A stretch of DNA of 64,000 nucleotides, taken from NCBI GenBank assembly GCA_964019425.1, contig OZ025842.1:62001-126000 (forward strand), written 5' to 3'. This document shows positions 1-64,000 of the stretch, in pieces (within the stretch, counting starts at the first letter, position 1; each line of letters starts with the position of its first letter). The translations under genes were made by a program, and so were the position numbers. This DNA comes from Flectonema sp. DT1601 (lineage: Eukaryota; Euglenozoa; Diplonemea; Diplonemida; Diplonemidae). The notes under the pieces were generated by a model that saw nothing but the letters and a program-made list of their open reading frames with translations, was not told where the DNA came from and made no database searches.

Positions 1-2154
1 CGTTTCCTTTTGCATTTTTCTTTTTTTTTTTTTTTTAAACTCATAAAACATGCCAGCAATTGCACTACCGTCGGTTAACGGAAATCTCCAATTCTTAAGT
101 ACCATACGTGTGGACAACACGTATCAGTAATTAAAGAAGGATTTCATCACGTTAACTCGATTTCACATAAACAACTTCATTACGAAGTTGTCGCCTTGCA
201 CGACCTTTATTACTAATTTCTTTTTAAAATTATTTTTTAAAACGATTTCCTTTTTTTTTTCTTCTTAAAAGAGTAAAGAAACGAAATAACAGAAACAACA
301 CACTGAAAGTGAACAGGCAAAAGAGAGCGAAAACCAACAACAGGAATGCGAATGCTGCTGTGTGGCGAAGTCACTCCCTGCTTTATGACCATAATTAGTT
401 TTCTAATAATAAAGTGAAAGACCTTAAGAATAAAAAGAGAGAAAACTAATAAAACAGAAAAAAAAAACAAAAAAAAATAACCCAATGGCTCACATACCGC
501 TTGTCCTAGCGTGGTGAACCATTTGTGCTTTGGGTTTTCGTTTGCTTCGTTACCAATCCTTTTAATGTCAAATCGGGTATGAAGGGGAAAATAGGAAGAG
601 GGAGACATTCGCAAAAATATTATTTCTGATTCCGGAATACAAAGTATGGTAGGGAGATACAGTTACACCCTCATTCTTCCAAACTAGTAAACTATCAAAA
701 TTAATTAAATTAGCGAGACAGCGACGGATAAATTCCAAGCAGAGAGTTCGGCAGACAATTTGTTGCAAATTGAAATGTCGATCTCTGATTTTAGAAAATG
801 AGGAACAAACAAAAAGAATGGAAAAAAAAAAAAATGAAAGAAAAAAAAAACTGACGACAACAATAGTCAGTCAAGGGGGTGAGTGGAGTCAGTTCTCCCA
901 AAAACCGACTTGTCACGTGCAACTCGTTGTAAAAGTGAAGGCAAAAGAAAACGTCGGGAACAAAAACAAAAAGACACAGAAGATAGCAGAACATACACTC
1001 GGATCAGCGCTACAATTATTACTTTGGTTTTGTTCAAATTTTAATAAATAATTTTCCTCCAGGTGACTGAATCACTTGCTACGGACAAATCAGAAGAAGG
1101 CAACGAACCAGTTGATAGAATGTAATAAGAAAGGGAAAACAGGAAACTCCCCTTGGAGTCTTAATAATCGAAAACAGTTCCCATTTAACCGAAAAGACCC
1201 TGATTATTACAACTATAAATCACACGTCACTAAAACTCTGATAATAAAGGTACTTGTGGGTAAACAGGAATTGTTTCCGATTAGGCTTTTGACGGCCCTC
1301 GGAATAATATTTGAGGAAGGAAAAGGAAATTGTGGGGACACCGCAATCAACACGCACGTATTTAAGTTATTATTTATAAATATTTTTTAAAAGGGTTTTT
1401 TTTGCCAACTCCCCAAATGAGTCAGAAGGGGAAGCGTGACAAGAACTAAGCTTATGTTCTAGGAATAAATAACGTAAATAAAATAAAACAAAAAATAAAA
1501 TAAAAATAAAAACGGGGTCTTGCCCCTAAAAACTAAATTTTAGCGACCCCTCCACGTGAAGCACCGCCTGACACGGTGGTAATTATGATGCACTGTCTCA
1601 CTTATTTTTTTTTTTCTTCTTTTTTATTTTTTTTTTTCCCCATCGGAAAACGTCTTTCCTGCAGCCTTTTTGGCCGCAGGTCACTCACTTGGAGGAAAGG
1701 AACGAATTCATCACAGCAAGTAATTCTGAGTCAACGTTGGTGTTTTTTAGACTTGCGGACAGCACTTAGAAAAACAAACAAGATGCTATCTATTAGCTTG
1801 TTGCAACAACGAGAAGTGCTTGCATATATTTCTTTCATTGCAGTTGCGCAGTAAGCCAGATGTACAGTCAGGTGAGTAATCTTGTGAGTAATGCTCTCCG
1901 TTAAACGGAATGCCTTTCTCTTCTAGTCATGGACACCATGTGTGTATGTATGAAGCTCAGACACAAGTTCTGAGCGAAACGGGAGTAATTCGGAGGGTTA
2001 ATCAAATGATAGGGGGGGAGAGGATGTTATTATTTTGTGTGCCTTTTACTTTACTTCTTTTTTCATCTTTTTTATAAAGTCTCGTACCTTTTTTTTTTGT
2101 AATGTTTAAAAAGTGTGTAATTCATGTAATCGCAGCAGACATCACTTCAGAAGA
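1..2154. other. AT-rich spacer without a supported gene
   Basis: This stretch is AT-rich with many A and T runs and no long conserved reading frame. The short frames present are low-complexity (Phe/Lys-rich) and look like chance. Two splice-like arrangements occur, a GTATGT donor after a short ATG frame on the minus strand near 500-530 and a tiny acceptor-donor pair on the plus strand near 1855-1925. Neither joins to anything recognisable. It probably includes the 3' UTR of the OvoA gene. Confidence 0.5.
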
Positions 2155-4329
2155 CTACTTACGAGTCCACACACCGATTGGACAGGTGCCTGACAAGAAC
2201 TCTCCATCACGAATAGGCAGAGCATATGGAAGTGACGAGGATTCCTGGAAGTCGAAATCCGTAGAAAGTGCGGCCTTCAGCGCATCAAAGCTCTTTACTG
2301 CGTTACCGTCCTTGTCGAGGTAGCCTCCCAACCAGTTTTGTTTTTGAGTAGATCCATTCTTCCAGTCAAAGGTACTTGCGAACACCAAAACTGAGCCAGC
2401 GTTCATTCTATTCTTCAGCTCGCCTAGGAATGTAGTCGGCTGGTATACTCTCTCTAGTAAATTGATGTTAACGAGAACCATGTCGTATGCCTTCAAGTGA
2501 GCATGCAGGTTAGCAGGGTCTGACTGCCAGAATGTAGTGGTGTGAATAACTTGTTCAGCATCGATGTCGGATGCTCTGACGTGACGGTCAACCTTTAGGT
2601 CTCCCTCAGATGGAGCGGACCACTTTGTTTGTTGGCATTCACGCATCTGACATCCAGGCATGATGAAACGAGCGCTGAAGTCAATTCCCTGAACTTCTGA
2701 AAAAAATTTCGCTAATTCAAAAGAAGATCTTCCCGATCTGCATCCGATGTCAGCAGCGAGTGTTTGCGAAGAATCGGTCTGCTTGTTGTACTTTTTGTAG
2801 GATTCAACAGCGTAGTTTGCGATTTCAACTGGGAAACCCTTGGTCTTTTCACTCTCTGGTCTTGGACCGTAGTGGAATTCACTGTATTGATCTACTACAG
2901 GATCATTTGCATAGAATCCTGAGTACTCATTACAAGGTTCCGCAACCAAGTAACGAATTCCAATAAACTGATAAAAGTGACGTCTGAAAGCGAATCTCGC
3001 GTCTCTAGAGGAGGCGGTACCGGTTGCGATCCAACATCCTCCCTTTTGGATTGCGTGGTCTCCGTCAAAGGTTGGCATCGAGAAGTCATCGTACAGCGGA
3101 TGAACTTCAAAGTCTTCGAGTGGACCAGTTGGGGTTTCAGTGTGCTGCCAAACATTACCAACAACATCATAGAATTCACCCTGTTTGAACATATCAACTG
3201 GACAGGTGGAAGTAAACTTTTCCAAGTTTGTGTTACCTGGAGCCTCCTTCCACTCCCAGTGGTCTTCCTTCACGTTTCTGTCAAAGAGAAGTGACCATTC
3301 CGACTCAGTTGGAAGACGAACATGCTGTCCGATCTGCTTACCCTTCCAGTTACAGAATGCCTTCGCTTCGTGGTTGTTAACTTCACACGGCCAAGACCAA
3401 GGCATATCAATCTCCTCAGTCAGAGTACGGAGTTTGTAGTCATCTCCATCTCCTTTAATCCAAAAGTGTGGCATCGTAGCGGATCTGAACTTCTTCCAAC
3501 CTTGACCTTCCTCAGTCCAGAGCTCTTCATTTTGGTATCCACTATCCTTCATGAAGGTGAGGAACTCTTTGTTGCTTACAACGAACTTTGATGCCTGAAA
3601 TCCTTCGACTTCAGAAGTCTGAGTACCGCAGTCGACATCCCATCCGAAGATTGGACCACTCTTTGGGCGACCCACTTGAACTACACCTGGCGCAACGTCG
3701 ATTAGCTCATTTTCTGGGGCGGCACTGGATTGATCAGGGCACAGCTTCCAAAATGGAGTTTGCTTCACCATCTTAAGTGGAAGTTCTCTAATCAAAACTG
3801 CTGACGTCTCAAGATGAATACGCTCGTGTTCAATTCCCATCAGAATTGGGAACATTGCTGAATCCCAAGTGATTGGCATGGAGAACTCAACTTCATCGAT
3901 GTACTTGTTGAGACGCTCTCTAACCTGATTACGGTAATTCTTAACTTCAGATGAAGGAGGGAATTCATAATGAGTTTCTGACAGGTCATCCCACTGCATT
4001 TCGTCAACACCAATAGCAAAGGATTCCTCATACAAAGGATTAATACGATCAAGGTATCCTCCTAGAGCCAACTTGTTAATAAAAAAGGTAGCTGTATGTC
4101 CAAAGTAAAATATGTGCGGATGTCTCAATCCGTGAAGAGGCTTCATTTGGAAAGCTTCCTCAACGGCAATGGTTTCGTACAACTTTTCAAAGATGGTGTA
4201 CGTGTTGTTGAAGTATTCCTTAATCTCAGCTCTCTTACTTGGAACGTCTCCGGAAGTCATAATTGGGGACTTGGTAACGCGAAGCTTCAGCTCTTCGTCT
4301 GTCATCTCAATGATAGGTTGGGATCCCAT
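2155..4329 (-). CDS. ovoA: 5-histidylcysteine sulfoxide synthase / ovothiol synthase (OvoA)
   Basis: This 724-residue protein has the three-part OvoA layout. An N-terminal DinB-like helical domain (about 30-200) carries the iron motif H168-x3-H172-x-E174 and a likely third His ligand at H78. A formylglycine-generating-enzyme-like sulfoxide synthase domain spans about 215-470, with the GGCW and RDARFAFRRHF signatures near its end. A SAM methyltransferase domain follows (about 520-724), glycine motif DIGCRSGRSS. The family joins cysteine to histidine using O2 and Fe(II), then N-methylates the ring, giving the antioxidant ovothiol. The methyltransferase domain separates OvoA from EgtB, which stops after the FGE part. 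The ORF is intact and full length. ATG at 4329 is supported by the family N-terminus and an acceptor-like AG about 35 nt upstream. Ovothiol is well known in trypanosomatids, which fits a euglenozoan. Confidence 0.93.
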   Translation of the reverse strand: MGSQPIIEMTDEELKLRVTKSPIMTSGDVPSKRAEIKEYFNNTYTIFEKLYETIAVEEAFQMKPLHGLRHPHIFYFGHTATFFINKLALGGYLDRINPLYEESFAIGVDEMQWDDLSETHYEFPPSSEVKNYRNQVRERLNKYIDEVEFSMPITWDSAMFPILMGIEHERIHLETSAVLIRELPLKMVKQTPFWKLCPDQSSAAPENELIDVAPGVVQVGRPKSGPIFGWDVDCGTQTSEVEGFQASKFVVSNKEFLTFMKDSGYQNEELWTEEGQGWKKFRSATMPHFWIKGDGDDYKLRTLTEEIDMPWSWPCEVNNHEAKAFCNWKGKQIGQHVRLPTESEWSLLFDRNVKEDHWEWKEAPGNTNLEKFTSTCPVDMFKQGEFYDVVGNVWQHTETPTGPLEDFEVHPLYDDFSMPTFDGDHAIQKGGCWIATGTASSRDARFAFRRHFYQFIGIRYLVAEPCNEYSGFYANDPVVDQYSEFHYGPRPESEKTKGFPVEIANYAVESYKKYNKQTDSSQTLAADIGCRSGRSSFELAKFFSEVQGIDFSARFIMPGCQMRECQQTKWSAPSEGDLKVDRHVRASDIDAEQVIHTTTFWQSDPANLHAHLKAYDMVLVNINLLERVYQPTTFLGELKNRMNAGSVLVFASTFDWKNGSTQKQNWLGGYLDKDGNAVKSFDALKAALSTDFDFQESSSLPYALPIRDGEFLSGTCPIGVWTRK

Positions 4330-6042
4330 TATTATATTATAGTTGTTGGTGGTAGTGAGAACCTGTTTTAAGAATTGATAATTCGCTGTCGACCTGACTC
4401 CTCACTGTTAGTAAGTTAAAGATCATTTTCACAACTTGCCTTCATATCCCGCCTCTTCCTGTTAAAACTTTTGAAAAATTAAAATTACCCAACACATCGT
4501 CATCACAACACGAGAAAGAAATAAAAATGGCATATGGGCGGGTTGATGGAGGCAGGGTTGGCGAGAATGCACAAAAAAGAATTGTCGATGTGACTTGTTG
4601 TCTGTTTTATTTCTAATACTTTTCTCAAGGTCTTAAAAGAATGAAACTTTTTTTTAACGGAGAGTGAACTTTACCCACCTCCTCTAAAGCCAACAATACG
4701 ATTAGAATATTTGAGAAGTAGTTCGAATTCGTAGACACAAACAGGTACGACATAACCTGTATTCTCGTGAGCTTGTGTTGCTCGCCGAACAGGAATACTT
4801 TCCTTAAATAAGTGAAAAAGGTACAGGTACCAGACCCGCTGAAATATATCTTTTCCAAGGAAAGAAAGAAAATAAAATAAAATAAAAAACTGCTCGAAAA
4901 GAATATAAAAATGTATTTATTTATTTATTTATTTATTTATATTATTCATTCATATCGAGTTTATATCTGGATAGGCAACCGTAACTGCTCTACTGAATTA
5001 CGGAGTCTTTCCCATGAGAATTATTAATTGAACTTTACTTTTTTGTTTGTTTTTTTTCTGGGTTTTTTTTTTTAATTTCTTGTTTCCCTGAAAATGGAGA
5101 ATTGGGTAATTAATTACACCGTAAAAACGTTACATTTTAATCTTTTTTTTTTTTTTGTTGTTGGTATTCCACAGTACCCAGGAGAGGCAATCAAAAAAAT
5201 AAAATAAAAAAAAGTCAAAGAGAGAGTGAAATAAACTGAACACAAGCTTACCTTCCTGACACATTTAAAATGGAACACCTTGATATGTATAAAACATTAA
5301 TTTCAAGTCGTAGGAGGTAATAAGAGACGTTTCAATTCAAGTAGCTCTGTTGCACCTCTAGTCTGTAAAAAGCTCTGGTGAAAATGATATCCTTCCGGTG
5401 CTACAAGAACTAATCCTCACCAAGAAAGTGACACCAAAAAAAAAAAGGAAGTCACAACAATTTTTTTTTTTTTTTTTTTTTTTTTTAATACTCGCAAAAA
5501 AAAAAACAAAAAAAAAAAAAAAAAAAAAAAAAAATTAGAAGATAAACATCTTGCCGAATCACAGAACCTACATACACCTTGATCATCCCACTTATTATTT
5601 TTAACTTACGAAAGAAAGAAAAGAAAACCAATATCAAACGCAAGGAAGTTTTTTTTTAGCGCAAGTCGGAACTTTGTCAGGAGTCGTATCAACAGGTCAT
5701 CAAGCAGGTGAGACACTCCACGTCTGGTGCATCAATGATGTAAGAATTAATTATAGTAAGCTAGTCTGCTACCAAAAAATTGATTTTGTTCTGTTTAGCA
5801 ATTTACTGATCTCTCACAGACTTACTACCACTTGAAATGACCGCTTGTAGGGAGGTCAGTGAATATATATACTAAACTGTGATAGCAGATAGCTATAGCT
5901 TTTGAATGTATGAAATAAAATAATTAAAAAAACAATCACAAAGATAAATACATAACTGAGAAAAAAAAGAAAAAAAAATAAAAAATAAAACGAATGAAAA
6001 AAACAATCAGTCGATTTATTTTTTATTCGAGAAAAAAAAAAT
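4330..6042. other. AT-rich intergenic spacer
   Basis: No gene is supported here. It contains the OvoA 5' leader, a short TTTA microsatellite (about 4913-4940), several long A/T runs (notably 5460-5540) and small hairpins. I looked for tRNA boxes and for C/D box pairs and found none that were convincing. Confidence 0.5.
4913..4940. repeat. TTTA microsatellite
   Basis: About six tandem copies of a TTTA/ATTT tetranucleotide in an AT-rich spacer, seen directly. Confidence 0.8.
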
Positions 6043-6075
6043 ATATATCAGTCATTCCTTTTTTTTGCGAACAAA
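6043..6075. repeat. Left terminal inverted repeat
   Basis: 33 bp, exact reverse complement of 7191-7223, including the central run of eight T. Confidence 0.9.
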
Positions 6076-7190
6076 TTTTGGACACTGAATTTTACAATTT
6101 TTTTCAAAAAAAAATTGTAAAATTTTCGATCGAAGCGGCATTTTAATGCGCTGCATCGTTGGGTTCATTTCCGTCCGAAATCGGGAGGTTGGCATCACAT
6201 ACTTGTCACCCGAATTGAGAAAAGAGATTTTGTGGTTTACTAAATCAGCTCAGCCGTGGACAAGTACCAAAACTAAAAATTAATCGAAGGGTCTAATTTT
6301 ACACTGCTGGTCCAGCGGGATCCAGAGAAAAAATAATCGAGCAAAAATATATTAAAGAGTACTAAGCATGTGCCGGTGAGGCAGATTGTTACTACCTGTC
6401 TTTTTGGACCTACTTTGATACTTAATGAAAACACTTGTACAACACTTTCTTTATATGAAGTCACAACTTATGATGAATTATGAGCTATCTGAGCCAGATA
6501 TCATCATCATCATCATCATCATCATAGCTAGTGCTGATGGAAGACTTCTCATACTCGGAAGAAGTGCTGTCTGACTCCTCAGTAGTGCTATCTGACCCCT
6601 CGGAGGTACTACTTGGCGGGTGAGATTTGACTATTTTATATCCAACAGATCCCTGTATTGTATGGTTCTGATGCCTCGGACATCCACCATTCGGTGATAT
6701 CCTGAGTGAGGCTCTGGTTTCCTGATTTACACGAGGGTGTAGTTGGTGATGGTGACACGTGACTCAGAAGTAATATTCTCAGCACGTCGAACCAATGTTT
6801 TGACAACTACTTCAGGGAAGCTTCCAACAAGTGGGCCATTATCACCACCACAGATGCAACATTTTCCTTGATTTGTTAGTAAAAAGGTGCATATCTCTTG
6901 AGTGCGGGAGAAGGGGAAAAAAATAGTAAAAAAAAAAAATTAGGGGTGTTTTTTACTCAGATTTTCTCGATCTTTCCATTCCAGGTCTGGGATTAATATT
7001 TATCATTGAGTAGTACCAAGGAAATCTTGCAAAGAGACCTTTATCTCTTTTTAGCAGCACTTACCATGTTTAAAAGTAGATCCCTATGCCTAATTTTACA
7101 GATCGCACCCTCCCCGATTCCAAAAAATAAAAAATCGAGCAAAAGTAACATATCGCGTAACCTTGCTCAGGCGGTGAGAAAATGGTGTTT

Positions 7191-7223
7191 TTTGTTCGCA
7201 AAAAAAAGGAATGACTGATATAT
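7191..7223. repeat. Right terminal inverted repeat
   Basis: 33 bp, exact reverse complement of 6043-6075. Confidence 0.9.
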
Positions 7224-7264
7224 GATCTGCAATACGTCTGTGACTATTCTGATAATTAAATACC

Positions 7265-7295
<31 letters not shown>

Positions 7296-8128
7296 CAACG
7301 AATGCAACTGCTGCTATTTCTCAATTCAAGTAAGGTAACATTAAAAAAAAATAAAATAAAAAAAAAAGATTCCCTACCAACTACCTACTGAAAACAATTG
7401 AATAGATTTTCTCCAAATGTGTCCAACAGCTAACCTATAAGGAAGTTCTCTACTCAGCAACGGTGACAACTATTCGATGTTACCATAAAGTGAAAAAAAA
7501 AGGAATTAAAAATAATTCTTTTTGTTTAGGGGGGAGGGGGGTCGTAAGGTCGAATTTCTTACGAGACAAAAAAAAAAAAAAATAAAAAAAATATATAAAA
7601 CAAAACACAAAAAAAGAATTGTTACCGTTACGCAGTTCAGTGCACATATCTCAGTACTCCGTTGAGAAGAACCGAAGAGGAAAAAGATCAACAGAATTCG
7701 AGCCACAACAAGCCCGACCAGAAAAGTTGTGCGCTGTTACTGTTTTAGTGATCGCTAACATAAAAATGCACAGCTACTGCTTTTAGAATTCAAATAATAA
7801 TAACAAGGAGAATGAAGTGAAGAGTAGTAAGAAATAAAACAAGCAACAAATAGGAGTGGGGAAAAAAATCAAAAAAAGCGAGAAAGAAAAAAAAATGCAT
7901 GCAACAAAAAACGTGCAGCGCGTAGAGCTACGTCGAACGAAAAACTAATTTATAAAAAAAAACCTAATTCTTTAATACTACCAAACTCATTCAAGAATCG
8001 GTTCTGAAGACCTGGTGGTACTGTAATTACCAATCCAATATATCTGTGTGTCAGTTACCCTCAGTCGAGGAGTAGCTACCACAACACGTTCTTTCCACCT
8101 TGCGATTCCTTGCAAAAAAGGAAGAGTT

Positions 8129-8162
<34 letters not shown>

Positions 8163-9567
8163 GGCTTCAAATTCACACAGCTGAAGCTTTATATAATTCA
8201 GGTTCCTCACATTGACTTCTCAAATCCTGCAATACGCTAAAACTGTTGCTGCTACAAAAAAGAGAATAAAAAAAAGACAAAGCAATATTAATATATTGGT
8301 CAACGGGAACACCAACTGGGGGGGAACCAGGGAAATAAGGAAATATTAAAAAAAGCAAAAAAAAAAAAAAAAAAAAAAAAACTGAAACAAACCAGAGTTA
8401 CAAAACGTTTCGCCATCTCACACAAAATGAACAGCAGCACTGCATTGGATCACTCAAATCAGTTTCTGTCCCCTGAAGACTTCTTACGTACGTACAGCTG
8501 GAACTATTCTCCGAACGTTCAACCACTGAGTGACACAACCAGAAACACTGAGCAGATAGCAAACAGAAATGCGTACTAAAAAAAAAAAAAAAAAAAAAAA
8601 AACAGATTTAAATAATAACCAATACATAAAAAAAATAATAATATAAAAAAAAAAAAAAAAACAAGATTTAACAAAAAAAAAAAAAAGGTGGCTAGATGTT
8701 CACCATCGTGTACTGCAAGCTTTTATCTCGAGTAGTAGTTCTCTTTAAGAGTTGCACACCATAATAAACACACTTTTAATCTTTTAATTGATGAACACAG
8801 TCGCTACGAATGTTCCCCAAAGGGGAGGGAAACAGTTTGGCAATTTCCCGAACTGAACGAGAAAGGGTAAAAGTTGTACTCCGATCGTATGACCGCGTAA
8901 TTATTTAATGAGGATATCTTATGCAAGAAACCTCCATCATTAGGAACAATGGAAGTAGAAAGATACCTCCTGTGAGAGTTAAAGAAATAACAGCCTAGTC
9001 AGTGATAGGTACGCAGTTACTTTATATTTGATTGATATTCTACTAAATGGTACCTCGAGTTAGCTACAACCAAAACAGAAAACTGGAATGAATGGGGTAA
9101 AAGAAACAAAATAAATACTTTGAATGCCACAGGACACTTGAGAATTGTTAACCTGTGCCGACTATTACAGAAAGAAACTTTTTTTGGGTTGTAGAGGAAA
9201 GTATGAGTCGATAAAAAGTCAAACCGAGCATAGTGCGCAAAGTGTTTGTATTTCCGACCTGGGGGATTCAGAGAGCAGTTGCTAATATTGTTTTGGATTC
9301 AGCAGCGATTAGGATCGCTAGTTACCACTCGTCTTTTAGATAATCTGATTCATAATCGATCACTTACTTCATAAGGCGAGTATTCCTTGAGCAATGAACC
9401 CATCCGATTCGGAGGTGAGTGGCGCAGCCAAGAAGACCGACGCTTAAGCCCATCGGTGGATAACAGTACCTCACATAATTATTTTAGTTTGAGTATTGAG
9501 CTTTTGGTGGCGATGCTTAGCAGGTGAGTGTTTTGTGTCAGATGTGCTTTCACAAAGGGTTTCACTC
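7224..9567. other. AT-rich intergenic spacer
   Basis: No gene is supported here. There are many long homopolymer runs (for example around 7265-7293, 8128-8160, 8358-8380 and 8578-8600). The right end is presumably the 3' UTR of the receptor gene. A short plus-strand frame at 9393 (MNPSDSE.., 17 codons, with an embedded GGTGAGT) is not convincing. Confidence 0.5.
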
Positions 9568-12500
9568 TTACATGGTTTCGACCAGATACTTTCGCTGGTT
9601 GGGAGATGTGAGCTGTTTTACGGGGGTTTTTATAAAAATAGTTATTTCATTCAATTAGTACTTTAAATAAGAAAAGGTAAAACATACATTATGACTTTCA
9701 GAGCTAAACGGAGTGACTGGAGCAAAAATATCTATTTCAGGTGAGCGTAGTGTGGCAGGGTTAACACTGCTGGTTCCTCCAGCAGCTTGAAATCTTCGGG
9801 TTAGCGGACTTCCTGATCCCAACCAATCAACATTTGGTCGTTCTCTAATGTCGAGACCAACTTCAAAATTACGAAGTGACTTCTTCCCATCTATCAAATC
9901 AGTCAGGTGGTTTGTTAAGAAGGTTATGGTCGCAGCAGGTCCATTCTCCAACTGCATTACCTTGTGAGTAGTACAACCCGTCGCACATCCAACGCAACTA
10001 TTGTGATTGCAATCAACGCATTTCAAAACACTTATCATCTCAAGACACTCGCCACATTTCCTCTCTGTTTTTACTTTCGCAAGGATGTTCTTCGCTTTTT
10101 CCGCCGCATGGTTGTCACCACGAAGTGCTTCGTGTACTATCTTATTAAAAGGAGTACCCCAAGTGGTATCTACTGGGTGATCTGTATTGAATCCCCAGGA
10201 ATCTCTACAGTTGGACATCGTTACACAATTCAATTCGTTAATTAATACGACCTCATCATCACCGATGTTCCAAATATCAATTAGACGAATATGATTAGCA
10301 GCAGTTGGGTCATCAGTAATACCCGAGTGACCAGGTATCGATCCGCTCAGTACCATTGCTCCAATGTCTTGTGCGAATATAACGGTTGCGATTGCTGTTT
10401 CAACTGGAGCTCCAATAGCGAGGATGTTTCGCTGTGTATCAGTTCCGACTTTTCCGTGAACTACTCTTCCTGTTGATAGACCTATCTTAAGCATCCCTCC
10501 CCAGCTCTCAAATGGACCAACTTGACCCCACCCGGCGCTGTGGATCGCAACTCCGAATCTCGTCGATTGAATTACGTGTTGTTGACGTTTACCACTCATC
10601 CCCCAGGCGATGAGTATCATACCTCCCATTACAGATTGTGTTACTCCTTCAGTCTTCGCAATATTCTCAAGTAGAATTGAGAACAGATGTCCAACAGAGT
10701 CTGGAACATCTAATCCCTGTTTTAAGTATCGATAATTTATTTTAACTGCAGCACAACTAATAACGTGAGACATGAACGGTAACTTCTTAGCTCGCAACGT
10801 TGGAGAAAGGACTGAAGTGAAGTGCGACTGCGATGCGATGGATTCCATGCCACGTGCAGCAGGCGTATCTTTTTGCTGACGGGTAGTCAGGTAAGTCACT
10901 ACTTCTGGTTTACGCTCAGCAACTTCCTGCGGTATGACAATTGTAATGTGACTGAGAGTAGCAATTCCTCTCAAAGGGATCTTCCCAAGAGGATTAGTTA
11001 CGAGACTTTCTTTTTGAGCTTGTGTTAGGCAAGCCATGATCTCTTCAGTCACAGCAACAGCACCACCAGCACAGAGTTCTTCCACGCGAGCAGACTTATT
11101 CACTGTTGAACCAAAAAAGTCGAGTCTGCCGGTGATCGGATTCAGTTGTGCGTCAACTGGTCCGTAATGCATTCCAATACGTACTCTTGGTCCTTTCCAT
11201 AAAACTTGACCTCTGTCGTCTCGAATTTCCTTACAAAGGGGAGCATCTAACAATGAGGGTGGCCACTCGGCTTCCTTCAAAGCAAGTTGTACGCCGATGG
11301 CAAAGTCCATCGCTGCCTGTGGAGTTTCAAAAGCTACCATGAAAGCATCTCCGATTGTTTTAATTTCGTAACCTTCAGTTAAGGCAATGACTTCTCTAAT
11401 TACGGCGTTGTGCTTTTCGAGACCAACTTTCATTCCGGTACTAGAAAATTCCCACAGAAGCGTCGACGACTGAATATCTGTGAACACCATCGCTACGTTT
11501 TCAGGCGGCTTATCGTGAAAGCGTTTCTCAACAGCTGTGAAAACGTAAGTTTCTTCTTCGTTCTCAACTGCGAATGTGCCGTCAATCAGAGATGGAGGCA
11601 GAAACGGTTTATAAGACGACAGGTTCTCGAGAAGATTATTAAGAGCGTCCAGAAGTGTGAAAGGAACCAAATCAGCCGACAGCTCAATTTGTTTATTTGC
11701 CTGAACTAAATCTAAAGTAACTAATGAAGTTGCGATATCTTCTGTTAGTGAGATCGCTGAAACCATTCTATCGTCTTCAACTTCTCCAATGTAGAAAGTA
11801 TCAAGCTTCTGTCTGGCTGTCACACTGTGTTTAAATGCTAAGAATGTATCTGTTGCATCTTTCCCGGCAGATAAAAGAACTATTTCAGCCCCACCAGGAT
11901 GACTATTCAACCAATCCTTAACAGCAAACACACGTCCTTCAATTACTACCCAAGGGTCGTCAGCATCACAGTGCTTTTCTATTTCTGCCCATCCAATCTT
12001 TCCCTCAGTGAGGTTAATTAATCTCGCTAAACGTTGTCTTCCTGTTACTAAGTAATTTCTCTGAAGAGCTTCTAGGAAGATGGCAGCTGAAAGGTTGAAA
12101 GTAATTCCAATGATGGACGCGATTTGAAGAGAATCAGAAACTGACGAATCAGTTGTTGAGAGTTTTTGAATTCCCGTAAACACTTGGTAGAATGCAAGCA
12201 CTACAGCTATCCTTCCAACAAGTTTGTGAGTAAAAGAGAAGTACCTCCTACCCCTTGACCGAGCTGTTGGGAATAGTAAAGATCCAATGACTCCCATAAT
12301 AGGCTGCACGGACATTAGAATAAATATTACCAATCCAAGCAGATTGTGTTCTCCCGTGTCTTTTTCATTGTTATCTCTGAACTTAAGTATCGCTATTACA
12401 ATGGCAGCGATCGTACAGAACACTCCTGACATCATAAATGCGATGTGAAGTCTGAATGCGATACCAGTCATGCCTCTTCGAATTGAGTTCCCCAAACCGA

Positions 12501-15500
12501 ATACTGGCTTCCCGTAACGTTTTATTAAAATTCCAAACGGTAACAGGTAGCACCAGGCAGCGACCATTAACGCACCGTGTGCAGTGCGGTAGACTTCTAT
12601 TCCTGATGATTGGCTTACCGTTTCACCGGAAGCAAAATTGAGTGAAAATGATGCCATCCCATCAAAAGGGTGCTGTGCCAACTGTTCAACTGTCCCGTCC
12701 CTCGCTACGTTAATATTCACTGCGGCAGCAAAGGTAGCTGAGTTTCTCGTAAATTTAATAAATTGATTACCACCAATGTTCTCTGAGACAAATGTTGTGA
12801 TTCCCAACTCAGTTGCAACATTCGCATCCTCACGAACACCACCAACTGACTGAGCTACGATATTGTAAGGAAGTATTTTAGTACCTCTCTCACTTGATAT
12901 TATTCCCTTAGCAGGTACCATCAATCCAGCTCTGGTTGGAAATGAGATACCAAACCAACCAGTTAATTCAGAACGGACGGCGATGTCAATTGTAGGGGAG
13001 GTCCCATCCCACCTCCAGTGAACAGAAATACCAGAAATAGTTGTTGTTATCATACAATCATAATTAGTTACATCTGAGGATGTGCATGACGTGGGTGGTT
13101 GAGGGGTGCTTGGCTGAGGAGTTGCAGTGACCATAGGAATCGGAACATCACTCTCACATCCCTGAACCCTACAATTTCCATCACCTACTGTACTCGTAGC
13201 ACTTTGATACAGTCCGTGTAGAGTACAAAATGAAAAGGCTGTAACTTCGGTACTTTCCGGAGGTATCGCAAATGTCAAAATCGCCGGCTCTTCACCAAAC
13301 CATTTACCAAATCCTAACACGGTACCAGTTTGATCTTTTACATAAATAGATGAGATAAAGTGACTCGAAGACGGATCAGTTGGATGTGCTAAACTAACAT
13401 TATTAGTAAGAGTACCAATACCAACGGTCACAACTCCTCTTCTGTTTGATAAAAGTGTAATTTGTGGTGTGTGTCTTGCGTTAGCATCAGTTGGAGTAAA
13501 AGGTTCACTTTGCTGATGATCTAATTGTTGGCGACGTAGTAATTCAGCTTCTTGCACTTTGAATTCTGGACAGCTATCAGGTGATTTTGGGAAGCAGTTC
13601 GACATCTTAACGGAATTGCATGAAAATGCGACATTCGTAGTGGAAGAAATAGCAGCACTCGAACTCTGAAATAAACCATGCTGATTACAGAAAGCGTAGG
13701 CTATGATTGAAGTAGTTCCTTGTGGTACATCAAATACTAATCGTGGTAGTCCATCAGGTCCTCCACCAGATAGTTGAGTCATTGCTATTATAACATTGTT
13801 CTGATCTTCAACATATATGTTTTCAACAAAATGAACGAGAGAAGGATCTGAACTCACAACTGTTGAATGAATAGGGTCGGTTGCTACATTGCTGACGGTA
13901 CCTTTTCCAACAGTTATTGTTACAGTGGTACCAGAGATTTCAATAAAAGGAGTGTGTTTTAAATTATCTTCTGTCGGAGCTTGACCCGTAGAGGTATTAT
14001 GCTCCGCCAACTGCCTTCTCAGAAAGTTATTCTTAACCGTTTGAAAGTAACACTCTGCCGAGTCTTCCTTCACAAACTCCGACCGACAGTTGCTGATTAT
14101 TGAACAGAAAGGTGATATTGGTAGTGAGCTTAGTGTTTGCGAAGCACTTTTTTGCAACCCGGAAGTTAAACCAAAAACTCCGACATGCACCTGACTCACA
14201 TTACTGGAAATCGGAAATGTTGCGACATTCAAACTGTCGGGTGGCGTTGAGTAGATTTCCATTCCAATAATAGTATCCGTAGCAACATCAACAACAAACA
14301 CTGATTCGATATCAGATAAACTTGTACCACTTGGCATCGTAACGTCTATTGCACTTGGTGTACTATTGGCTGAAATAACAATGTTGTTATTATCACTCAT
14401 TGATCCTGCTAAGCGAAGGTATTCAGTTCTAAGACTTTCAAACATATCACAAGATGAAGTCACATTATTGTACTCTGTTGAGTTAGCAAAGCAACCAGTT
14501 AATGAACAACTTCCTTCAGATCTTAATGAACCTGCAGGAACAGTTACTGGTTGACCTCTAAATAATCCGAATCTGCTACAGAAAGAATATGGTGTTAAGG
14601 TCTGCTCTCCAGAGATACCTTCCGGTAATGTGAATGAGAGGGTCGGTATAACATCCGAAGTACTGCCAAGTCGAGTCATTGCAATAATAACGTCATCGCT
14701 ATTTACTACGTAGATGTGAGTAATAAAGTGAACCTCATTAACATTCGTTGCCGAATGCATTGCACTACTTGAACCTACTGACACCTCTCCAGCACCGTTT
14801 GAAATGCTTAGAACAGGTGTGTGGTTCACATTCGTATCGTTCGGGTTGTAAGCTGCATTTTCACTGTGCTCAGAGAGCTGGCGTTGAAGCAACTTTGATC
14901 GTTGAATTACAAACACTTTACAATTGAACTCCTCCACTCCTCCACATGAAGTTACCCCACAAACAAGTGAACCACTTCCCTGACTCGATGACGGAACAGA
15001 AACAATAGAACTCTGAAACAATCCATGAGTATTGCACATCGAGAATGCTGTTAGAGATGTCGTACCCGAAGGTATCAAAAATTCAAGAGTAGGAGGAAAC
15101 TTAGTGGCCGGCAAGTAGGATGCCGCAATGATCTTTCCCGTTTGATCTTTCACAAATAACATTTCAATGTAGTGAACAACAAGAGGATCTTCGCTTGACA
15201 CACTTGGGTGGATAGGATCAGCAGCGTTTCCACTAGTAGTTCCCAGCCCAACAGTCACCTTCGCACTAGTTCCCGTAATGGTAACGTATGGCGTATGTAA
15301 GGCGGTGTTGGCAGATGGCGGGAAAGGCGAGGTTTGCTGATGCTCGGAAAGCTGGCGCCTCATTGCATCCGCTTCCATCACCGTGAATTGCACACAGACA
15401 CCATTCTCAATGCCAATAGTGTCCTCGTAACAGGGAATCACTGCACATGCAGCAAGAGCAGTTCCGGTTGCAGTAACCTGCGACACCTCACTTCCATGAA

Positions 15501-16890
15501 GCCCGTGATTGTTGCAGAAGGAAAACGCTTGAATGCTGGTTGTCTCTCGCGGTATCTGAAATGTCAGAGAAGGTTGGCTAGTTGTTCCACTCAACAAGTT
15601 CATTGCAATAATAATATTATCCTGGTTAACTACGTATATAGTCGAAACAAAGTGAGTAGCATTACGATCAGTAGGATGCACCAGAGAAGTATCACCAGTG
15701 ACGGTACCAGTTCCAACAGTTACTGTTGCTTCAGTACCAGTAATAGTAAACACAGGTGTATGCTTCCTATTCCCCATTATTGGAGTGAATGGAGTACTAC
15801 GTTGGTGGTCGAGCTGCTGGATTCGGAGAAGATCAGCCCTTCGACTTTCAAACAACGGACACTTTTGCTGTCTGCGAGCCGCACCTCCGCATTCAGCAAC
15901 ACCACAAACAAGTGAACCACTTCCCTGACTCGATGACGGAACAGAAACAATAGAACTCTGAAACAATCCATGAGTATTGCACATCGAGAATGCTGTTAGA
16001 GATGTCGTACCCGAAGGTATCAAAAATTCAAGAGTAGGAGGAAACTTAGTAGCCGGCAAGTAGGATGCCGCAATGATCTTTCCCGTTTGATCTTTCACAA
16101 ATAACATTTCAATGTAGTGAACAACAAGAGGATCTTCACTTGGTTCACTTGGGTGGATAGGATCAGCAGCGTTTCCACTAGTAGTTCCCAGCCCAACAGT
16201 CACCTTCGCACTAGTTCCCGTAATGGTAACGTATGGCGTATGTAAGGCGGTGTTGGCAGATGGCGGGAAAGGCGAGGTTTGCTGATGTTCAGAAAGCTGG
16301 CGCCTCATTGCATCCGCTTCCATCACTGCGAATTGCACACAGACACCATTCTCAATGCCAACAGTGTCCTCGTAACAGGGAATCACTGCACATGCAGCAA
16401 GAGCAGTTCCGGTTGCAGTAACCTGCGACACCTCACTTCCATGAAGCCCGTGATTGTTGCAGAAGGAAAACGCTTGAATGCTGGTTGTCTCTCGCGGTAT
16501 CTGAAATGTCAGAGAAGGTTGGCTAGTAGTACCACTCAACAAGTTCATTGCAATAATAATATTATCCTGGTTAACTACGTATATAGTCGAAACAAAGTGA
16601 GTAGCATTACGATCAGTAGGATGCACCAGAGAAGTATCACCAGTGACGGTACCAGTTCCAACAGTTACTGTTGCTTCAGTACCAGTAATAGTAAACACAG
16701 GTGTATGCTTCCTATTCCCCATTATTGGAGTGAATGGAGTACTACGTTGGTGGTCGAGCTGCTGGATTCGGAGAAGATCAGCCCTTCGACTTTCAAACAA
16801 CGGACACTTCGCCGACTGGCCATCAACCAGAGTGACCAGGTGGAGGAGGAGGATGAGAAGTTGAAGGGTGTGTGTGAATAAATACATCAT
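9568..16890 (-). CDS. Superoxide-reductase-repeat / DOMON / cytochrome b561 / cytochrome b5 / adenylyl cyclase receptor
   Basis: A signal peptide (1-25) leads into eight Cys-bounded modules (starting near 28, 183, 347, 499, 653, 815, 946, 1107). They resemble superoxide reductase centre II (desulfoferrodoxin family): H-TP, HP, HF/HY and CNxHG supply the four-His/one-Cys iron site. Modules 1-4 and 7 keep all ligands and 8 keeps C-x2-H; 5 has lost the last His and 6 nearly everything. Then follow DOMON (about 1280-1423), a b561 core with paired His (1435-1600), cytochrome b5 (HPGG with H1664, and H1688), and a class III cyclase (1795-1950) with metal Asp 1805 and 1848, adenine-type Lys1844/Asp1924, and N1931/R1935. 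A degenerate cyclase (2050-2190) and a C-x2-C zinc module (2279-2311) end it. I infer an extracellular superoxide or redox sensor wired through haem to cAMP. A GTATGT donor at 9687 and an ACAG acceptor at 9613 suggest a 75-bp intron and final exon 9568-9612. Without splicing the ORF stops at 9655. Confidence 0.88.
9613..9687 (-). other. Predicted terminal cis-intron of the receptor gene (75 bp)
   Basis: It starts GTATGTTTTACC and ends GTAAAACAG. It is phase 0 and adds 14 residues ending LVETM before TAA at 9570-9568. It matches the short-intron style of the eL41 and elongin C genes here. The retained-intron ORF stops only ten codons past the donor, so protein comparison cannot decide. Confidence 0.55.
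14957..16803 (-). repeat. Two near-identical tandem 0.9-kb units encoding paired SOR modules
   Basis: Bases 14957-15858 and 15902-16803 align at an offset of 945 bp with only scattered differences. Each encodes one type-A module (KCPLFESRRADLL..) plus one type-B module (VCVQF..). A third copy is the neighbouring gene at 17413-18307. The near identity points to very recent duplication or ongoing gene conversion. Confidence 0.9.
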
Positions 16891-17354
16891 CAGGATGACT
16901 CTAACTTATTTACTTATAAAGTCATATTTATGTATTGATCTGAGAATTTATATGAGATAACACCAGAGAATTTTTAATTTAAATTACTTCTCCCTCATCG
17001 TACACACGTACTCTATATGCTTATTTCTGTAAAAAGTGAGTAACTATCATCGATACATCGAGAATAACCACAGCAACAGTGCAACAGCTTAGAGCACAAC
17101 ATCTCATCGTCGTTCAGCATATAGTGCTATTGTTTTAAAAATAAAGTTAAAGAAGCAATAATTAATGGCATGGTAAAGTAACGAATTGGCTGAAGAACTG
17201 TGACTTTGCTTTGACCTGTCACCAAGCAGAACTGTTTTGTATACGGAAACATTCATCACATTAATAAAAGAACTGTTGCTGCTACACGCTCCATAAATCG
17301 ATGAAATATCTATCTTAAAAAGTACCCGCACGAGCGCACATTTTTATACTCATA
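16891..17354. other. Intergenic spacer between the receptor and its secreted paralogue
   Basis: AT-rich, with no supported gene. It contains the receptor's 5' leader (acceptor-like TTCTCAG about 55 nt upstream of the ATG) and the 3' UTR of the next gene. Confidence 0.5.
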
Positions 17355-18386
17355 CTACAAGTCATCATGATCTAGTTGATTGATAACTTCTACACCTCCG
17401 CATTCAGCAACACCACAAACAAGTGAACCACTTCCCTGACTCGATGACGGAACAGAAACAATAGAACTCTGAAACAATCCATGAGTATTGCACATCGAGA
17501 ATGCTGTTAGAGATGTTGTACCCGAAGGTATCAAAAATTCAAGAGTAGGAGGAAACTTAGTGGCCGGCAAGTAGGATGCCGCAATGATCTTTCCCGTTTG
17601 ATCTTTCACAAATAACATTTCAATGTAGTGAACAACAAGAGGATCTTCGCTTGACACACTTGGGTGGATAGGATCAGCAGCGTTTCCACTAGTAGTTCCC
17701 AGCCCAACAGTCACCTTCGCACTAGTTCCCGTAATGGTAACGTATGGCGTATGTTTGAAGTTGCTGGTAGCTGGAACAAAAGGCTTTTCTTGCTTATGCT
17801 CGGAAAGCTGGCGCCTCATCGCATCCGCTTCCATCACCGTGAATTGCACACAGACACCATTCTCAATGCCAATAGTGTCCTCGTAACAGGGAATCACTGC
17901 ACATGCAGCAAGAGCAGTTCCGGTTGCAGTAACCTGCGACACCTCACTTCCATGAAGCCCGTGATTGTTGCAGAAGGAAAACGCTTGAATGCTGGTTGTC
18001 TCTCGCGGTATCTGAAATGTCAGAGAAGGTTGGCTAGTTGTTCCACTCAACAAGTTCATTGCAATAATAATATTATCCTGGTTAACTACGTATATAGTTG
18101 AAATAAAGTGAGTAGCCGCCCGATTGGTAGGATGCACCAGAGAAGTATCACCAGTGACGGTACCAGTTCCAACAGTTACTGTTGCTTCAGTACCAGTAAT
18201 AGTAAACACAGGTGTATGCTTCCTATTCCCCATTATTGGAGTGAATGGAGTACTACGTTGGTGGTCGAGCTGCTGGATTCGGAGAAGATCAGCCCTTCGA
18301 CTTTCAAAGATATCGCACTTCGCATTAACTTGGGCAATGAGGACTAAGAGGAGAAGTAAAGTTCTCCCAAATAAATACAACTCCAT
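17355..18386 (-). CDS. Secreted two-module superoxide-reductase-like protein
   Basis: This 343-residue protein has a signal peptide (MELYLFGRTLLLLLVLIAQ..), one type-A and one type-B SOR-like module, and a short tail, with no membrane segment. Both modules keep the H-TP / HP / HF(Y) / CNxHG ligand set expected for a mononuclear Fe(His)4Cys site. The coding DNA is nearly identical to the two unit copies in the receptor gene upstream, except around 17753-17790. I start at ATG 18386 because a good acceptor (TTTGTTTCCAG) ends 14 nt upstream; the in-frame extension beyond has no ATG. A soluble scavenger or decoy form of the receptor ectodomain is a plausible role, but inferred. Superoxide reductase activity is not proven because eukaryotic SOR homologues are poorly studied. 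Confidence 0.85.
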   Translation of the reverse strand: MELYLFGRTLLLLLVLIAQVNAKCDIFESRRADLLRIQQLDHQRSTPFTPIMGNRKHTPVFTITGTEATVTVGTGTVTGDTSLVHPTNRAATHFISTIYVVNQDNIIIAMNLLSGTTSQPSLTFQIPRETTSIQAFSFCNNHGLHGSEVSQVTATGTALAACAVIPCYEDTIGIENGVCVQFTVMEADAMRRQLSEHKQEKPFVPATSNFKHTPYVTITGTSAKVTVGLGTTSGNAADPIHPSVSSEDPLVVHYIEMLFVKDQTGKIIAASYLPATKFPPTLEFLIPSGTTSLTAFSMCNTHGLFQSSIVSVPSSSQGSGSLVCGVAECGGVEVINQLDHDDL

Positions 18387-18400
18387 TTGTGTAATCTTAG

Positions 18401-18415
18401 CTGGAAACAAACTAT
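18401..18415 (-). promoter_or_regulatory. Predicted 3' splice (trans-splice) acceptor
   Basis: TTTGTTTCCAG on the minus strand, 14 nt before the ATG of the secreted SOR gene. Confidence 0.55.
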
Positions 18416-18632
18416 GATAAATACGATTTATAAGTTAAGGTGTTTCGTCACTTTGTACGTAAAGAGTTAAACTGAGATAGCAGTACATAGATAACTCACT
18501 CAACATACAAAATGTAGGAAGCACGCGTTATAAAATCACATTCCCGATCACATTGGATGACAGTTCACAATGACGGGTGTAACAAAATGAAAACAGCAAA
18601 TGGTTTCAGCTGTTAAACAAGAGAGACAAACA

Positions 18633-19679
18633 CTATCTCGTAAGTAGAATTGCAGAGACAGTTGAATTTGTTTGATAGTACGAAGCTTTAAATTTCAGTT
18701 CAGTTGCAATCGCAATCACTTCGTCAGGTGATCGTTGTCTGGATGCCTCACCAAATAAAGCCATCATCATAACATCCATTTGATATAAAAACTGAACTTG
18801 TCTTTTATTACTTGAGGTTTGAGGAACAAGAAAGTGATCGATAAGTAGAATTGGTACCCCAGGAAAGGAATTTGAAGTAACATTGAGGATACTACTAAAC
18901 TGTATGTTTGAGTAATCAGACGTGATACCCTTTAAGATAATAACCTCACACGGTATGAGTTCATCCTCAGGTGTAAGACCGCTAAACATGTCATATTTCA
19001 CACCTGAAACTCCTGAGTTTTGATTATTTGATAAACGAAGAGCAGTAACATCAGAATCAAGAGACACTCCATTGTCAAAAAGACCTTGAGATACGATTCC
19101 CTTAATAAGTCCCCCAGCACCTCCTCCGATATCACACAGCAGTTTACTCTTCTTAACTAACTTTTTCACTTCTTTAATAATCTCAACTATTATTGGTAGT
19201 TGAAACATTGTCAGATCATCCATTGCCCTCGCAAACAAAAGTCGTAAATCAGGATCCCTAAATACATCTGAATCGTCATAAAAATTCTTTTTTCCATGAC
19301 TTACCAACCCAGCACGTATGTCTCTTTCCAAATGTTGTTGTAGCAGTATCCAATGCCGCAAAGCTGATACGGTCTTGCCTTGTCGAGTAATACACCATTT
19401 AGATTCATGTCGCTCTACGTAGTATTCCGAGGCTTCTAAAGATCGAAGTATGCGATTCTCATGTGGCTGAACATCTGTGATGCATTCAGCATCATCAAAC
19501 CTTTGTAATAAACCTCCCTGAATAAATATTTGAATGATTTCACTTCTGATCCTGAGCATCGAAGATTCCGTTAGCACATTAAATAACTCAGTGGGTTCCG
19601 TTACTGCTTTCTCAACTCTTTGTTGTTGTAATAAGACAGCAACACCCAGGATGGCGGTTGCAGCCTTCCAGAGAGACAT
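18633..19679 (-). CDS. COMT-type O-methyltransferase-like protein with N-terminal hydrophobic segment
   Basis: This 348-residue protein begins with a hydrophobic segment (about 5-18) that may be a signal or anchor. A helical, winged-helix-like dimerisation region follows (30-140) and then a SAM-binding domain with CDIGGGAGG near 180. The segment ILLIDHFLVP matches the late strand of plant-type caffeate or hydroxyindole O-methyltransferases. In that family a catalytic His lies in LKxxLHDW. The equivalent here reads LKGITSDYSN and has no His, so catalysis may be altered or lost. The ATG lies 17 nt downstream of an acceptor, ATTCTCCAG. The substrate cannot be told from sequence. Confidence 0.75.
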   Translation of the reverse strand: MSLWKAATAILGVAVLLQQQRVEKAVTEPTELFNVLTESSMLRIRSEIIQIFIQGGLLQRFDDAECITDVQPHENRILRSLEASEYYVERHESKWCITRQGKTVSALRHWILLQQHLERDIRAGLVSHGKKNFYDDSDVFRDPDLRLLFARAMDDLTMFQLPIIVEIIKEVKKLVKKSKLLCDIGGGAGGLIKGIVSQGLFDNGVSLDSDVTALRLSNNQNSGVSGVKYDMFSGLTPEDELIPCEVIILKGITSDYSNIQFSSILNVTSNSFPGVPILLIDHFLVPQTSSNKRQVQFLYQMDVMMMALFGEASRQRSPDEVIAIATELKFKASYYQTNSTVSAILLTR

Positions 19680-19696
19680 TTGTTTGACAGATATGC

Positions 19697-19712
19697 CTGG
19701 AGAATATTTATT
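19697..19712 (-). promoter_or_regulatory. Predicted 3' splice (trans-splice) acceptor
   Basis: AATATTCTCCAG on the minus strand, 17 nt upstream of the ATG of the methyltransferase gene. Confidence 0.55.
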
Positions 19713-20479
19713 GGTGGGTTTCGTACGTCCAATTAAGATGGATAGCTATTTTACACATCCGCATTTTCTGATTTCCTCAAGCGGCGCCTCTCATGTTTCT
19801 CGTATTCGTTGTAGGATGTTCACTAAAGAAGAAAGGCAACCATTGAAGTGAAACAACAATGAAGGCAGCTGCTAACCAGAAATAACAAAAATGACAAAAA
19901 CCATTCAGATTAGCCTTATATTTCGTTGAACGCAGACAGAATCCTGTAGCACGGGGGAAATAAATCATGACCATAAGAAATAACGGCTTTCAACTTAATC
20001 TGAATAGTTTTCTTCTCCGACTACGTCGGTACAACAAAAAAATGAAGCATGAAAAAATATGGTAGGACCCAAAACTTATGATGCAGTTTACCTTTCACGT
20101 TCATTAAACATCTATATTTTATGCTCAGAGATAAGATTTATGAGAACAAAGGATCAAGAAGAAGTGCACAAGCCCTCCCAAACTTAGAAGCATGAGAACT
20201 CATTAAATTGTCATGTCTTTCAAGTCGAAAATGCTGACTATTCCCAGTCGTCCCCTCAGCTCGCAGTATCTTCCCTGCCGCCTTTTTATCTTCTCGTGGA
20301 AAAAAAAAAGGCGGCTGCCTATCAATCATCTCTTGGATTTGATTTGACACCACCTTCGGTGTTGTCGCAGTCTCCTGCTCTTCTTCTCCTATTCTCCCTA
20401 TCAATTTCTCGCGAGGCCTTCGGCTTCCTCAACGATAGATAGATAAGGAAGTCCCATACATTGCACAGTATCGCTAATA
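19713..20479. other. Spacer with an unassigned 88-codon frame
   Basis: No recognisable gene. A minus-strand frame (20138-20404) encodes an 88-residue Lys/Glu-rich peptide with no family I know. It lies next to retroelement sequence and may be a fragment of one. Confidence 0.35.
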
Positions 20480-20612
20480 CAACAGCAACGTAATTAGACC
20501 CGATCTTATTAGGATTGTTATGTATAGCTTCCGCTGACGGGGCGTAATGAACACAATATGCCTATTGTCAGCTTTCCACTTTGTGTCAGGAAATGATGTG
20601 AGGATAACTAAA
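20480..20612 (+). repeat. Dispersed repeat, copy 1
   Basis: This ~133-bp sequence (CAACAGCAACGTAATTAGAC ... GAGGATAACTA) recurs at 46017-46160 with about 90 percent identity in the same orientation. The second copy carries a ~10-bp extra block. Copy 2 is followed by A-rich DNA on the plus strand, which would suit a short retroposed element. Its type is unknown. Confidence 0.75.
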
Positions 20613-20634
20613 GTTCCTTCGACCTGCTTTGCTG
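20612..20634. repeat. 23-bp flanking direct repeat, left copy
   Basis: The sequence GTTCCTTCGACCTGCTTTGC plus TGT recurs exactly at 26915-26937, just beyond the 5' end of the minus-strand LINE. It is a candidate target-site duplication enclosing the LINE and its inverted partner. Confidence 0.7.
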
Positions 20635-20667
20635 TAAAAAAAAAAACGATAAATAAAAAAAAACGGG

Positions 20668-21014
20668 TTCATATGGAACATGGAGCAATGGGTTCAAACC
20701 TGACAGCACTCAGCTGTAGTTAAACAAGTCAATACTATTATCTTTTAGTATACATCTTCTCCATTCTTTCTCCTTATCTCCTAATTCTATGAGGACAACT
20801 TTAGGGCCCTTTCGGCTCGCAGGTGACCCAGTGGTCTTTGGCCACCGTCTTTACGTTGATCTCTCGCTTTGCAAGCACAGTGTCAGGAGCTGCCGATCCG
20901 TGGAGGTCCTCTAACGGACTCCTGACAGTTGCACGCGTATCTTTGTCTTGTTAAAAATAAGAAGAGCGTTGGTGCTCAGAATATGTGACAAAATAAATAA
21001 ATAAATAAAAAAAC
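20668..21014 (+). mobile_element. 5'-truncated LINE copy (3' end only), inverted relative to the main copy
   Basis: On the plus strand this repeats the last ~12 codons and 3' UTR of the main LINE (its match is 21170-21549 on the minus strand). It ends in an AAATAAATAAATAAAA-type tail. It lacks a ~33-bp block (AAAAAAAAGCAAAATGAAAG..) present in the main copy's 3' UTR. The two arms form an inverted repeat of roughly 330 bp around a ~155-bp spacer. Confidence 0.85.
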
Positions 21015-21516
21015 GGAGCCTACCTATGTTTCCCGTGTTTTCCAATTTGTCAGACTTAAACCAAAAGAAAGTATAAAAGAAAGACAAAACAAAGAAGTGA
21101 AAAGAACAAAAAAACAAAGAGTCTGGAAGCACAGACGAGTGTAACCAAAAAAAAGAAAAAGAAAAAAAACGTTTTTATTTTTTTTATTTTGTCACATCTT
21201 TCTTGTCTCTCTTTCATTTTGCTTTTTTTTATATTCTGAGCACCAACGCTCTTCTTATTTTTTTTTTAACAAGACAAAGATACGCGTGCAACTGTCAGGA
21301 GTCCGTTAGAGGACCTCCACGGATCGGCAGCTCCTGACACTGTGCTTGCAAAGCGAGAGATCAACGTAAAGACGGTGGCCAAAGACCACTGGGTCACCTG
21401 CGAGCCGAAAGGGCCCTGCGGTTGTCCTCATAGAATTAGGAGATAAGGAGAAAGAATGGAGAAGATGTATACTAAAAGATAATAGTATTGACTTGTTTAA
21501 CTACAGCTGAGTGCTG

Positions 21517-24500
21517 TCAGGTTTGAACCCATTGCTCCATGTTCCATATGAATCCGGCAAGGGCATGCAAGTTACGTGTAGCAAACATGAACGGAAGACT
21601 CAAGGCAGTCTTCGAGATTCTTGCTTCCTCAATAATTTCACCAATAGTTCCTTTTCGAATGTACATCAGCGCCGCAGCAGTGCATTCCAGTATCAGATGA
21701 CGTGGTGAAGACTCCGTTCTTTGACAAAAGAGACACATCCGAGGAACTTCTTTAATTCTAAGTAAGTGATGAGATCCAGTCCTGAATCTAGCTATTCTAA
21801 TTTCTGATGACCTCAGCATGTTGGAGGGGTAACGAGCAGCCTTGTAACCCCCGGTGGCATCCAGGTATTGTCTCAGCATGACACGCTTTACAGGGGGCCT
21901 CGCAGTCTCAGCACCTTCAAGCATCCTGCCAAATAGCTTCCTACCGGTTTCGCGTGCAACCCTCGACTTGTGTGCAAAGAAGTCCATTTTTGAATTAACT
22001 GGCTTCCCATCCAAATCTTTAGAAGCTGCCTTAGCCAGTTTATCAGCCTTGTCGTGAGGATCAATCCCTACATGCGATGGGATGAATTGAAGATGGACAA
22101 AGGTCCCCAGTTGTTTGATTTTGTTCAGTATCGACAGCGAATTCACCCTCCTTTGAGCCACAATACCTCCCTTCAGTTCATCTAAATTCGACTTCGAGTC
22201 ACTAAATATCCTTGTGATCCCGCAGGTAGATCCAAACGGCGAGTTTATCTTGCCAATTTCATAAACCAATAATTTCAGAGCTATCTGTTCAGACTTGTAA
22301 CTACTTTCGGTGGCCACAAGTCTGGATGCCCTAGTACACTCTACCGGTAAGACCTGCACGGCCGCTGCACCAGCAGTGTAGTTCTTAGGGTCATGAGATC
22401 CATCAGTATATATCGTGGAGTCAGAAGGTCTGAGTTCCCTGCAGTATTCATCAAACTTTAGTTTATCAGCTGCAGCATCGACAGTTTTGGAGTGTCCGTA
22501 GCCACACGATATCGAGAGGTTCGGTACATCTGCCCACGGTTCAATACTGTCAGGTTGTACTATATCTTGTATTGAGATCTGTCGATCCTCAGGCGGTAGT
22601 TTTAAACTCCATAGACCACTAGCAATTGAACGAGTTGAGGGGACCCACTTCAGAGATCTGTACCTGAAGAGGGCTGTCCTTGCTTGTTTTTCAATCAGAA
22701 GGCGCATTGGCAGCATATCCGCTTCCCACAACAGCGGCAAGGAGCGTGTAAAGTCACTGCAACCCGTGATCCTCCTCGCGACTTTCTTAAGACTGAGATC
22801 GATTGGCCCAAGTTGTTCATCAGTTAGGAATGGGCCGAAGCTTTCCAGACCGTAGGATACCCTTGAGAGGATGTAGAGGTTTTTTACCATCTGTAATGAC
22901 TTAAAATCGAGGTTATAAGGTTCGAGCTTCCTCAGTAGAGCCAGTCCCTTCCTAGATTCGTTCAGTATTTTATCAACTTGCGTATCGTACTTGAGATCAT
23001 CATCGATGTGGACCCCAAGGTACTTTACGCTGTCCACCATCGGCAAGAGAACCGATGTTAGTAATCTTACCCGAGTCCGTTGCGGGCCAGCGAGTATGAC
23101 CCTCATTAAATCATCAGTGCTAAGGACTTCAGTGTCATCGATCTTTAGAATTGTTTCGCCACTTTTTAATATTGGCCTCTTAGAGTCATTTGGTTGCAAC
23201 ATCTTCCTCAAATCATCCCTGTTCACCAGATAGAAATTGTCTTTCACCGTCCTGGGGAAGCCCAGTCTCCAGTACACATTCTTCGGACATCCCACCGGCA
23301 TCCCGCACGTTTTTGAAACAGACAAGGCCATGTCGTTGTCCCTACACCAAGTATCAACGAGTCCCAGTATCCATTGAGCCTTCTTATTCGTACTTGATAG
23401 GTCCCTATCCGATATGACACAGGCAGTGTCATCGGCATAAAGAGCCGAGATAGAACCAGTTTTCTCCAAAGTCTTTGCGAGGTCATCCACATAGATCAGG
23501 TATAGAAGCGGACCCACGATTGAACCTTGAGGAACACCCATTGAGACCGTTTTGTATGAACTAAAGTTTCCGTTAGCTTCCACCCTTGTGCGTCTTCCTG
23601 AAAGGAAGTTGGCTATCCACCCAATGAACGGGGAGGGAATGCCCATAGCTTTCATTTTTGCAAGGAGTTTGGTGTGATTTATTCTGTCAAAAGCTTCCGT
23701 GAAATCGAATGACAGTAATATAGAACTCTTCTGGGTTGCATCGGCCTCATGTAGTGCATTCACAAGTAGGGAAATCTGTTCACATGTGTTCCTTCCTCTT
23801 CTAAAGCCAGCTTGGATCGAAGACAGAACTTTGTTCTGGGTGAGCCAAAACATCAATCTGTCATAAATAATTCGTTCTAGAACCTTACCAACTACTGAAG
23901 TCAGCGTAATTGGTCTATAGCTTGCCACCTTTTCTTTTGGTTTGCCAAGTTTGTGAACAGGCTTGATCAAGCCTTCCTTCCAGATCTTCGGCACTTCGGT
24001 CGACAACCAGGAGTCGTTTACTAGAGACAGAAGGTGTACCTTGCCCAGCGGGGATAAATTCTTAATCATCGTTCCATGAATCCCATCCGGACCAGGAGCC
24101 TTGCCTGACTTAACTTTTTTCAGTGCAAATTCCAGTTCAGACATTACTACAGGCCTACACACATCTTTGTAGTCGCTGGGTTTAACAGACGGTGATTTCA
24201 ACTTCGGTCTATTTGAAGTCTTGACATATTGGTCTAGAAACTTTTCGGGCAGCTGTTTCTCATCGAACTCAGTAATACAAATATCCTGCCCCCTATCAGC
24301 TTCAAGGTCTTTAATTTTCTTGAATGCAAAGGCGAAGCCTTCACCCTTTGAGAGCCTTTCGGAAATAAACTTGCCTTTGGCTTGCTTGGTCTCAGGGGCA
24401 GAGGCATTCCACAATCTCCTCCTCTTCCCTTTTATCCTCAGTCTCCTTCTAATGTTGTTCCTTGCAGACGCCAGCAGGATGTGGTTAAACGTCCGAGCTC

Positions 24501-24978
24501 TAGTCCCAACGTCACCGGAAGAACTCGCCTTGCTCAGTCTGTAATCAAGATTATGACGAAATGAATACCAACTTGCTGTATTGAAGTCCCACACTGACTT
24601 TTTTGAAGCGTGGTTGTCGGACGGTTCAAGTGATGTGAATGTATCAAAGGTAGCGTACAGCGGTGAATGATCAGATCCATGCTTAACACCATCATCAATT
24701 AGTTCGAACTGCAGGAGTTGTAATTCTTCGTGATGGAGAATGACATCAGGTGTAGTTCCATGTCTTGGTAAGGAAGCTAAACCAGGAGTATTCGCAATCA
24801 GAAGGTCTTCCTTATCAGTCCAGTTGAGGAGATCACATCCCTTGATATCAGTTTTCTTTGACCAATACCTGTGATGTGCATTGAAGTCACCAGCTATGAT
24901 TGATTTCTTGCCCTGATCAAGGGAGTACCGATCGAAGTCGATCCTTGAACTTGGCGGAGAGTAAATATTTATAACTGA
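21517..24978 (-). CDS. LINE ORF2, downstream part: C-terminal endonuclease, reverse transcriptase, RNase H, zinc knuckle
   Basis: The open frame enters in the second half of the APE endonuclease (INIYSPPSS, GDFNAHH, GSDHSPL). It continues through reverse transcriptase (VASYRPITLTS, FDFTEAFDRINH, GVPQGSIVGPLL, YADD) and RNase H (YTDGS near the start, IFSDSKSN, SHVGIDPHDKADKLA). It ends with a CLFCQRTESSPRHLILEC zinc knuckle and TGA at 21519-21517. There is no start codon of its own at the left edge of the frame. The first half of the endonuclease lies in another frame (24969-25349), showing one frameshift. RT and RNase H motifs look intact. Confidence 0.9.
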   Translation of the reverse strand, partial: SVINIYSPPSSRIDFDRYSLDQGKKSIIAGDFNAHHRYWSKKTDIKGCDLLNWTDKEDLLIANTPGLASLPRHGTTPDVILHHEELQLLQFELIDDGVKHGSDHSPLYATFDTFTSLEPSDNHASKKSVWDFNTASWYSFRHNLDYRLSKASSSGDVGTRARTFNHILLASARNNIRRRLRIKGKRRRLWNASAPETKQAKGKFISERLSKGEGFAFAFKKIKDLEADRGQDICITEFDEKQLPEKFLDQYVKTSNRPKLKSPSVKPSDYKDVCRPVVMSELEFALKKVKSGKAPGPDGIHGTMIKNLSPLGKVHLLSLVNDSWLSTEVPKIWKEGLIKPVHKLGKPKEKVASYRPITLTSVVGKVLERIIYDRLMFWLTQNKVLSSIQAGFRRGRNTCEQISLLVNALHEADATQKSSILLSFDFTEAFDRINHTKLLAKMKAMGIPSPFIGWIANFLSGRRTRVEANGNFSSYKTVSMGVPQGSIVGPLLYLIYVDDLAKTLEKTGSISALYADDTACVISDRDLSSTNKKAQWILGLVDTWCRDNDMALSVSKTCGMPVGCPKNVYWRLGFPRTVKDNFYLVNRDDLRKMLQPNDSKRPILKSGETILKIDDTEVLSTDDLMRVILAGPQRTRVRLLTSVLLPMVDSVKYLGVHIDDDLKYDTQVDKILNESRKGLALLRKLEPYNLDFKSLQMVKNLYILSRVSYGLESFGPFLTDEQLGPIDLSLKKVARRITGCSDFTRSLPLLWEADMLPMRLLIEKQARTALFRYRSLKWVPSTRSIASGLWSLKLPPEDRQISIQDIVQPDSIEPWADVPNLSISCGYGHSKTVDAAADKLKFDEYCRELRPSDSTIYTDGSHDPKNYTAGAAAVQVLPVECTRASRLVATESSYKSEQIALKLLVYEIGKINSPFGSTCGITRIFSDSKSNLDELKGGIVAQRRVNSLSILNKIKQLGTFVHLQFIPSHVGIDPHDKADKLAKAASKDLDGKPVNSKMDFFAHKSRVARETGRKLFGRMLEGAETARPPVKRVMLRQYLDATGGYKAARYPSNMLRSSEIRIARFRTGSHHLLRIKEVPRMCLFCQRTESSPRHLILECTAAALMYIRKGTIGEIIEEARISKTALSLPFMFATRNLHALAGFIWNMEQWVQT

Positions 24979-25349
24979 TTGACATCATCATTAATACAAA
25001 TACCCAAAGATTCAACTACACCTCTCATCGAAGGGACGTAAGTCTTAATACAGGTGTGAGAAAGGCCTCTTTTGACTAGTGTGATGAGACCACCACCCCT
25101 ACCAGGTCTATCTCTTCTGTAACAAATATAATTCCAGTGAGATAGAGGTTTACTACATGAAGTCTCTTGAAGACATAAGACATCTGGAGAGAATTTACCC
25201 AATATGTGACAAAGAAACTCTTCCTTATTTGAAATTGTCCTACAATTCCAACTGATAACATCCAATTTAGAAGAAGGGCCCGGATTAGTTTCAACATCAC
25301 CAGCAGAGATGAGGAGGTCTCTTTTGGTTTCGACAACGTGTCTTTCTAG
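24969..25349 (-). CDS. LINE ORF2, N-terminal part: 2A peptide and first half of APE endonuclease
   Basis: The frame starts directly after the TGA that ends ORF1 and is in the same frame as ORF1. It runs through a 2A-type motif, then the endonuclease start (DVISWNCRTIS, LCLQETSC, DRPGRGGG). It has no ATG until deep inside the endonuclease, so it seems built to be made as an extension of ORF1. The frame stops at 24969 and the endonuclease resumes in the RT frame. Confidence 0.85.
   Translation of the reverse strand, partial: LERHVVETKRDLLISAGDVETNPGPSSKLDVISWNCRTISNKEEFLCHILGKFSPDVLCLQETSCSKPLSHWNYICYRRDRPGRGGGLITLVKRGLSHTCIKTYVPSMRGVVESLGICINDDVNQL
25275..25325 (-). other. 2A ribosome-skipping peptide motif
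   Basis: Codons on the minus strand read KRDLLISAGDVETNPGP, matching the strict 2A consensus D-V/I-E-x-N-P-G-P with the usual hydrophobic upstream stretch. The skip point would fall between the last Gly (25280-25278) and Pro (25277-25275). It sits 24 codons after the ORF1 stop and 6 residues before the endonuclease starts. 2A motifs are known at the head of trypanosome L1Tc and ingi LINEs. Confidence 0.9.
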
Positions 25350-26873
25350 TCAGTTCATCTCATCCTCGTCACACCAATCGATGTTTGACATGCCTGATAA
25401 GTTACCATTCGGGTCACCTTCGAAGCTGTCAAGTTGCATCATTATCTGCTCATCCACAGACATTCCAGCTGTAGGGACGGGTGCTTTCTGAGCGTTCTGG
25501 TTGGCAAATGTTGGGAAGAAAGTTGGTCCATTAGCTTTGACCGTTTTGGCTTTGGTTTTCTTCGTCAGGCATCTGATGACCAAGTATTTATCATCACCCA
25601 TCGCAACGTAGGTAGGCGGTTTATAAACTGAGTGTACGATGAGCATCCTGCTGTTCCCTTTAACAAACGAGCTAACAGTAGTGTGCTTCCAGTCCAATTG
25701 CAATATATCAGAGATCTGATCCCTCGAGTATTTAAGAAGTCCTCTGGCTTCAACTTGATATCTTTCCCCTGCTGGAAGGGGTGGTTGCACCTTGTTGCCG
25801 AGTCTGAATCGAATGTCACTCTGAGCGGAAGGGTGAGCCCTGAGTCCAAAACACGTTTTAAATCTAGCAAGGTAAAAGTCACCGCAGCCTTTTGCTGACT
25901 GGGCGGTGTATTTTGCTTCCAAATAGTTGTTGGTTTTGAAATGAATCGATGGCCATTTTTCATCGCCATTTGACCATGAGGGTAGAGTGAAGAACAGAAA
26001 TTCACTGGTTCCGTTTAGGGATAGTACCTTCTTCACCAAAGTTTGATTGAGCCTCAGACACATAGACGAGTGAGATTCCGCGGTTTTGAAGTTGAAAAGG
26101 TCCAAGGACTTTGAAATCCCCTCCAACTTTTCCTTTGATTTAGCGACTAGTTGATCCCTGGTACTTTTACTCCAGTCATTGATTACAATTACCGGGTTCG
26201 TTCTGTATTTCATGTCTTCGGACACTTCTTGTCTGTCAGCACGTTTGCCACATATGTGAGTGACGTAGCACGTTCTGAATCCCGCCGAGCCGTCTTTGTT
26301 GATCGCAGGGAGGGTTCTCTTTTCTGACGATGGGTCGATTGACCTTTTTGATAATGCTGCCCATGAGAACATGACGTTTTTGCTAGTAACTCGGTCTTTC
26401 AGTTTCATTTTTTCTGATTTGACCACTTCGTATTGTTCCCTGTTGTTAACGAAAACGAATCCGTTTTCAGGGGTCACCTTGTAATCCACTGCGATGTCGA
26501 ACTTGACTGTTTTACGTTCAAGAACTTCATCGAAGTAGAAGAACGACTCGTGCACCTTCCACGATGGCTGAGTCGGTTCTTTCGCTTCTTCGTTATGCTG
26601 CGGTTTGTTGGCTGGTTGCGGCGTCTGTTGTTGCTGCTGCTGTTGCTTCGGCTGTTGTTGCTGTTGTTTCAGCTGTTGTTGCTGCTGTTTCGGTTGCTGC
26701 TTCTGAGGCGGCTGTTTCTTCTGTACAGACTCGTTGTTCGCTCCAAATTTTAAAATTCTGGCCAGAAGGCCGCTGATCTTCTTCACCGCCAACTTCTCGC
26801 AGAACCCGTCGGCGGCAAACATCTCCAGAAGCTCCGTGGCTTCACTCATTAATTCAACAAATGAATTAGACAT
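25350..26873 (-). CDS. LINE ORF1 protein
   Basis: This 507-residue protein starts MSNSFVELMSEATELL. It has an N-terminal helical segment, a Gln/Lys/Pro-rich tract (about 45-90) and a mixed alpha/beta body with no CCHC knuckle that I can see. It lies immediately upstream of, and in frame with, the 2A-endonuclease frame, parted only by TGA at 25352-25350. The role is presumably RNA binding, by analogy with other LINE ORF1 proteins. I start at ATG 26873 because the upstream extension is only poly-Lys from an A-run. Confidence 0.75.
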   Translation of the reverse strand: MSNSFVELMSEATELLEMFAADGFCEKLAVKKISGLLARILKFGANNESVQKKQPPQKQQPKQQQQQLKQQQQQPKQQQQQQQTPQPANKPQHNEEAKEPTQPSWKVHESFFYFDEVLERKTVKFDIAVDYKVTPENGFVFVNNREQYEVVKSEKMKLKDRVTSKNVMFSWAALSKRSIDPSSEKRTLPAINKDGSAGFRTCYVTHICGKRADRQEVSEDMKYRTNPVIVINDWSKSTRDQLVAKSKEKLEGISKSLDLFNFKTAESHSSMCLRLNQTLVKKVLSLNGTSEFLFFTLPSWSNGDEKWPSIHFKTNNYLEAKYTAQSAKGCGDFYLARFKTCFGLRAHPSAQSDIRFRLGNKVQPPLPAGERYQVEARGLLKYSRDQISDILQLDWKHTTVSSFVKGNSRMLIVHSVYKPPTYVAMGDDKYLVIRCLTKKTKAKTVKANGPTFFPTFANQNAQKAPVPTAGMSVDEQIMMQLDSFEGDPNGNLSGMSNIDWCDEDEMN

Positions 26874-26874
26874 C

Positions 26875-26901
26875 TTTTTTTTTTTTTTTTTTTTTTTTTT
26901 T
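26875..26901 (-). promoter_or_regulatory. 27-nt poly(A) leader directly before LINE ORF1
   Basis: On the sense strand 27 consecutive A lie between the short 5' end and GATG of ORF1. This could be an ordinary homopolymer expansion or an A-rich translation leader. Confidence 0.45.
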
Positions 26902-26914
26902 GTGTGCACAGCAG

Positions 26915-26937
26915 GTTCCTTCGACCTGCTTTGCTGT
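26915..26937. repeat. 23-bp flanking direct repeat, right copy
   Basis: Exact copy of 20612-20634. It lies just upstream of the LINE 5' end. Confidence 0.7.
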
Positions 26938-27111
26938 TTGCGCTGTTAGGCGCGGTTGTTCTTTCTTTCTTCTGTAAACTTTCTTTTTGTGGGGATTGGG
27001 GATGGGATGGGGGGTTCCCGTAGGCTTCGTATCTTCTTTGTTTTCTTTGTTTATCAATTACTAAAGAGTTCAGTTTACTTCCTCATTTGGTCTAAGAACC
27101 GCATCTTTAAA

Positions 27112-28062
27112 TTATGGATTTCCAGGTCTTCCGAGTATTTCAGCTATTTGGTCCAGTACCACTACAAAGTTGGACATGCTGCGTTGATTCTCCTTTAAGA
27201 AGCAGTCCTCTACTTTACTCACTACTTCACCAGTTTCGGTATTAATCATGCTGTGTATGTACAATGATCTCATCTTTTGGATACACCAGTGGTTGCACTT
27301 GAAAAGCACATGATGCGGTGTTGCAGTATCTCCATGACAGAAGATGCACTGTTCGTTTATTCCTTTTAGTTTAAGAGATCTACAGTGTCCAACTCTGAAG
27401 CGGGACATTAGGACTTCTTGTGGTCTCGTCAGTTCTTCTACAAAAGGTGGATGCCTCTGTTCGCCGGCTCCAATCCACTCCTCTCGTTTTCTTCTCTTGT
27501 GAAAAGTCATAAGGGTTCCCATATCCAGTCTAGTAACTAAACTCTCGAGTACCACACTGTCATCTGGAGGTTTCTTTATCGTACCTGCAGCGTGTTTTGC
27601 CACCTTGTCTGCTATTTCATTATACAGCACATCCATATGTGCCGGGACATACTGCATATTAATATTAACACCTCTGTGTTCCAGTTTCAGTGCTAACTTC
27701 CAGATTGATGCGTTTGTAGCAGATTTCTGTTCTTCAGGTCCTCGCTCAAGTGCCTGTATTAGCGACATTGAGTCAGTTAGAATATGCGTCTTTGTTGTGG
27801 GAAGTATTCCTTCGGATGCCTTTTTGTTTTTCAGGAGTATCCTCATCGCTTGTTCCACGGCTATCTGTTCAGTTCTGTAGGAGCTTCCTGCTACAGGTAT
27901 TCTGAATCCGGTCATGCTAACTTCCTTACCCTTCACTATTATCACAGATGCTCCTGACTTAGTCATGTACGTCTTCGTCCTATGTCTAATAGACCCATCT
28001 GTGTACACCTTCACGTCTTCAATTGGTAGACCGGCTAAAAAATATGAAGAGGAAATAATCAA
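27112..28062 (-). mobile_element. 5'-truncated LINE of a second family (RNase H and zinc knuckle only)
   Basis: This open frame of about 316 codons starts near the RNase H domain (VYTDGSIRHRTK, HILTDSMSLIQ, YVPAHMDVLYNEIADKVA). It ends with a CIFCHGDTATPHHVLFKC knuckle and a short tail. It has no RT or endonuclease upstream, where the sequence turns A-rich at about 28030-28160. That is a typical 5' truncation. It differs clearly in sequence from the neighbouring LINE, so it is a separate family. The frame is uninterrupted, suggesting a recent insertion. Confidence 0.8.
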
Positions 28063-28216
28063 ACATGAAAAAAATAAAAAAAAAAAAAATAAAATATAAA
28101 TAAAAAACGTTGTATGAAAAAGGAAAAAAAAGAAAAAAAAAAAAAAAGATCAGAAAAGGAAAGAGAAAATGAAAAGGTATAATATTATTGTGGGGATATG
28201 AGGATAGCAGGGAGAT

Positions 28217-28247
<31 letters not shown>

Positions 28248-28361
28248 ATTTATTATTTAAAAAAAGGAAACAATCAGTTCAGCGTCTCGATCGGGACGGA
28301 AAATAGAAATTAATCGACATAGTCGATCGATAGAAAAAAAAACAATGATAACATTGTTTAT

Positions 28362-28413
<52 letters not shown>

Positions 28414-28615
28414 TGAGGGATAGAGAGGCAGGTAAGTGGGAGAGCAAACCCTCGGAACCAGCGATCCTTATGATGTATGAATGCGTGCTAAAAATATAAA
28501 CCACATCAACAGTCTTAAGCTGGTTTTACAGGTCCCACGATTACCCGTCGCCATGGCGAAGAAAAGATAAGTAAATTATAACTCATGATGGCTCACAAGG
28601 TCACGTTTTGTTTTG

Positions 28616-28649
<34 letters not shown>

Positions 28650-28734
28650 CCCCATTTCTTTTTAACCCCTGAGTAGTATAGTAAGCTCGTTCGCAGTGTT
28701 CCCTGGGCACGCATTGGTTCTTTTCTTTTGCTCA

Positions 28735-28766
<32 letters not shown>

Positions 28767-28798
28767 CCCTTTCACTTTTTTTCACATGTTCCTTCTTC
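28063..28798. other. Spacer with repeated poly(T) tracts downstream of the giant LINE
   Basis: It holds the left flanking direct repeat (28249-28363) and four long T runs on the plus strand (about 28221-28247, 28367-28411, 28618-28649, 28740-28766). It also includes the probable 3' UTR of the giant LINE, for which these would be A runs. There is no gene in the rest. Confidence 0.5.
28249..28363. repeat. Flanking direct repeat of the giant LINE, left copy (three hairpins)
   Basis: Matches 40751-40858 at roughly 85-90 percent. Three hairpins are visible: 28283-28298, 28313-28327 (ATCGAC-ATA-GTCGAT) and 28340-28359 (AACAATG-ATAA-CATTGTT). A T run follows on the plus strand. Confidence 0.85.
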
Positions 28799-31700
28799 CT
28801 AGTCGTCGTCTTCTTCGTTACCTGAGCATGACCGTGTTAGGCACCCTGTTCCTACTCTCCTCTTGTTTCCAAACACTTGCTTCCGCAGCCTACCTCTATT
28901 ACTCCGCCGTCTCACCAGCTCTCTCGCAAAGTTCCCTAATGTCTTCGAACCCGACGACGACGCGTCTGTACTACTCAGATACAGAAGGTCCCGGTCAGCT
29001 CCAGCCGGTCCCTTCCGCGCCTTGTCATGGGCTCTCCTTCTCTTCGTCTTCGTCTTTTTCGCCTCCTTGGCGAGTTTGGCTTTCAGCGCGGCCAGATCAC
29101 AGCATTGGTCGAAGTCGCATTTGCTACAGTTTACCATCAACGTACCCTTCAGTCTCTTCCTGCGGCATCTGTTGCACCACCCATTACTAGCCAAGGGTCT
29201 CCTCCTAAAGTTCCTCGGGAGCCATCTGTCTCCACACAGACACTTTCCCAGCTCAGGTGGATCTTCCGACGGTGCCGAGCATGTTGAGGTGTCATCATCG
29301 CCCGAATTCGTCACATCTGTGTCCATACATGTCATTTCGGAGTCTGATGTCTCCGACGACACAGCTCGCTGCAGCCGCATGCCGTCCCCTGCGTGATCCT
29401 TCGCCGTCTGTTCATCCAACACGGTTCGAGGGGAACTCCCTTCCTCCAGCAGCACCGGTGTCGCATCATCGCACCCAGTCTTGGTTGCAAGCTTCGAGTC
29501 TTCCAGCAGATTGTTTTCCTGTTGGGCGCTTTCTGACTCTTGTGGCTCGGTTCCTTCGGCTGGCTTCTTTACTACATTAACCTCCTCCTCCTGCCGCCCC
29601 CTCTCAGCACATGCCTCCGCCGTCGCTGTTCCCTTCTCAAATTCTGCCTGCAGGAGCTCATAGTCAGGCAGCACAGGTATCGCCTCTCCGTCAGCGAGTC
29701 GGGTCACGGTCTCTTGCTTCGAATCTTCGTGCACTTTGATTTCCTGTTGTGTGCTCTCTGATTCTTGTTGCTCGATCCCACCGGCCGACGCTGTCTCCTC
29801 CGCGTTCGACTCCGTCGGCGGTTTGTCCCGTCCCGGTTGCGAGTCAGCCCCTGTTGGTGTCTCTGCCTGTTCGGGCCCTGTGCGATGTTCGCAGTCCGGT
29901 GTCACACGTCCGCTACCCGGCTTGGGGTCCTCCTGCAGTCTGTTTTGCTGTTGGGCATTGTCCGACCCTTGTTGCCTGGTTTCCTTGGCCTCCGCTAGGG
30001 GTGGCCCATCTGATGCAATGTGCGATGAAGGAGCTCCAGCTGGGCCGTCCATCGAGTCCCTCCGCGGGTCACTCGACTTTGTCTTCTTCAGGTCTGATGG
30101 CGAGCGTCCTCCCAATCTCCGCTTGGTCGGCCCCTGTGTTATCGCCAGTGGGCGTGTCCTTACCGCCTCCGCTACCCGGCCTCGCCGGTCGCCTAACGCG
30201 GGTCGTGGGATCATCTCTACCATGGGGAAAGACACCATTGGCTTCCTCTCTGGGATTCCTTCGGGGACTCCGTAGCACCACTCGTACGCGCTATGCCTCA
30301 CCTCTCTCGGTAGATCGGCGATCTTCAGGGAGATCCCCGCCCCACTCGCCTTCTGGACCATGCCCCTCACCTGTGTCCATTCCCCCTCTTCCCAGCCCCC
30401 CAAAGGCCCGTACGCCTGGACGTCGCCCAGCTTGCCGAGGACTCCACAGCTCGACAAGATATCACGCACTGCCCTCATGAGGACGAGCATCGCTGGGTCC
30501 CCCGCTCCCTCCAAGCGGTTGAAACTCCATTGTTTCAGCATCGCACCACCTCCGCTCTCCAGCAAGTATGCTCTATTCATCCCCGCAAAAAAGAGGTACG
30601 CCACGGAGCACGGTCCCCGCAGCCTCTGGGACTGCGAGTGTTCCACGCGTTTTGCTACCCCTCCAGGAAACGAGTGTACCTGTAACGAGGCCTCGCTCCA
30701 CGTCGCGTAGCATCCCGGTCGCCTCCCTCGCGACACCACGTACCACTCCATGCTCTGGGCCAGTCCAGGTAGGGTTGCCTGCCGGTGTCCCGGGTCCGTT
30801 CCCCGTATGAACGCATCCGCCTCCACCATGGTGTTGAACCCTTTGAACACCGCACAGCGCAACCCCGTCACCAGCGGCTCCGCCTCACCCCAGCTGGTGA
30901 CTACACCGGACCCATTCCTCCCATTCGCGATGGCGTAGAATTTGAATCTTCCCGCTGACTCGCGCACTTTGCTCCCGGGGGCAGGCATCGTCAGCGCTGT
31001 CTCATTCGGTTCCAGGTCGCCTCCACTGTTGCTCCGCCGTGGGGCTTTCCGTCCCTTCAGCCTCCTCAGCAGCATGAAGTGAGGTGTCGATGCCTGTACC
31101 TCCCGCCACGAAGCCGTCCTCTCCACTCGGTCGTTTTGGTGTAGCCATCGGCCCTCCTCATCACATGTGAAAGAGACGTAGTGGCCTACCCCAGATATCC
31201 CCTGGTGGACCACCACTGCGCCCAGCTCATACCATGTGGCACCGTCTCGCGGTTCCAGTAGGACTTTCTCACTTAGAGGAATTCGCGGGAGTGCTCCTGG
31301 TCGTCCCGCTACACACAGGATCAGTATCTCCGGCGCGGCCACCAGTTCCGTCCTCCTCGTTGAGTGCCCTCTCTCCCCGCATGAATCACATACATAGTCC
31401 GTCACCCTTACGGAGAGCCAGAGGTTCGACAACGCCTCCTGTATCTCCGCGGCTCGATGCACGAACAGCCCACGCTCTTCCTGCGGCATCGATTTCTTGT
31501 TCAGGCAGCGGGCACACGACGTCGTCACAACCATCCCACAGGCGAACATCCTCGAGAACGGACTCGCGGCTCCTGCTCTTCTCTGGATGTCGTCCACTAG
31601 GTGCAGTAGCAACTCATGCGCGTCCTGCTGCCCTCTTCCGTCACCTCGCCGTGTTAACCCCGCCATCACCCTGCCCAGAGGTACCATCTGGCTCACGGCT

Positions 31701-34700
31701 CGTCCACTTCCTTCCGCTATCCCTGCTAGGATGCAAATCGTGCACAGCCGGTCGCACACGTGCGGGAGCTCTCTGATCCGACCGAGTCCGAGGTCTACCC
31801 CCTTGATCAGACACTGCGAGACTACGTTCATGTAGCACGTGTCCCCCCGGTTCTCTAGCCCCTCGAGGCACGACTTCGCCATTGGGGTAGTCCTCTCGAA
31901 GTGTGATGGTGCTACTAATGTCTCCTTTTCCGATTGTCTCCTTCCCATCTCTTCCGCAGTGTTCTGGGCGGGCCCTAGCACCCCCATATCCGACCAGTCC
32001 TGGCACGGGTCCATCATCTCCACGTCCAGTGCCGCTCCTTCCAACTTCTCACTCGGCACGTCTTGGCACGAGTCCTCCATCTCCACATCCCGGCCCAGGT
32101 CTAAGGGACATGTGGAGACATCCATGCATCCATGCGGTGCCGCGCCCCTCTCCACTCCGGCTTGGTCAGCAGAGTCCAACCGCTCAGCCAACGTGCTGTA
32201 ATCCGCCATCCTCAGCGGTGTCGGTTTGTTCCGGTCTGATGGTGGCGGGGGCGCTAACTGTGTCAGCATCTCCATCCGCAGGGGGTTTAACAGGGACCGG
32301 AAGCAGGCTTCTGTATCAGGCGTTCGTCGGCCTCCATTTCCCGGCGACGTCACTGGTATCTTGCTCTCCTTTAAATGGAGATCCGTCCTCCTCCCAATCT
32401 CCTCTGTGCTCCTCCCGGTGCTCCTCCCGGTAGCCACTCCCCCCTCAGGCGACATAATTTGACACACCGCTGGCTTGTTCTCTTCCTCGTCCAGCTGTAA
32501 CCCGGCGTCCTCCTCCGCGGCCAGGGACACCTCATCCCCCAGTGTTCCCTCACGCAGGGCAATGTGTATCGGTAGGGTCTCCATTCGATGTGTTTTCACG
32601 TCTATGGCCGTCACCGATCGGTTTATTTCCGCTGCTGGCGGCAGTTGCAGCTCCCCTGCCAAAGGTGGCGGTGCACCTGACTCCGCTAGCGTCTCCCCGG
32701 CTGTGCTCTCCATCGTCGGTGCCCGCGGGGTGTGCTCCACCATGCCTCCTTTCACCACCAGCATAGCTTCCTCTGACTCCGGGGGAACCTTCGATGGCTG
32801 GAGGTCGGTCCCCACTTCTACCCCCTCCGTGATCCCCACCGTTGTCACGTTCACCACGGGTGGTGCTCCTCGGCTTGCGGCAAGTGTCCTCCCATCACCG
32901 TCTGTTTGCATCAGGGCGCCCTCCCCCGTGATCGGGGACACGTCATCCCACGTCGTTCCCTCACGCAGGGCGAAGTGTATCGTCGGGGTCCCCATGTGGA
33001 GCGTTTTCACGTCCGTGGCCGCCTCCGATCGGTTCACTTCCACTGCTGGCGGCAGTTGCAGCTTCCCCGCCTCTGGTGATGCACCCGACTCCACTAGCAT
33101 CTCCCCGGCTGTGCTCTCCATCGTCGGTGCCTGCGAGGTGTGCTCCAGCATGCCTCCATTCACCGACAGCATGGCTTCCTCTGACTTCGGGGGAACCTTC
33201 GATGGCTGGAGGTCGGTCCTCACTTCTACCCCCTCCTTGATCTCCACCGTTGTCGCATCCGCCACGGGTGGCGCTCCCCGGCTCGCAGCAGGTGTCCTCC
33301 CACCGCCTACTTGCATCAGGGCGCCCTCCCCTGTGGTCGGGGACACATCATCCCACGATATCCCCTCCCGCAAGGCAGCATAGACTGGCTGGGGCCCCAC
33401 TTGGGGTGCCCTCGTGTCATTGGTCGTCCTCGGTTGGTCCTCCCTCACAGCCACCGTCTGAAGTGTCGTTACCGTGTTTGTCCGCGGCCCCAGGGCCACA
33501 TTCCCCAGCATGGGTGCATGCGTCTCCAAAGGTGTATCCTGTGGTCCCGTGGGCGCCCCTAGGGCTCCGGCGTGCGGTGCGCTCTCACTAATCCCTTTGC
33601 TCAGTGGCGTTGTTCCCGTATCCGATCGTGACTCTAGCCGCGTTCCTTGGGCCAAACTTACCACGGTGGGCGAATGCGGTGTGGGCTCCGTTTTGTCCCC
33701 ACTCACCAGCACAACCCCCTCCTCCGCAACTCGTGGTTCAGTGGGCGGCACTGGGGCTTCGACGCGCATTGTACCTTCTCCAATCTCCTTGCTCTGTGGG
33801 TGATGCGCCACCTGCACACGTCCTGGCGCTGCTGTAGTCACCCTCTCTCGCGACAACACGCTTCCCGTTTGTGAACGTGACGACGACTCCGGCTCGGTCA
33901 CTTCTGGAGGGGGTGGCTCCACTCTCGTGTATACCCAGAACAAGGGGTCTAGCGAGTCCAATCCAGCCTCCACCACTGGGGAATCATCGCTCACCCTCAA
34001 CCACCGGTCCTCCTGGGTCCTCACCAAGGCCACGGCATGCTTCACCTCCGAACTGCCCTTGGTCCCTCCCACACACCCGGTGAGCACGTAGACCCGCAGC
34101 CCGGCCGCTGTATCGACTCTGACCTCGGCCGCCCGCTCCAGGCGCCCCGTCGAGAAGATCACTGGTGCCGTGTTCAGCATCCTCCACTTCACCGTGTACA
34201 ATCGCGAGGGGTTCCTGCACTTATCGCAGATGGTTTCCCGCTGGGTCTTTTCCAACGAGACTCCACCCCGCAAGACCTGTGCCGCCTCGGGCATCTCCTT
34301 CACCATCAGTACGGTGAAGTCCAGCACCATGCGCTTCAGGGTCGCTCCACAGTCGCAGGTGTAGACTCCCTCCAGCCGGCTGCTGAAGATCTCTCTCAGG
34401 CAGCTCTGCCACGCTGCGCAGGCATCCTCCAGCCTACCCAGGACCAAGGTCAGGTAATCCAGAGGCGACCCACCAGCCATGGAGAAGCGTTCCACTTCCC
34501 GCTTCACCGCTCCTTTCTGCATCTCCTGCGTGTGTCTCGCAGATTCCTTCAGCAACGGCCCCAGGTCTGTGCTCCTTCCCACCATCATCTCCCACAGCGA
34601 GCACACGAAGCATCCTGTCCTGCACAGGGCGTGGCCTGTCCTCTTCATCTCCAGGAATCCCATCAGCGGCGTGGACCAGGCCAACGAGGCTACCGTCGCT

Positions 34701-37700
34701 CCGGCGTAACAGGTCCCACCACCGTTCGAGAAGCCGATCGGTTCCGAGAGGGCCCACCTGCAGTCTTGCTTCCCGCCGACTACATAAGAGAGTAGCCTCT
34801 CCCTCGGCGCGGCCTCCTCCACCCGCCCCACGTCGGGAGAACTATCTAGCGGCTTCCGGACCTCACTCTCGGACACCTTCATTGCCTGTAGTGCCTCCTC
34901 CAGATCCGCAACTTCGCAGGCCTCCAGCCCTTCGGGTTGATCCGCCGCCCACAGGTCCCAGGACAGTTCCGCCTCCACCTGCTCATGCTGCGTGATCAGC
35001 GTTAGTTCCCCGTCAGGTGCCGTTACGTCCCCCCTGTCCGCCACCGCCCTCGCCCACGAGACCGCCAATATCGTCGATACTTCCCTTGTCACTCGACACC
35101 ACGCTTCCCTCGGTGTCGCCGATCTCATGGCAATCGCCCTCATGAAAGCCGCAGCCGCCTGGTTCGTCGCACCCTCTCTGGTGAACACCAGCGGGACAAA
35201 ATTCACACCCTGCTCGGTGCATTCCCTCCCGTACTTCGCAATCTTCTCGCGCTCCTTGACTTGGATCGCCTGTCGGGCATCCTTGTGCGACCCTCTGCTC
35301 ACGGAGGTCACGGTGCTCACTTCGAGTACGGTTACGTCGTAGGCGGTCAGCCCGACGTTCCCACCCGCCACTGTTCCATGCGCCGCCGTTGTGAGCAATA
35401 GATCCGCGGGTTTGGTTCCCCCCTTCAGTAGCTTTTTCGGTTCGGTCTCCACCGCGAAGCCCACCTCTCTGGCCCTCCCAGCTAAATAGTCGCGGATCAG
35501 GTTGTGCCTTATTATCGGGCTCCCTCCTGTCCTGCACACACCCGCGTGCACACCATGCGCGTCCAGTTTCGTCCCGCATCTGCGGCACAGCTGCCCGCGC
35601 ATCAACACCTCCATGCCGAGCATGCCTCTCAGGGCCAGCCTCAGACTCTTCGGGTCTACCTGGGTCCCCTCCTCAGACGCCTCTGCCAGCCACGCTCCTG
35701 CCCTTGGCATCGAGGCCGCTCTGAAGTGGGCCAATAGCGACTTGTCCGAGCCCTTTAACTGCATCAGCTTCCCGCGCAGGGTCTTGTCAATCCTCGCCGA
35801 GAGCTCCCTCTGACTGATCGGCTTCTCCAAGCTGAGGTCACCCAAGTCTGGTATTGAGGCCTTGAGAGTTCGCTGGACTCTTCCCCACTCATCAGCGTCC
35901 GCCTTGTAGTGTGGGTCAAACTCTTCGCAGAGCAGCCGGGTCGCGGTCATCGATGCCGCTCTACCCGCAGCAGCATGTCTCACCGTGCTCCGCAACCCCA
36001 CTCCACCTCCCCTGATCGGCAGTTCTACCTGCATCAACTCCTCCGCTCCCATCCCAGGTCCCACAAAGCTCTCTAGGGTATCACGGATCGCGACGTCAAA
36101 CTCCTCCAATCCCGCTGCCATGTCGCCCAGCCGCATGGACCTCATTAGGTAAACCATCTTACCGAACGAGTGACAGTACCTCAGCTGGGTGAGCGCCGCG
36201 TGCCTATCTGGCATCCCCGACAACCGCGAACTCACCCCTCGCAGCTTCCCCACATAATCTCGCAGGTACTTGCTGCAGTAACCGCTACTTCCCACTGGCA
36301 GCTTGAGGATCGTGAAATTGCCGTCGGGCGCCGTTTCTACTTCCGCCAGTTTGCCCGTCGGCTTTGTGCAGCCCCCCAAGGGTATGAAGCAGCATTTGGC
36401 TACCTTCACCTTCAGTCCCAGCTGTGCCGCTTCCTCCACCAAGAAGTCAAATGAATGCTGCAGGACTTCCACCCTCCCCATCAGCACACCATCGTCCAGG
36501 TACCATAGGCTGTTGTCCAGTCCCCTATCCCGCAGCTTATTCAGCAGGCATCTGATCCCTATCGCAAAGAGCAGCGGCCCTGCAGGGTCTCCCTGCTGCG
36601 CTCCTTCCCGCGATTTGATCAGTTCCTCGTTGAAGAAGAGATCCGTCTCCGTCTCGTAGCACCACAGGGCCCACGGTAGCAGTTCCGGTAACGCAGCCGC
36701 CAGCTCCTTCAAGAACGCCAACCTTGAGATGCAGTTGAAAGCGTTCTCGAAGTCTATCGTGAGGATCGCCTTCCCGCGTCCCATGTTCCTCGCCGCGTAC
36801 TCCTTCACGAGGGTGTACATGACCTCGACGCCGCAGGGCACCGCCACCCCCAGCTGTCCTCCCGGCCGCAGTAGCGATGGGATCTTCGGCCTCACCTGGT
36901 GCAGCAGTGTCTTCCATGTCCATCTCCTGAGGCTCTCTCCAACTGCGATGGGACGGTAACCCACCGGTTCCTTCCTGAGCGCGACCAGCCTCGCCCCCGC
37001 AATCAGGGAGGCCGCTTCCTTCGGCACTCTCCCTCTCGCGAGCAGCTCCATCGAGGCGCACAGCAGCGGTAACAGACCCTTCTCGCCTGTATCTAGGGCC
37101 TGTTTCAGCAGCTCCACGCTCAAACCGGACGGTCCCGCACCTGTGTCCTTCGGAAACTCCCTCAGGCATGTCAAAGCCAGCTCGGGGTCGAAGGTCACCA
37201 CTCCAGTCCTCACTCCCACAACATCTTGATTCGGGTGTAATGGTTCCGGATGGATCTTCTGCATGGCTTGCAGTACTTCCTCCGAGTTTGGGGCCAGCCC
37301 GCTGGAGACTAGGCATGCATTCGCTTGCGAGTACCTCCCCCTTCTACTCATGGCGCTGCACCTCTCGTATCTCTCCTTCAATGAAAGTACCTTGCCCTTC
37401 CCTTTGATCGCCTTGGTTTCCATGGAGCTCCACAGCTCCGTGTACTCCCCACGCATCCACTGTTCTAGTCTTGCAGTCGTCCGCACACGGTTCGTGACCT
37501 CCTCCTCCCCGCTCTCCACTCCCCTTCCCTTCCTTTCCACACGTAAACCCAGACAGGCCTTCGGGAGCATGTGCAACAGTTTCCAGGCCCCTACATTGTT
37601 GTCGGAGACCACTCTCTGCAGCACCTCCCTCAGGGCCCTCGCCCAGAGCACTGTTAAGCGGTCGTCCACCCTCTTGGGGACTCTCACGGGTGAACTCCCT

Positions 37701-40700
37701 ATCTCCGCCCACGAGGGCAGCGTCTCCGCTCCCGGTGTCTCAGGCCCTATCGTCGGCTCTTCCGAGAGGTGCTCCCCAGCCTTGTAGTCTCCCAGGGACG
37801 CCTTCCGACAGCGAGGGTGCGACCCCGTCTTGCTCTTCGTGAGGCCTCCACAGAACGCACAGGGTCTCGCGTCCAGGGCCCTCAGCTCCGGCTCCGACAG
37901 GGGTCTATCTGAGAGCAGGTGTTGCCTGGTCAGGTGCGCCAGCAGCCCCGCGATTGAGTCATACCCGCTGTGCTGCTGCGCCCTTGACCTCGAGCAATCG
38001 CTCCGTGGGCAGAAGAAGGGTCCGTTCCCCATCGTACCTGCCTTCGCTCCCGTTCCCAGCCCCATCCGTTTGGCTGCTTGGTCAGGGTCCTCATCCGCCG
38101 CCCCGGTGATGTGGACCGCCTCGGCCTCGCCTTCTACCTGTTCCAACGACTCGCGCGACGCCCCCACTACCGCTTCGTAGTGGCTCCCTCGTAGGTGCAG
38201 CCAGACCGGCACGGGGTGGTCTCGGCTCGCGGGCAAGAACTTGCGGTGTCTGTCCCCCTCCGTCACCACGATCACTGTGTGCAAGAGATTCGCGGCCACT
38301 TGCAGGGTGGTATTGTCTCCCCAGGCTTTCGTCCTTACGCCCTGTGCGAAACTCTCCTTCGAGCTCCCGTCCGTGAACCACCGGTCTCCCTCAGGGTCAA
38401 CCAGCAAGGCGTCCGCCACGTGTCCCCGCAGTCCCTGCGTACCGACCCTCGGATTCCAGACCTTCTTCGCCGTGAGGATCGCCCTGAACTGGCAGTCTCC
38501 GTTCGGCCTCGTCCGTGAGACCGTCACCTCCGGCCACTTCGACTTCAGCCTCCCCATCGCGTCCCCGCCACCCTCCAAACGTCGCGCTTCCGCTCGGATC
38601 AGGTTGTCGCACAGTGGGTGCGGTTCCCCTCCACCTCTGGCGCACTTCTTGCAGGGTTTCAGGTCCACCGCCTCCCACTGTTTCTCCGAGAATCCTTGCC
38701 CGTGCACCCCGTACACATGCTTCCGGAGGCCCGTCTTTGACGTGAACCTCTCGTCACACGCCGGGCAGCTCATCCCGCCACCCTCCATCTCATGCGGGCG
38801 CTGTCTGCACCCTGACGGGACCCTCATGCGGACTTCCGGGGCTGCCGGGCGTGTACCTTTCTTCAGAGACATACTTCTCCGCAGGCGCTCCCATCGTTTC
38901 TCGGCCTTTCTGTTCCGGGGGGCCGCCATGGGCCTCTCCCACACCGTTCGCCCCAGATCCTCCCTCTCCTCCACCTCAACCCTTCGGATCTGGTTCTCGT
39001 CAGGGAGGTACCGCCGGCCTTCTCGCCTAGCAAGACACGAAGGTATCAACAAGGGGAAGTACCTTTCCGAACGTAGGGGTTCCCACCTCCGGGTCATCGT
39101 CAGGAGCGCAGTCGCCTTCCCCGTCAGGTTCCGGAGGGACTCCCAGCACTCGTCCACCAACATATCTTCCGCGTCCGAACCGTATTCTGTCCGGTCCACA
39201 CTCGCACGGATGTCGGTTGCGCGGATATCGTCGGTCACTCCCTCCGCCTTCCTTACCGAAGAAGTTAGGACTGTGGCTCTAACAGGTAGAGGATACACGC
39301 ATTCACACCACCAGATGCCACCTGTTTGCATAATCGGGCCATCGTACGCCCGTCCATCAGTCGTATACATCGGAGATCGATTCTTGTACCCATCAGACAC
39401 ACACGCCGTCACGGCCGCAAGCGTTGGGTCAACGCATACCTGCCCGTGCCCCAGGCCTCTCGAGCAGTGTCCATTATCCTCATCTAACGTGACACTATCG
39501 TCAAACTCACAGACCATCGGTTGTGTCAGAATGGAGGCCCAATCGTAGCATGACCGGGAACTAGGACCAAAGAAGTCAAGAGCAGCGATATCAAAACAGT
39601 GAGACGGGCTACAGTCATTAATCGTGGTGACACTTCCAGGACCTAGTAGGTCGGTGACTTCTGAACAGCCAACAGGTAGAGGTACGTACTCACACCCCCA
39701 GGTGCTGCCTGTTTGCAGAATCGGGTCATCGTACGTCCGTCCATCCGTCGTACACATCGGAGATCGACCTTTGTTCTCATCGAACACACTAGCCGTCACG
39801 GCCGCAAGCGTTGGGTCAACACATACCTGCCCGTGCCCCAGGCCTCTTGAGCTGTGTCCCTTATCCTCATCGAACATGACACTATCGTCGAACTCACAGA
39901 CCATCGGTTGTGCCCGAATAGAGGCCCAATCGTAGCATGACCGGGAACTAAGACCAGAGAAGTCAAGAGCAGCGATATCAAAACAGTGAGACGGGCAGCA
40001 ATCATTAATCATGGTGACACTACCAGGACCTAGTAGGTCGGTGACTTCTGAATAGCGCGAGAAGTGACCTTCAATAGTGGCGACCCGCAGCCTGATTAAG
40101 CTGTTAGAGCTCAAATCGCCGACAGTTACCCGCTTGGCGTACGGAGGAAGCAAGCCTCCCCGTGCTGTGTCGTGTTCACGAGCAGACAAGAGTCCACCAC
40201 CCTCCGGAACGCCATCCCCCTCTCCAGCGGCATCTGTGGCTTCACCGACGACCTCGTCACGCGTATACATAGTCGCACCTCCTGCAACTCCAGCAATTGT
40301 CACCCCGTCCTCACATCCTACAGTGTACCCTCCCCTCGCACAGATGTTCGCTCCTACGAAGAGAAGCACCCGTGCTAACGCGACAGCCATCGCCAAAGTG
40401 CTCCCGGGAGCGCGGACCTTATCCAGCTCTCCTAGAGTGTGTGATTCCACCACTCCGGCCGTATCGGCAATTGACAGAGGCCGACATTCGCAGGTGAGTT
40501 TGTTCTGTGAGGAATAGGTCCAGTTAGCACCATGGCAGGTCTGGTCGTCGGTGGCATGGGCGGTGCTTACGGAGCTCCTGTTACTACCACACTCCGTCGC
40601 CTTGGTTGTTGCAGATCCCACAGCCGGCTCATCGCTGGCGCATGTCCACTCGGTTGCATTCGCCGGATCCCTACTTGCCTGCACTGCTACACTATCCGCC

Positions 40701-40726
40701 GTGCTGGCTCCCTCAGGACGGCTCAA
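28799..40726 (-). CDS. Giant LINE polyprotein: zinc fingers, OTU protease, RT, restriction-like endonuclease, two USP domains, hybrid-binding domains
   Basis: One open frame of 3,975 codons, GC-rich unlike its AT-rich surroundings. In order: two tandem 129-residue repeats (about 224-480); a C2H2 finger (652-677); an OTU cysteine protease (NGDC with C745, HY with H849); a second C2H2 finger (~905-937); RT (FDF-type box DFENAFNC ~1324, GAQQGDPAGPLL, YLDD D1411/D1412); a CCHC motif and PD-(D/E)xK restriction-like endonuclease (~1710-1810, KPADLL, DVTVLEV); a USP-like domain (GGTCYAG ~2005, KHAVALV ~2232); a Pro/Thr linker with ~137-residue repeats (~2450-2850); a second full USP (GDTCYMN ~2960, GHYVSFT ~3180); two RNase H1-type hybrid-binding domains (FYAIANGR ~3262, WYVVSRGR ~3327); and a C-terminal Cys/Lys-rich tail. 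An RLE downstream of RT places it with CRE/R2/NeSL-type LINEs. The start is uncertain: there is no ATG before residue 113 (40390). Confidence 0.88.
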   Translation of the reverse strand: MSRPEGASTADSVAVQASRDPANATEWTCASDEPAVGSATTKATECGSNRSSVSTAHATDDQTCHGANWTYSSQNKLTCECRPLSIADTAGVVESHTLGELDKVRAPGSTLAMAVALARVLLFVGANICARGGYTVGCEDGVTIAGVAGGATMYTRDEVVGEATDAAGEGDGVPEGGGLLSAREHDTARGGLLPPYAKRVTVGDLSSNSLIRLRVATIEGHFSRYSEVTDLLGPGSVTMINDCCPSHCFDIAALDFSGLSSRSCYDWASIRAQPMVCEFDDSVMFDEDKGHSSRGLGHGQVCVDPTLAAVTASVFDENKGRSPMCTTDGRTYDDPILQTGSTWGCEYVPLPVGCSEVTDLLGPGSVTTINDCSPSHCFDIAALDFFGPSSRSCYDWASILTQPMVCEFDDSVTLDEDNGHCSRGLGHGQVCVDPTLAAVTACVSDGYKNRSPMYTTDGRAYDGPIMQTGGIWWCECVYPLPVRATVLTSSVRKAEGVTDDIRATDIRASVDRTEYGSDAEDMLVDECWESLRNLTGKATALLTMTRRWEPLRSERYFPLLIPSCLARREGRRYLPDENQIRRVEVEEREDLGRTVWERPMAAPRNRKAEKRWERLRRSMSLKKGTRPAAPEVRMRVPSGCRQRPHEMEGGGMSCPACDERFTSKTGLRKHVYGVHGQGFSEKQWEAVDLKPCKKCARGGGEPHPLCDNLIRAEARRLEGGGDAMGRLKSKWPEVTVSRTRPNGDCQFRAILTAKKVWNPRVGTQGLRGHVADALLVDPEGDRWFTDGSSKESFAQGVRTKAWGDNTTLQVAANLLHTVIVVTEGDRHRKFLPASRDHPVPVWLHLRGSHYEAVVGASRESLEQVEGEAEAVHITGAADEDPDQAAKRMGLGTGAKAGTMGNGPFFCPRSDCSRSRAQQHSGYDSIAGLLAHLTRQHLLSDRPLSEPELRALDARPCAFCGGLTKSKTGSHPRCRKASLGDYKAGEHLSEEPTIGPETPGAETLPSWAEIGSSPVRVPKRVDDRLTVLWARALREVLQRVVSDNNVGAWKLLHMLPKACLGLRVERKGRGVESGEEEVTNRVRTTARLEQWMRGEYTELWSSMETKAIKGKGKVLSLKERYERCSAMSRRGRYSQANACLVSSGLAPNSEEVLQAMQKIHPEPLHPNQDVVGVRTGVVTFDPELALTCLREFPKDTGAGPSGLSVELLKQALDTGEKGLLPLLCASMELLARGRVPKEAASLIAGARLVALRKEPVGYRPIAVGESLRRWTWKTLLHQVRPKIPSLLRPGGQLGVAVPCGVEVMYTLVKEYAARNMGRGKAILTIDFENAFNCISRLAFLKELAAALPELLPWALWCYETETDLFFNEELIKSREGAQQGDPAGPLLFAIGIRCLLNKLRDRGLDNSLWYLDDGVLMGRVEVLQHSFDFLVEEAAQLGLKVKVAKCCFIPLGGCTKPTGKLAEVETAPDGNFTILKLPVGSSGYCSKYLRDYVGKLRGVSSRLSGMPDRHAALTQLRYCHSFGKMVYLMRSMRLGDMAAGLEEFDVAIRDTLESFVGPGMGAEELMQVELPIRGGGVGLRSTVRHAAAGRAASMTATRLLCEEFDPHYKADADEWGRVQRTLKASIPDLGDLSLEKPISQRELSARIDKTLRGKLMQLKGSDKSLLAHFRAASMPRAGAWLAEASEEGTQVDPKSLRLALRGMLGMEVLMRGQLCRRCGTKLDAHGVHAGVCRTGGSPIIRHNLIRDYLAGRAREVGFAVETEPKKLLKGGTKPADLLLTTAAHGTVAGGNVGLTAYDVTVLEVSTVTSVSRGSHKDARQAIQVKEREKIAKYGRECTEQGVNFVPLVFTREGATNQAAAAFMRAIAMRSATPREAWCRVTREVSTILAVSWARAVADRGDVTAPDGELTLITQHEQVEAELSWDLWAADQPEGLEACEVADLEEALQAMKVSESEVRKPLDSSPDVGRVEEAAPRERLLSYVVGGKQDCRWALSEPIGFSNGGGTCYAGATVASLAWSTPLMGFLEMKRTGHALCRTGCFVCSLWEMMVGRSTDLGPLLKESARHTQEMQKGAVKREVERFSMAGGSPLDYLTLVLGRLEDACAAWQSCLREIFSSRLEGVYTCDCGATLKRMVLDFTVLMVKEMPEAAQVLRGGVSLEKTQRETICDKCRNPSRLYTVKWRMLNTAPVIFSTGRLERAAEVRVDTAAGLRVYVLTGCVGGTKGSSEVKHAVALVRTQEDRWLRVSDDSPVVEAGLDSLDPLFWVYTRVEPPPPEVTEPESSSRSQTGSVLSRERVTTAAPGRVQVAHHPQSKEIGEGTMRVEAPVPPTEPRVAEEGVVLVSGDKTEPTPHSPTVVSLAQGTRLESRSDTGTTPLSKGISESAPHAGALGAPTGPQDTPLETHAPMLGNVALGPRTNTVTTLQTVAVREDQPRTTNDTRAPQVGPQPVYAALREGISWDDVSPTTGEGALMQVGGGRTPAASRGAPPVADATTVEIKEGVEVRTDLQPSKVPPKSEEAMLSVNGGMLEHTSQAPTMESTAGEMLVESGASPEAGKLQLPPAVEVNRSEAATDVKTLHMGTPTIHFALREGTTWDDVSPITGEGALMQTDGDGRTLAASRGAPPVVNVTTVGITEGVEVGTDLQPSKVPPESEEAMLVVKGGMVEHTPRAPTMESTAGETLAESGAPPPLAGELQLPPAAEINRSVTAIDVKTHRMETLPIHIALREGTLGDEVSLAAEEDAGLQLDEEENKPAVCQIMSPEGGVATGRSTGRSTEEIGRRTDLHLKESKIPVTSPGNGGRRTPDTEACFRSLLNPLRMEMLTQLAPPPPSDRNKPTPLRMADYSTLAERLDSADQAGVERGAAPHGCMDVSTCPLDLGRDVEMEDSCQDVPSEKLEGAALDVEMMDPCQDWSDMGVLGPAQNTAEEMGRRQSEKETLVAPSHFERTTPMAKSCLEGLENRGDTCYMNVVSQCLIKGVDLGLGRIRELPHVCDRLCTICILAGIAEGSGRAVSQMVPLGRVMAGLTRRGDGRGQQDAHELLLHLVDDIQRRAGAASPFSRMFACGMVVTTSCARCLNKKSMPQEERGLFVHRAAEIQEALSNLWLSVRVTDYVCDSCGERGHSTRRTELVAAPEILILCVAGRPGALPRIPLSEKVLLEPRDGATWYELGAVVVHQGISGVGHYVSFTCDEEGRWLHQNDRVERTASWREVQASTPHFMLLRRLKGRKAPRRSNSGGDLEPNETALTMPAPGSKVRESAGRFKFYAIANGRNGSGVVTSWGEAEPLVTGLRCAVFKGFNTMVEADAFIRGTDPGHRQATLPGLAQSMEWYVVSRGRRPGCYATWSEASLQVHSFPGGVAKRVEHSQSQRLRGPCSVAYLFFAGMNRAYLLESGGGAMLKQWSFNRLEGAGDPAMLVLMRAVRDILSSCGVLGKLGDVQAYGPLGGWEEGEWTQVRGMVQKASGAGISLKIADLPREVRHSAYEWCYGVPEGIPERKPMVSFPMVEMIPRPALGDRRGRVAEAVRTRPLAITQGPTKRRLGGRSPSDLKKTKSSDPRRDSMDGPAGAPSSHIASDGPPLAEAKETRQQGSDNAQQQNRLQEDPKPGSGRVTPDCEHRTGPEQAETPTGADSQPGRDKPPTESNAEETASAGGIEQQESESTQQEIKVHEDSKQETVTRLADGEAIPVLPDYELLQAEFEKGTATAEACAERGRQEEEVNVVKKPAEGTEPQESESAQQENNLLEDSKLATKTGCDDATPVLLEEGSSPRTVLDEQTAKDHAGDGMRLQRAVSSETSDSEMTCMDTDVTNSGDDDTSTCSAPSEDPPELGKCLCGDRWLPRNFRRRPLASNGWCNRCRRKRLKGTLMVNCSKCDFDQCCDLAALKAKLAKEAKKTKTKRRRAHDKARKGPAGADRDLLYLSSTDASSSGSKTLGNFARELVRRRSNRGRLRKQVFGNKRRVGTGCLTRSCSGNEEDDD
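32550..33375 (-). repeat. Linker repeats between the two USP domains
   Basis: Units beginning ALREG recur at 33371, 32966 and 32552 (period 405-414 bp). Each encodes Pro/Glu/Thr-rich sequence such as LQPSKVPP and PTMESTAGE. The third unit is partial. Confidence 0.8.
39284..40057 (-). repeat. Two tandem 387-bp repeats at the 5' end of the giant LINE frame
   Basis: The segment starting SEVTDLLGPGSVT repeats at an offset of 387 bp (129 codons) with about 85 percent identity. Both copies stay in frame and keep their Cys positions. They could be coding or an in-frame 5' regulatory repeat. Confidence 0.85.
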
Positions 40727-40750
40727 GATGGCGCAAACCTCAATCCTTTT

Positions 40751-40858
40751 AATTATTTTAAAGAAAAAACAATCAGTTTAGCGTCTTGACCAGGACGGAA
40801 AATAGAAAGTGATCGACATAGTCGATCGATAAAAAAACAATGATAACATTGTTTATTC
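40751..40858. repeat. Flanking direct repeat of the giant LINE, right copy (three hairpins)
   Basis: Same three-hairpin unit as 28249-28363, here just upstream of the giant frame. The hairpins are 40782-40797, 40811-40827 and 40835-40854. In the first hairpin a T-A closing pair replaces the C-G pair of the other copy, a compensatory change. Confidence 0.85.
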
Positions 40859-41031
40859 ATTTTTTTTATTTTTTTTTAAATTCTTATTATTTATTTTTTA
40901 AAGAAAAAAAAACGGAAAATAAAAATTCTTGCTGTTCTTCTGATGGGTGGAAACCCGCACAAAATTGAAGTCTCACCCGTAAGGTTCGAAATCAATAAAG
41001 TACAGAATAGAAAAAAAAACGATAAATATCA

Positions 41032-41103
41032 TCCTCGGTAGTATAGAGGTCAGTATTTCCGCCTGTCACGCGGAAGACCCGGGTTCAATTCCCGGCCGGG
41101 GAA
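41032..41103 (+). tRNA. trnD-GTC: tRNA-Asp (anticodon GTC)
   Basis: A full cloverleaf is visible. The acceptor stem TCCTCGG pairs with CCGGGGA (one G-U), the anticodon stem TCCGC/GCGGA encloses the loop CTGTCAC (anticodon GTC), and the T arm is CCGGG-TTCAATT-CCCGG. A TTTTT pol III terminator begins right after the 3' end. There is no intron, and the CCA is not encoded. It lies on the strand opposite to all the protein genes. Confidence 0.96.
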
Positions 41104-41108
41104 TTTTT
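41104..41108 (+). terminator. Pol III T-run terminator of tRNA-Asp
   Basis: Five T directly after the discriminator base. Confidence 0.7.
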
Positions 41109-41243
41109 CAATTTTATCAGCTCATTTTCATTGACTGCTTAGAAAAATAAATTGATAAAATAAATTGTGCAATAAACACTACGTTTCATTGATTCTTTTT
41201 TTGTAGTTTGTTAAACAACCGCCGTGGATAACAAGAGACATCT

Positions 41244-41421
41244 CTACTTCGAGCGCTGTCTCATCTTCCTTCTACGGCGCTTTAATCTGTTATTGTTATT
41301 GTGATCAAGTTATTACTAAGTGAAAATCTGAATCGAAAAATGTTTTCGGGGCGCTCCGTTCAATTTCAGTAAACTGTTAGACATACCTTTTCAATCTCTT
41401 CTTCTTCCACTTGGGGCGCAT
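41244..41421 (-). CDS. RPL41: Ribosomal protein eL41, two exons
   Basis: Exon 1 (41421-41387) and exon 2 (41286-41244) join across a 100-bp intron (GTATGT...AACAG). They give 25 residues, MRPKWKKKRLKRLKRRRRKM then RQRSK, almost the same as human eL41, including its exact length. This highly basic peptide lies at the ribosomal subunit interface. The gene is too short to show as an ORF, and the second exon is essential because the unspliced frame ends at TYV-type read-through after KRLKR. An upstream in-frame ATG at 41448 would add nine residues (MGSVPRPRG), and the strong acceptor CCATTTTTCTCAG lies at 41464. Splicing instead at TTCCGTTCCCAG would remove that ATG. Confidence 0.95.
41287..41386 (-). 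other. eL41 cis-intron (100 bp)
   Basis: Donor GTATGT, acceptor AACAATAACAG. Removal restores the conserved LKRLKRRRRK sequence, so this is a true spliceosomal intron. Confidence 0.93.
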
Positions 41422-41463
41422 ACCCCTGGGTCTGGGAACGGAACCCATATTAGTTGTCCAAAC

Positions 41464-41480
41464 CTGAGAAAAATGGATTT
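41464..41480 (-). promoter_or_regulatory. Predicted 3' splice (trans-splice) acceptor of eL41
   Basis: AATCCATTTTTCTCAG on the minus strand, followed by a 15-nt leader and ATG. Confidence 0.55.
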
Positions 41481-42130
41481 GCAGTCAAAAATACTACCTT
41501 TGATGTCTGCACAAGCAGATGGATGTTTATTTACTGGAGCTACCTGAGAAAGAATGGTTGACCACTAGTGTACATAGCTTTATAACAGCACAAGTAACAA
41601 TTATGTACGAGGATACAAAGAGTTTAAAGAAAATACAAAGGCTAAGGAAAGAAGAAAGGAGTCAGACTTGTGACTTAATCCGACTCTGAAAAAGAAGAAG
41701 AATGGTCTCTCAGGAAACACTGAAATGCCCCCCCCAAAAAATAACAAATAGTGAGGGTTGTTTTTGTAGGAGATGGCTTTTTTTGTCTTTATTTTTTGGT
41801 TAGTCTCCATAACGAGCTTACAACTTTGATGTATTTCAGTAAACATTTTACCAGACGATGCGCGTGGGAGCTTTCCGAACTGATAAGAAATAATTACCCC
41901 AACCCGCCGAATTTACAACAGGCACATAAGATCTCACCTCATAGGAAACACTCCTTTATAACGAGGTGGAAAAAAAAAAAAAAAAAAAAGCAACAAGAAA
42001 AAAAGTAATGCAAGAAAAGAAAAAGACAAAGTGACTTTTATTGTGTGCGTACGGTGTGCTGTGCGGGTGCCAAGATTGGCAGACGTGGCGACCACGTCAC
42101 CAATTATCGTTCAAAGCAAGTGAGCTCAAT
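41481..42130. other. Spacer between eL41 and the TRP channel gene
   Basis: No further gene is seen. It holds the 3' UTR of the TRP gene and A-rich tracts (about 41970-41990). Confidence 0.5.
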
Positions 42131-45100
42131 TCAGCTGCGAATGTGACGCTTTTCACGGGGAGTAGAACCACCGCGAAGTCCCAAGTCATCATAGTCAGTT
42201 GAGTGGTGTTTGTGACGGCCTGGTGGTGACCAACCAAGAGGTGCGTTTCCCATTCGGTATGCCTGATCCCAATCAGGTTCCCACTCCTTCCAGAATTCAT
42301 GTTTTCCTTCTTCAGTAAGCATTGGAAGCATGAAACATCGTCGGCCTTCAACAATGGTCCACCACTTTGTTCGTAGCTTCTCCTGTGTGGTCATTTCTGA
42401 TTCGAGTGAAAGGATCAGTCGAGAGAATTCCATGTTCCAAATTACATCAGCCTCGTCTTGAATTTCGGAGTACGTAGTTGACATCATTGCGACAAGTAAA
42501 TTTAGCAACAATATAGTAACGAGGATTACGTATACAACCATCATTACATATGCGACTATTGGGTAGTTGGTTACCTTTTCATCAACGTCGAGGGAGACTT
42601 CGCCAAGAAGGACTTCGACAGATGTGCGCAATGAGCTAAAAAATATATAGGGATTCTCAGGATCCGTGTTTAAGATCATGTGGAATGCTTGTGTGAAACC
42701 CATAGCGAATACAACAAATATAGTGAAAAACTGAACCATGTCAGTGGAAAGCATCTTCCAAATCATAATAATAAATGGTCCGGTTTGCTTGAATCCCAAC
42801 ATCAGCCAAAGCACGTAACTCCAAAGGAGAAGAGCAGAAGCTGCTCCACATAAGTCTTCCAAGTCAGATTCGTAAACTCTTAGTATGTAACTACTTAAGG
42901 TCATCAAACAGCACGAACAAGAGAGGATATTTTCCAACAACATAGATCCCTTCACACCAAAGTATCCCTGAATACCTCCTTCATTGAGTTCTCCTAATTC
43001 TTTCTTACCTTTCCAAAGAGCTCCTGTGAACACTACGAAATCAGCCAATCGCTCAACAAATATCCAAACAGAACTTACCATATACGACAACTCCCACAGG
43101 ATCATTTCTTGAAATGATGAAATAAAGTCTTGAAAACTCTCATAAGACACAGCCGGTACTCCCTTTGTTTGAACTCCACGTTCCTTAAATCCGGCAATCA
43201 CAAAGGCAAATACGTAAAATGCAACCATCAAGATCCTGGACAAGAATATCTTTCTAACGTAAGTATTCCACTTCTGAGTTAAGAAATTTCGGATCAAAGG
43301 GAGCGCTAACAAATCCTTGTGTTCCAAATCCACAAGTAATTGAAGTATACTAGGTCGGTCAGAACCAACTGCAGGTTCAATTTCATCGATAAATACTGCT
43401 CTGTAACTGTGAGGTCCATATTTCCATGCCACCTGCGTATTGCTTTCTAAAAGATGAGCAAATATCTCTTCGTGTCCCAGCTTGGCTGCCATTGAGAAAG
43501 GTGTTAATCCATCTTTGTTAATGCACTGAGTGAGACCACATTCATAGAAAGCAGGTTGTGGCTTTTGTTTACAAAGCTGCTCTATGAATTCGTACATTTC
43601 TGGAAGGTTGTGCCAAACGCACATATGCAGGACGGTGTTGAGATCGGAGTCGCGATCATCGAGCATCTCACACCTGCTTTTGTTTAAACGCTTCTCGGCG
43701 AAGTCGAGAAACATGAGAACCATTTCTGGCTGATTAGAACTAATGGCAAACATCAATGGCCACTCTCCGAAGTAAGTACCTGTAATTCGATCTTGAAAAA
43801 ACTCTCCGGTAGCTCTTTGAAGTAATCCCTCTGGGTGGGCCTCCAGCAGTAACCTTGACATCTCAATATCTCTGTGGATTATAGTGAAATGAAGTGCACA
43901 CTCACCTTTAAAAAAGTCGTTCGTGTACGTGTCTTCAGCTAAGGAGGGTTGCCTTTTCAGAAGCCAGCGAGCCATCTTCAAATGTATGTCTGTATTTAAC
44001 AGCAGACAGACACACAAAGGAGGAGCTCCGAGATGGTCTCGCAGGCGCATTTTTGACTCATCTTGACTGACAACAGTAATGAGCCCATCAAAGTTCCCCT
44101 CAACAATGAATTTAAAGACGGGTTCTGTCTGCCACGCTGTTTGTTGAGAGTCAAGTTGCTCATCGATATCTTGACCGTGCAGCAGTCCAATAAACTGGAG
44201 AACCTTTTGAGACACATCACGAAATACATTTAGAAAACTACCGCGATTCTTTTCTTCTACTACTGAATTCATTCTAGCACGGGCAGCTTCTCTTTTATCC
44301 AATGTGCTTTTAATCTCCGCCTGGTACTGCTCTCTTACTGAGGTTGAAAGACCCTTTAGTGCAGCGACTGACTCCGCATCGGCTCCGAGTGTTAGTAGCG
44401 ACTCATTCAACCCGTTTAGTGCGCTGCTCAGTTGGTTCATTTTCTTTGCTGCTGCGTCGTGCTCGATTGCTTTTGAGAGAACGTTCCCCCACAGCGGCTT
44501 CAATTTAAACTGCCCGAATGTTGTACGTACCTGATGACCTCTAAAGATTCTCTGAATGGTTATTGTCGCCTTTTCCAATATTCGCAATTCTTCTTTTGGC
44601 ATTTTATCGAAGTCATGAAGCTCTTGCGGCATTGCCTTACTCCATTGTTTAGGAGCTGCAGCAGTTGGTCTGATTGCTTTAGTGACAGAACTTTGATATC
44701 CAGTAGAACTCCTCGGAGGACTTGCAGAAGGAGATAAGCTAACTGATCTCGGTGACATTCGAGGACTCATCGAAGTTGGCAGAATGCGACCCTCAATTCG
44801 TTTTATGACGTACTTCCCATTTGATGGGTTCGCAATTTCTTTTGCTGTCTCCGCATCAGCAACACCCAGAGAATCTCGGCGGTCTTCGCACCAGTACGTT
44901 CTAAGAGGAATGCCTCCTGTTGCCACACTTGGTATCCAACCCTCAATTCCCTTCAATTTGTATCCTTTTAAGTGAAGTGGTAATTCTCCGACAGCAGCAG
45001 TCAGAACGTGATCATTATTCGCAGTACTGAACATTAAATGTAATGGTATCCCTCCAGTTATCTCCTTATTATAAACCATACCAACTGTTCTTATTAATGT

Positions 45101-45223
45101 GTATCCATTCTGTAATGCGAACCTGTGGCTGGTCTCTGACGCTACAAGAAGATGGTCCTGAAGCTTTGCATTCCAATATAATTTTAGTGGGGAGGTCCCA
45201 AGATCATCATATTTCTGAACCAT
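42131..45223 (-). CDS. TRP-type cation channel with IQ motif, ankyrin repeats and N-terminal lectin-like repeats
   Basis: This 1,030-residue protein opens with three ~50-residue repeats (about 5-150, pattern L..YW....DHLL.A, GY.L....G) resembling the DUF5648-type secreted repeat. A Ser/Pro linker and an IQ-like motif (ITIQRIFRGHQVR, ~225) follow, then ankyrin repeats (~390-640), including DSDLNTVLHMCVWHNLPEM and KDGLTPFSMAAKLGHEEIF. Six membrane segments (~650-915) carry a pore loop near FFSSLRTSVEVLLGE and S6 ending in LLLNLLVAMMSTTY. A TRP-box-like helix with WNMEFSRLIL comes after. This is the TRPV/TRPA-like order. It is probably a Ca2+-permeable sensory channel gated by chemical or mechanical cues. 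The ATG is 14 nt downstream of an acceptor, TTTAATCAACAG. The ORF is intact, ending in TGA. Confidence 0.9.
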   Translation of the reverse strand: MVQKYDDLGTSPLKLYWNAKLQDHLLVASETSHRFALQNGYTLIRTVGMVYNKEITGGIPLHLMFSTANNDHVLTAAVGELPLHLKGYKLKGIEGWIPSVATGGIPLRTYWCEDRRDSLGVADAETAKEIANPSNGKYVIKRIEGRILPTSMSPRMSPRSVSLSPSASPPRSSTGYQSSVTKAIRPTAAAPKQWSKAMPQELHDFDKMPKEELRILEKATITIQRIFRGHQVRTTFGQFKLKPLWGNVLSKAIEHDAAAKKMNQLSSALNGLNESLLTLGADAESVAALKGLSTSVREQYQAEIKSTLDKREAARARMNSVVEEKNRGSFLNVFRDVSQKVLQFIGLLHGQDIDEQLDSQQTAWQTEPVFKFIVEGNFDGLITVVSQDESKMRLRDHLGAPPLCVCLLLNTDIHLKMARWLLKRQPSLAEDTYTNDFFKGECALHFTIIHRDIEMSRLLLEAHPEGLLQRATGEFFQDRITGTYFGEWPLMFAISSNQPEMVLMFLDFAEKRLNKSRCEMLDDRDSDLNTVLHMCVWHNLPEMYEFIEQLCKQKPQPAFYECGLTQCINKDGLTPFSMAAKLGHEEIFAHLLESNTQVAWKYGPHSYRAVFIDEIEPAVGSDRPSILQLLVDLEHKDLLALPLIRNFLTQKWNTYVRKIFLSRILMVAFYVFAFVIAGFKERGVQTKGVPAVSYESFQDFISSFQEMILWELSYMVSSVWIFVERLADFVVFTGALWKGKKELGELNEGGIQGYFGVKGSMLLENILSCSCCLMTLSSYILRVYESDLEDLCGAASALLLWSYVLWLMLGFKQTGPFIIMIWKMLSTDMVQFFTIFVVFAMGFTQAFHMILNTDPENPYIFFSSLRTSVEVLLGEVSLDVDEKVTNYPIVAYVMMVVYVILVTILLLNLLVAMMSTTYSEIQDEADVIWNMEFSRLILSLESEMTTQEKLRTKWWTIVEGRRCFMLPMLTEEGKHEFWKEWEPDWDQAYRMGNAPLGWSPPGRHKHHSTDYDDLGLRGGSTPREKRHIRS

Positions 45224-45237
45224 GTATTGATCAGACC

Positions 45238-45252
45238 CTGTTGATTAAATAT
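45238..45252 (-). promoter_or_regulatory. Predicted 3' splice (trans-splice) acceptor of the TRP gene
   Basis: TATTTAATCAACAG on the minus strand, 14 nt upstream of the ATG. Confidence 0.5.
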
Positions 45253-46016
45253 AAGTTAAAAGAACTGAATGGATTGTGTTATTGGTATTAGATCACATTG
45301 TGTTTCTTGTTTAAAGTAATTGTAGAAACGAGGTATTTCTATAGACAACAAGTAAACGAGATTTGAAGGGACGGCATTCTTCGTTCATCAGCATCTTCGT
45401 TGTTAAAGAAGCAGCGAGTAAGCCGTCCCTGTTCGCACTTTTACCTTATTCATTCCGTTAAAATTGGAATTCCCTGGCACAGAACATGTACCAAAAGCAC
45501 AAAGACTAAAAAGGGTTTCGAACGTCGGAATTTGCGATAGATTACAGAGAGAGCGTTTGAGGCGCCACGCGTTATTGAGCAAGATAGATAGAATATGAGT
45601 TTATTATAAAAAAGTGCACTAAAATAAAATATAAAAAAGAAAAATTATAAAAACACAATTGTTCTGCTGTTCCATAATACACTGTGGAATACGTAGTTTC
45701 AGTAGCCTTAATCTTATACTACTTTTCCCTCTTAGGCCTTCATCAGTAAGTTCTAAGGGACTTCATTCCAGTTAATTAATAAATCGGATCCATCAATTGG
45801 TCTATTTCAAAAGAACTGATTTCTTAATGTCCATCGGAGCTCGCCAGGACGGGCTAGCATATATTTGCTTTTGATCAGCGTTCTATCTCTTCTACATCTG
45901 TTCGTTTAATTATGAGTGCGAGTTCTTTCCTTCATCGGAGCTGTAGTCGTCTTTCTTGCGCTTGGTGAGAAGTGGGAATTCCTTCATTCGAGGGTCAACT
46001 CCCTAGAGCTACGAGG
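45253..46016. other. Spacer upstream of the TRP gene with one strong hairpin
   Basis: No protein gene. A 9-bp inverted repeat (AGGGACGGC at 45367-45375, GCCGTCCCT at 45422-45430) encloses a 46-nt loop that can itself pair partly. The rest shows no known signal. Confidence 0.5.
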
Positions 46017-46160
46017 CAACAGCAACGTAATTAGACCCAATCTTATTAGGATTGTTTTATTATAGCTTCGGCTGACGGGGCATAATGAACACAGTATGCC
46101 TATTGTCAGCTTTCCACCTTGTCCGATTGTTGTCAGGAAGTGATATGAGGATAACTATAG
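46017..46160 (+). repeat. Dispersed repeat, copy 2
   Basis: About 90 percent identical to 20480-20612, with a ~10-bp extra block (CCGATTGTTG). A-rich sequence follows on the plus strand (46160-46200). Confidence 0.75.
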
Positions 46161-46317
46161 AGAAAAGAAAACAAATAAATGAATAAATATTGGGCCTGTA
46201 ATAAATAAAAAAATAAAATATATAAAATCAAAGACGCTGGGGCGGGGCGTTTAGATACTGTAAGGGATAGAATTTTTCTTTATTTTATTGATAATGTTGT
46301 ATATAACTAAAGGAGAG

Positions 46318-47040
46318 TTATCGAACTTGTCTGTTAAACCACGCCGCATCGATACGGCTGTATTGGGAGTCCTGGATTTTGTCGAGGAGCTTTTTCATGC
46401 TTGTATCGTTGTTAAGATAGTCAGGATAGCAGTACATCCATACCCAATCAAGATTGGTATGTATTTCCTCTATGTCGGTGAGTGTAGGCTTCTTTAATGT
46501 ACGCAACGACTGTTTTTCGTGTCGCTGTGTTGAAGGTCGGAAAGCTAGTCCACTTATACAAATGTTCCATAAGGTGCTGTTGAGGTATTGCCTGCCATAA
46601 TGGGAGTTCATGTAATTTCATCATCAACTTCATAAGCGTGCTTGTTAACGGCTCGTTACAGAAGTTGCAATTCGTGAGACCCTGAGAGGGATCCTGATCA
46701 AATGGTGGTGACCCGTGCGGAGGCGCGAAATGTGAACTTCATCAGACCGCTTCAGGTTTGGATGGAAGCGTTGAATTCTTCCCCCGAGGGTTAACCAATA
46801 GTGAACGTGGTTAGAGTCTCTTTCCCTTAATCATATATTGTTAACTTGATTCGTGATGGGGTACTGAACCATTCGATAGTCGAAAGCTACCTCCGTAATT
46901 TGGAGAGTATCAGAAGACGCTGCTTTACTTGCTTGCGAATCGGCCAGCTCGTTACCAATTATTCCACAATGAGACCAAGATATGGGACATTGCATCTAGC
47001 CTTGGGTAGAATGGATCTTTGTTGTCACGAGTGACTACTT
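46318..47040 (-). mobile_element. Decayed LINE fragment (RNase H end and zinc knuckle)
   Basis: Translated minus-strand pieces show the RNase H end motif (SHCGIIGNELADSQASKAAS near 46985-46925). Further on, ISRLRTGHHHLIRI and then CNFCNEP correspond to the post-RNase H region and knuckle of the LINE at 21-27 kb. Stops and at least one frame change interrupt it, so it is an old 5'-truncated relic of a related family. Confidence 0.75.
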
Positions 47041-47304
47041 AGCACTCATACCAATAGAGTACAGAAAGATCAACATCGTTTGTGTCGTCCCGTGTTAGTA
47101 ACAATTTTATAAGTTACCAGTCGCGGGATCATTTCCAAAGACGGCATCATATTAAATAACTGTTCATAGAGGCTCGAAATATTAATAAATAATTCACAAC
47201 AAAACATATCAATTAATAATAATAAAAAAAGAGTTTTTGACTTTTAACTAAAAAGATCTGCTTAGCTAGCTGGTGATGGAATCAGGTTCTCAAAGTTGAA
47301 GAGT

Positions 47305-47356
47305 TGTCATCTGAACAAAGAGCGCAGATGATTTAAAATAATGTTCAAATCGTATT
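47305..47356. repeat. 52-bp direct repeat, copy 1
   Basis: TGTCATCTGAACAAAGAGCG.. recurs at 47560-47611 with a single base change. The copies are 255 bp apart. Confidence 0.85.
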
Positions 47357-47559
47357 TTATTTATTTACGAAGCCTAGGAAGCCAAAAGCCAGGAAAAGCT
47401 CACAGGGAAACAGTTATATCGCTACCAGCAACCGTGAGACTCTCACAGACGATAAGAGACGTAGAATAACCTGGAACAAATGACTACCTAAACCCACCGT
47501 CCACGCGAGCAGACAGTGTTAGAGACGGCTGATAACGCCAATTTTCGTCAAAGAGAGGG

Positions 47560-47611
47560 TGTCATCCGAACAAAGAGCGCAGATGATTTAAAATAATGTT
47601 CAAATCGTATT
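47560..47611. repeat. 52-bp direct repeat, copy 2
   Basis: Second copy of 47305-47356. Confidence 0.85.
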
Positions 47612-48775
47612 GATTGACAGTTTCTAAACAAGTATTCAATTTACAGAGTTGAGGTTCAGAATACTAATCAATCAACACCATCTATCGATAACCAGGACAG
47701 GGTAATCAACTACTCTGTTTCTGAGAATCAAAGAGGACATAATAAGTGAAGGGAAAAAAAGGAAGGTGAAATATATCTGAACGGCTTAAGTAAAGTTCGG
47801 TTGTTTTTTAATTCTTATTGATGACTGTAAGCGGGTCTCACTTTGGAGTTGTGGTCTCAGATGCGGGTGGAAGAGAGAAGGAAGGACGAATGTTCGTTGT
47901 TCCTTTTTTTTTTCTTTCTTTTTTTCTTCTTTTTTTAAAGTTTATTTTCTGAAGTTTTGTTTTTATTGGTGGCGGATCTCCCGCTCGTTTTATTTTCAAT
48001 ACGACGAAAAACACAACAATAAAAAAAAAAAAAAAAATTTAAAAAACAACAACAAGTTCCAGAGAGTACTGAGTACCTTGCAACATTCGCACCACCCCAT
48101 TTTGGTTGAGGCACAAGAGAACTGGCTCACAGGACCGAGATTCGTTCCCAGAATAATTCCGTTGTACCATTACACAACGAATAACGCCACGGAGTCAAAT
48201 AGGCAACACATTGTTTCGTCTAGTTTTCATTTCTTTGGTATCTTTTAGAATGATCTACAGATAAATAACAATTTATAAAAAAAAAAAAAATTAAAAAAAT
48301 GAAATAAATCCCTTTTTCCTTTCCAAACAGCGAAGCGCAAGATGATTGCAGCGAAAGCCTCAGACAGGTTCAGAAGCTTAACCATCCACCCAGAGTTAGT
48401 TTTTGGCAGATGAAAAAAAAAAAAAAAAAAAGCGGTTTTGATAAAAAGGGACCAACGTAAAGCAGCGTTTGAAAACGAGGTGGTATTGTACTTTTGAAGT
48501 AGAAAATTAGTCAGCACATCTTCCGAACAGTAATTCCAACGAAGGAACGCTGCGAAGTCGTATGGAAGTTTGAGTTTTCTCTGCTTCAAAAAACACCACA
48601 TAATCGAATATATGTCAAACGTTGAGAGAGAGTTGGGAAAGTGCCACCGAAGCTGCTTACAAAATGTTTCAGTGACCGAGATTTATCATTTGAATTACAA
48701 AAAAAGAAGAAGAAATAATAATTTTCAGTACTAGGAAAGCAATGATCAAACTAGAGGATAAGTTTAAAGGGAAGG

Positions 48776-48852
48776 TTGTCCCAAGGGACAAGTAAGGAAT
48801 CTCTGAGAGTGGTCAATTTTTATCCGCTAGGCGGCTTTTATTTGACCACTCT
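48776..48852. other. Two adjacent strong hairpins
   Basis: Hairpin 1 (48776-48791) is TTGTCCC-AA-GGGACAA. Hairpin 2 pairs AGAGTGGTCAA (48806-48816) with TTGACCACTCT (48842-48852), and its loop contains CCGC-TA-GGCGG. They lie about 320 nt beyond the predicted end of the cysteine-rich gene. They could be 3' UTR structures or part of a small RNA. Confidence 0.5.
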
Positions 48853-49173
48853 TTGGGGAAAACCTAAGGAGAGAGTATTTTTGATTGTGTGAAACAAGTT
48901 CAGGAAGTTTTATTGAAGAGGGGTTTCAGCTTCGCCTTCCATTTTCGTATCCGTAACTTTGTGATGAGGTAATACATCCTAAGACAGGTAGCCACGTTTA
49001 AATGTATTTTCCTTTTTGGTTTCATGAGATGTGAAAATACCAAAAGAAAAACTAATATAAAAAAAACTATCGGTGGGAAAATAAGGGAAAGATATTGAGA
49101 AATTGGTGAGTTAGGGATATTATTGTTTTTTTTATTATTAGCAGTAATCAACTAAATTTTTTTAATGAGCTCA

Positions 49174-52100
49174 TCATTCCATCACTTCCGATTCCTGTTT
49201 ATTGGTTGTTGGTGTTATCATCGGAACTCAAAGTAACACTTTAATCTAATCTACTTGTGGAATACATACGTAATTAGCGTGAGGCTCCTCAATAAACTCG
49301 TGCATGACTTCTATATTTTCTGGAGTTGATCGTTTCATCTTTAACGAATAGCAAACAGCTGCGACTGCGACAGCAACAACAACAATGGAAGCGACAACGA
49401 TTACAATAATAATTCCAACAGAAAGACCACCGTCTTCATTATCTTCTTTTGGAGGTCCATTTGAAGTACCGCACGACTTCCAACTAAACACCTTGTCATC
49501 TGAACTACCATACTGAGCACTTAAACAGTTGTTACTTACAACACACCATTGAGTATCTGGATGATCTGGTGTAGCTGCACATCCACTGTAAGCATTTCCT
49601 TTATATGACCAACTCGGTAAACAATCACAGCTAGTTGGAGATGGCTCGCAGTACGCCCACTTCTTTCCGTTAACATCTCCAGCGGACAAGCAACCTGCGT
49701 TATCATCAAGAATACACCAATTACTATTTGGTATATCTGATGGGTCAGTAAGTCCAGTAGCACAATTTGAATACGTCTCACCACCAGAAGTCCAGGAGGA
49801 GGCACACTTTCGGCACTCATCAGGAATGCAGGTGATGAACGCACCAGTGACAGCAGCAGGGGCAGTAGAGCACGGTGCGTTAACAGCTAAACAGAAAGGG
49901 GCAAAAGAGTTGGCACACACGTTGGATCCACAGCTGCATACCTTCGTTTGATCAAAACCATCTTGACAGTATCTTTTAGGAAGTGATGGATTTTGTTTAT
50001 TAGCACTCTTACAGTCAGGACTCACAATACACCAAGCAGCACTTGGAGAATCTTCAGTTGTAACACAACCAGAATATTGTTTCTCTTTGTGAGTCCACGA
50101 CTCAAGACATTTACAAACATCAGGAGTACATTGCATGTAAGCTTTGTTCTGTGCATTAGGTGATGGAGAAGTAGCACATGGAGTGTTACTTGCTACGCAA
50201 TACGGTTCCATACCAGTACTTGAATCTACATCAGTACAAGTACCTGGTTGACATTCACAAGGTTTTGAGTTATCAATCCCATCGTAGCAAGACATCCATT
50301 TCCATCCGTAATTAGTATCGACGTCTACGTCTTTACAAGAATCATGAACTCTACACCATGGCTTACCAGGTGAGTCCATTGTTGTTTTACATCCAGCATA
50401 TTGTTTTCCTTTGTATTCCCAAGATGCTAAACAAGAACATGGACCACCAGGTGTTAGTGAAGCACCACATGATAACCAACTCGAACCATTACTTCCGTAC
50501 GAAGACTTTAAACAAGCGCTACTTACTTCACACCATTCTCCTGAAGAGTCTGGTGTTGATGAACATCCTTTGTAAGAAACTCCTTTGTGAGTCCATTGCT
50601 GTAAACAATCACATGCTCCTTGAGGTTCACAGTAAGCCCACTTCTGACCATTAACTTCACCAGCAGATAAACAACTTTCATCTTGAAGAATACACCAATT
50701 AGAAGGGGACAGTTTTAACGGATCAGTAATTCCCATTGCACATCCTTGATGGGTCTGATTATTATATGTCCATGATGCTGCACACTTTTTACATTCAGCT
50801 GGGGCACACCCTGTAAAGGCTCCCTGAGTACCAGCTGGAGGACTGACATTACAAGGAGAGTTTACTACCTGACAGTAAGGGATGTCTGTATTAGAGCACA
50901 TGTTTGTTCCACAGCTACAAGTCTTCGTGTAGTCAATCCCAACATTACACAATCTCGTGTTCATTCCTGGATTTGTTTTAGAATCTGAACTCTTACACTT
51001 CTCACTAACAGCACACCAAGCAATACCTGGAGAGCTTTGCGTTGTGACACAGCCAGCATATGTTTTACTTTTGTATGTCCAGGTGTCAAGACATTTACAT
51101 GCCTCAGGTAAACACTGAGCGTAGGCCTCATTATTAGGATCAGCAACTGGTGATGTCGCACACGGAGCGTTACTAATTGAGCAGTAAGGTGATCCAGAGT
51201 CGGTATCAACACACGTGTTTGGTTTACATTCGCATAATTTATCCTTGTCAATACCAACAGAGCAGATACTCCATTTATAACCAACTGTTGTATCAACACT
51301 TATAGAAGAACAAGTATTATTAATCTTACACCAAGGTTGACCAGGAGAGTCAGGTGTTGTTCTACAACCAGTGTAAGTGATTCCATTATTCTCCCAAGAT
51401 GATAAACAGCTGCAGTTTTCTGGTGTTGGTGCGATTGTTGGAGTCGGGACAATTCCGTCACCACATGAAACCCAACTAAAAGTTGTGTCTCCATCACTTC
51501 CAAAAGAAGAATCAAAACAATTACTACTCACCATACACCAATCACTTGTATGGTCTGGTGTTGATGAACATCCACTGTACTGTTTTCCTTTATAGGTCCA
51601 TGACTGTTTGCAGTCACATGCTATTTTAGGCTCACAGTATGCCCATTTGGTTCCATTAGCGTCCCCAGCAGATAGACAACCTGCATTGTCATCAAGCTTA
51701 CACCAATTACTAACATATCCAAAAGGGTCAGTTGTGTTTAGTTGGCAACCTGCTGAGTTGCATTTCTTACATTCTTCAGGAATACAAGAAATGAAAGCAC
51801 CCTGTTGACCTGCAGGAGGGCAGACATCACACGGAGCGTTGACAACCTGACAGTACGGCTGTGCAGTGTTAACACAAGTGTTTGAACCACAGCTACAAGT
51901 TTTTGAATAATCGATTCCATCTTTACAATACCTCGTAGTAAGTCCTGGGTTACTCTTAGAGTTGGCATTCTTACAAGTTGGGCTAACAGCACACCAAGAG
52001 GTACCTGGAGAGCCTTCAGTAGTAACACATCCAGAGTACTGTTTGTTATTGTACTGCCAGCTTTTTAAACATTTACAAGCCTCAGGTGTACAAGTTGCGT

Positions 52101-53763
52101 AAGCCTCATTGTTGGGATCAGCGATTGGTGTAGTCGCACAAGGAGCGTTACTAACTGCGCAGTAAGGTGATCCCGTCTCCACGTCAACACAGGCGTTTGG
52201 TTTGCACTCGCATGTCTTATTGTAATCCAATCCTTCGTAACAAAGTGACCACTTGTACCCGACAGTCTTATCAATATTTAAATCTTTACAGTCGGGATTT
52301 ACTTTACACCAAGGACTTCCTGGGGAATCAGAGGTAGTTCTACATCCTGTGTAGTTCTTACCCTTGTAATCCCAGCTGTCTAAACAAGTGCAGTTGCTCG
52401 GTGGAGGAGGCGGCGTCTCGCAAGCTCTCCAATTACCTGCAGTTTGATCAGTTGTATTAATAGGAAGGGATCCCTTACAGGTATCTCCTCCACTTACGAC
52501 ACACCAATAACCATTTCCTGATGTTGCTGCACATCCATGATAAGTCTGATCATTAAATGACCACATCGATTTACACTCGCACTCTGTTGGAACACATGTT
52601 GCGTACCCAACTGTCTGTGGGGCAACTGGTGCCGGTACTGTTGTACAGGCTTTGTTTACAGTGCAGTATGCACTCTGAACGTTATTACAAGGACCTGTAC
52701 ATTCACATTTCTGGTTAGGGTTTGTACCTGAATTACAAGTAATCCAGTGATATAATATAGACGATCCTCCTTCATATTGTGCAGCAGACTTAGAGCAGGC
52801 TGCTGTTACTTTACACCACGGAGTTGATGGGAAGTCCGAAGTAGTTTGACATCCTTTAAACGTTTCTCCATTGTGATCCCAGGAGTCTAAGCAATCGCAA
52901 GAATTAGGATCTGTGCATTGAACCCATTTCTTATTATTAGATGATGCGAATAGTTGTTGAGAAAGACAAGCAGCTCCTGCTTGACACCAAGCCTGGTGTG
53001 GGGAGTCAGGTGTGATTGAACATCCACTGTAAGTTGTTCCATTGTGTTCCCATGTAGCATCACAAGCACACTCTATTGGAGAACAAGCCATGAATCCAAT
53101 ACCGGTAGAGCTATCTGGTGCTCCATGACATGGTGTTGTTACTTCACATCTCGGGAATGCAGTATTTTGACAAGTGTTCGGTTTACATTCACAAGTTGGG
53201 TTTCCTAAAGTACCAAAGTCATCACAATATCTAAACCTTGGAAGTGATCCATTAGCAGGGTGAGCATGTTTACATAATATGTCTACTTCACACCAAGGAA
53301 TGTTAGGACTATTACCTTCAGGAGTAGTTGAGCATCCTTGGTAAGCTTTATTGTTAAAAGTCCAATTGTCTTTACATTTACAAACATCTGGCTCACAGGT
53401 CATGTAAGCAGACTTTCCAGGAACTGGTTCTGGAGCACTCGCACAAGGAGGATTCATTACAGTGCAGTACGGAGATGTGACATCATCAGTGCAATTATTA
53501 GAACATTCACAAGTCTGCAGAGGGTTTGTTCCCTCCCAGCAGTTAATATATTTAAAAGGAGTACTGACGCTGTCAACTCCCTGCAGTGCTGCAGTACAAT
53601 TATCTAATACTTTACACCAAGGGTATCCCTTTCCATCTTTTGTTGTTTGACATCCTTCGTAAGTTTCATTACCCGAACCTGAATTATGAGTCCAGGATAG
53701 AAGACAATCACAATCAGCAGCAGAGGTAATTGTTAGGATAGCTAATAGCGATGGAACTCTCAT
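49174..53763 (-). CDS. Large cysteine-rich type I membrane protein with FN2/kringle-like modules
   Basis: A signal peptide (1-16) is followed by about 1,400 residues of Cys-rich modules of 35-60 residues. The commonest pattern is C-x-C-L-x-SW-x(2)-G-x(2)-Y-x-GC-x-TT-x-DSP-x(2)-PWC, then K-x(6)-C. The WC, Y.GC and SW positions recall fibronectin type II or kringle folds. Between them alternate CECKPNTC and CSCGSN.C blocks with an NAPC motif. Modules are grouped in super-repeats of roughly 300 residues. A single membrane helix (VGIIIVIVVASIVVVAVAVA, near 1450) and a short acidic tail end it. Probably a surface receptor, adhesin or feeding protein; the ligand is unknown. A GTATGT donor at 49269 and an ACAG acceptor at 49195 predict a last exon 49174-49194, changing the tail to ..ANYESEVME. 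Unspliced, the ORF ends at 49246. Confidence 0.8.
49195..49269 (-). other. Predicted terminal cis-intron of the cysteine-rich receptor gene (75 bp)
   Basis: It starts GTATGTATTCC and ends CCAATAAACAG, is phase 0 and 75 bp long. It has the same donor, acceptor style and size as the intron predicted at the end of the SOR-cyclase gene. Protein comparison cannot confirm it. Confidence 0.5.
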
Positions 53764-54256
53764 TTTTGTTGTTATAAAACTTTAAATAAAATAACTGAAT
53801 ACCAACCAACGTGTTGAGCTGTGAAGGCTACAGACTTCGATACCCAGCGGCAGTCATTATATTCCTGGATTGAGGAGCGTAATAATATTTCATCACAAAT
53901 AATGTTTATAACGAACTTTAAATAATAGTACCCGTCATCGATATTCAACAGAGGGGTCAAATACGAAAAATTCGATCACGAGAATCAGTACCGATAAATT
54001 CACACAAAGTGATGTGGTAGAAATATATCCAAAATGAAAGTGGAGGGAGGAGCAGGAAGGAAAACAAACAAAAAAAATTCATCTTGACGAGCAAGACACT
54101 GCAGGTGATACGCATCGTAATACGCCAATAGCCTTTAGCAGAGAACGGGTGAAAAGAAAATTAGAAAAAAAAGAAAGAAAAAAAAAAAAGGAATTACGTA
54201 AATCATAGAGAGTAATAAGTTTTTTTTACTCCCAACAGAATTAATGAGAATGTTAA
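53764..54256. other. Intergenic spacer
   Basis: AT-rich, with no gene seen. It includes the receptor gene leader (acceptor-like TATTCAG about 25 nt upstream of the ATG) and the 3' UTR of the pectinase gene. Confidence 0.5.
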
Positions 54257-55489
54257 CTAACTGTCACTAAGACACTTTGAAAGTCCATCAGGTTTAACAT
54301 TGTGAACCGTCGATGTGTTAACATTTTTACAAGACCATTGAGAATCAGTGTCTTGGAGATTAATATTGTTAAAGTGAAGATCATTACAACCGATGGCTGG
54401 TTTTGGAAAGCACTCAAACGAACCAGCCTTGATTGAAGAATCTGTTTTATTAATTCGATAGATCCCGTCGTATGAAATGTTCCTGAGATCTGTTAAAACA
54501 TGAACCGGTGGTGACGACGAGTACGTCGTTGAGATTCCCATCGCTGTCGAAGCGTCACCGACGATGTTGTTTTCGTACTTTACATTTCTAATAAAACCAC
54601 CACGAGAAGGTGCTGTTTTAATTCGAAAAGCTACTTCCGCAGGACCAAAGATAGTATTGTTGTAGACATGTACATCCTCAACACCACCTGAGATTTCAGA
54701 TCCAATTGACAATCCGTGACCTGAATACATTTTATTATAACGAATTGTAACGTTTCGTGTTGGGATGTTTACCTTTCTTCCGAATTCATCAATACCAGAT
54801 TTTATTGCAATGAAATCATCACCAACCGAGAATGTATTATGTTCAATTAAAACATTATTAGAACTGTCTGGATCGATCCCGTCCGTATTCGGTGATGACG
54901 ACGGAGCAATGAAGCTAACATTATAAATATGAATATTACTGCTGTAGATTGGATGTAAGTTCCAAAATCCTGGATTTCTTAATTCAATTCCGGTGACGAC
55001 AATCCCGTCAGTCCACATTAGCTCTATTAAACGAGGCCTTCCGTATTGTAATGTGTTGTCTTTTTTCAACTTCCACCAATAGTCTCCTTGGCCGTCAATA
55101 GCTGCGGTCGGAGTGACTCCGATTATTTTAATATTTGTTACATTATATGTCATCACTAGAGGTTGGTAACGATTATGAACATTAAAATCTCTTGAAATTC
55201 CATAAGAAGGAAGTGGTGCAATAATCGGATATTCGTTCAAGTCATCTGCTCCCAAAACGGTACCGTGAACTTCTAATGTCGTCCCTGAAGTTAAATTAAA
55301 AGGACCGGTCACAAAACTACCTGTTGGAACTACTAATGTTCCCCCTCCTGTCAGAGAACTGGAGGCTGCTCGAAATGCTTTTGTGTTCATCGACTTGCCA
55401 TCTCCGATGGCACCAAAGTCTGTCACACTCACAGTCTTTGCATTGCAGAGTGCCCAAAGGGATATCACTGTTGTTAATCTTCGAAACAT
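54257..55489 (-). CDS. GH28 polygalacturonase (pectinase)
   Basis: This 410-residue secreted enzyme has a signal peptide (MFRRLTTVISLWALCNAKT) and a right-handed beta-helix. It carries the GH28 catalytic signatures NTDGIDPDSSN (~200), VGDDFIAIKSG (~222), GHGLSIGSE (~258) and FRIKTAPSRGG (~288). These supply the three catalytic Asp, the His and the RIK substrate-binding motif, all intact. The family hydrolyses alpha-1,4-galacturonan in pectin, or rhamnogalacturonan. I place the start at 55489 because a strong acceptor, TTCTTCTTCCAACAG, lies 14 nt upstream. The longer frame would add 36 residues across that acceptor and bury the signal peptide. A pectinase suggests feeding on plant or algal wall material, as reported for some diplonemids. 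Bacterial or fungal transfer is possible but not testable here. Confidence 0.93.
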   Translation of the reverse strand: MFRRLTTVISLWALCNAKTVSVTDFGAIGDGKSMNTKAFRAASSSLTGGGTLVVPTGSFVTGPFNLTSGTTLEVHGTVLGADDLNEYPIIAPLPSYGISRDFNVHNRYQPLVMTYNVTNIKIIGVTPTAAIDGQGDYWWKLKKDNTLQYGRPRLIELMWTDGIVVTGIELRNPGFWNLHPIYSSNIHIYNVSFIAPSSSPNTDGIDPDSSNNVLIEHNTFSVGDDFIAIKSGIDEFGRKVNIPTRNVTIRYNKMYSGHGLSIGSEISGGVEDVHVYNNTIFGPAEVAFRIKTAPSRGGFIRNVKYENNIVGDASTAMGISTTYSSSPPVHVLTDLRNISYDGIYRINKTDSSIKAGSFECFPKPAIGCNDLHFNNINLQDTDSQWSCKNVNTSTVHNVKPDGLSKCLSDS

Positions 55490-55503
55490 ATTTATTGTTG
55501 CTT

Positions 55504-55520
55504 CTGTTGGAAGAAGAAAT
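55504..55520 (-). promoter_or_regulatory. Predicted 3' splice (trans-splice) acceptor of the GH28 gene
   Basis: TTTCTTCTTCCAACAG on the minus strand, 14 nt before ATG 55489. It is the clearest pyrimidine tract plus AG in the window and decides the start. Confidence 0.65.
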
Positions 55521-55761
55521 TTTTTAAAAAAAATTAATAAAAAATAAAAACATATTTCTAATCGACTTACTACTACGCAGCAAATGGTCAATCTCACTCA
55601 CAACCTCAATGAAACTGCTGCACTCACGTAGATACTTATCAAAGATCTCACTTGTCGAAGTGATTGTTAGCTGTTCGAAGTGAAGCTTCTACTCAGAGTC
55701 TGCTTCACTAGGTATTTAAAACGAATACGAATAATAATAATTTCTATCACAAACACACACA

Positions 55762-56835
55762 CTACGAATGACTACCAAAGTTTAATCCGTGTTGTTGTTT
55801 CTTTCTCAACTGTTCAGCTTTTTGCAAGAAGCTGTTCCGAGTTCTGTAGATATCAGAGAGGTCCCTCGTATCAATCTCATTGTAACCAGTGCAATGGTTT
55901 TTAATAAACTTATTAGCTTCTCTGGCATCTGGATCTTTGTAAGCAGCGTCTTTCTTCCTCGCCCAGAACCTAAGTTTTAACTTCAACAACAACATGGCTG
56001 CTACTGTGAGATCATCTCGACATTTGGTTTTCGCTTCTCTAAATTTCTGTTCAGCCTCACTATGGATTTCATGTGCTCTGGGGTTTGCTAACAAGTTTGT
56101 TGCGACTCGACAACATCCAGATATGTACGTCGTGTAAACGACGTTGGTTGGAGTGGTACGAAAACGGTCAGCCATTTCAGACCAAAGTTTGTTTAAACCA
56201 TCAGTAGTACCAGTTCCCATGAGTGTCTCATTCTTCATTGAGATGGTCCAATGAAGAGGTTCTGGTGATACTCCAACACTCTGAAGATAATGTAATATTC
56301 TTAAGTTAGTATCAACTGTCGAGGCTAACTCTCTATGAGTTCTGACAGCAAGTAAAGCATCAGCAGCAATCTGCTGAACCATTGCTTGCTGTGTATACGA
56401 TAATCCAATAGCTGATGATGTCTCTCTCACTAATGAGACAGCCTGTGTAAACATTTCATACAACTGGTCAACTGTCTCACAGTACCTCGCTAGTGACATT
56501 ATCTCTGCGGAGGTGACGTTGTATTTTTCTGCTGCGGACATTTTGTCCATAAACTGACGTAGTCCATTTATATCACTTGTTACGTATTTATTAGTATTCT
56601 TAAACCTATCTAAAATAGGTTTGAATTGCGGCTGAATCACACCTGAAGTGACGTGTTGTTCCCACAATTCTGTAAATGAATCCCAATTCCTCTCATGTAC
56701 GGCATCTCTTAATGCCTTTTGTAATCTCATTTCAGCACTGTCTCTAATTGTGCTGTTGTATCGAATTTGTGTTTCGAAAGGATGATTTATACTCTTTACC
56801 ATCTGAACACATCGCATAGGGATGCGACGAATCAT
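55762..56835 (-). CDS. Putative mitochondrial helical-repeat protein
   Basis: This 357-residue protein starts MIRRIPMRCVQMVKS.., an Arg-rich amphipathic presequence typical of mitochondrial import. The rest is predicted all-helical with no catalytic motif I recognise. The spacing of helices and phrases such as TPTNVVYTTYISGCCRVATN resemble pentatricopeptide (PPR) repeats, but only weakly. A role in mitochondrial RNA metabolism or translation is a guess. The start at 56835 follows an acceptor-like TTTAAAGCAG about 20 nt upstream. The longer frame adds 27 residues that would hide the presequence. Confidence 0.6.
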   Translation of the reverse strand: MIRRIPMRCVQMVKSINHPFETQIRYNSTIRDSAEMRLQKALRDAVHERNWDSFTELWEQHVTSGVIQPQFKPILDRFKNTNKYVTSDINGLRQFMDKMSAAEKYNVTSAEIMSLARYCETVDQLYEMFTQAVSLVRETSSAIGLSYTQQAMVQQIAADALLAVRTHRELASTVDTNLRILHYLQSVGVSPEPLHWTISMKNETLMGTGTTDGLNKLWSEMADRFRTTPTNVVYTTYISGCCRVATNLLANPRAHEIHSEAEQKFREAKTKCRDDLTVAAMLLLKLKLRFWARKKDAAYKDPDAREANKFIKNHCTGYNEIDTRDLSDIYRTRNSFLQKAEQLRKKQQHGLNFGSHS

Positions 56836-57268
56836 TATTTGATATTGATTATTTCCCTGCTTTAAATAATTATCCAGAGAATGAATGGAGTGACTAAGTT
56901 TATACAAAACGTGCAATTTTTTGATTCTACAAAAAATGAAATATAATTAACATCTTAACAAAGACAGCTATCAACATACTCCAACTCAACGAATTCAAAA
57001 TAAGAAACAACAAAAATACCTCCGCCTTGTCTTTTTCTAATCTAACTTTCTCTGTCGTTTTTTTTTTTTAATTTATTTTTTTATAAATTTTTATTATTTA
57101 TTTATTTTCTTTTTTAAAATATGAAAAAAAACATAAGAAGTTCATAACAAAAACACCCTCCTCAAAGAAGTCGCAGGTATCAAAAACCTACCTAATGAAG
57201 GAACGCAGACACATTATGAGTCTGATTGGGATTACTGTGTAAGGTCTACCATTGTGGAAGCAGTGATC
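56836..57268. other. Intergenic spacer
   Basis: AT-rich leader of the preceding gene and 3' UTR of elongin C. Nothing else is supported. Confidence 0.5.
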
Positions 57269-57675
57269 CTAGCAGTCGAGGTAGTCTGCGGCAAGGATGA
57301 GTTCAAGAGCCTGTTTTTTATTTATTTATTTATAATATTCAAATACAATGTAAAGAAGACGGTTTATTAAGATCATACGATTTGCTGATCTTCATTACTC
57401 TTAGAATCGAGATCTCGTAGAGGGAGAAACTCTGACATAGATGATCCAGTTCTATGTCTTTCTGCGAGGTATTGACAAACCAGATCGAGAACTGGAGCTG
57501 AGATGTCATCGAATGGGAATCTACAAATAGAAATACCAACAGTTTCACTTCCTGACATCATTTCTTTTAACATCTTCGACAACTCTGCTGCCTTCTTCTC
57601 CAACACAAATTCATATCCTTCCGCTGAGACTAACGTTACGTAATCAGTGGGAGCTGATTCCTTGTCGTCTGACAT
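57269..57675 (-). CDS. ELOC: Elongin C (two exons)
   Basis: Exon 1 (57675-57379) encodes the Skp1/BTB fold (YVTLVSAEGYEFVLEKKAAE, FPFDDISAPVLDLVCQYL). Exon 2 (57310-57269) encodes ALELILAADYLDC-stop, almost the same as the C-terminus of animal elongin C (ALELLMAANFLDC). Splicing a 68-bp intron (GTATGA...AAAAACAG) joins them in frame after DQQI and gives 112 residues, the length of human elongin C. Unspliced, the frame ends two codons past the donor and would lack the last helix. Elongin C bridges elongin B and BC-box substrate receptors in cullin-2/5 ubiquitin ligases. An ATG at 57693 would add six residues; I prefer 57675 on length. Confidence 0.93.
57311..57378 (-). other. Elongin C cis-intron (68 bp)
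   Basis: Donor GTATGA, acceptor TAAAAAACAG. Splicing restores the conserved C-terminal helix. Confidence 0.92.
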
Positions 57676-57840
57676 TTTATTATTCTTTTTCACACCTTTT
57701 AAATAAATTAAATAGAATGATTATCAACCTGAAATATTAACATTCGAATACGTGAAGACATGTTCACATTCGAGCTAATGAGAAAACTAAATATGGGATA
57801 GGAGATTAGTAATTTCAAAAGCTTTCGTTACAAGAAGACC

Positions 57841-58815
57841 TTACAAGAAGGCTGCTAAGTCCAGAAGAGCTTCTCTGCATCGCTCTTCCACTTCAGCTGT
57901 TGTGTCAACAAACAAATCAACACCACCAGCAATCATTAACAACACTGTTCGGTATGCTGCTCGTTGAAGGATTGCTGGACTGAACTCTTCACATCCAAAC
58001 TCTCGATAGTAACACGAAAGGAGTTCATTGAAATGCTTGCGGCGAACTTCAGCAGACAAACTTGTGAATAAGAATATAAAAATATCCACTGCTGGGCTAT
58101 CAGACATCACCCACTGGAAGTCTATCAGCGCAATTTCAGCACTGCTGTCACTTAACATTACATTCGGAAGCCAGAAGTCACCATGAATAAGACAGATCAA
58201 ATCATTTTCATTGCAATTAGAAGTTGTAAGTGGTAACACAGAGTTCCCAATATTCATGCGGGAGGATTCAATTTTTGCGATAATGTTCTCGGGTACAAAT
58301 TTTCGATCCCTAAGGTCAGTGATTCCCATATCTAGTAATTCTGAGAATAATAATTTACTCTCAGAATGCAGTTCGTAAGGTTTAGGTTTATGCTTCTTAA
58401 AAGTGATGAGATGGAATGCAGCAAGTGCTTTCATACACTCTGCAGCTCTCTCCGATGAGAGAGGGTTTTCAAGAGGTGAAGATGTGTACCCTTTGGAACC
58501 TAAATGTTCCAAAGCAATCATTCGAACGTCTTCTGCAGAATCTTGAAACCATTTTGGGATAATAAAATTTTTGGTATCCCACTTTGACGCCATCTCATAA
58601 AAATTCTTTTCGCGATCAAACAAACTCATCTTCGAACACAATTGATGAGCAAATTCATCAACTGGTTCTGTCTTCACTACAATTCTACAATGTTGAGGTG
58701 ACTCTGAAATATCGAACATTGTACTCAATTTACCTCCTAAGTCCATCTGTTTAATTTCAGACGATTGGACTCCGTATTCTTGAAGTCCGATAGCAATCTC
58801 ATTGATCGTTGTCAT
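57841..58815 (-). CDS. CHK/EcKinase-like small-molecule kinase
   Basis: This 324-residue protein has the aminoglycoside-phosphotransferase-like fold. The Brenner motif LIHGDFWLPNVM lies near 208 and the metal-binding DFQW near 233, followed by SPAVDIFIFLFTS. The wording HGDFW..N..M and DFQ..M.DSPA.D matches the EcKinase (ecdysteroid kinase-like, DUF1679) group rather than choline kinases. The N-lobe is recognisable (VVKTEP near 48 with a likely ATP-binding Lys). The substrate is probably an alcohol or choline-like small molecule, unknown here. It is of usual length, slightly short at the N-lobe. ATG at 58815 follows directly on the leader. Confidence 0.8.
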   Translation of the reverse strand: MTTINEIAIGLQEYGVQSSEIKQMDLGGKLSTMFDISESPQHCRIVVKTEPVDEFAHQLCSKMSLFDREKNFYEMASKWDTKNFIIPKWFQDSAEDVRMIALEHLGSKGYTSSPLENPLSSERAAECMKALAAFHLITFKKHKPKPYELHSESKLLFSELLDMGITDLRDRKFVPENIIAKIESSRMNIGNSVLPLTTSNCNENDLICLIHGDFWLPNVMLSDSSAEIALIDFQWVMSDSPAVDIFIFLFTSLSAEVRRKHFNELLSCYYREFGCEEFSPAILQRAAYRTVLLMIAGGVDLFVDTTAEVEERCREALLDLAAFL

Positions 58816-59548
58816 TTATCAGATAGATGCAAGGGGGGGACCTTTGATACGATACGAAAAGATTTATCTGGGAAGAATACTGCAGGTCTTTGCACAAAAA
58901 AATAAAAATACTGTCACCATGAAACAGGAGGCGTTGAACATTGCCTGGTTTCAAGGGGGGTGAAATATTACCTGTTGGGGGTGCAATGAAAATGACTTAC
59001 AGGGCTTGTGTTCAATATCCTTATTTATGTTACGGAAAGAAAGAATTGTAATAGAGATACACGGTGGTCGTGTGTTACCCGTCACATAAGAAGAAAGACA
59101 CATCTCTTCCTTTAAGGATGTCGTTAAGAAGGAACAGTTGGATTAGAAATATTAAATAAACTAAGCGATCGAGGGGAAGCAAATCATAAACAAACGAATA
59201 CAAGATCCCTGTGAGGAGAGACTGCAAAAAGATGCAGCGACTGCTTCTCTCACTGGCACTTTCAAATTTATATAAATCATTCATCCATTCTGTACATTTT
59301 CGTTCTTGTAAATAAGAACGACGACTCGTCAACAATTCAATTTTGTTTAAACAGAAATATTATGCAAGGCAAACACACGAGGGGAGGGAAGCTGTGAGGG
59401 GTAAGAAAAAAAAAAAAGAAAAACAGAATAATACAAGACAAGACAATTCCTACGAATCAACAAAAGGATAAGAAACAGGTCATTTCAAGACGGGTAGCGC
59501 AAAGATCACAATTTCTAATAACGTTCACAAAATGAATTAAACAACCGA
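58816..59548. other. Intergenic spacer
   Basis: Contains the kinase gene leader and the MORN gene 3' UTR. An 86-codon minus frame (59075-59335) has no recognisable similarity and is left out. Confidence 0.5.
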
Positions 59549-60802
59549 TTAGTAGCACCAGGTTTCTATATCATGAGTTGTTGATGCTGCGATGGCTGCG
59601 TCCTGTCGACGAAGGTACTCAGCTGGTGAATCGAATGCAGTCGAAGAAGAAGTTGAATAACCAGGTGTCGGCTCTCCAGGACTAGAAGCACATGGAGAAC
59701 TCTGAGCTCCACCAGGTGTATTAGCGAACAGAGAACGAGTCTCACAATTAGGACATCTTTGATTAGAATTTATGTGAGTTCGAACACCACACAAAACACA
59801 ACTTTCACCAACAATCTTCGTAGTTGATTTCGGAGATGGAGAAGACGCACGAGGAGTAACATTATGAACTAAGTAATCATGTTCTTCAGTTGATTGGACT
59901 TCTGATATTCTATCACGTGTTGGGGAACTAATAGCTGTCGTACTACTTGTTGTAGTGTTCGGATTAGTCACTTCCTGGTGACTGTTTAAGTTAGTCACTT
60001 CTTGATGACTATTCACTTCCTGACGGCGGTTCATTAAATTTAATAACTTTGAGAAAGGAACGTATTTCGCAGCAGCCTTAGAACCATCCTTTGCGATGTA
60101 TTGAGCTTTCCCAGTAGAATCGAATATGTAAGAAATACTTTGAATTTGATTATCACTCCAGTGAGCGATTGTAACGGTGTCGAGTTTCAGTGAGAGTTGC
60201 TCACCGAGTCCGTGTCGCTTACCGTGTTTCCAAAACCCGTCGTAGATGATCTGCTCTCGCATACAACGAAGTCTTCCCTGACCATGATATAAACCATCTT
60301 GCCATTCACCCATATAATAAGAACCATCTGTTGAATACTTTTCATTATATCCGTTCATCAAACTCTTCTCTTGTGAAGAGCTCTTTATCCTCTGAGGAGA
60401 TGACCTTCGAGGAGGTGTTCCTGGACGACTGTTGTATTGCAGAACAGGTTGCTTATCAACGCTGTGTGATCGAGAAGTTGATCCACGAGAAGATCTGCCG
60501 GGTGATTTCCAAGTTTCAGATCCGTTATGACTTCTTCTTCGTTGAAGTGAAGCTTCTGAACTTGGACTTCCCTTTTGCCATGTTGGCTTCCACTGGTCAC
60601 ACATATAACATCCACAAACCCAATAGACTGGTTCTCTATGTGGATATTCTCGTCGTAGCTTTTCACGTTCACAATAATTCAAAGCATCACTTCCAGCGTC
60701 CAGCATAACACTTTCAAACGGCTGGTCTTTCTGTGTTCCAACTACCGGCTTCCAACCTCGTTCTCGCTCCTTCAAACATTGACGAGATGTCGGTACTTCC
60801 AT
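59549..60802 (-). CDS. MORN-repeat protein with Cys-pair zinc-ribbon-like motifs
   Basis: This 417-residue protein has an N-terminal region with a Cys cluster (CGCYMCDQW, ~60-70) and a Ser/Arg-rich segment (~90-140). Two MORN repeats follow (YYMGEWQDGLYHGQGRL, ~152, and YDGFWKHGKRHGLGE, ~175). Then comes a linker with QEVT(N)-type short repeats and, near 325, a CVLCG...CPNC zinc ribbon, and finally a Ser/Thr-rich tail. MORN repeats usually bind membranes or scaffold cortical cytoskeleton in protists. The start at 60802 is set by the acceptor TTTATCACTCACTTCAG, 22 nt upstream. The longer frame adds 30 residues across it. It looks like a signalling or cytoskeletal scaffold, with many possible phosphorylation sites. 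Confidence 0.75.
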   Translation of the reverse strand: MEVPTSRQCLKERERGWKPVVGTQKDQPFESVMLDAGSDALNYCEREKLRREYPHREPVYWVCGCYMCDQWKPTWQKGSPSSEASLQRRRSHNGSETWKSPGRSSRGSTSRSHSVDKQPVLQYNSRPGTPPRRSSPQRIKSSSQEKSLMNGYNEKYSTDGSYYMGEWQDGLYHGQGRLRCMREQIIYDGFWKHGKRHGLGEQLSLKLDTVTIAHWSDNQIQSISYIFDSTGKAQYIAKDGSKAAAKYVPFSKLLNLMNRRQEVNSHQEVTNLNSHQEVTNPNTTTSSTTAISSPTRDRISEVQSTEEHDYLVHNVTPRASSPSPKSTTKIVGESCVLCGVRTHINSNQRCPNCETRSLFANTPGGAQSSPCASSPGEPTPGYSTSSSTAFDSPAEYLRRQDAAIAASTTHDIETWCY

Positions 60803-60823
60803 TTCTATTTCCTTTTGTTGTGT

Positions 60824-60842
60824 CTGAAGTGAGTGATAAAAA
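60824..60842 (-). promoter_or_regulatory. Predicted 3' splice (trans-splice) acceptor of the MORN gene
   Basis: TTTTATCACTCACTTCAG on the minus strand. It decides the start at 60802. Confidence 0.6.
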
Positions 60843-60966
60843 ATTTTAAATAAATGAAAAGAAAAACTCATCTCATATCTACGGTAAATCACACCGCGTG
60901 CTACTACTGCAAGTAGTTAGCTTCTTGGAAACAAAACGATAGTTTCAAACTCAGGTAGGTATCCAG

Positions 60967-62037
60967 CTATCCAGAAGATGGGATTAGTATTGCAATCCTC
61001 CTCCCTTCAAATGGAAGTTCATGACAAGTACTTTTATCAGATCTTGTGATGATATATTTTAATAGTTTTCCGTAAGTTGTTACAACAGTTTCATCAATTA
61101 ACCTTTCAGGAAACAGTCTAGAGTAGACACAACAGGGAACTACTACTGCTGGTTTTGAATAAGAGATAGCACAATCAACAAGAGGATGTGTTGCCTCATC
61201 AGGATGCATACCAACAATTAGACTACATTCCGCAACTAGTGCTGAACTAAACAATTCAGGAGCAAAGAATTCTTTCACGTGTTTAAAAGAATATTCACCG
61301 CCGAGTCGTTTTGTTACGGCTTTACGTTGGCGTTTATTTAGTTGGGCAATTTTTTCTCTGGGGTCAACAAGAGTGCATTTAACCCCCTCCATCATTAATA
61401 AATATGTTAATTCTCCTTTACCACCAGCGACGTCTAGAACTCCGCTGCCGCTGTTGAGAAATGAAATAGAAAATTTCGATAGAATGAAGTCCTTCAAAAC
61501 AACACATTTACGAGACCAAGACTGGTCGTGATTGCTAAATCCAGGTCCTCGTTGTGGTAGTTTGTAGTTGTAAGTTTCTAATTGTTTTGGAATATTAATT
61601 ATAAGGGATCGAATCTGATCGTCGTCCTCATCTGCTGCTTCATGACCTGCCTCAGTTATTGTTGGCTTTCTCTTTAGAGGAAGGTTAGAAGGAAGTTTTC
61701 TTTTGTTCTCAGTTCTGGATATCTTTGTATTGCTTTGAATTGCTATTGAAGTTGTTGTTGTTGATTTAACATGCCAAAGGGGACCTCCATTGTTTCCGCT
61801 GTTTGGTTCTTCTTTATAGATAGTGGCAGTTATGACATCCCCACTGCGAAGAACTCGTCGTACCTCAGCTACGTCTGCTTCTGATAATCCATTGTCAGAT
61901 GGGCAAAATATCAATTCAGGTTGTACTTCGTTCTCTTGTTGAACCGTTGCGAAAACGAGTCGCTTGCTTCTATTTCTCTTATTAATTATCGAACATGTGA
62001 TAGTGAACTCTTTATTACTTTCTGACTTAGATGTCAT
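60967..62037 (-). CDS. OB-fold plus methyltransferase (Methyltransf_32-like) protein
   Basis: This 356-residue protein has an N-terminal part (about 8-95) resembling an OB-type nucleic-acid-binding fold (FTITCSIINKRNRSKRLVFA, SGDVITATI). The C-terminal Rossmann-like methyltransferase has LDVAGGKGELTYLL (~198) as its SAM motif I and TLVDPR as the acidic strand end. Later it has LIVGMHPDEATHPLVDCAI and VVVPCCVYSRLF, a pattern (..GxHxC/D..., ..PCC..) typical of the Methyltransf_32/METTL25-type group. The target is probably RNA or protein, not assigned. ATG 62037 is 9 nt downstream of an acceptor-like CTGTTAGCAG. The ORF is intact. Confidence 0.72.
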   Translation of the reverse strand: MTSKSESNKEFTITCSIINKRNRSKRLVFATVQQENEVQPELIFCPSDNGLSEADVAEVRRVLRSGDVITATIYKEEPNSGNNGGPLWHVKSTTTTSIAIQSNTKISRTENKRKLPSNLPLKRKPTITEAGHEAADEDDDQIRSLIINIPKQLETYNYKLPQRGPGFSNHDQSWSRKCVVLKDFILSKFSISFLNSGSGVLDVAGGKGELTYLLMMEGVKCTLVDPREKIAQLNKRQRKAVTKRLGGEYSFKHVKEFFAPELFSSALVAECSLIVGMHPDEATHPLVDCAISYSKPAVVVPCCVYSRLFPERLIDETVVTTYGKLLKYIITRSDKSTCHELPFEGRRIAILIPSSG

Positions 62038-62225
62038 TAAGAGGTCTGCTAACAGAAATTAATAAATAACAATAAATCAGTTTCTATTAATATTTCATCA
62101 ATTTCTCTCCTTGTTCAAATCATGAATGACTTCGTGTGCTGTAAAATAGAACAGCAGATCAAAAAAAAAAACTGATTTAGCAATATAAAATATCAAATTG
62201 TCTCTTTCTCAACAAAGTTGATGAG

Positions 62226-64000
62226 TTAGTTGTTGATTGTTTTCGTTACTTTAAAGTTTCCATCATCACCAAACTCTAAGAATTGATTATGAAAGGCACG
62301 CAATGACTCTCTGTGTCCAATACTAATTACAATTGGTACATCATCAAGTAAAGTATAAAGTTCTGATTCCGTGACGGCATTGACAGCACAGGTAGCTTCA
62401 TCAAGGAGAGCAACCGCAGGGCGAGTCAGCAACAGACGTGCAAAAGCAAGTCGCTGTCGCTCACCAGGACTGAGGACAGCAGATAAATCAATCAAAGGAT
62501 TATCCCATCCTCCAACACGAGCAGGAAGACCAGCTAATCCGACTTTATGAAGCGCACTCACCAGTTCTGCATCTTCAGTACTACACTCAGAGTTTCGTGG
62601 ATAACATAACTGACCACGAAGACCAGTATTGGGTGGTAAATATGGTTTCAATGGAATAAAATGCATTCTTTGAGCAGCAGGTGTTGTAATAGAACCCATT
62701 CCATCATCCCACAGTCCAGCAATTGATCTAAAGAGAGAAGTCTTTCCACATCCATTCTGACCAGTCACAAGTAGACGACTTCCATACTTGAGAACCAGAG
62801 AAAGATTTTCAAAAACAGGAGAAGCACCTTCCTCAACACCAGGTGGATGATAAATAGTTAAGTCTTGGAGTCTTACTTCTAGTGGGGTTCCTGGTGAGGA
62901 AGTTTCTTCAATTTTACGAACTTTAAAAGACTTATTACCTTGATCAGTAACAGAATCGACTGCTCTCATTAATTCTAATAACCTTTCTAAATGTGTTTGA
63001 TTTGAAACCATTTGTCGCATGTGAGTTACGAGCATACCGAATCCGGAACGGATTTGATTGAATGCGGTTGCCACGCGAGTTACTTCACCCAAAGTGAGGG
63101 TGCCTGAGAAATAAGCCTCAGCACAGACTACGTAAGGAATAAGAATTGTTAGATATCTGAAATAATTATTAAATATATCAACGCAGGCGTTCCATTGAAG
63201 GAATTCGTGAGAGTTTTCGTCAACTTTGCGAAAAGTTTTCATCGCACTTTTCAGTTCAAAATTATAACGACCACCACCGTAGAACGATATTTCTTCTCGA
63301 TTGGTGTAAACGTTTGTTAGAAGAACTCGGAGAGAAGCTTCCGATTCAGCGATGTTATTTCTATTTTCAGATAAACGATCCCAAAACAGATAAGTTGAAA
63401 CGATCGTAGCCACAGCAGAATAAACGACTGCCATCCACGACAAGTGCGGAGTAATCTGATAAAGAACTCCAACAAAAGCAACGACTTGCATTACTTTTCC
63501 AGATATAGATGCGAACAACGATACGTAACCAGAAGTACAAATATTAATTCCCTCAACAATCCTCTGAGAAGGGTTGTCAATATCAGGGTGTCTGTTGTCA
63601 AGAGCTACTGCAACATTCTGAGTTAGATATTTTGTTAAAGATGTTTTTGTTATTTGTTCCCTCCACACCAAAGCGGTTCGTTTGACAGCATAATCTCCAG
63701 CAGCGAATAGGATGCCTCCCAAAATCAAAACCGCAGCGAATGTTTGAATTGCGTTGTAAAATCCTTCTCTGTCTTTCTCTTCTAAAGCAGTCATGAACTT
63801 TCCCTGAGTCTCACTGAATCGAACTTCAATAGATGTTTCAACCACCAACAAAGTGATACCAGCAACAAGCCATAAGCAGTTGTGTAATCGATTCCCTGCT
63901 GCATCTGATTTGTATGCTGGCGCTGATAACTTTGCGAACTCGATCAGCGCTTGCCAACGGCTCAGTTTTTGTTTCTGTGATTTACTTCTCACTATTTTAG
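62226..64000 (-). CDS. ABC half-transporter, ABCD/YddA-like (5' end outside the window)
   Basis: The frame stays open to the right edge (no ATG is seen; the codon at 63992 is GTG and the reading frame continues ..KIVRSKS), so the start lies beyond 64000. The visible ~590 residues form an ABC_membrane_2 / SbmA-BacA-type membrane domain with about five or six helices. A nucleotide-binding domain follows, with Walker A GQNGCGKTS (~410), signature LSPGERQ (~509) and Walker B VALLDEAT (~529), and an H-loop SIGHRES. The group includes peroxisomal fatty-acyl-CoA transporters (ABCD) and bacterial YddA and Rv1819c, the latter a B12 and peptide importer. The membrane-domain sequence (WREQITKTSLTKYL, DNPSQRI) fits the YddA/plastid-type branch at least as well. 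Intact as far as seen. Confidence 0.88.
   Translation of the reverse strand, partial: KIVRSKSQKQKLSRWQALIEFAKLSAPAYKSDAAGNRLHNCLWLVAGITLLVVETSIEVRFSETQGKFMTALEEKDREGFYNAIQTFAAVLILGGILFAAGDYAVKRTALVWREQITKTSLTKYLTQNVAVALDNRHPDIDNPSQRIVEGINICTSGYVSLFASISGKVMQVVAFVGVLYQITPHLSWMAVVYSAVATIVSTYLFWDRLSENRNNIAESEASLRVLLTNVYTNREEISFYGGGRYNFELKSAMKTFRKVDENSHEFLQWNACVDIFNNYFRYLTILIPYVVCAEAYFSGTLTLGEVTRVATAFNQIRSGFGMLVTHMRQMVSNQTHLERLLELMRAVDSVTDQGNKSFKVRKIEETSSPGTPLEVRLQDLTIYHPPGVEEGASPVFENLSLVLKYGSRLLVTGQNGCGKTSLFRSIAGLWDDGMGSITTPAAQRMHFIPLKPYLPPNTGLRGQLCYPRNSECSTEDAELVSALHKVGLAGLPARVGGWDNPLIDLSAVLSPGERQRLAFARLLLTRPAVALLDEATCAVNAVTESELYTLLDDVPIVISIGHRESLRAFHNQFLEFGDDGNFKVTKTINN

Follow-up and report, generated by a model that had tools for sequence, protein, structure and literature searches.

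A predicted membrane protein of a diplonemid flagellate combines superoxide reductase modules, a putative haem relay and an adenylyl cyclase in a single chain

A single open reading frame joins superoxide reductase modules to a class III cyclase

In the window (the 64,000-nucleotide stretch of Flectonema sp. DT1601 contig OZ025842.1 that was analysed), one open reading frame at positions 9655–16890 of the reverse strand, the strand of all features given below, starts with ATG and encodes 2411 amino acids without an internal stop (ORF list and Pfam). A preliminary description of the locus had given the span as 9568–16890; the single uninterrupted frame stands, but the end at 9568 lay 87 nucleotides beyond the stop codon. 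By manual annotation, the order along the chain is a hydrophobic N terminus, eight superoxide reductase (SOR) modules, a DOMON-like region, cytochrome b561, cytochrome b5, a transmitter, a first cyclase (AC1), a degenerate second cyclase (AC2) and a Cys-rich module. Profile search with Pfam upheld the identities proposed earlier for SOR, b561, b5 and class III cyclase within one frame, i.e., Desulfoferrodoxin (PF01880; E = 1.5e-42, in five stretches), b561 (PF03188; E = 1.2e-9, residues 1438–1577, above the cut-off), Cyt-b5 (E = 3.8e-19, residues 1634–1704) and Guanylate_cyc (E = 3.3e-30, residues 1794–1975). Ferredoxin was absent from the matches listed for this protein. Hydropathy and sequence point to a likely signal peptide at residues 1–24 (16819–16890), hydrophobic from residue 4 to 22.

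Six of the eight superoxide reductase modules keep a complete set of iron ligands

Alignment placed the SOR modules at 16393–16797 (module 1), 15913–16332 (module 2), 15448–15852 (module 3, a recent duplicate of module 1), 14968–15387 (module 4, a recent duplicate of module 2), 14512–14913 (module 5), 14050–14427 (module 6), 13621–14046 (module 7) and 13159–13563 (module 8, which adjoins the DOMON-like region). The earlier count of eight modules held, and that of six with most or all ligands was refined: modules 1–4, 7 and 8 have the full Fe(His)4Cys set, module 5 keeps four of the five ligands, with Phe in place of the last His, and module 6 is degenerate, with none. The Lys that has a catalytic role before the first His of SOR is found in only three of the eight modules (1, 3 and 7), a point against the receptor reading given below. 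Among the recent duplicates dN/dS was 0.42–0.66, values that are based on few changes and were set aside.

The preliminary description had made its reading depend on the desulfoferrodoxin fold. This fold was matched by a profile of 18 modules searched against the PDB, which retrieved SORs, and by a structural search with the AlphaFold model of module 1 (pLDDT 87.9); a phmmer search of the PDB with a neighbouring two-SOR protein gave no match. The weaker matches of the structural search included Ig-like domains, and the modules might accordingly be read as an Ig-like structural or ligand-binding stalk with leftover metal sites, as the ligand-free module 6, the one ligand fewer in module 5 and the second modules of two homologues (P0004 and P0006, described below), which look degenerate by eye, would allow. 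Against this, all five ligands are kept in 15 of the 18 aligned modules of this genome and, by eye, in three of the four modules of P0006, and the ligand Cys is present in seven of the eight modules here, missing from the degenerate module 6 alone. We consider a stalk scarcely credible, and favour catalytic modules that would reduce superoxide.

SOR converts O2- with two protons and one electron to H2O2, and the available text of PMC11869295 describes it as a soluble enzyme acting on cytoplasmic superoxide. The modules share the fold and Fe(His)4Cys site of this soluble, cytoplasmic family, whereas here they are repeated in a Cys-rich array that follows a hydrophobic N-terminal stretch. The SOR tree in the accessible part of PMC6934886 holds only Fornicata and prokaryotes, with eukaryotic SOR in diplomonads. 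In a scan sensitive to close relatives only, none of 153 pattern matches was confirmed as a prokaryotic relative of module 1, and tblastn found no SOR relatives in phage records. In a tree of SOR modules, those of P0004 and P0006 paired by position at module 1 (95/95) and module 4 (96/99), while 13 of the 17 inner branches were open.

Three predicted haem domains lie between the array and the cyclase part

The DOMON-like region (residues 1269–1420; 12631–13086) was delimited by alignment and a structure model. The DOMON named in the preliminary description is a candidate assignment: the region is predicted to be all-beta in the chassis model (the DOMON-to-cyclase part of the chain) and aligns with a SOR-less paralogue on contig C57 that itself weakly matches Pfam DOMON (E = 8.8e-6; 26.4 bits, under the curated cut-off of 32.7), but the 2411-residue protein had no Pfam DOMON match of its own. 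By analogy with the Arabidopsis CYBDOM protein HYP1, M1324 and H1407 are candidate haem ligands; these columns hold Met in 11 and His in 10 of 12 aligned homologues, and P0008 lacks both. The b561 core follows with five transmembrane helices (residues 1432–1608; 12067–12597; Pfam, alignment, hydropathy and model), and its four haem His, paired by the same analogy as H1438/H1515 at the outer and H1482/H1555 at the inner haem, are present in all 12 aligned proteins. The same is true of the counterparts of the axial His H1664 and H1688 of cytochrome b5 (residues 1634–1704; 11779–11991; Pfam and alignment). Occupancy of these sites by haem, and of the SOR sites by metal, is predicted from the conserved ligands.

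The b561 loops carry 5 K/R and 0 D/E (loop 1), 3 and 4 (loop 2), 4 and 0 (loop 3) and 0 and 2 (loop 4), followed by 6 and 3 after the fifth helix. Because of these charges, the SOR modules and DOMON probably lie outside and b5 and the cyclase inside a membrane, which fits the extracellular position that had been proposed for the SOR modules.

The available account of HYP1 describes electrons passing from cytosolic ascorbate to outside acceptors, with reduction of ferric and cupric substrates. The likeness extends to a DOMON-like region, probably extracellular, with candidate Met and His ligands, to five transmembrane helices with two His pairs, and an Arg near the inner haem; a counterpart of this modelled ascorbate-binding Arg is present in nine of 12 homologues and in none of the three that bear a peroxidase. 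HYP1 differs in consisting of DOMON and b561 only, without a SOR or peroxidase ectodomain, b5 or cyclase.

The cyclase keeps its catalytic residues, and its transmitter lies at a fixed distance from b5

Transmitter helices (residues 1704–1769; 11584–11781; alignment and model) lead from b5 to AC1 (residues 1794–1975; 10966–11511; Pfam, alignment and structural search). Class III cyclases use two metal-binding Asp, a base-selecting Lys/Asp pair and an Asn/Arg pair, and AC1 has all the expected residues (D1805, K1844, D1848, D1924, N1931 and R1935), as do all 12 aligned homologues; the earlier statement that the cyclase is catalytically complete was thus borne out. AC2 (residues 2047–2229; 10204–10752), earlier called a decayed cyclase, is modelled with alternating strands and helices at block-mean pLDDT 74–95 but remains weak by sequence: PF00211 gave E = 0.0016 here, 2.5e-4 in P0005 and 0.19 in P0007, all under the cut-off, and profile-profile comparison of AC1 with AC2 was not significant (E = 0.47). 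As AC2 is degenerate, cAMP production would need either an AC1 dimer or an AC1–AC2 pair. Of the zinc module proposed for the C terminus, a Cys-rich, zinc-finger-like stretch is there (residues 2279–2311; 9958–10056; alignment), but its family matches were not significant (B-box, E = 0.12).

The chassis model had a mean pLDDT of 80.4 and a pTM of 0.40, so that it backs the domains, not their arrangement, and the geometry between b5 and cyclase is not established by it. Structural search with this model returned matches filled by AC1 (model residues 534–742), with the DOMON, b561, b5 and AC2 folds barely probed. The nearest solved relative of AC1 is the GRESAG4 cyclase. Trypanosome receptor adenylate cyclases (GRESAG4/ESAG4) are likewise membrane receptors with a cytosolic class III cyclase; they have a single transmembrane helix, a binding-protein-like ectodomain and no redox domains, in contrast to the five helices and SOR/DOMON ectodomain here.

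In all 12 aligned proteins exactly 28 residues separate b5 from the transmitter, whereas the linker behind the transmitter ranges in length from 20 to 37 residues; the transmitter itself is shared with 12 aligned cyclases of the family that lack b5. Because this spacing is fixed, we favour a coupling of b5 to the cyclase. The chain might instead be a trans-membrane reductase that detoxifies superoxide (or reduces iron) and carries a passenger cyclase not gated by redox state. The reductase part can indeed stand alone, as in a SOR-b561 protein of this genome without a cyclase match (L017) and in proteins with SOR as the sole clear domain. A passenger sits poorly with the location of b5 between membrane and cyclase at an invariant spacing, with the retention of the catalytic residues throughout the aligned homologues, and with a genome in which a constitutive extra cyclase is hard to justify next to no fewer than 150 cyclase domains (counted among the 150 candidates scored out of 216). 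We regard a passenger cyclase as unlikely, though not strongly so.

The architecture recurs outside this genome with exchangeable ectodomains

Relatives were sought with the C57 paralogue (1256 residues) as query, and the best 120 of 223 matches were considered; named homologues among the matches listed include cyclases of Diplonema papillatum and Bodo saltans. The preliminary description had called for a search for the same architecture in other euglenozoans. P0004 (1841 residues, from a transcriptome and labelled a complete ORF) and P0006 (1819 residues, from a genome contig), both absent from this genome, have it, with SOR, b561, b5 and cyclase on a single chain and a DOMON region visible by alignment only. 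Regarding the claim of a single chain, the 2411-residue gene is itself known from the genome, and the transcriptome-derived P0004 joins SOR and cyclase within one complete frame, which speaks against the separate genes that the preliminary description had named as a refutation. Mis-assembly joining two genes was rejected, since P0004 and P0006 have the same fusion. The nearest homologue, P0005, is 79% identical over the chassis and begins inside DOMON without an ectodomain, either as a truncated assembly or as a real short form. In the chassis tree, SOR bearers fall in two clades, one of the 2411-residue protein with P0005 and C57 (92/95) and one of P0004 with P0006 (96/99); the tree does not reject a single origin of SOR bearers. 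When the full chain served as query, a protein search yielded a single match, to a distant cyclase; this search also missed P0004 and is thus uninformative on rarity, and the same insensitive search with residues 1–860 of P0006 returned P0006 itself only.

In three relatives, a haem peroxidase (PF00141) replaces the SOR modules (P0010, E = 3.2e-20; P0012, 8.7e-18; P0015, 1.7e-25). That of P0012 can be aligned with ascorbate and cytochrome c peroxidases and keeps the distal Arg-Trp-His and the proximal His, with Phe for the proximal-side Trp. P0003 has several DOMONs (four Pfam stretches; five by eye) without SOR, and P0007–P0009 had no SOR or peroxidase match in Pfam. The b561 match was under the curated cut-off in five of the ten homologues scanned (P0003, P0008, P0009, P0010 and P0012), with the four His kept. 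As a counterpoint to a receptor for reactive oxygen, the members without SOR or peroxidase (C57, P0003 and P0007–P0009) indicate that the chassis may be used for a different redox input.

One such input would be metal, with SOR-fold modules capturing iron or copper, DOMON-b561 reducing it and cAMP reporting the supply. The substrates of HYP1, the nature of SOR modules as iron sites and the multi-DOMON chassis of P0003 fit this reading. Peroxidase-bearing variants point instead to reactive oxygen as the common theme, and His4Cys is a tightly held catalytic site, not a transport site. A metal receptor is in our judgement distinctly unlikely.

A possible route from extracellular superoxide to cAMP

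We propose, with the chances about even, that the protein is a single-chain redox receptor across the plasma membrane, in which electrons flow outward and the redox state of b5 is read as cAMP. The extracellular SOR iron array would reduce superoxide to H2O2; the oxidised iron left by every turnover would draw an electron from the haem of DOMON. Cytosolic electrons, supplied by ascorbate, the fused b5 or both, would then restore this haem by way of the two haems of b561. The rate of extracellular superoxide reduction would thereby set the redox state of cytosolic b5, and this state or a linked conformational change would pass through the transmitter, of the trypanosome receptor-cyclase type, to cAMP. 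The ectodomain would be exchangeable, as in the relatives whose chassis bears a peroxidase (for H2O2) or additional DOMONs.

Redox potentials lie near 0 V for b5, at about +0.1 V for b561 and DOMON and at about +0.25 V for SOR, and thus run downhill outward. Outward flow is favoured by this gradient, by the consumption of electrons in both exchangeable ectodomain types, SOR and peroxidase, and by the outward direction of HYP1 together with the counterparts of its ascorbate-binding Arg.

The preliminary description had drawn the path inward, from superoxide or metal through DOMON and b561 to b5, and a parallel exists in the superoxide oxidase CybB of E. coli, a b561-type di-haem membrane protein that turns superoxide into O2 while reducing quinone (PMC11869295, in the portion available). 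The same source describes CybB as minimal, with four helices and no SOR domain, and it likewise lacks DOMON, b5 and cyclase. SOR and peroxidase, however, accept electrons at their active sites, and in HYP1 electrons leave the cytosol; we consider the inward path from superoxide or reduced metal highly unlikely.

The design of a cyclase behind a di-haem anchor and a redox module has a bacterial precedent built from other parts. The available text of PMC4821796 describes 30 bacterial class IIIb cyclases, including R. palustris Q132R4, in which the membrane anchor is predicted to bind two haems and is followed by a ferredoxin and then the catalytic domain, the same order of di-haem anchor, cytosolic redox module and class III cyclase. 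Their anchor has six transmembrane helices of the fumarate reductase/succinate dehydrogenase cytochrome b type and no described extracellular enzyme, as opposed to b561 and b5 here. Judged by title and the start of the abstract, no description of SOR, DOMON-b561, b5 and cyclase in combination was found among the matches listed in the open full-text literature, subscription papers lying largely outside it; the available portions of PMC10161547, PMC7052976 and PMC12697944 do not mention cyclases or superoxide.

More broadly, and tentatively, at a little short of even chances, diplonemids may have modular receptors of an 'enzyme-in, cAMP-out' type, in which four haems (one in DOMON, two in b561 and one in b5) connect an ectoenzyme that reduces reactive oxygen to a cyclase. 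The signal would then be the drain of electrons by catalysis instead of the binding of a ligand, and b5 redox would report the flux of superoxide or peroxide. To our knowledge, the direct sensing of extracellular superoxide by cells is poorly understood, and a SOR array, haems and a cyclase in one protein suggest a new route for sensing reactive oxygen. If true, the electron demand of an enzyme, carried by haems to a cyclase within one polypeptide, would be a new eukaryotic signalling principle, for which the SOR/peroxidase swap on one chassis is a natural experiment. It would also place SORs outside the cell of a flagellate, where the eukaryotic SORs in the accessible part of the PMC6934886 survey are those of diplomonads; the available text of PMC10161547 describes the host's group as abundant in the ocean.

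Related genes and repeats in the same genome

The genome searched comprises 89.5 Mb in 92 contigs. Next to the SOR-cyclase gene lies the two-SOR gene (17355–18386; ORF list and Pfam), whose product starts from the ATG at 18386, has a hydrophobic N terminus, ends in HDDL and is 92–93% identical to modules 1–2 and 3–4. PF01880 gave eight matches in four ORFs: these two genes, L017, which is on the same strand at a distance of about 11 kb and has a DOMON-like stretch by eye, and a six-SOR protein on C82 with a single transmembrane helix. Eight matches were obtained for b561, and two of the eight ORFs (the SOR-cyclase gene and C57) also have a cyclase match; the Pfam scan covered all but the two small b561 ORFs, on C42 and C81, where no cyclase was listed. 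None of the ten PF00141 matches fell in a cyclase ORF (150 of 216 candidates). Fe/Mn-SOD matched eight times and the NOX/ferric-reductase NAD-binding domain 38 times, and the latter suggests that possible sources of superoxide exist.

Finally, the sequence TTTCTGTACTWTATTG occurs in 783 exact copies, against none of its backward-read control, and with its extension resembles the diplonemid spliced leader, although a search of the open full-text literature found no paper with the spliced-leader sequence among those listed. The repeat and the named homologues fit a diplonemid host. Many of the copies listed are spaced by about 610 or 623 bases. Two copies that were inspected both extend to CCAACGATTCTAAAGCTACAGTTTCTGTACTTTATTG, which is followed by GT in the copy from an array on C20 and by a run of T in the isolated copy on C1.

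Other proteins with superoxide reductase modules and other cyclase fusions

Superoxide reductase (SOR) modules are also carried by other proteins of this genome. Within the window, the protein encoded on the minus strand at 17355-18386 has two SOR modules, a hydrophobic N terminus and the C-terminal residues HDDL, which resemble an ER-retention signal; this protein might be an ER superoxide reductase. Directly beyond the window, on contig C63, locus L017 (4096-7113) encodes an SOR-b561 protein that has no cyclase, and this is possibly a pure trans-membrane superoxide reductase. The protein of a further locus, L019 (2993-6490, contig C82), consists of six SOR modules followed by one C-terminal transmembrane helix and a short tail, and the alignment showed the complete ligand set in five of the six modules.

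The cyclase domain likewise occurs in other fusions. Among the listed matches (120 of 223) to the SOR-less C57 paralogue, ammonium-transporter-cyclase fusions (PF00909 with PF00211) were represented by P0023, P0026, P0045 and further proteins, and two such fusions bear Diplonema papillatum names. These fusions would represent a different input attached to the same cyclase output. Domain matches on contig C14 (659400-661175) place a cyclase before a cytochrome b5, apparently within a single 780-aa ORF, the reverse of the order in the main gene. On contig C80, a single stretch (105478-212528) contains 19 NAD_binding_6 (NOX/ferric-reductase-like) matches, most of them with equal scores, as in a tandem array.

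Other features of the window

The minus-strand ORF at window 28799-40726 (3975 aa) has a GC content of about 60%, compared with about 40% for the surrounding region. It matched reverse transcriptase, ubiquitin C-terminal hydrolase and RNase H1 N-terminal domains, together with a weak OTU protease-like match, and is predicted to be a large retroelement with deubiquitinase-like domains. At window 20664-21556 and 21517-28062, two ORFs, one for reverse transcriptase and one for RNase H, occur next to a 297-nt inverted repeat (98%); this is perhaps a second retroelement. On the minus strand at window 2155-4329, an FGE-sulfatase domain is followed by a below-threshold methyltransferase match, a layout like that of ergothioneine/ovothiol synthases.
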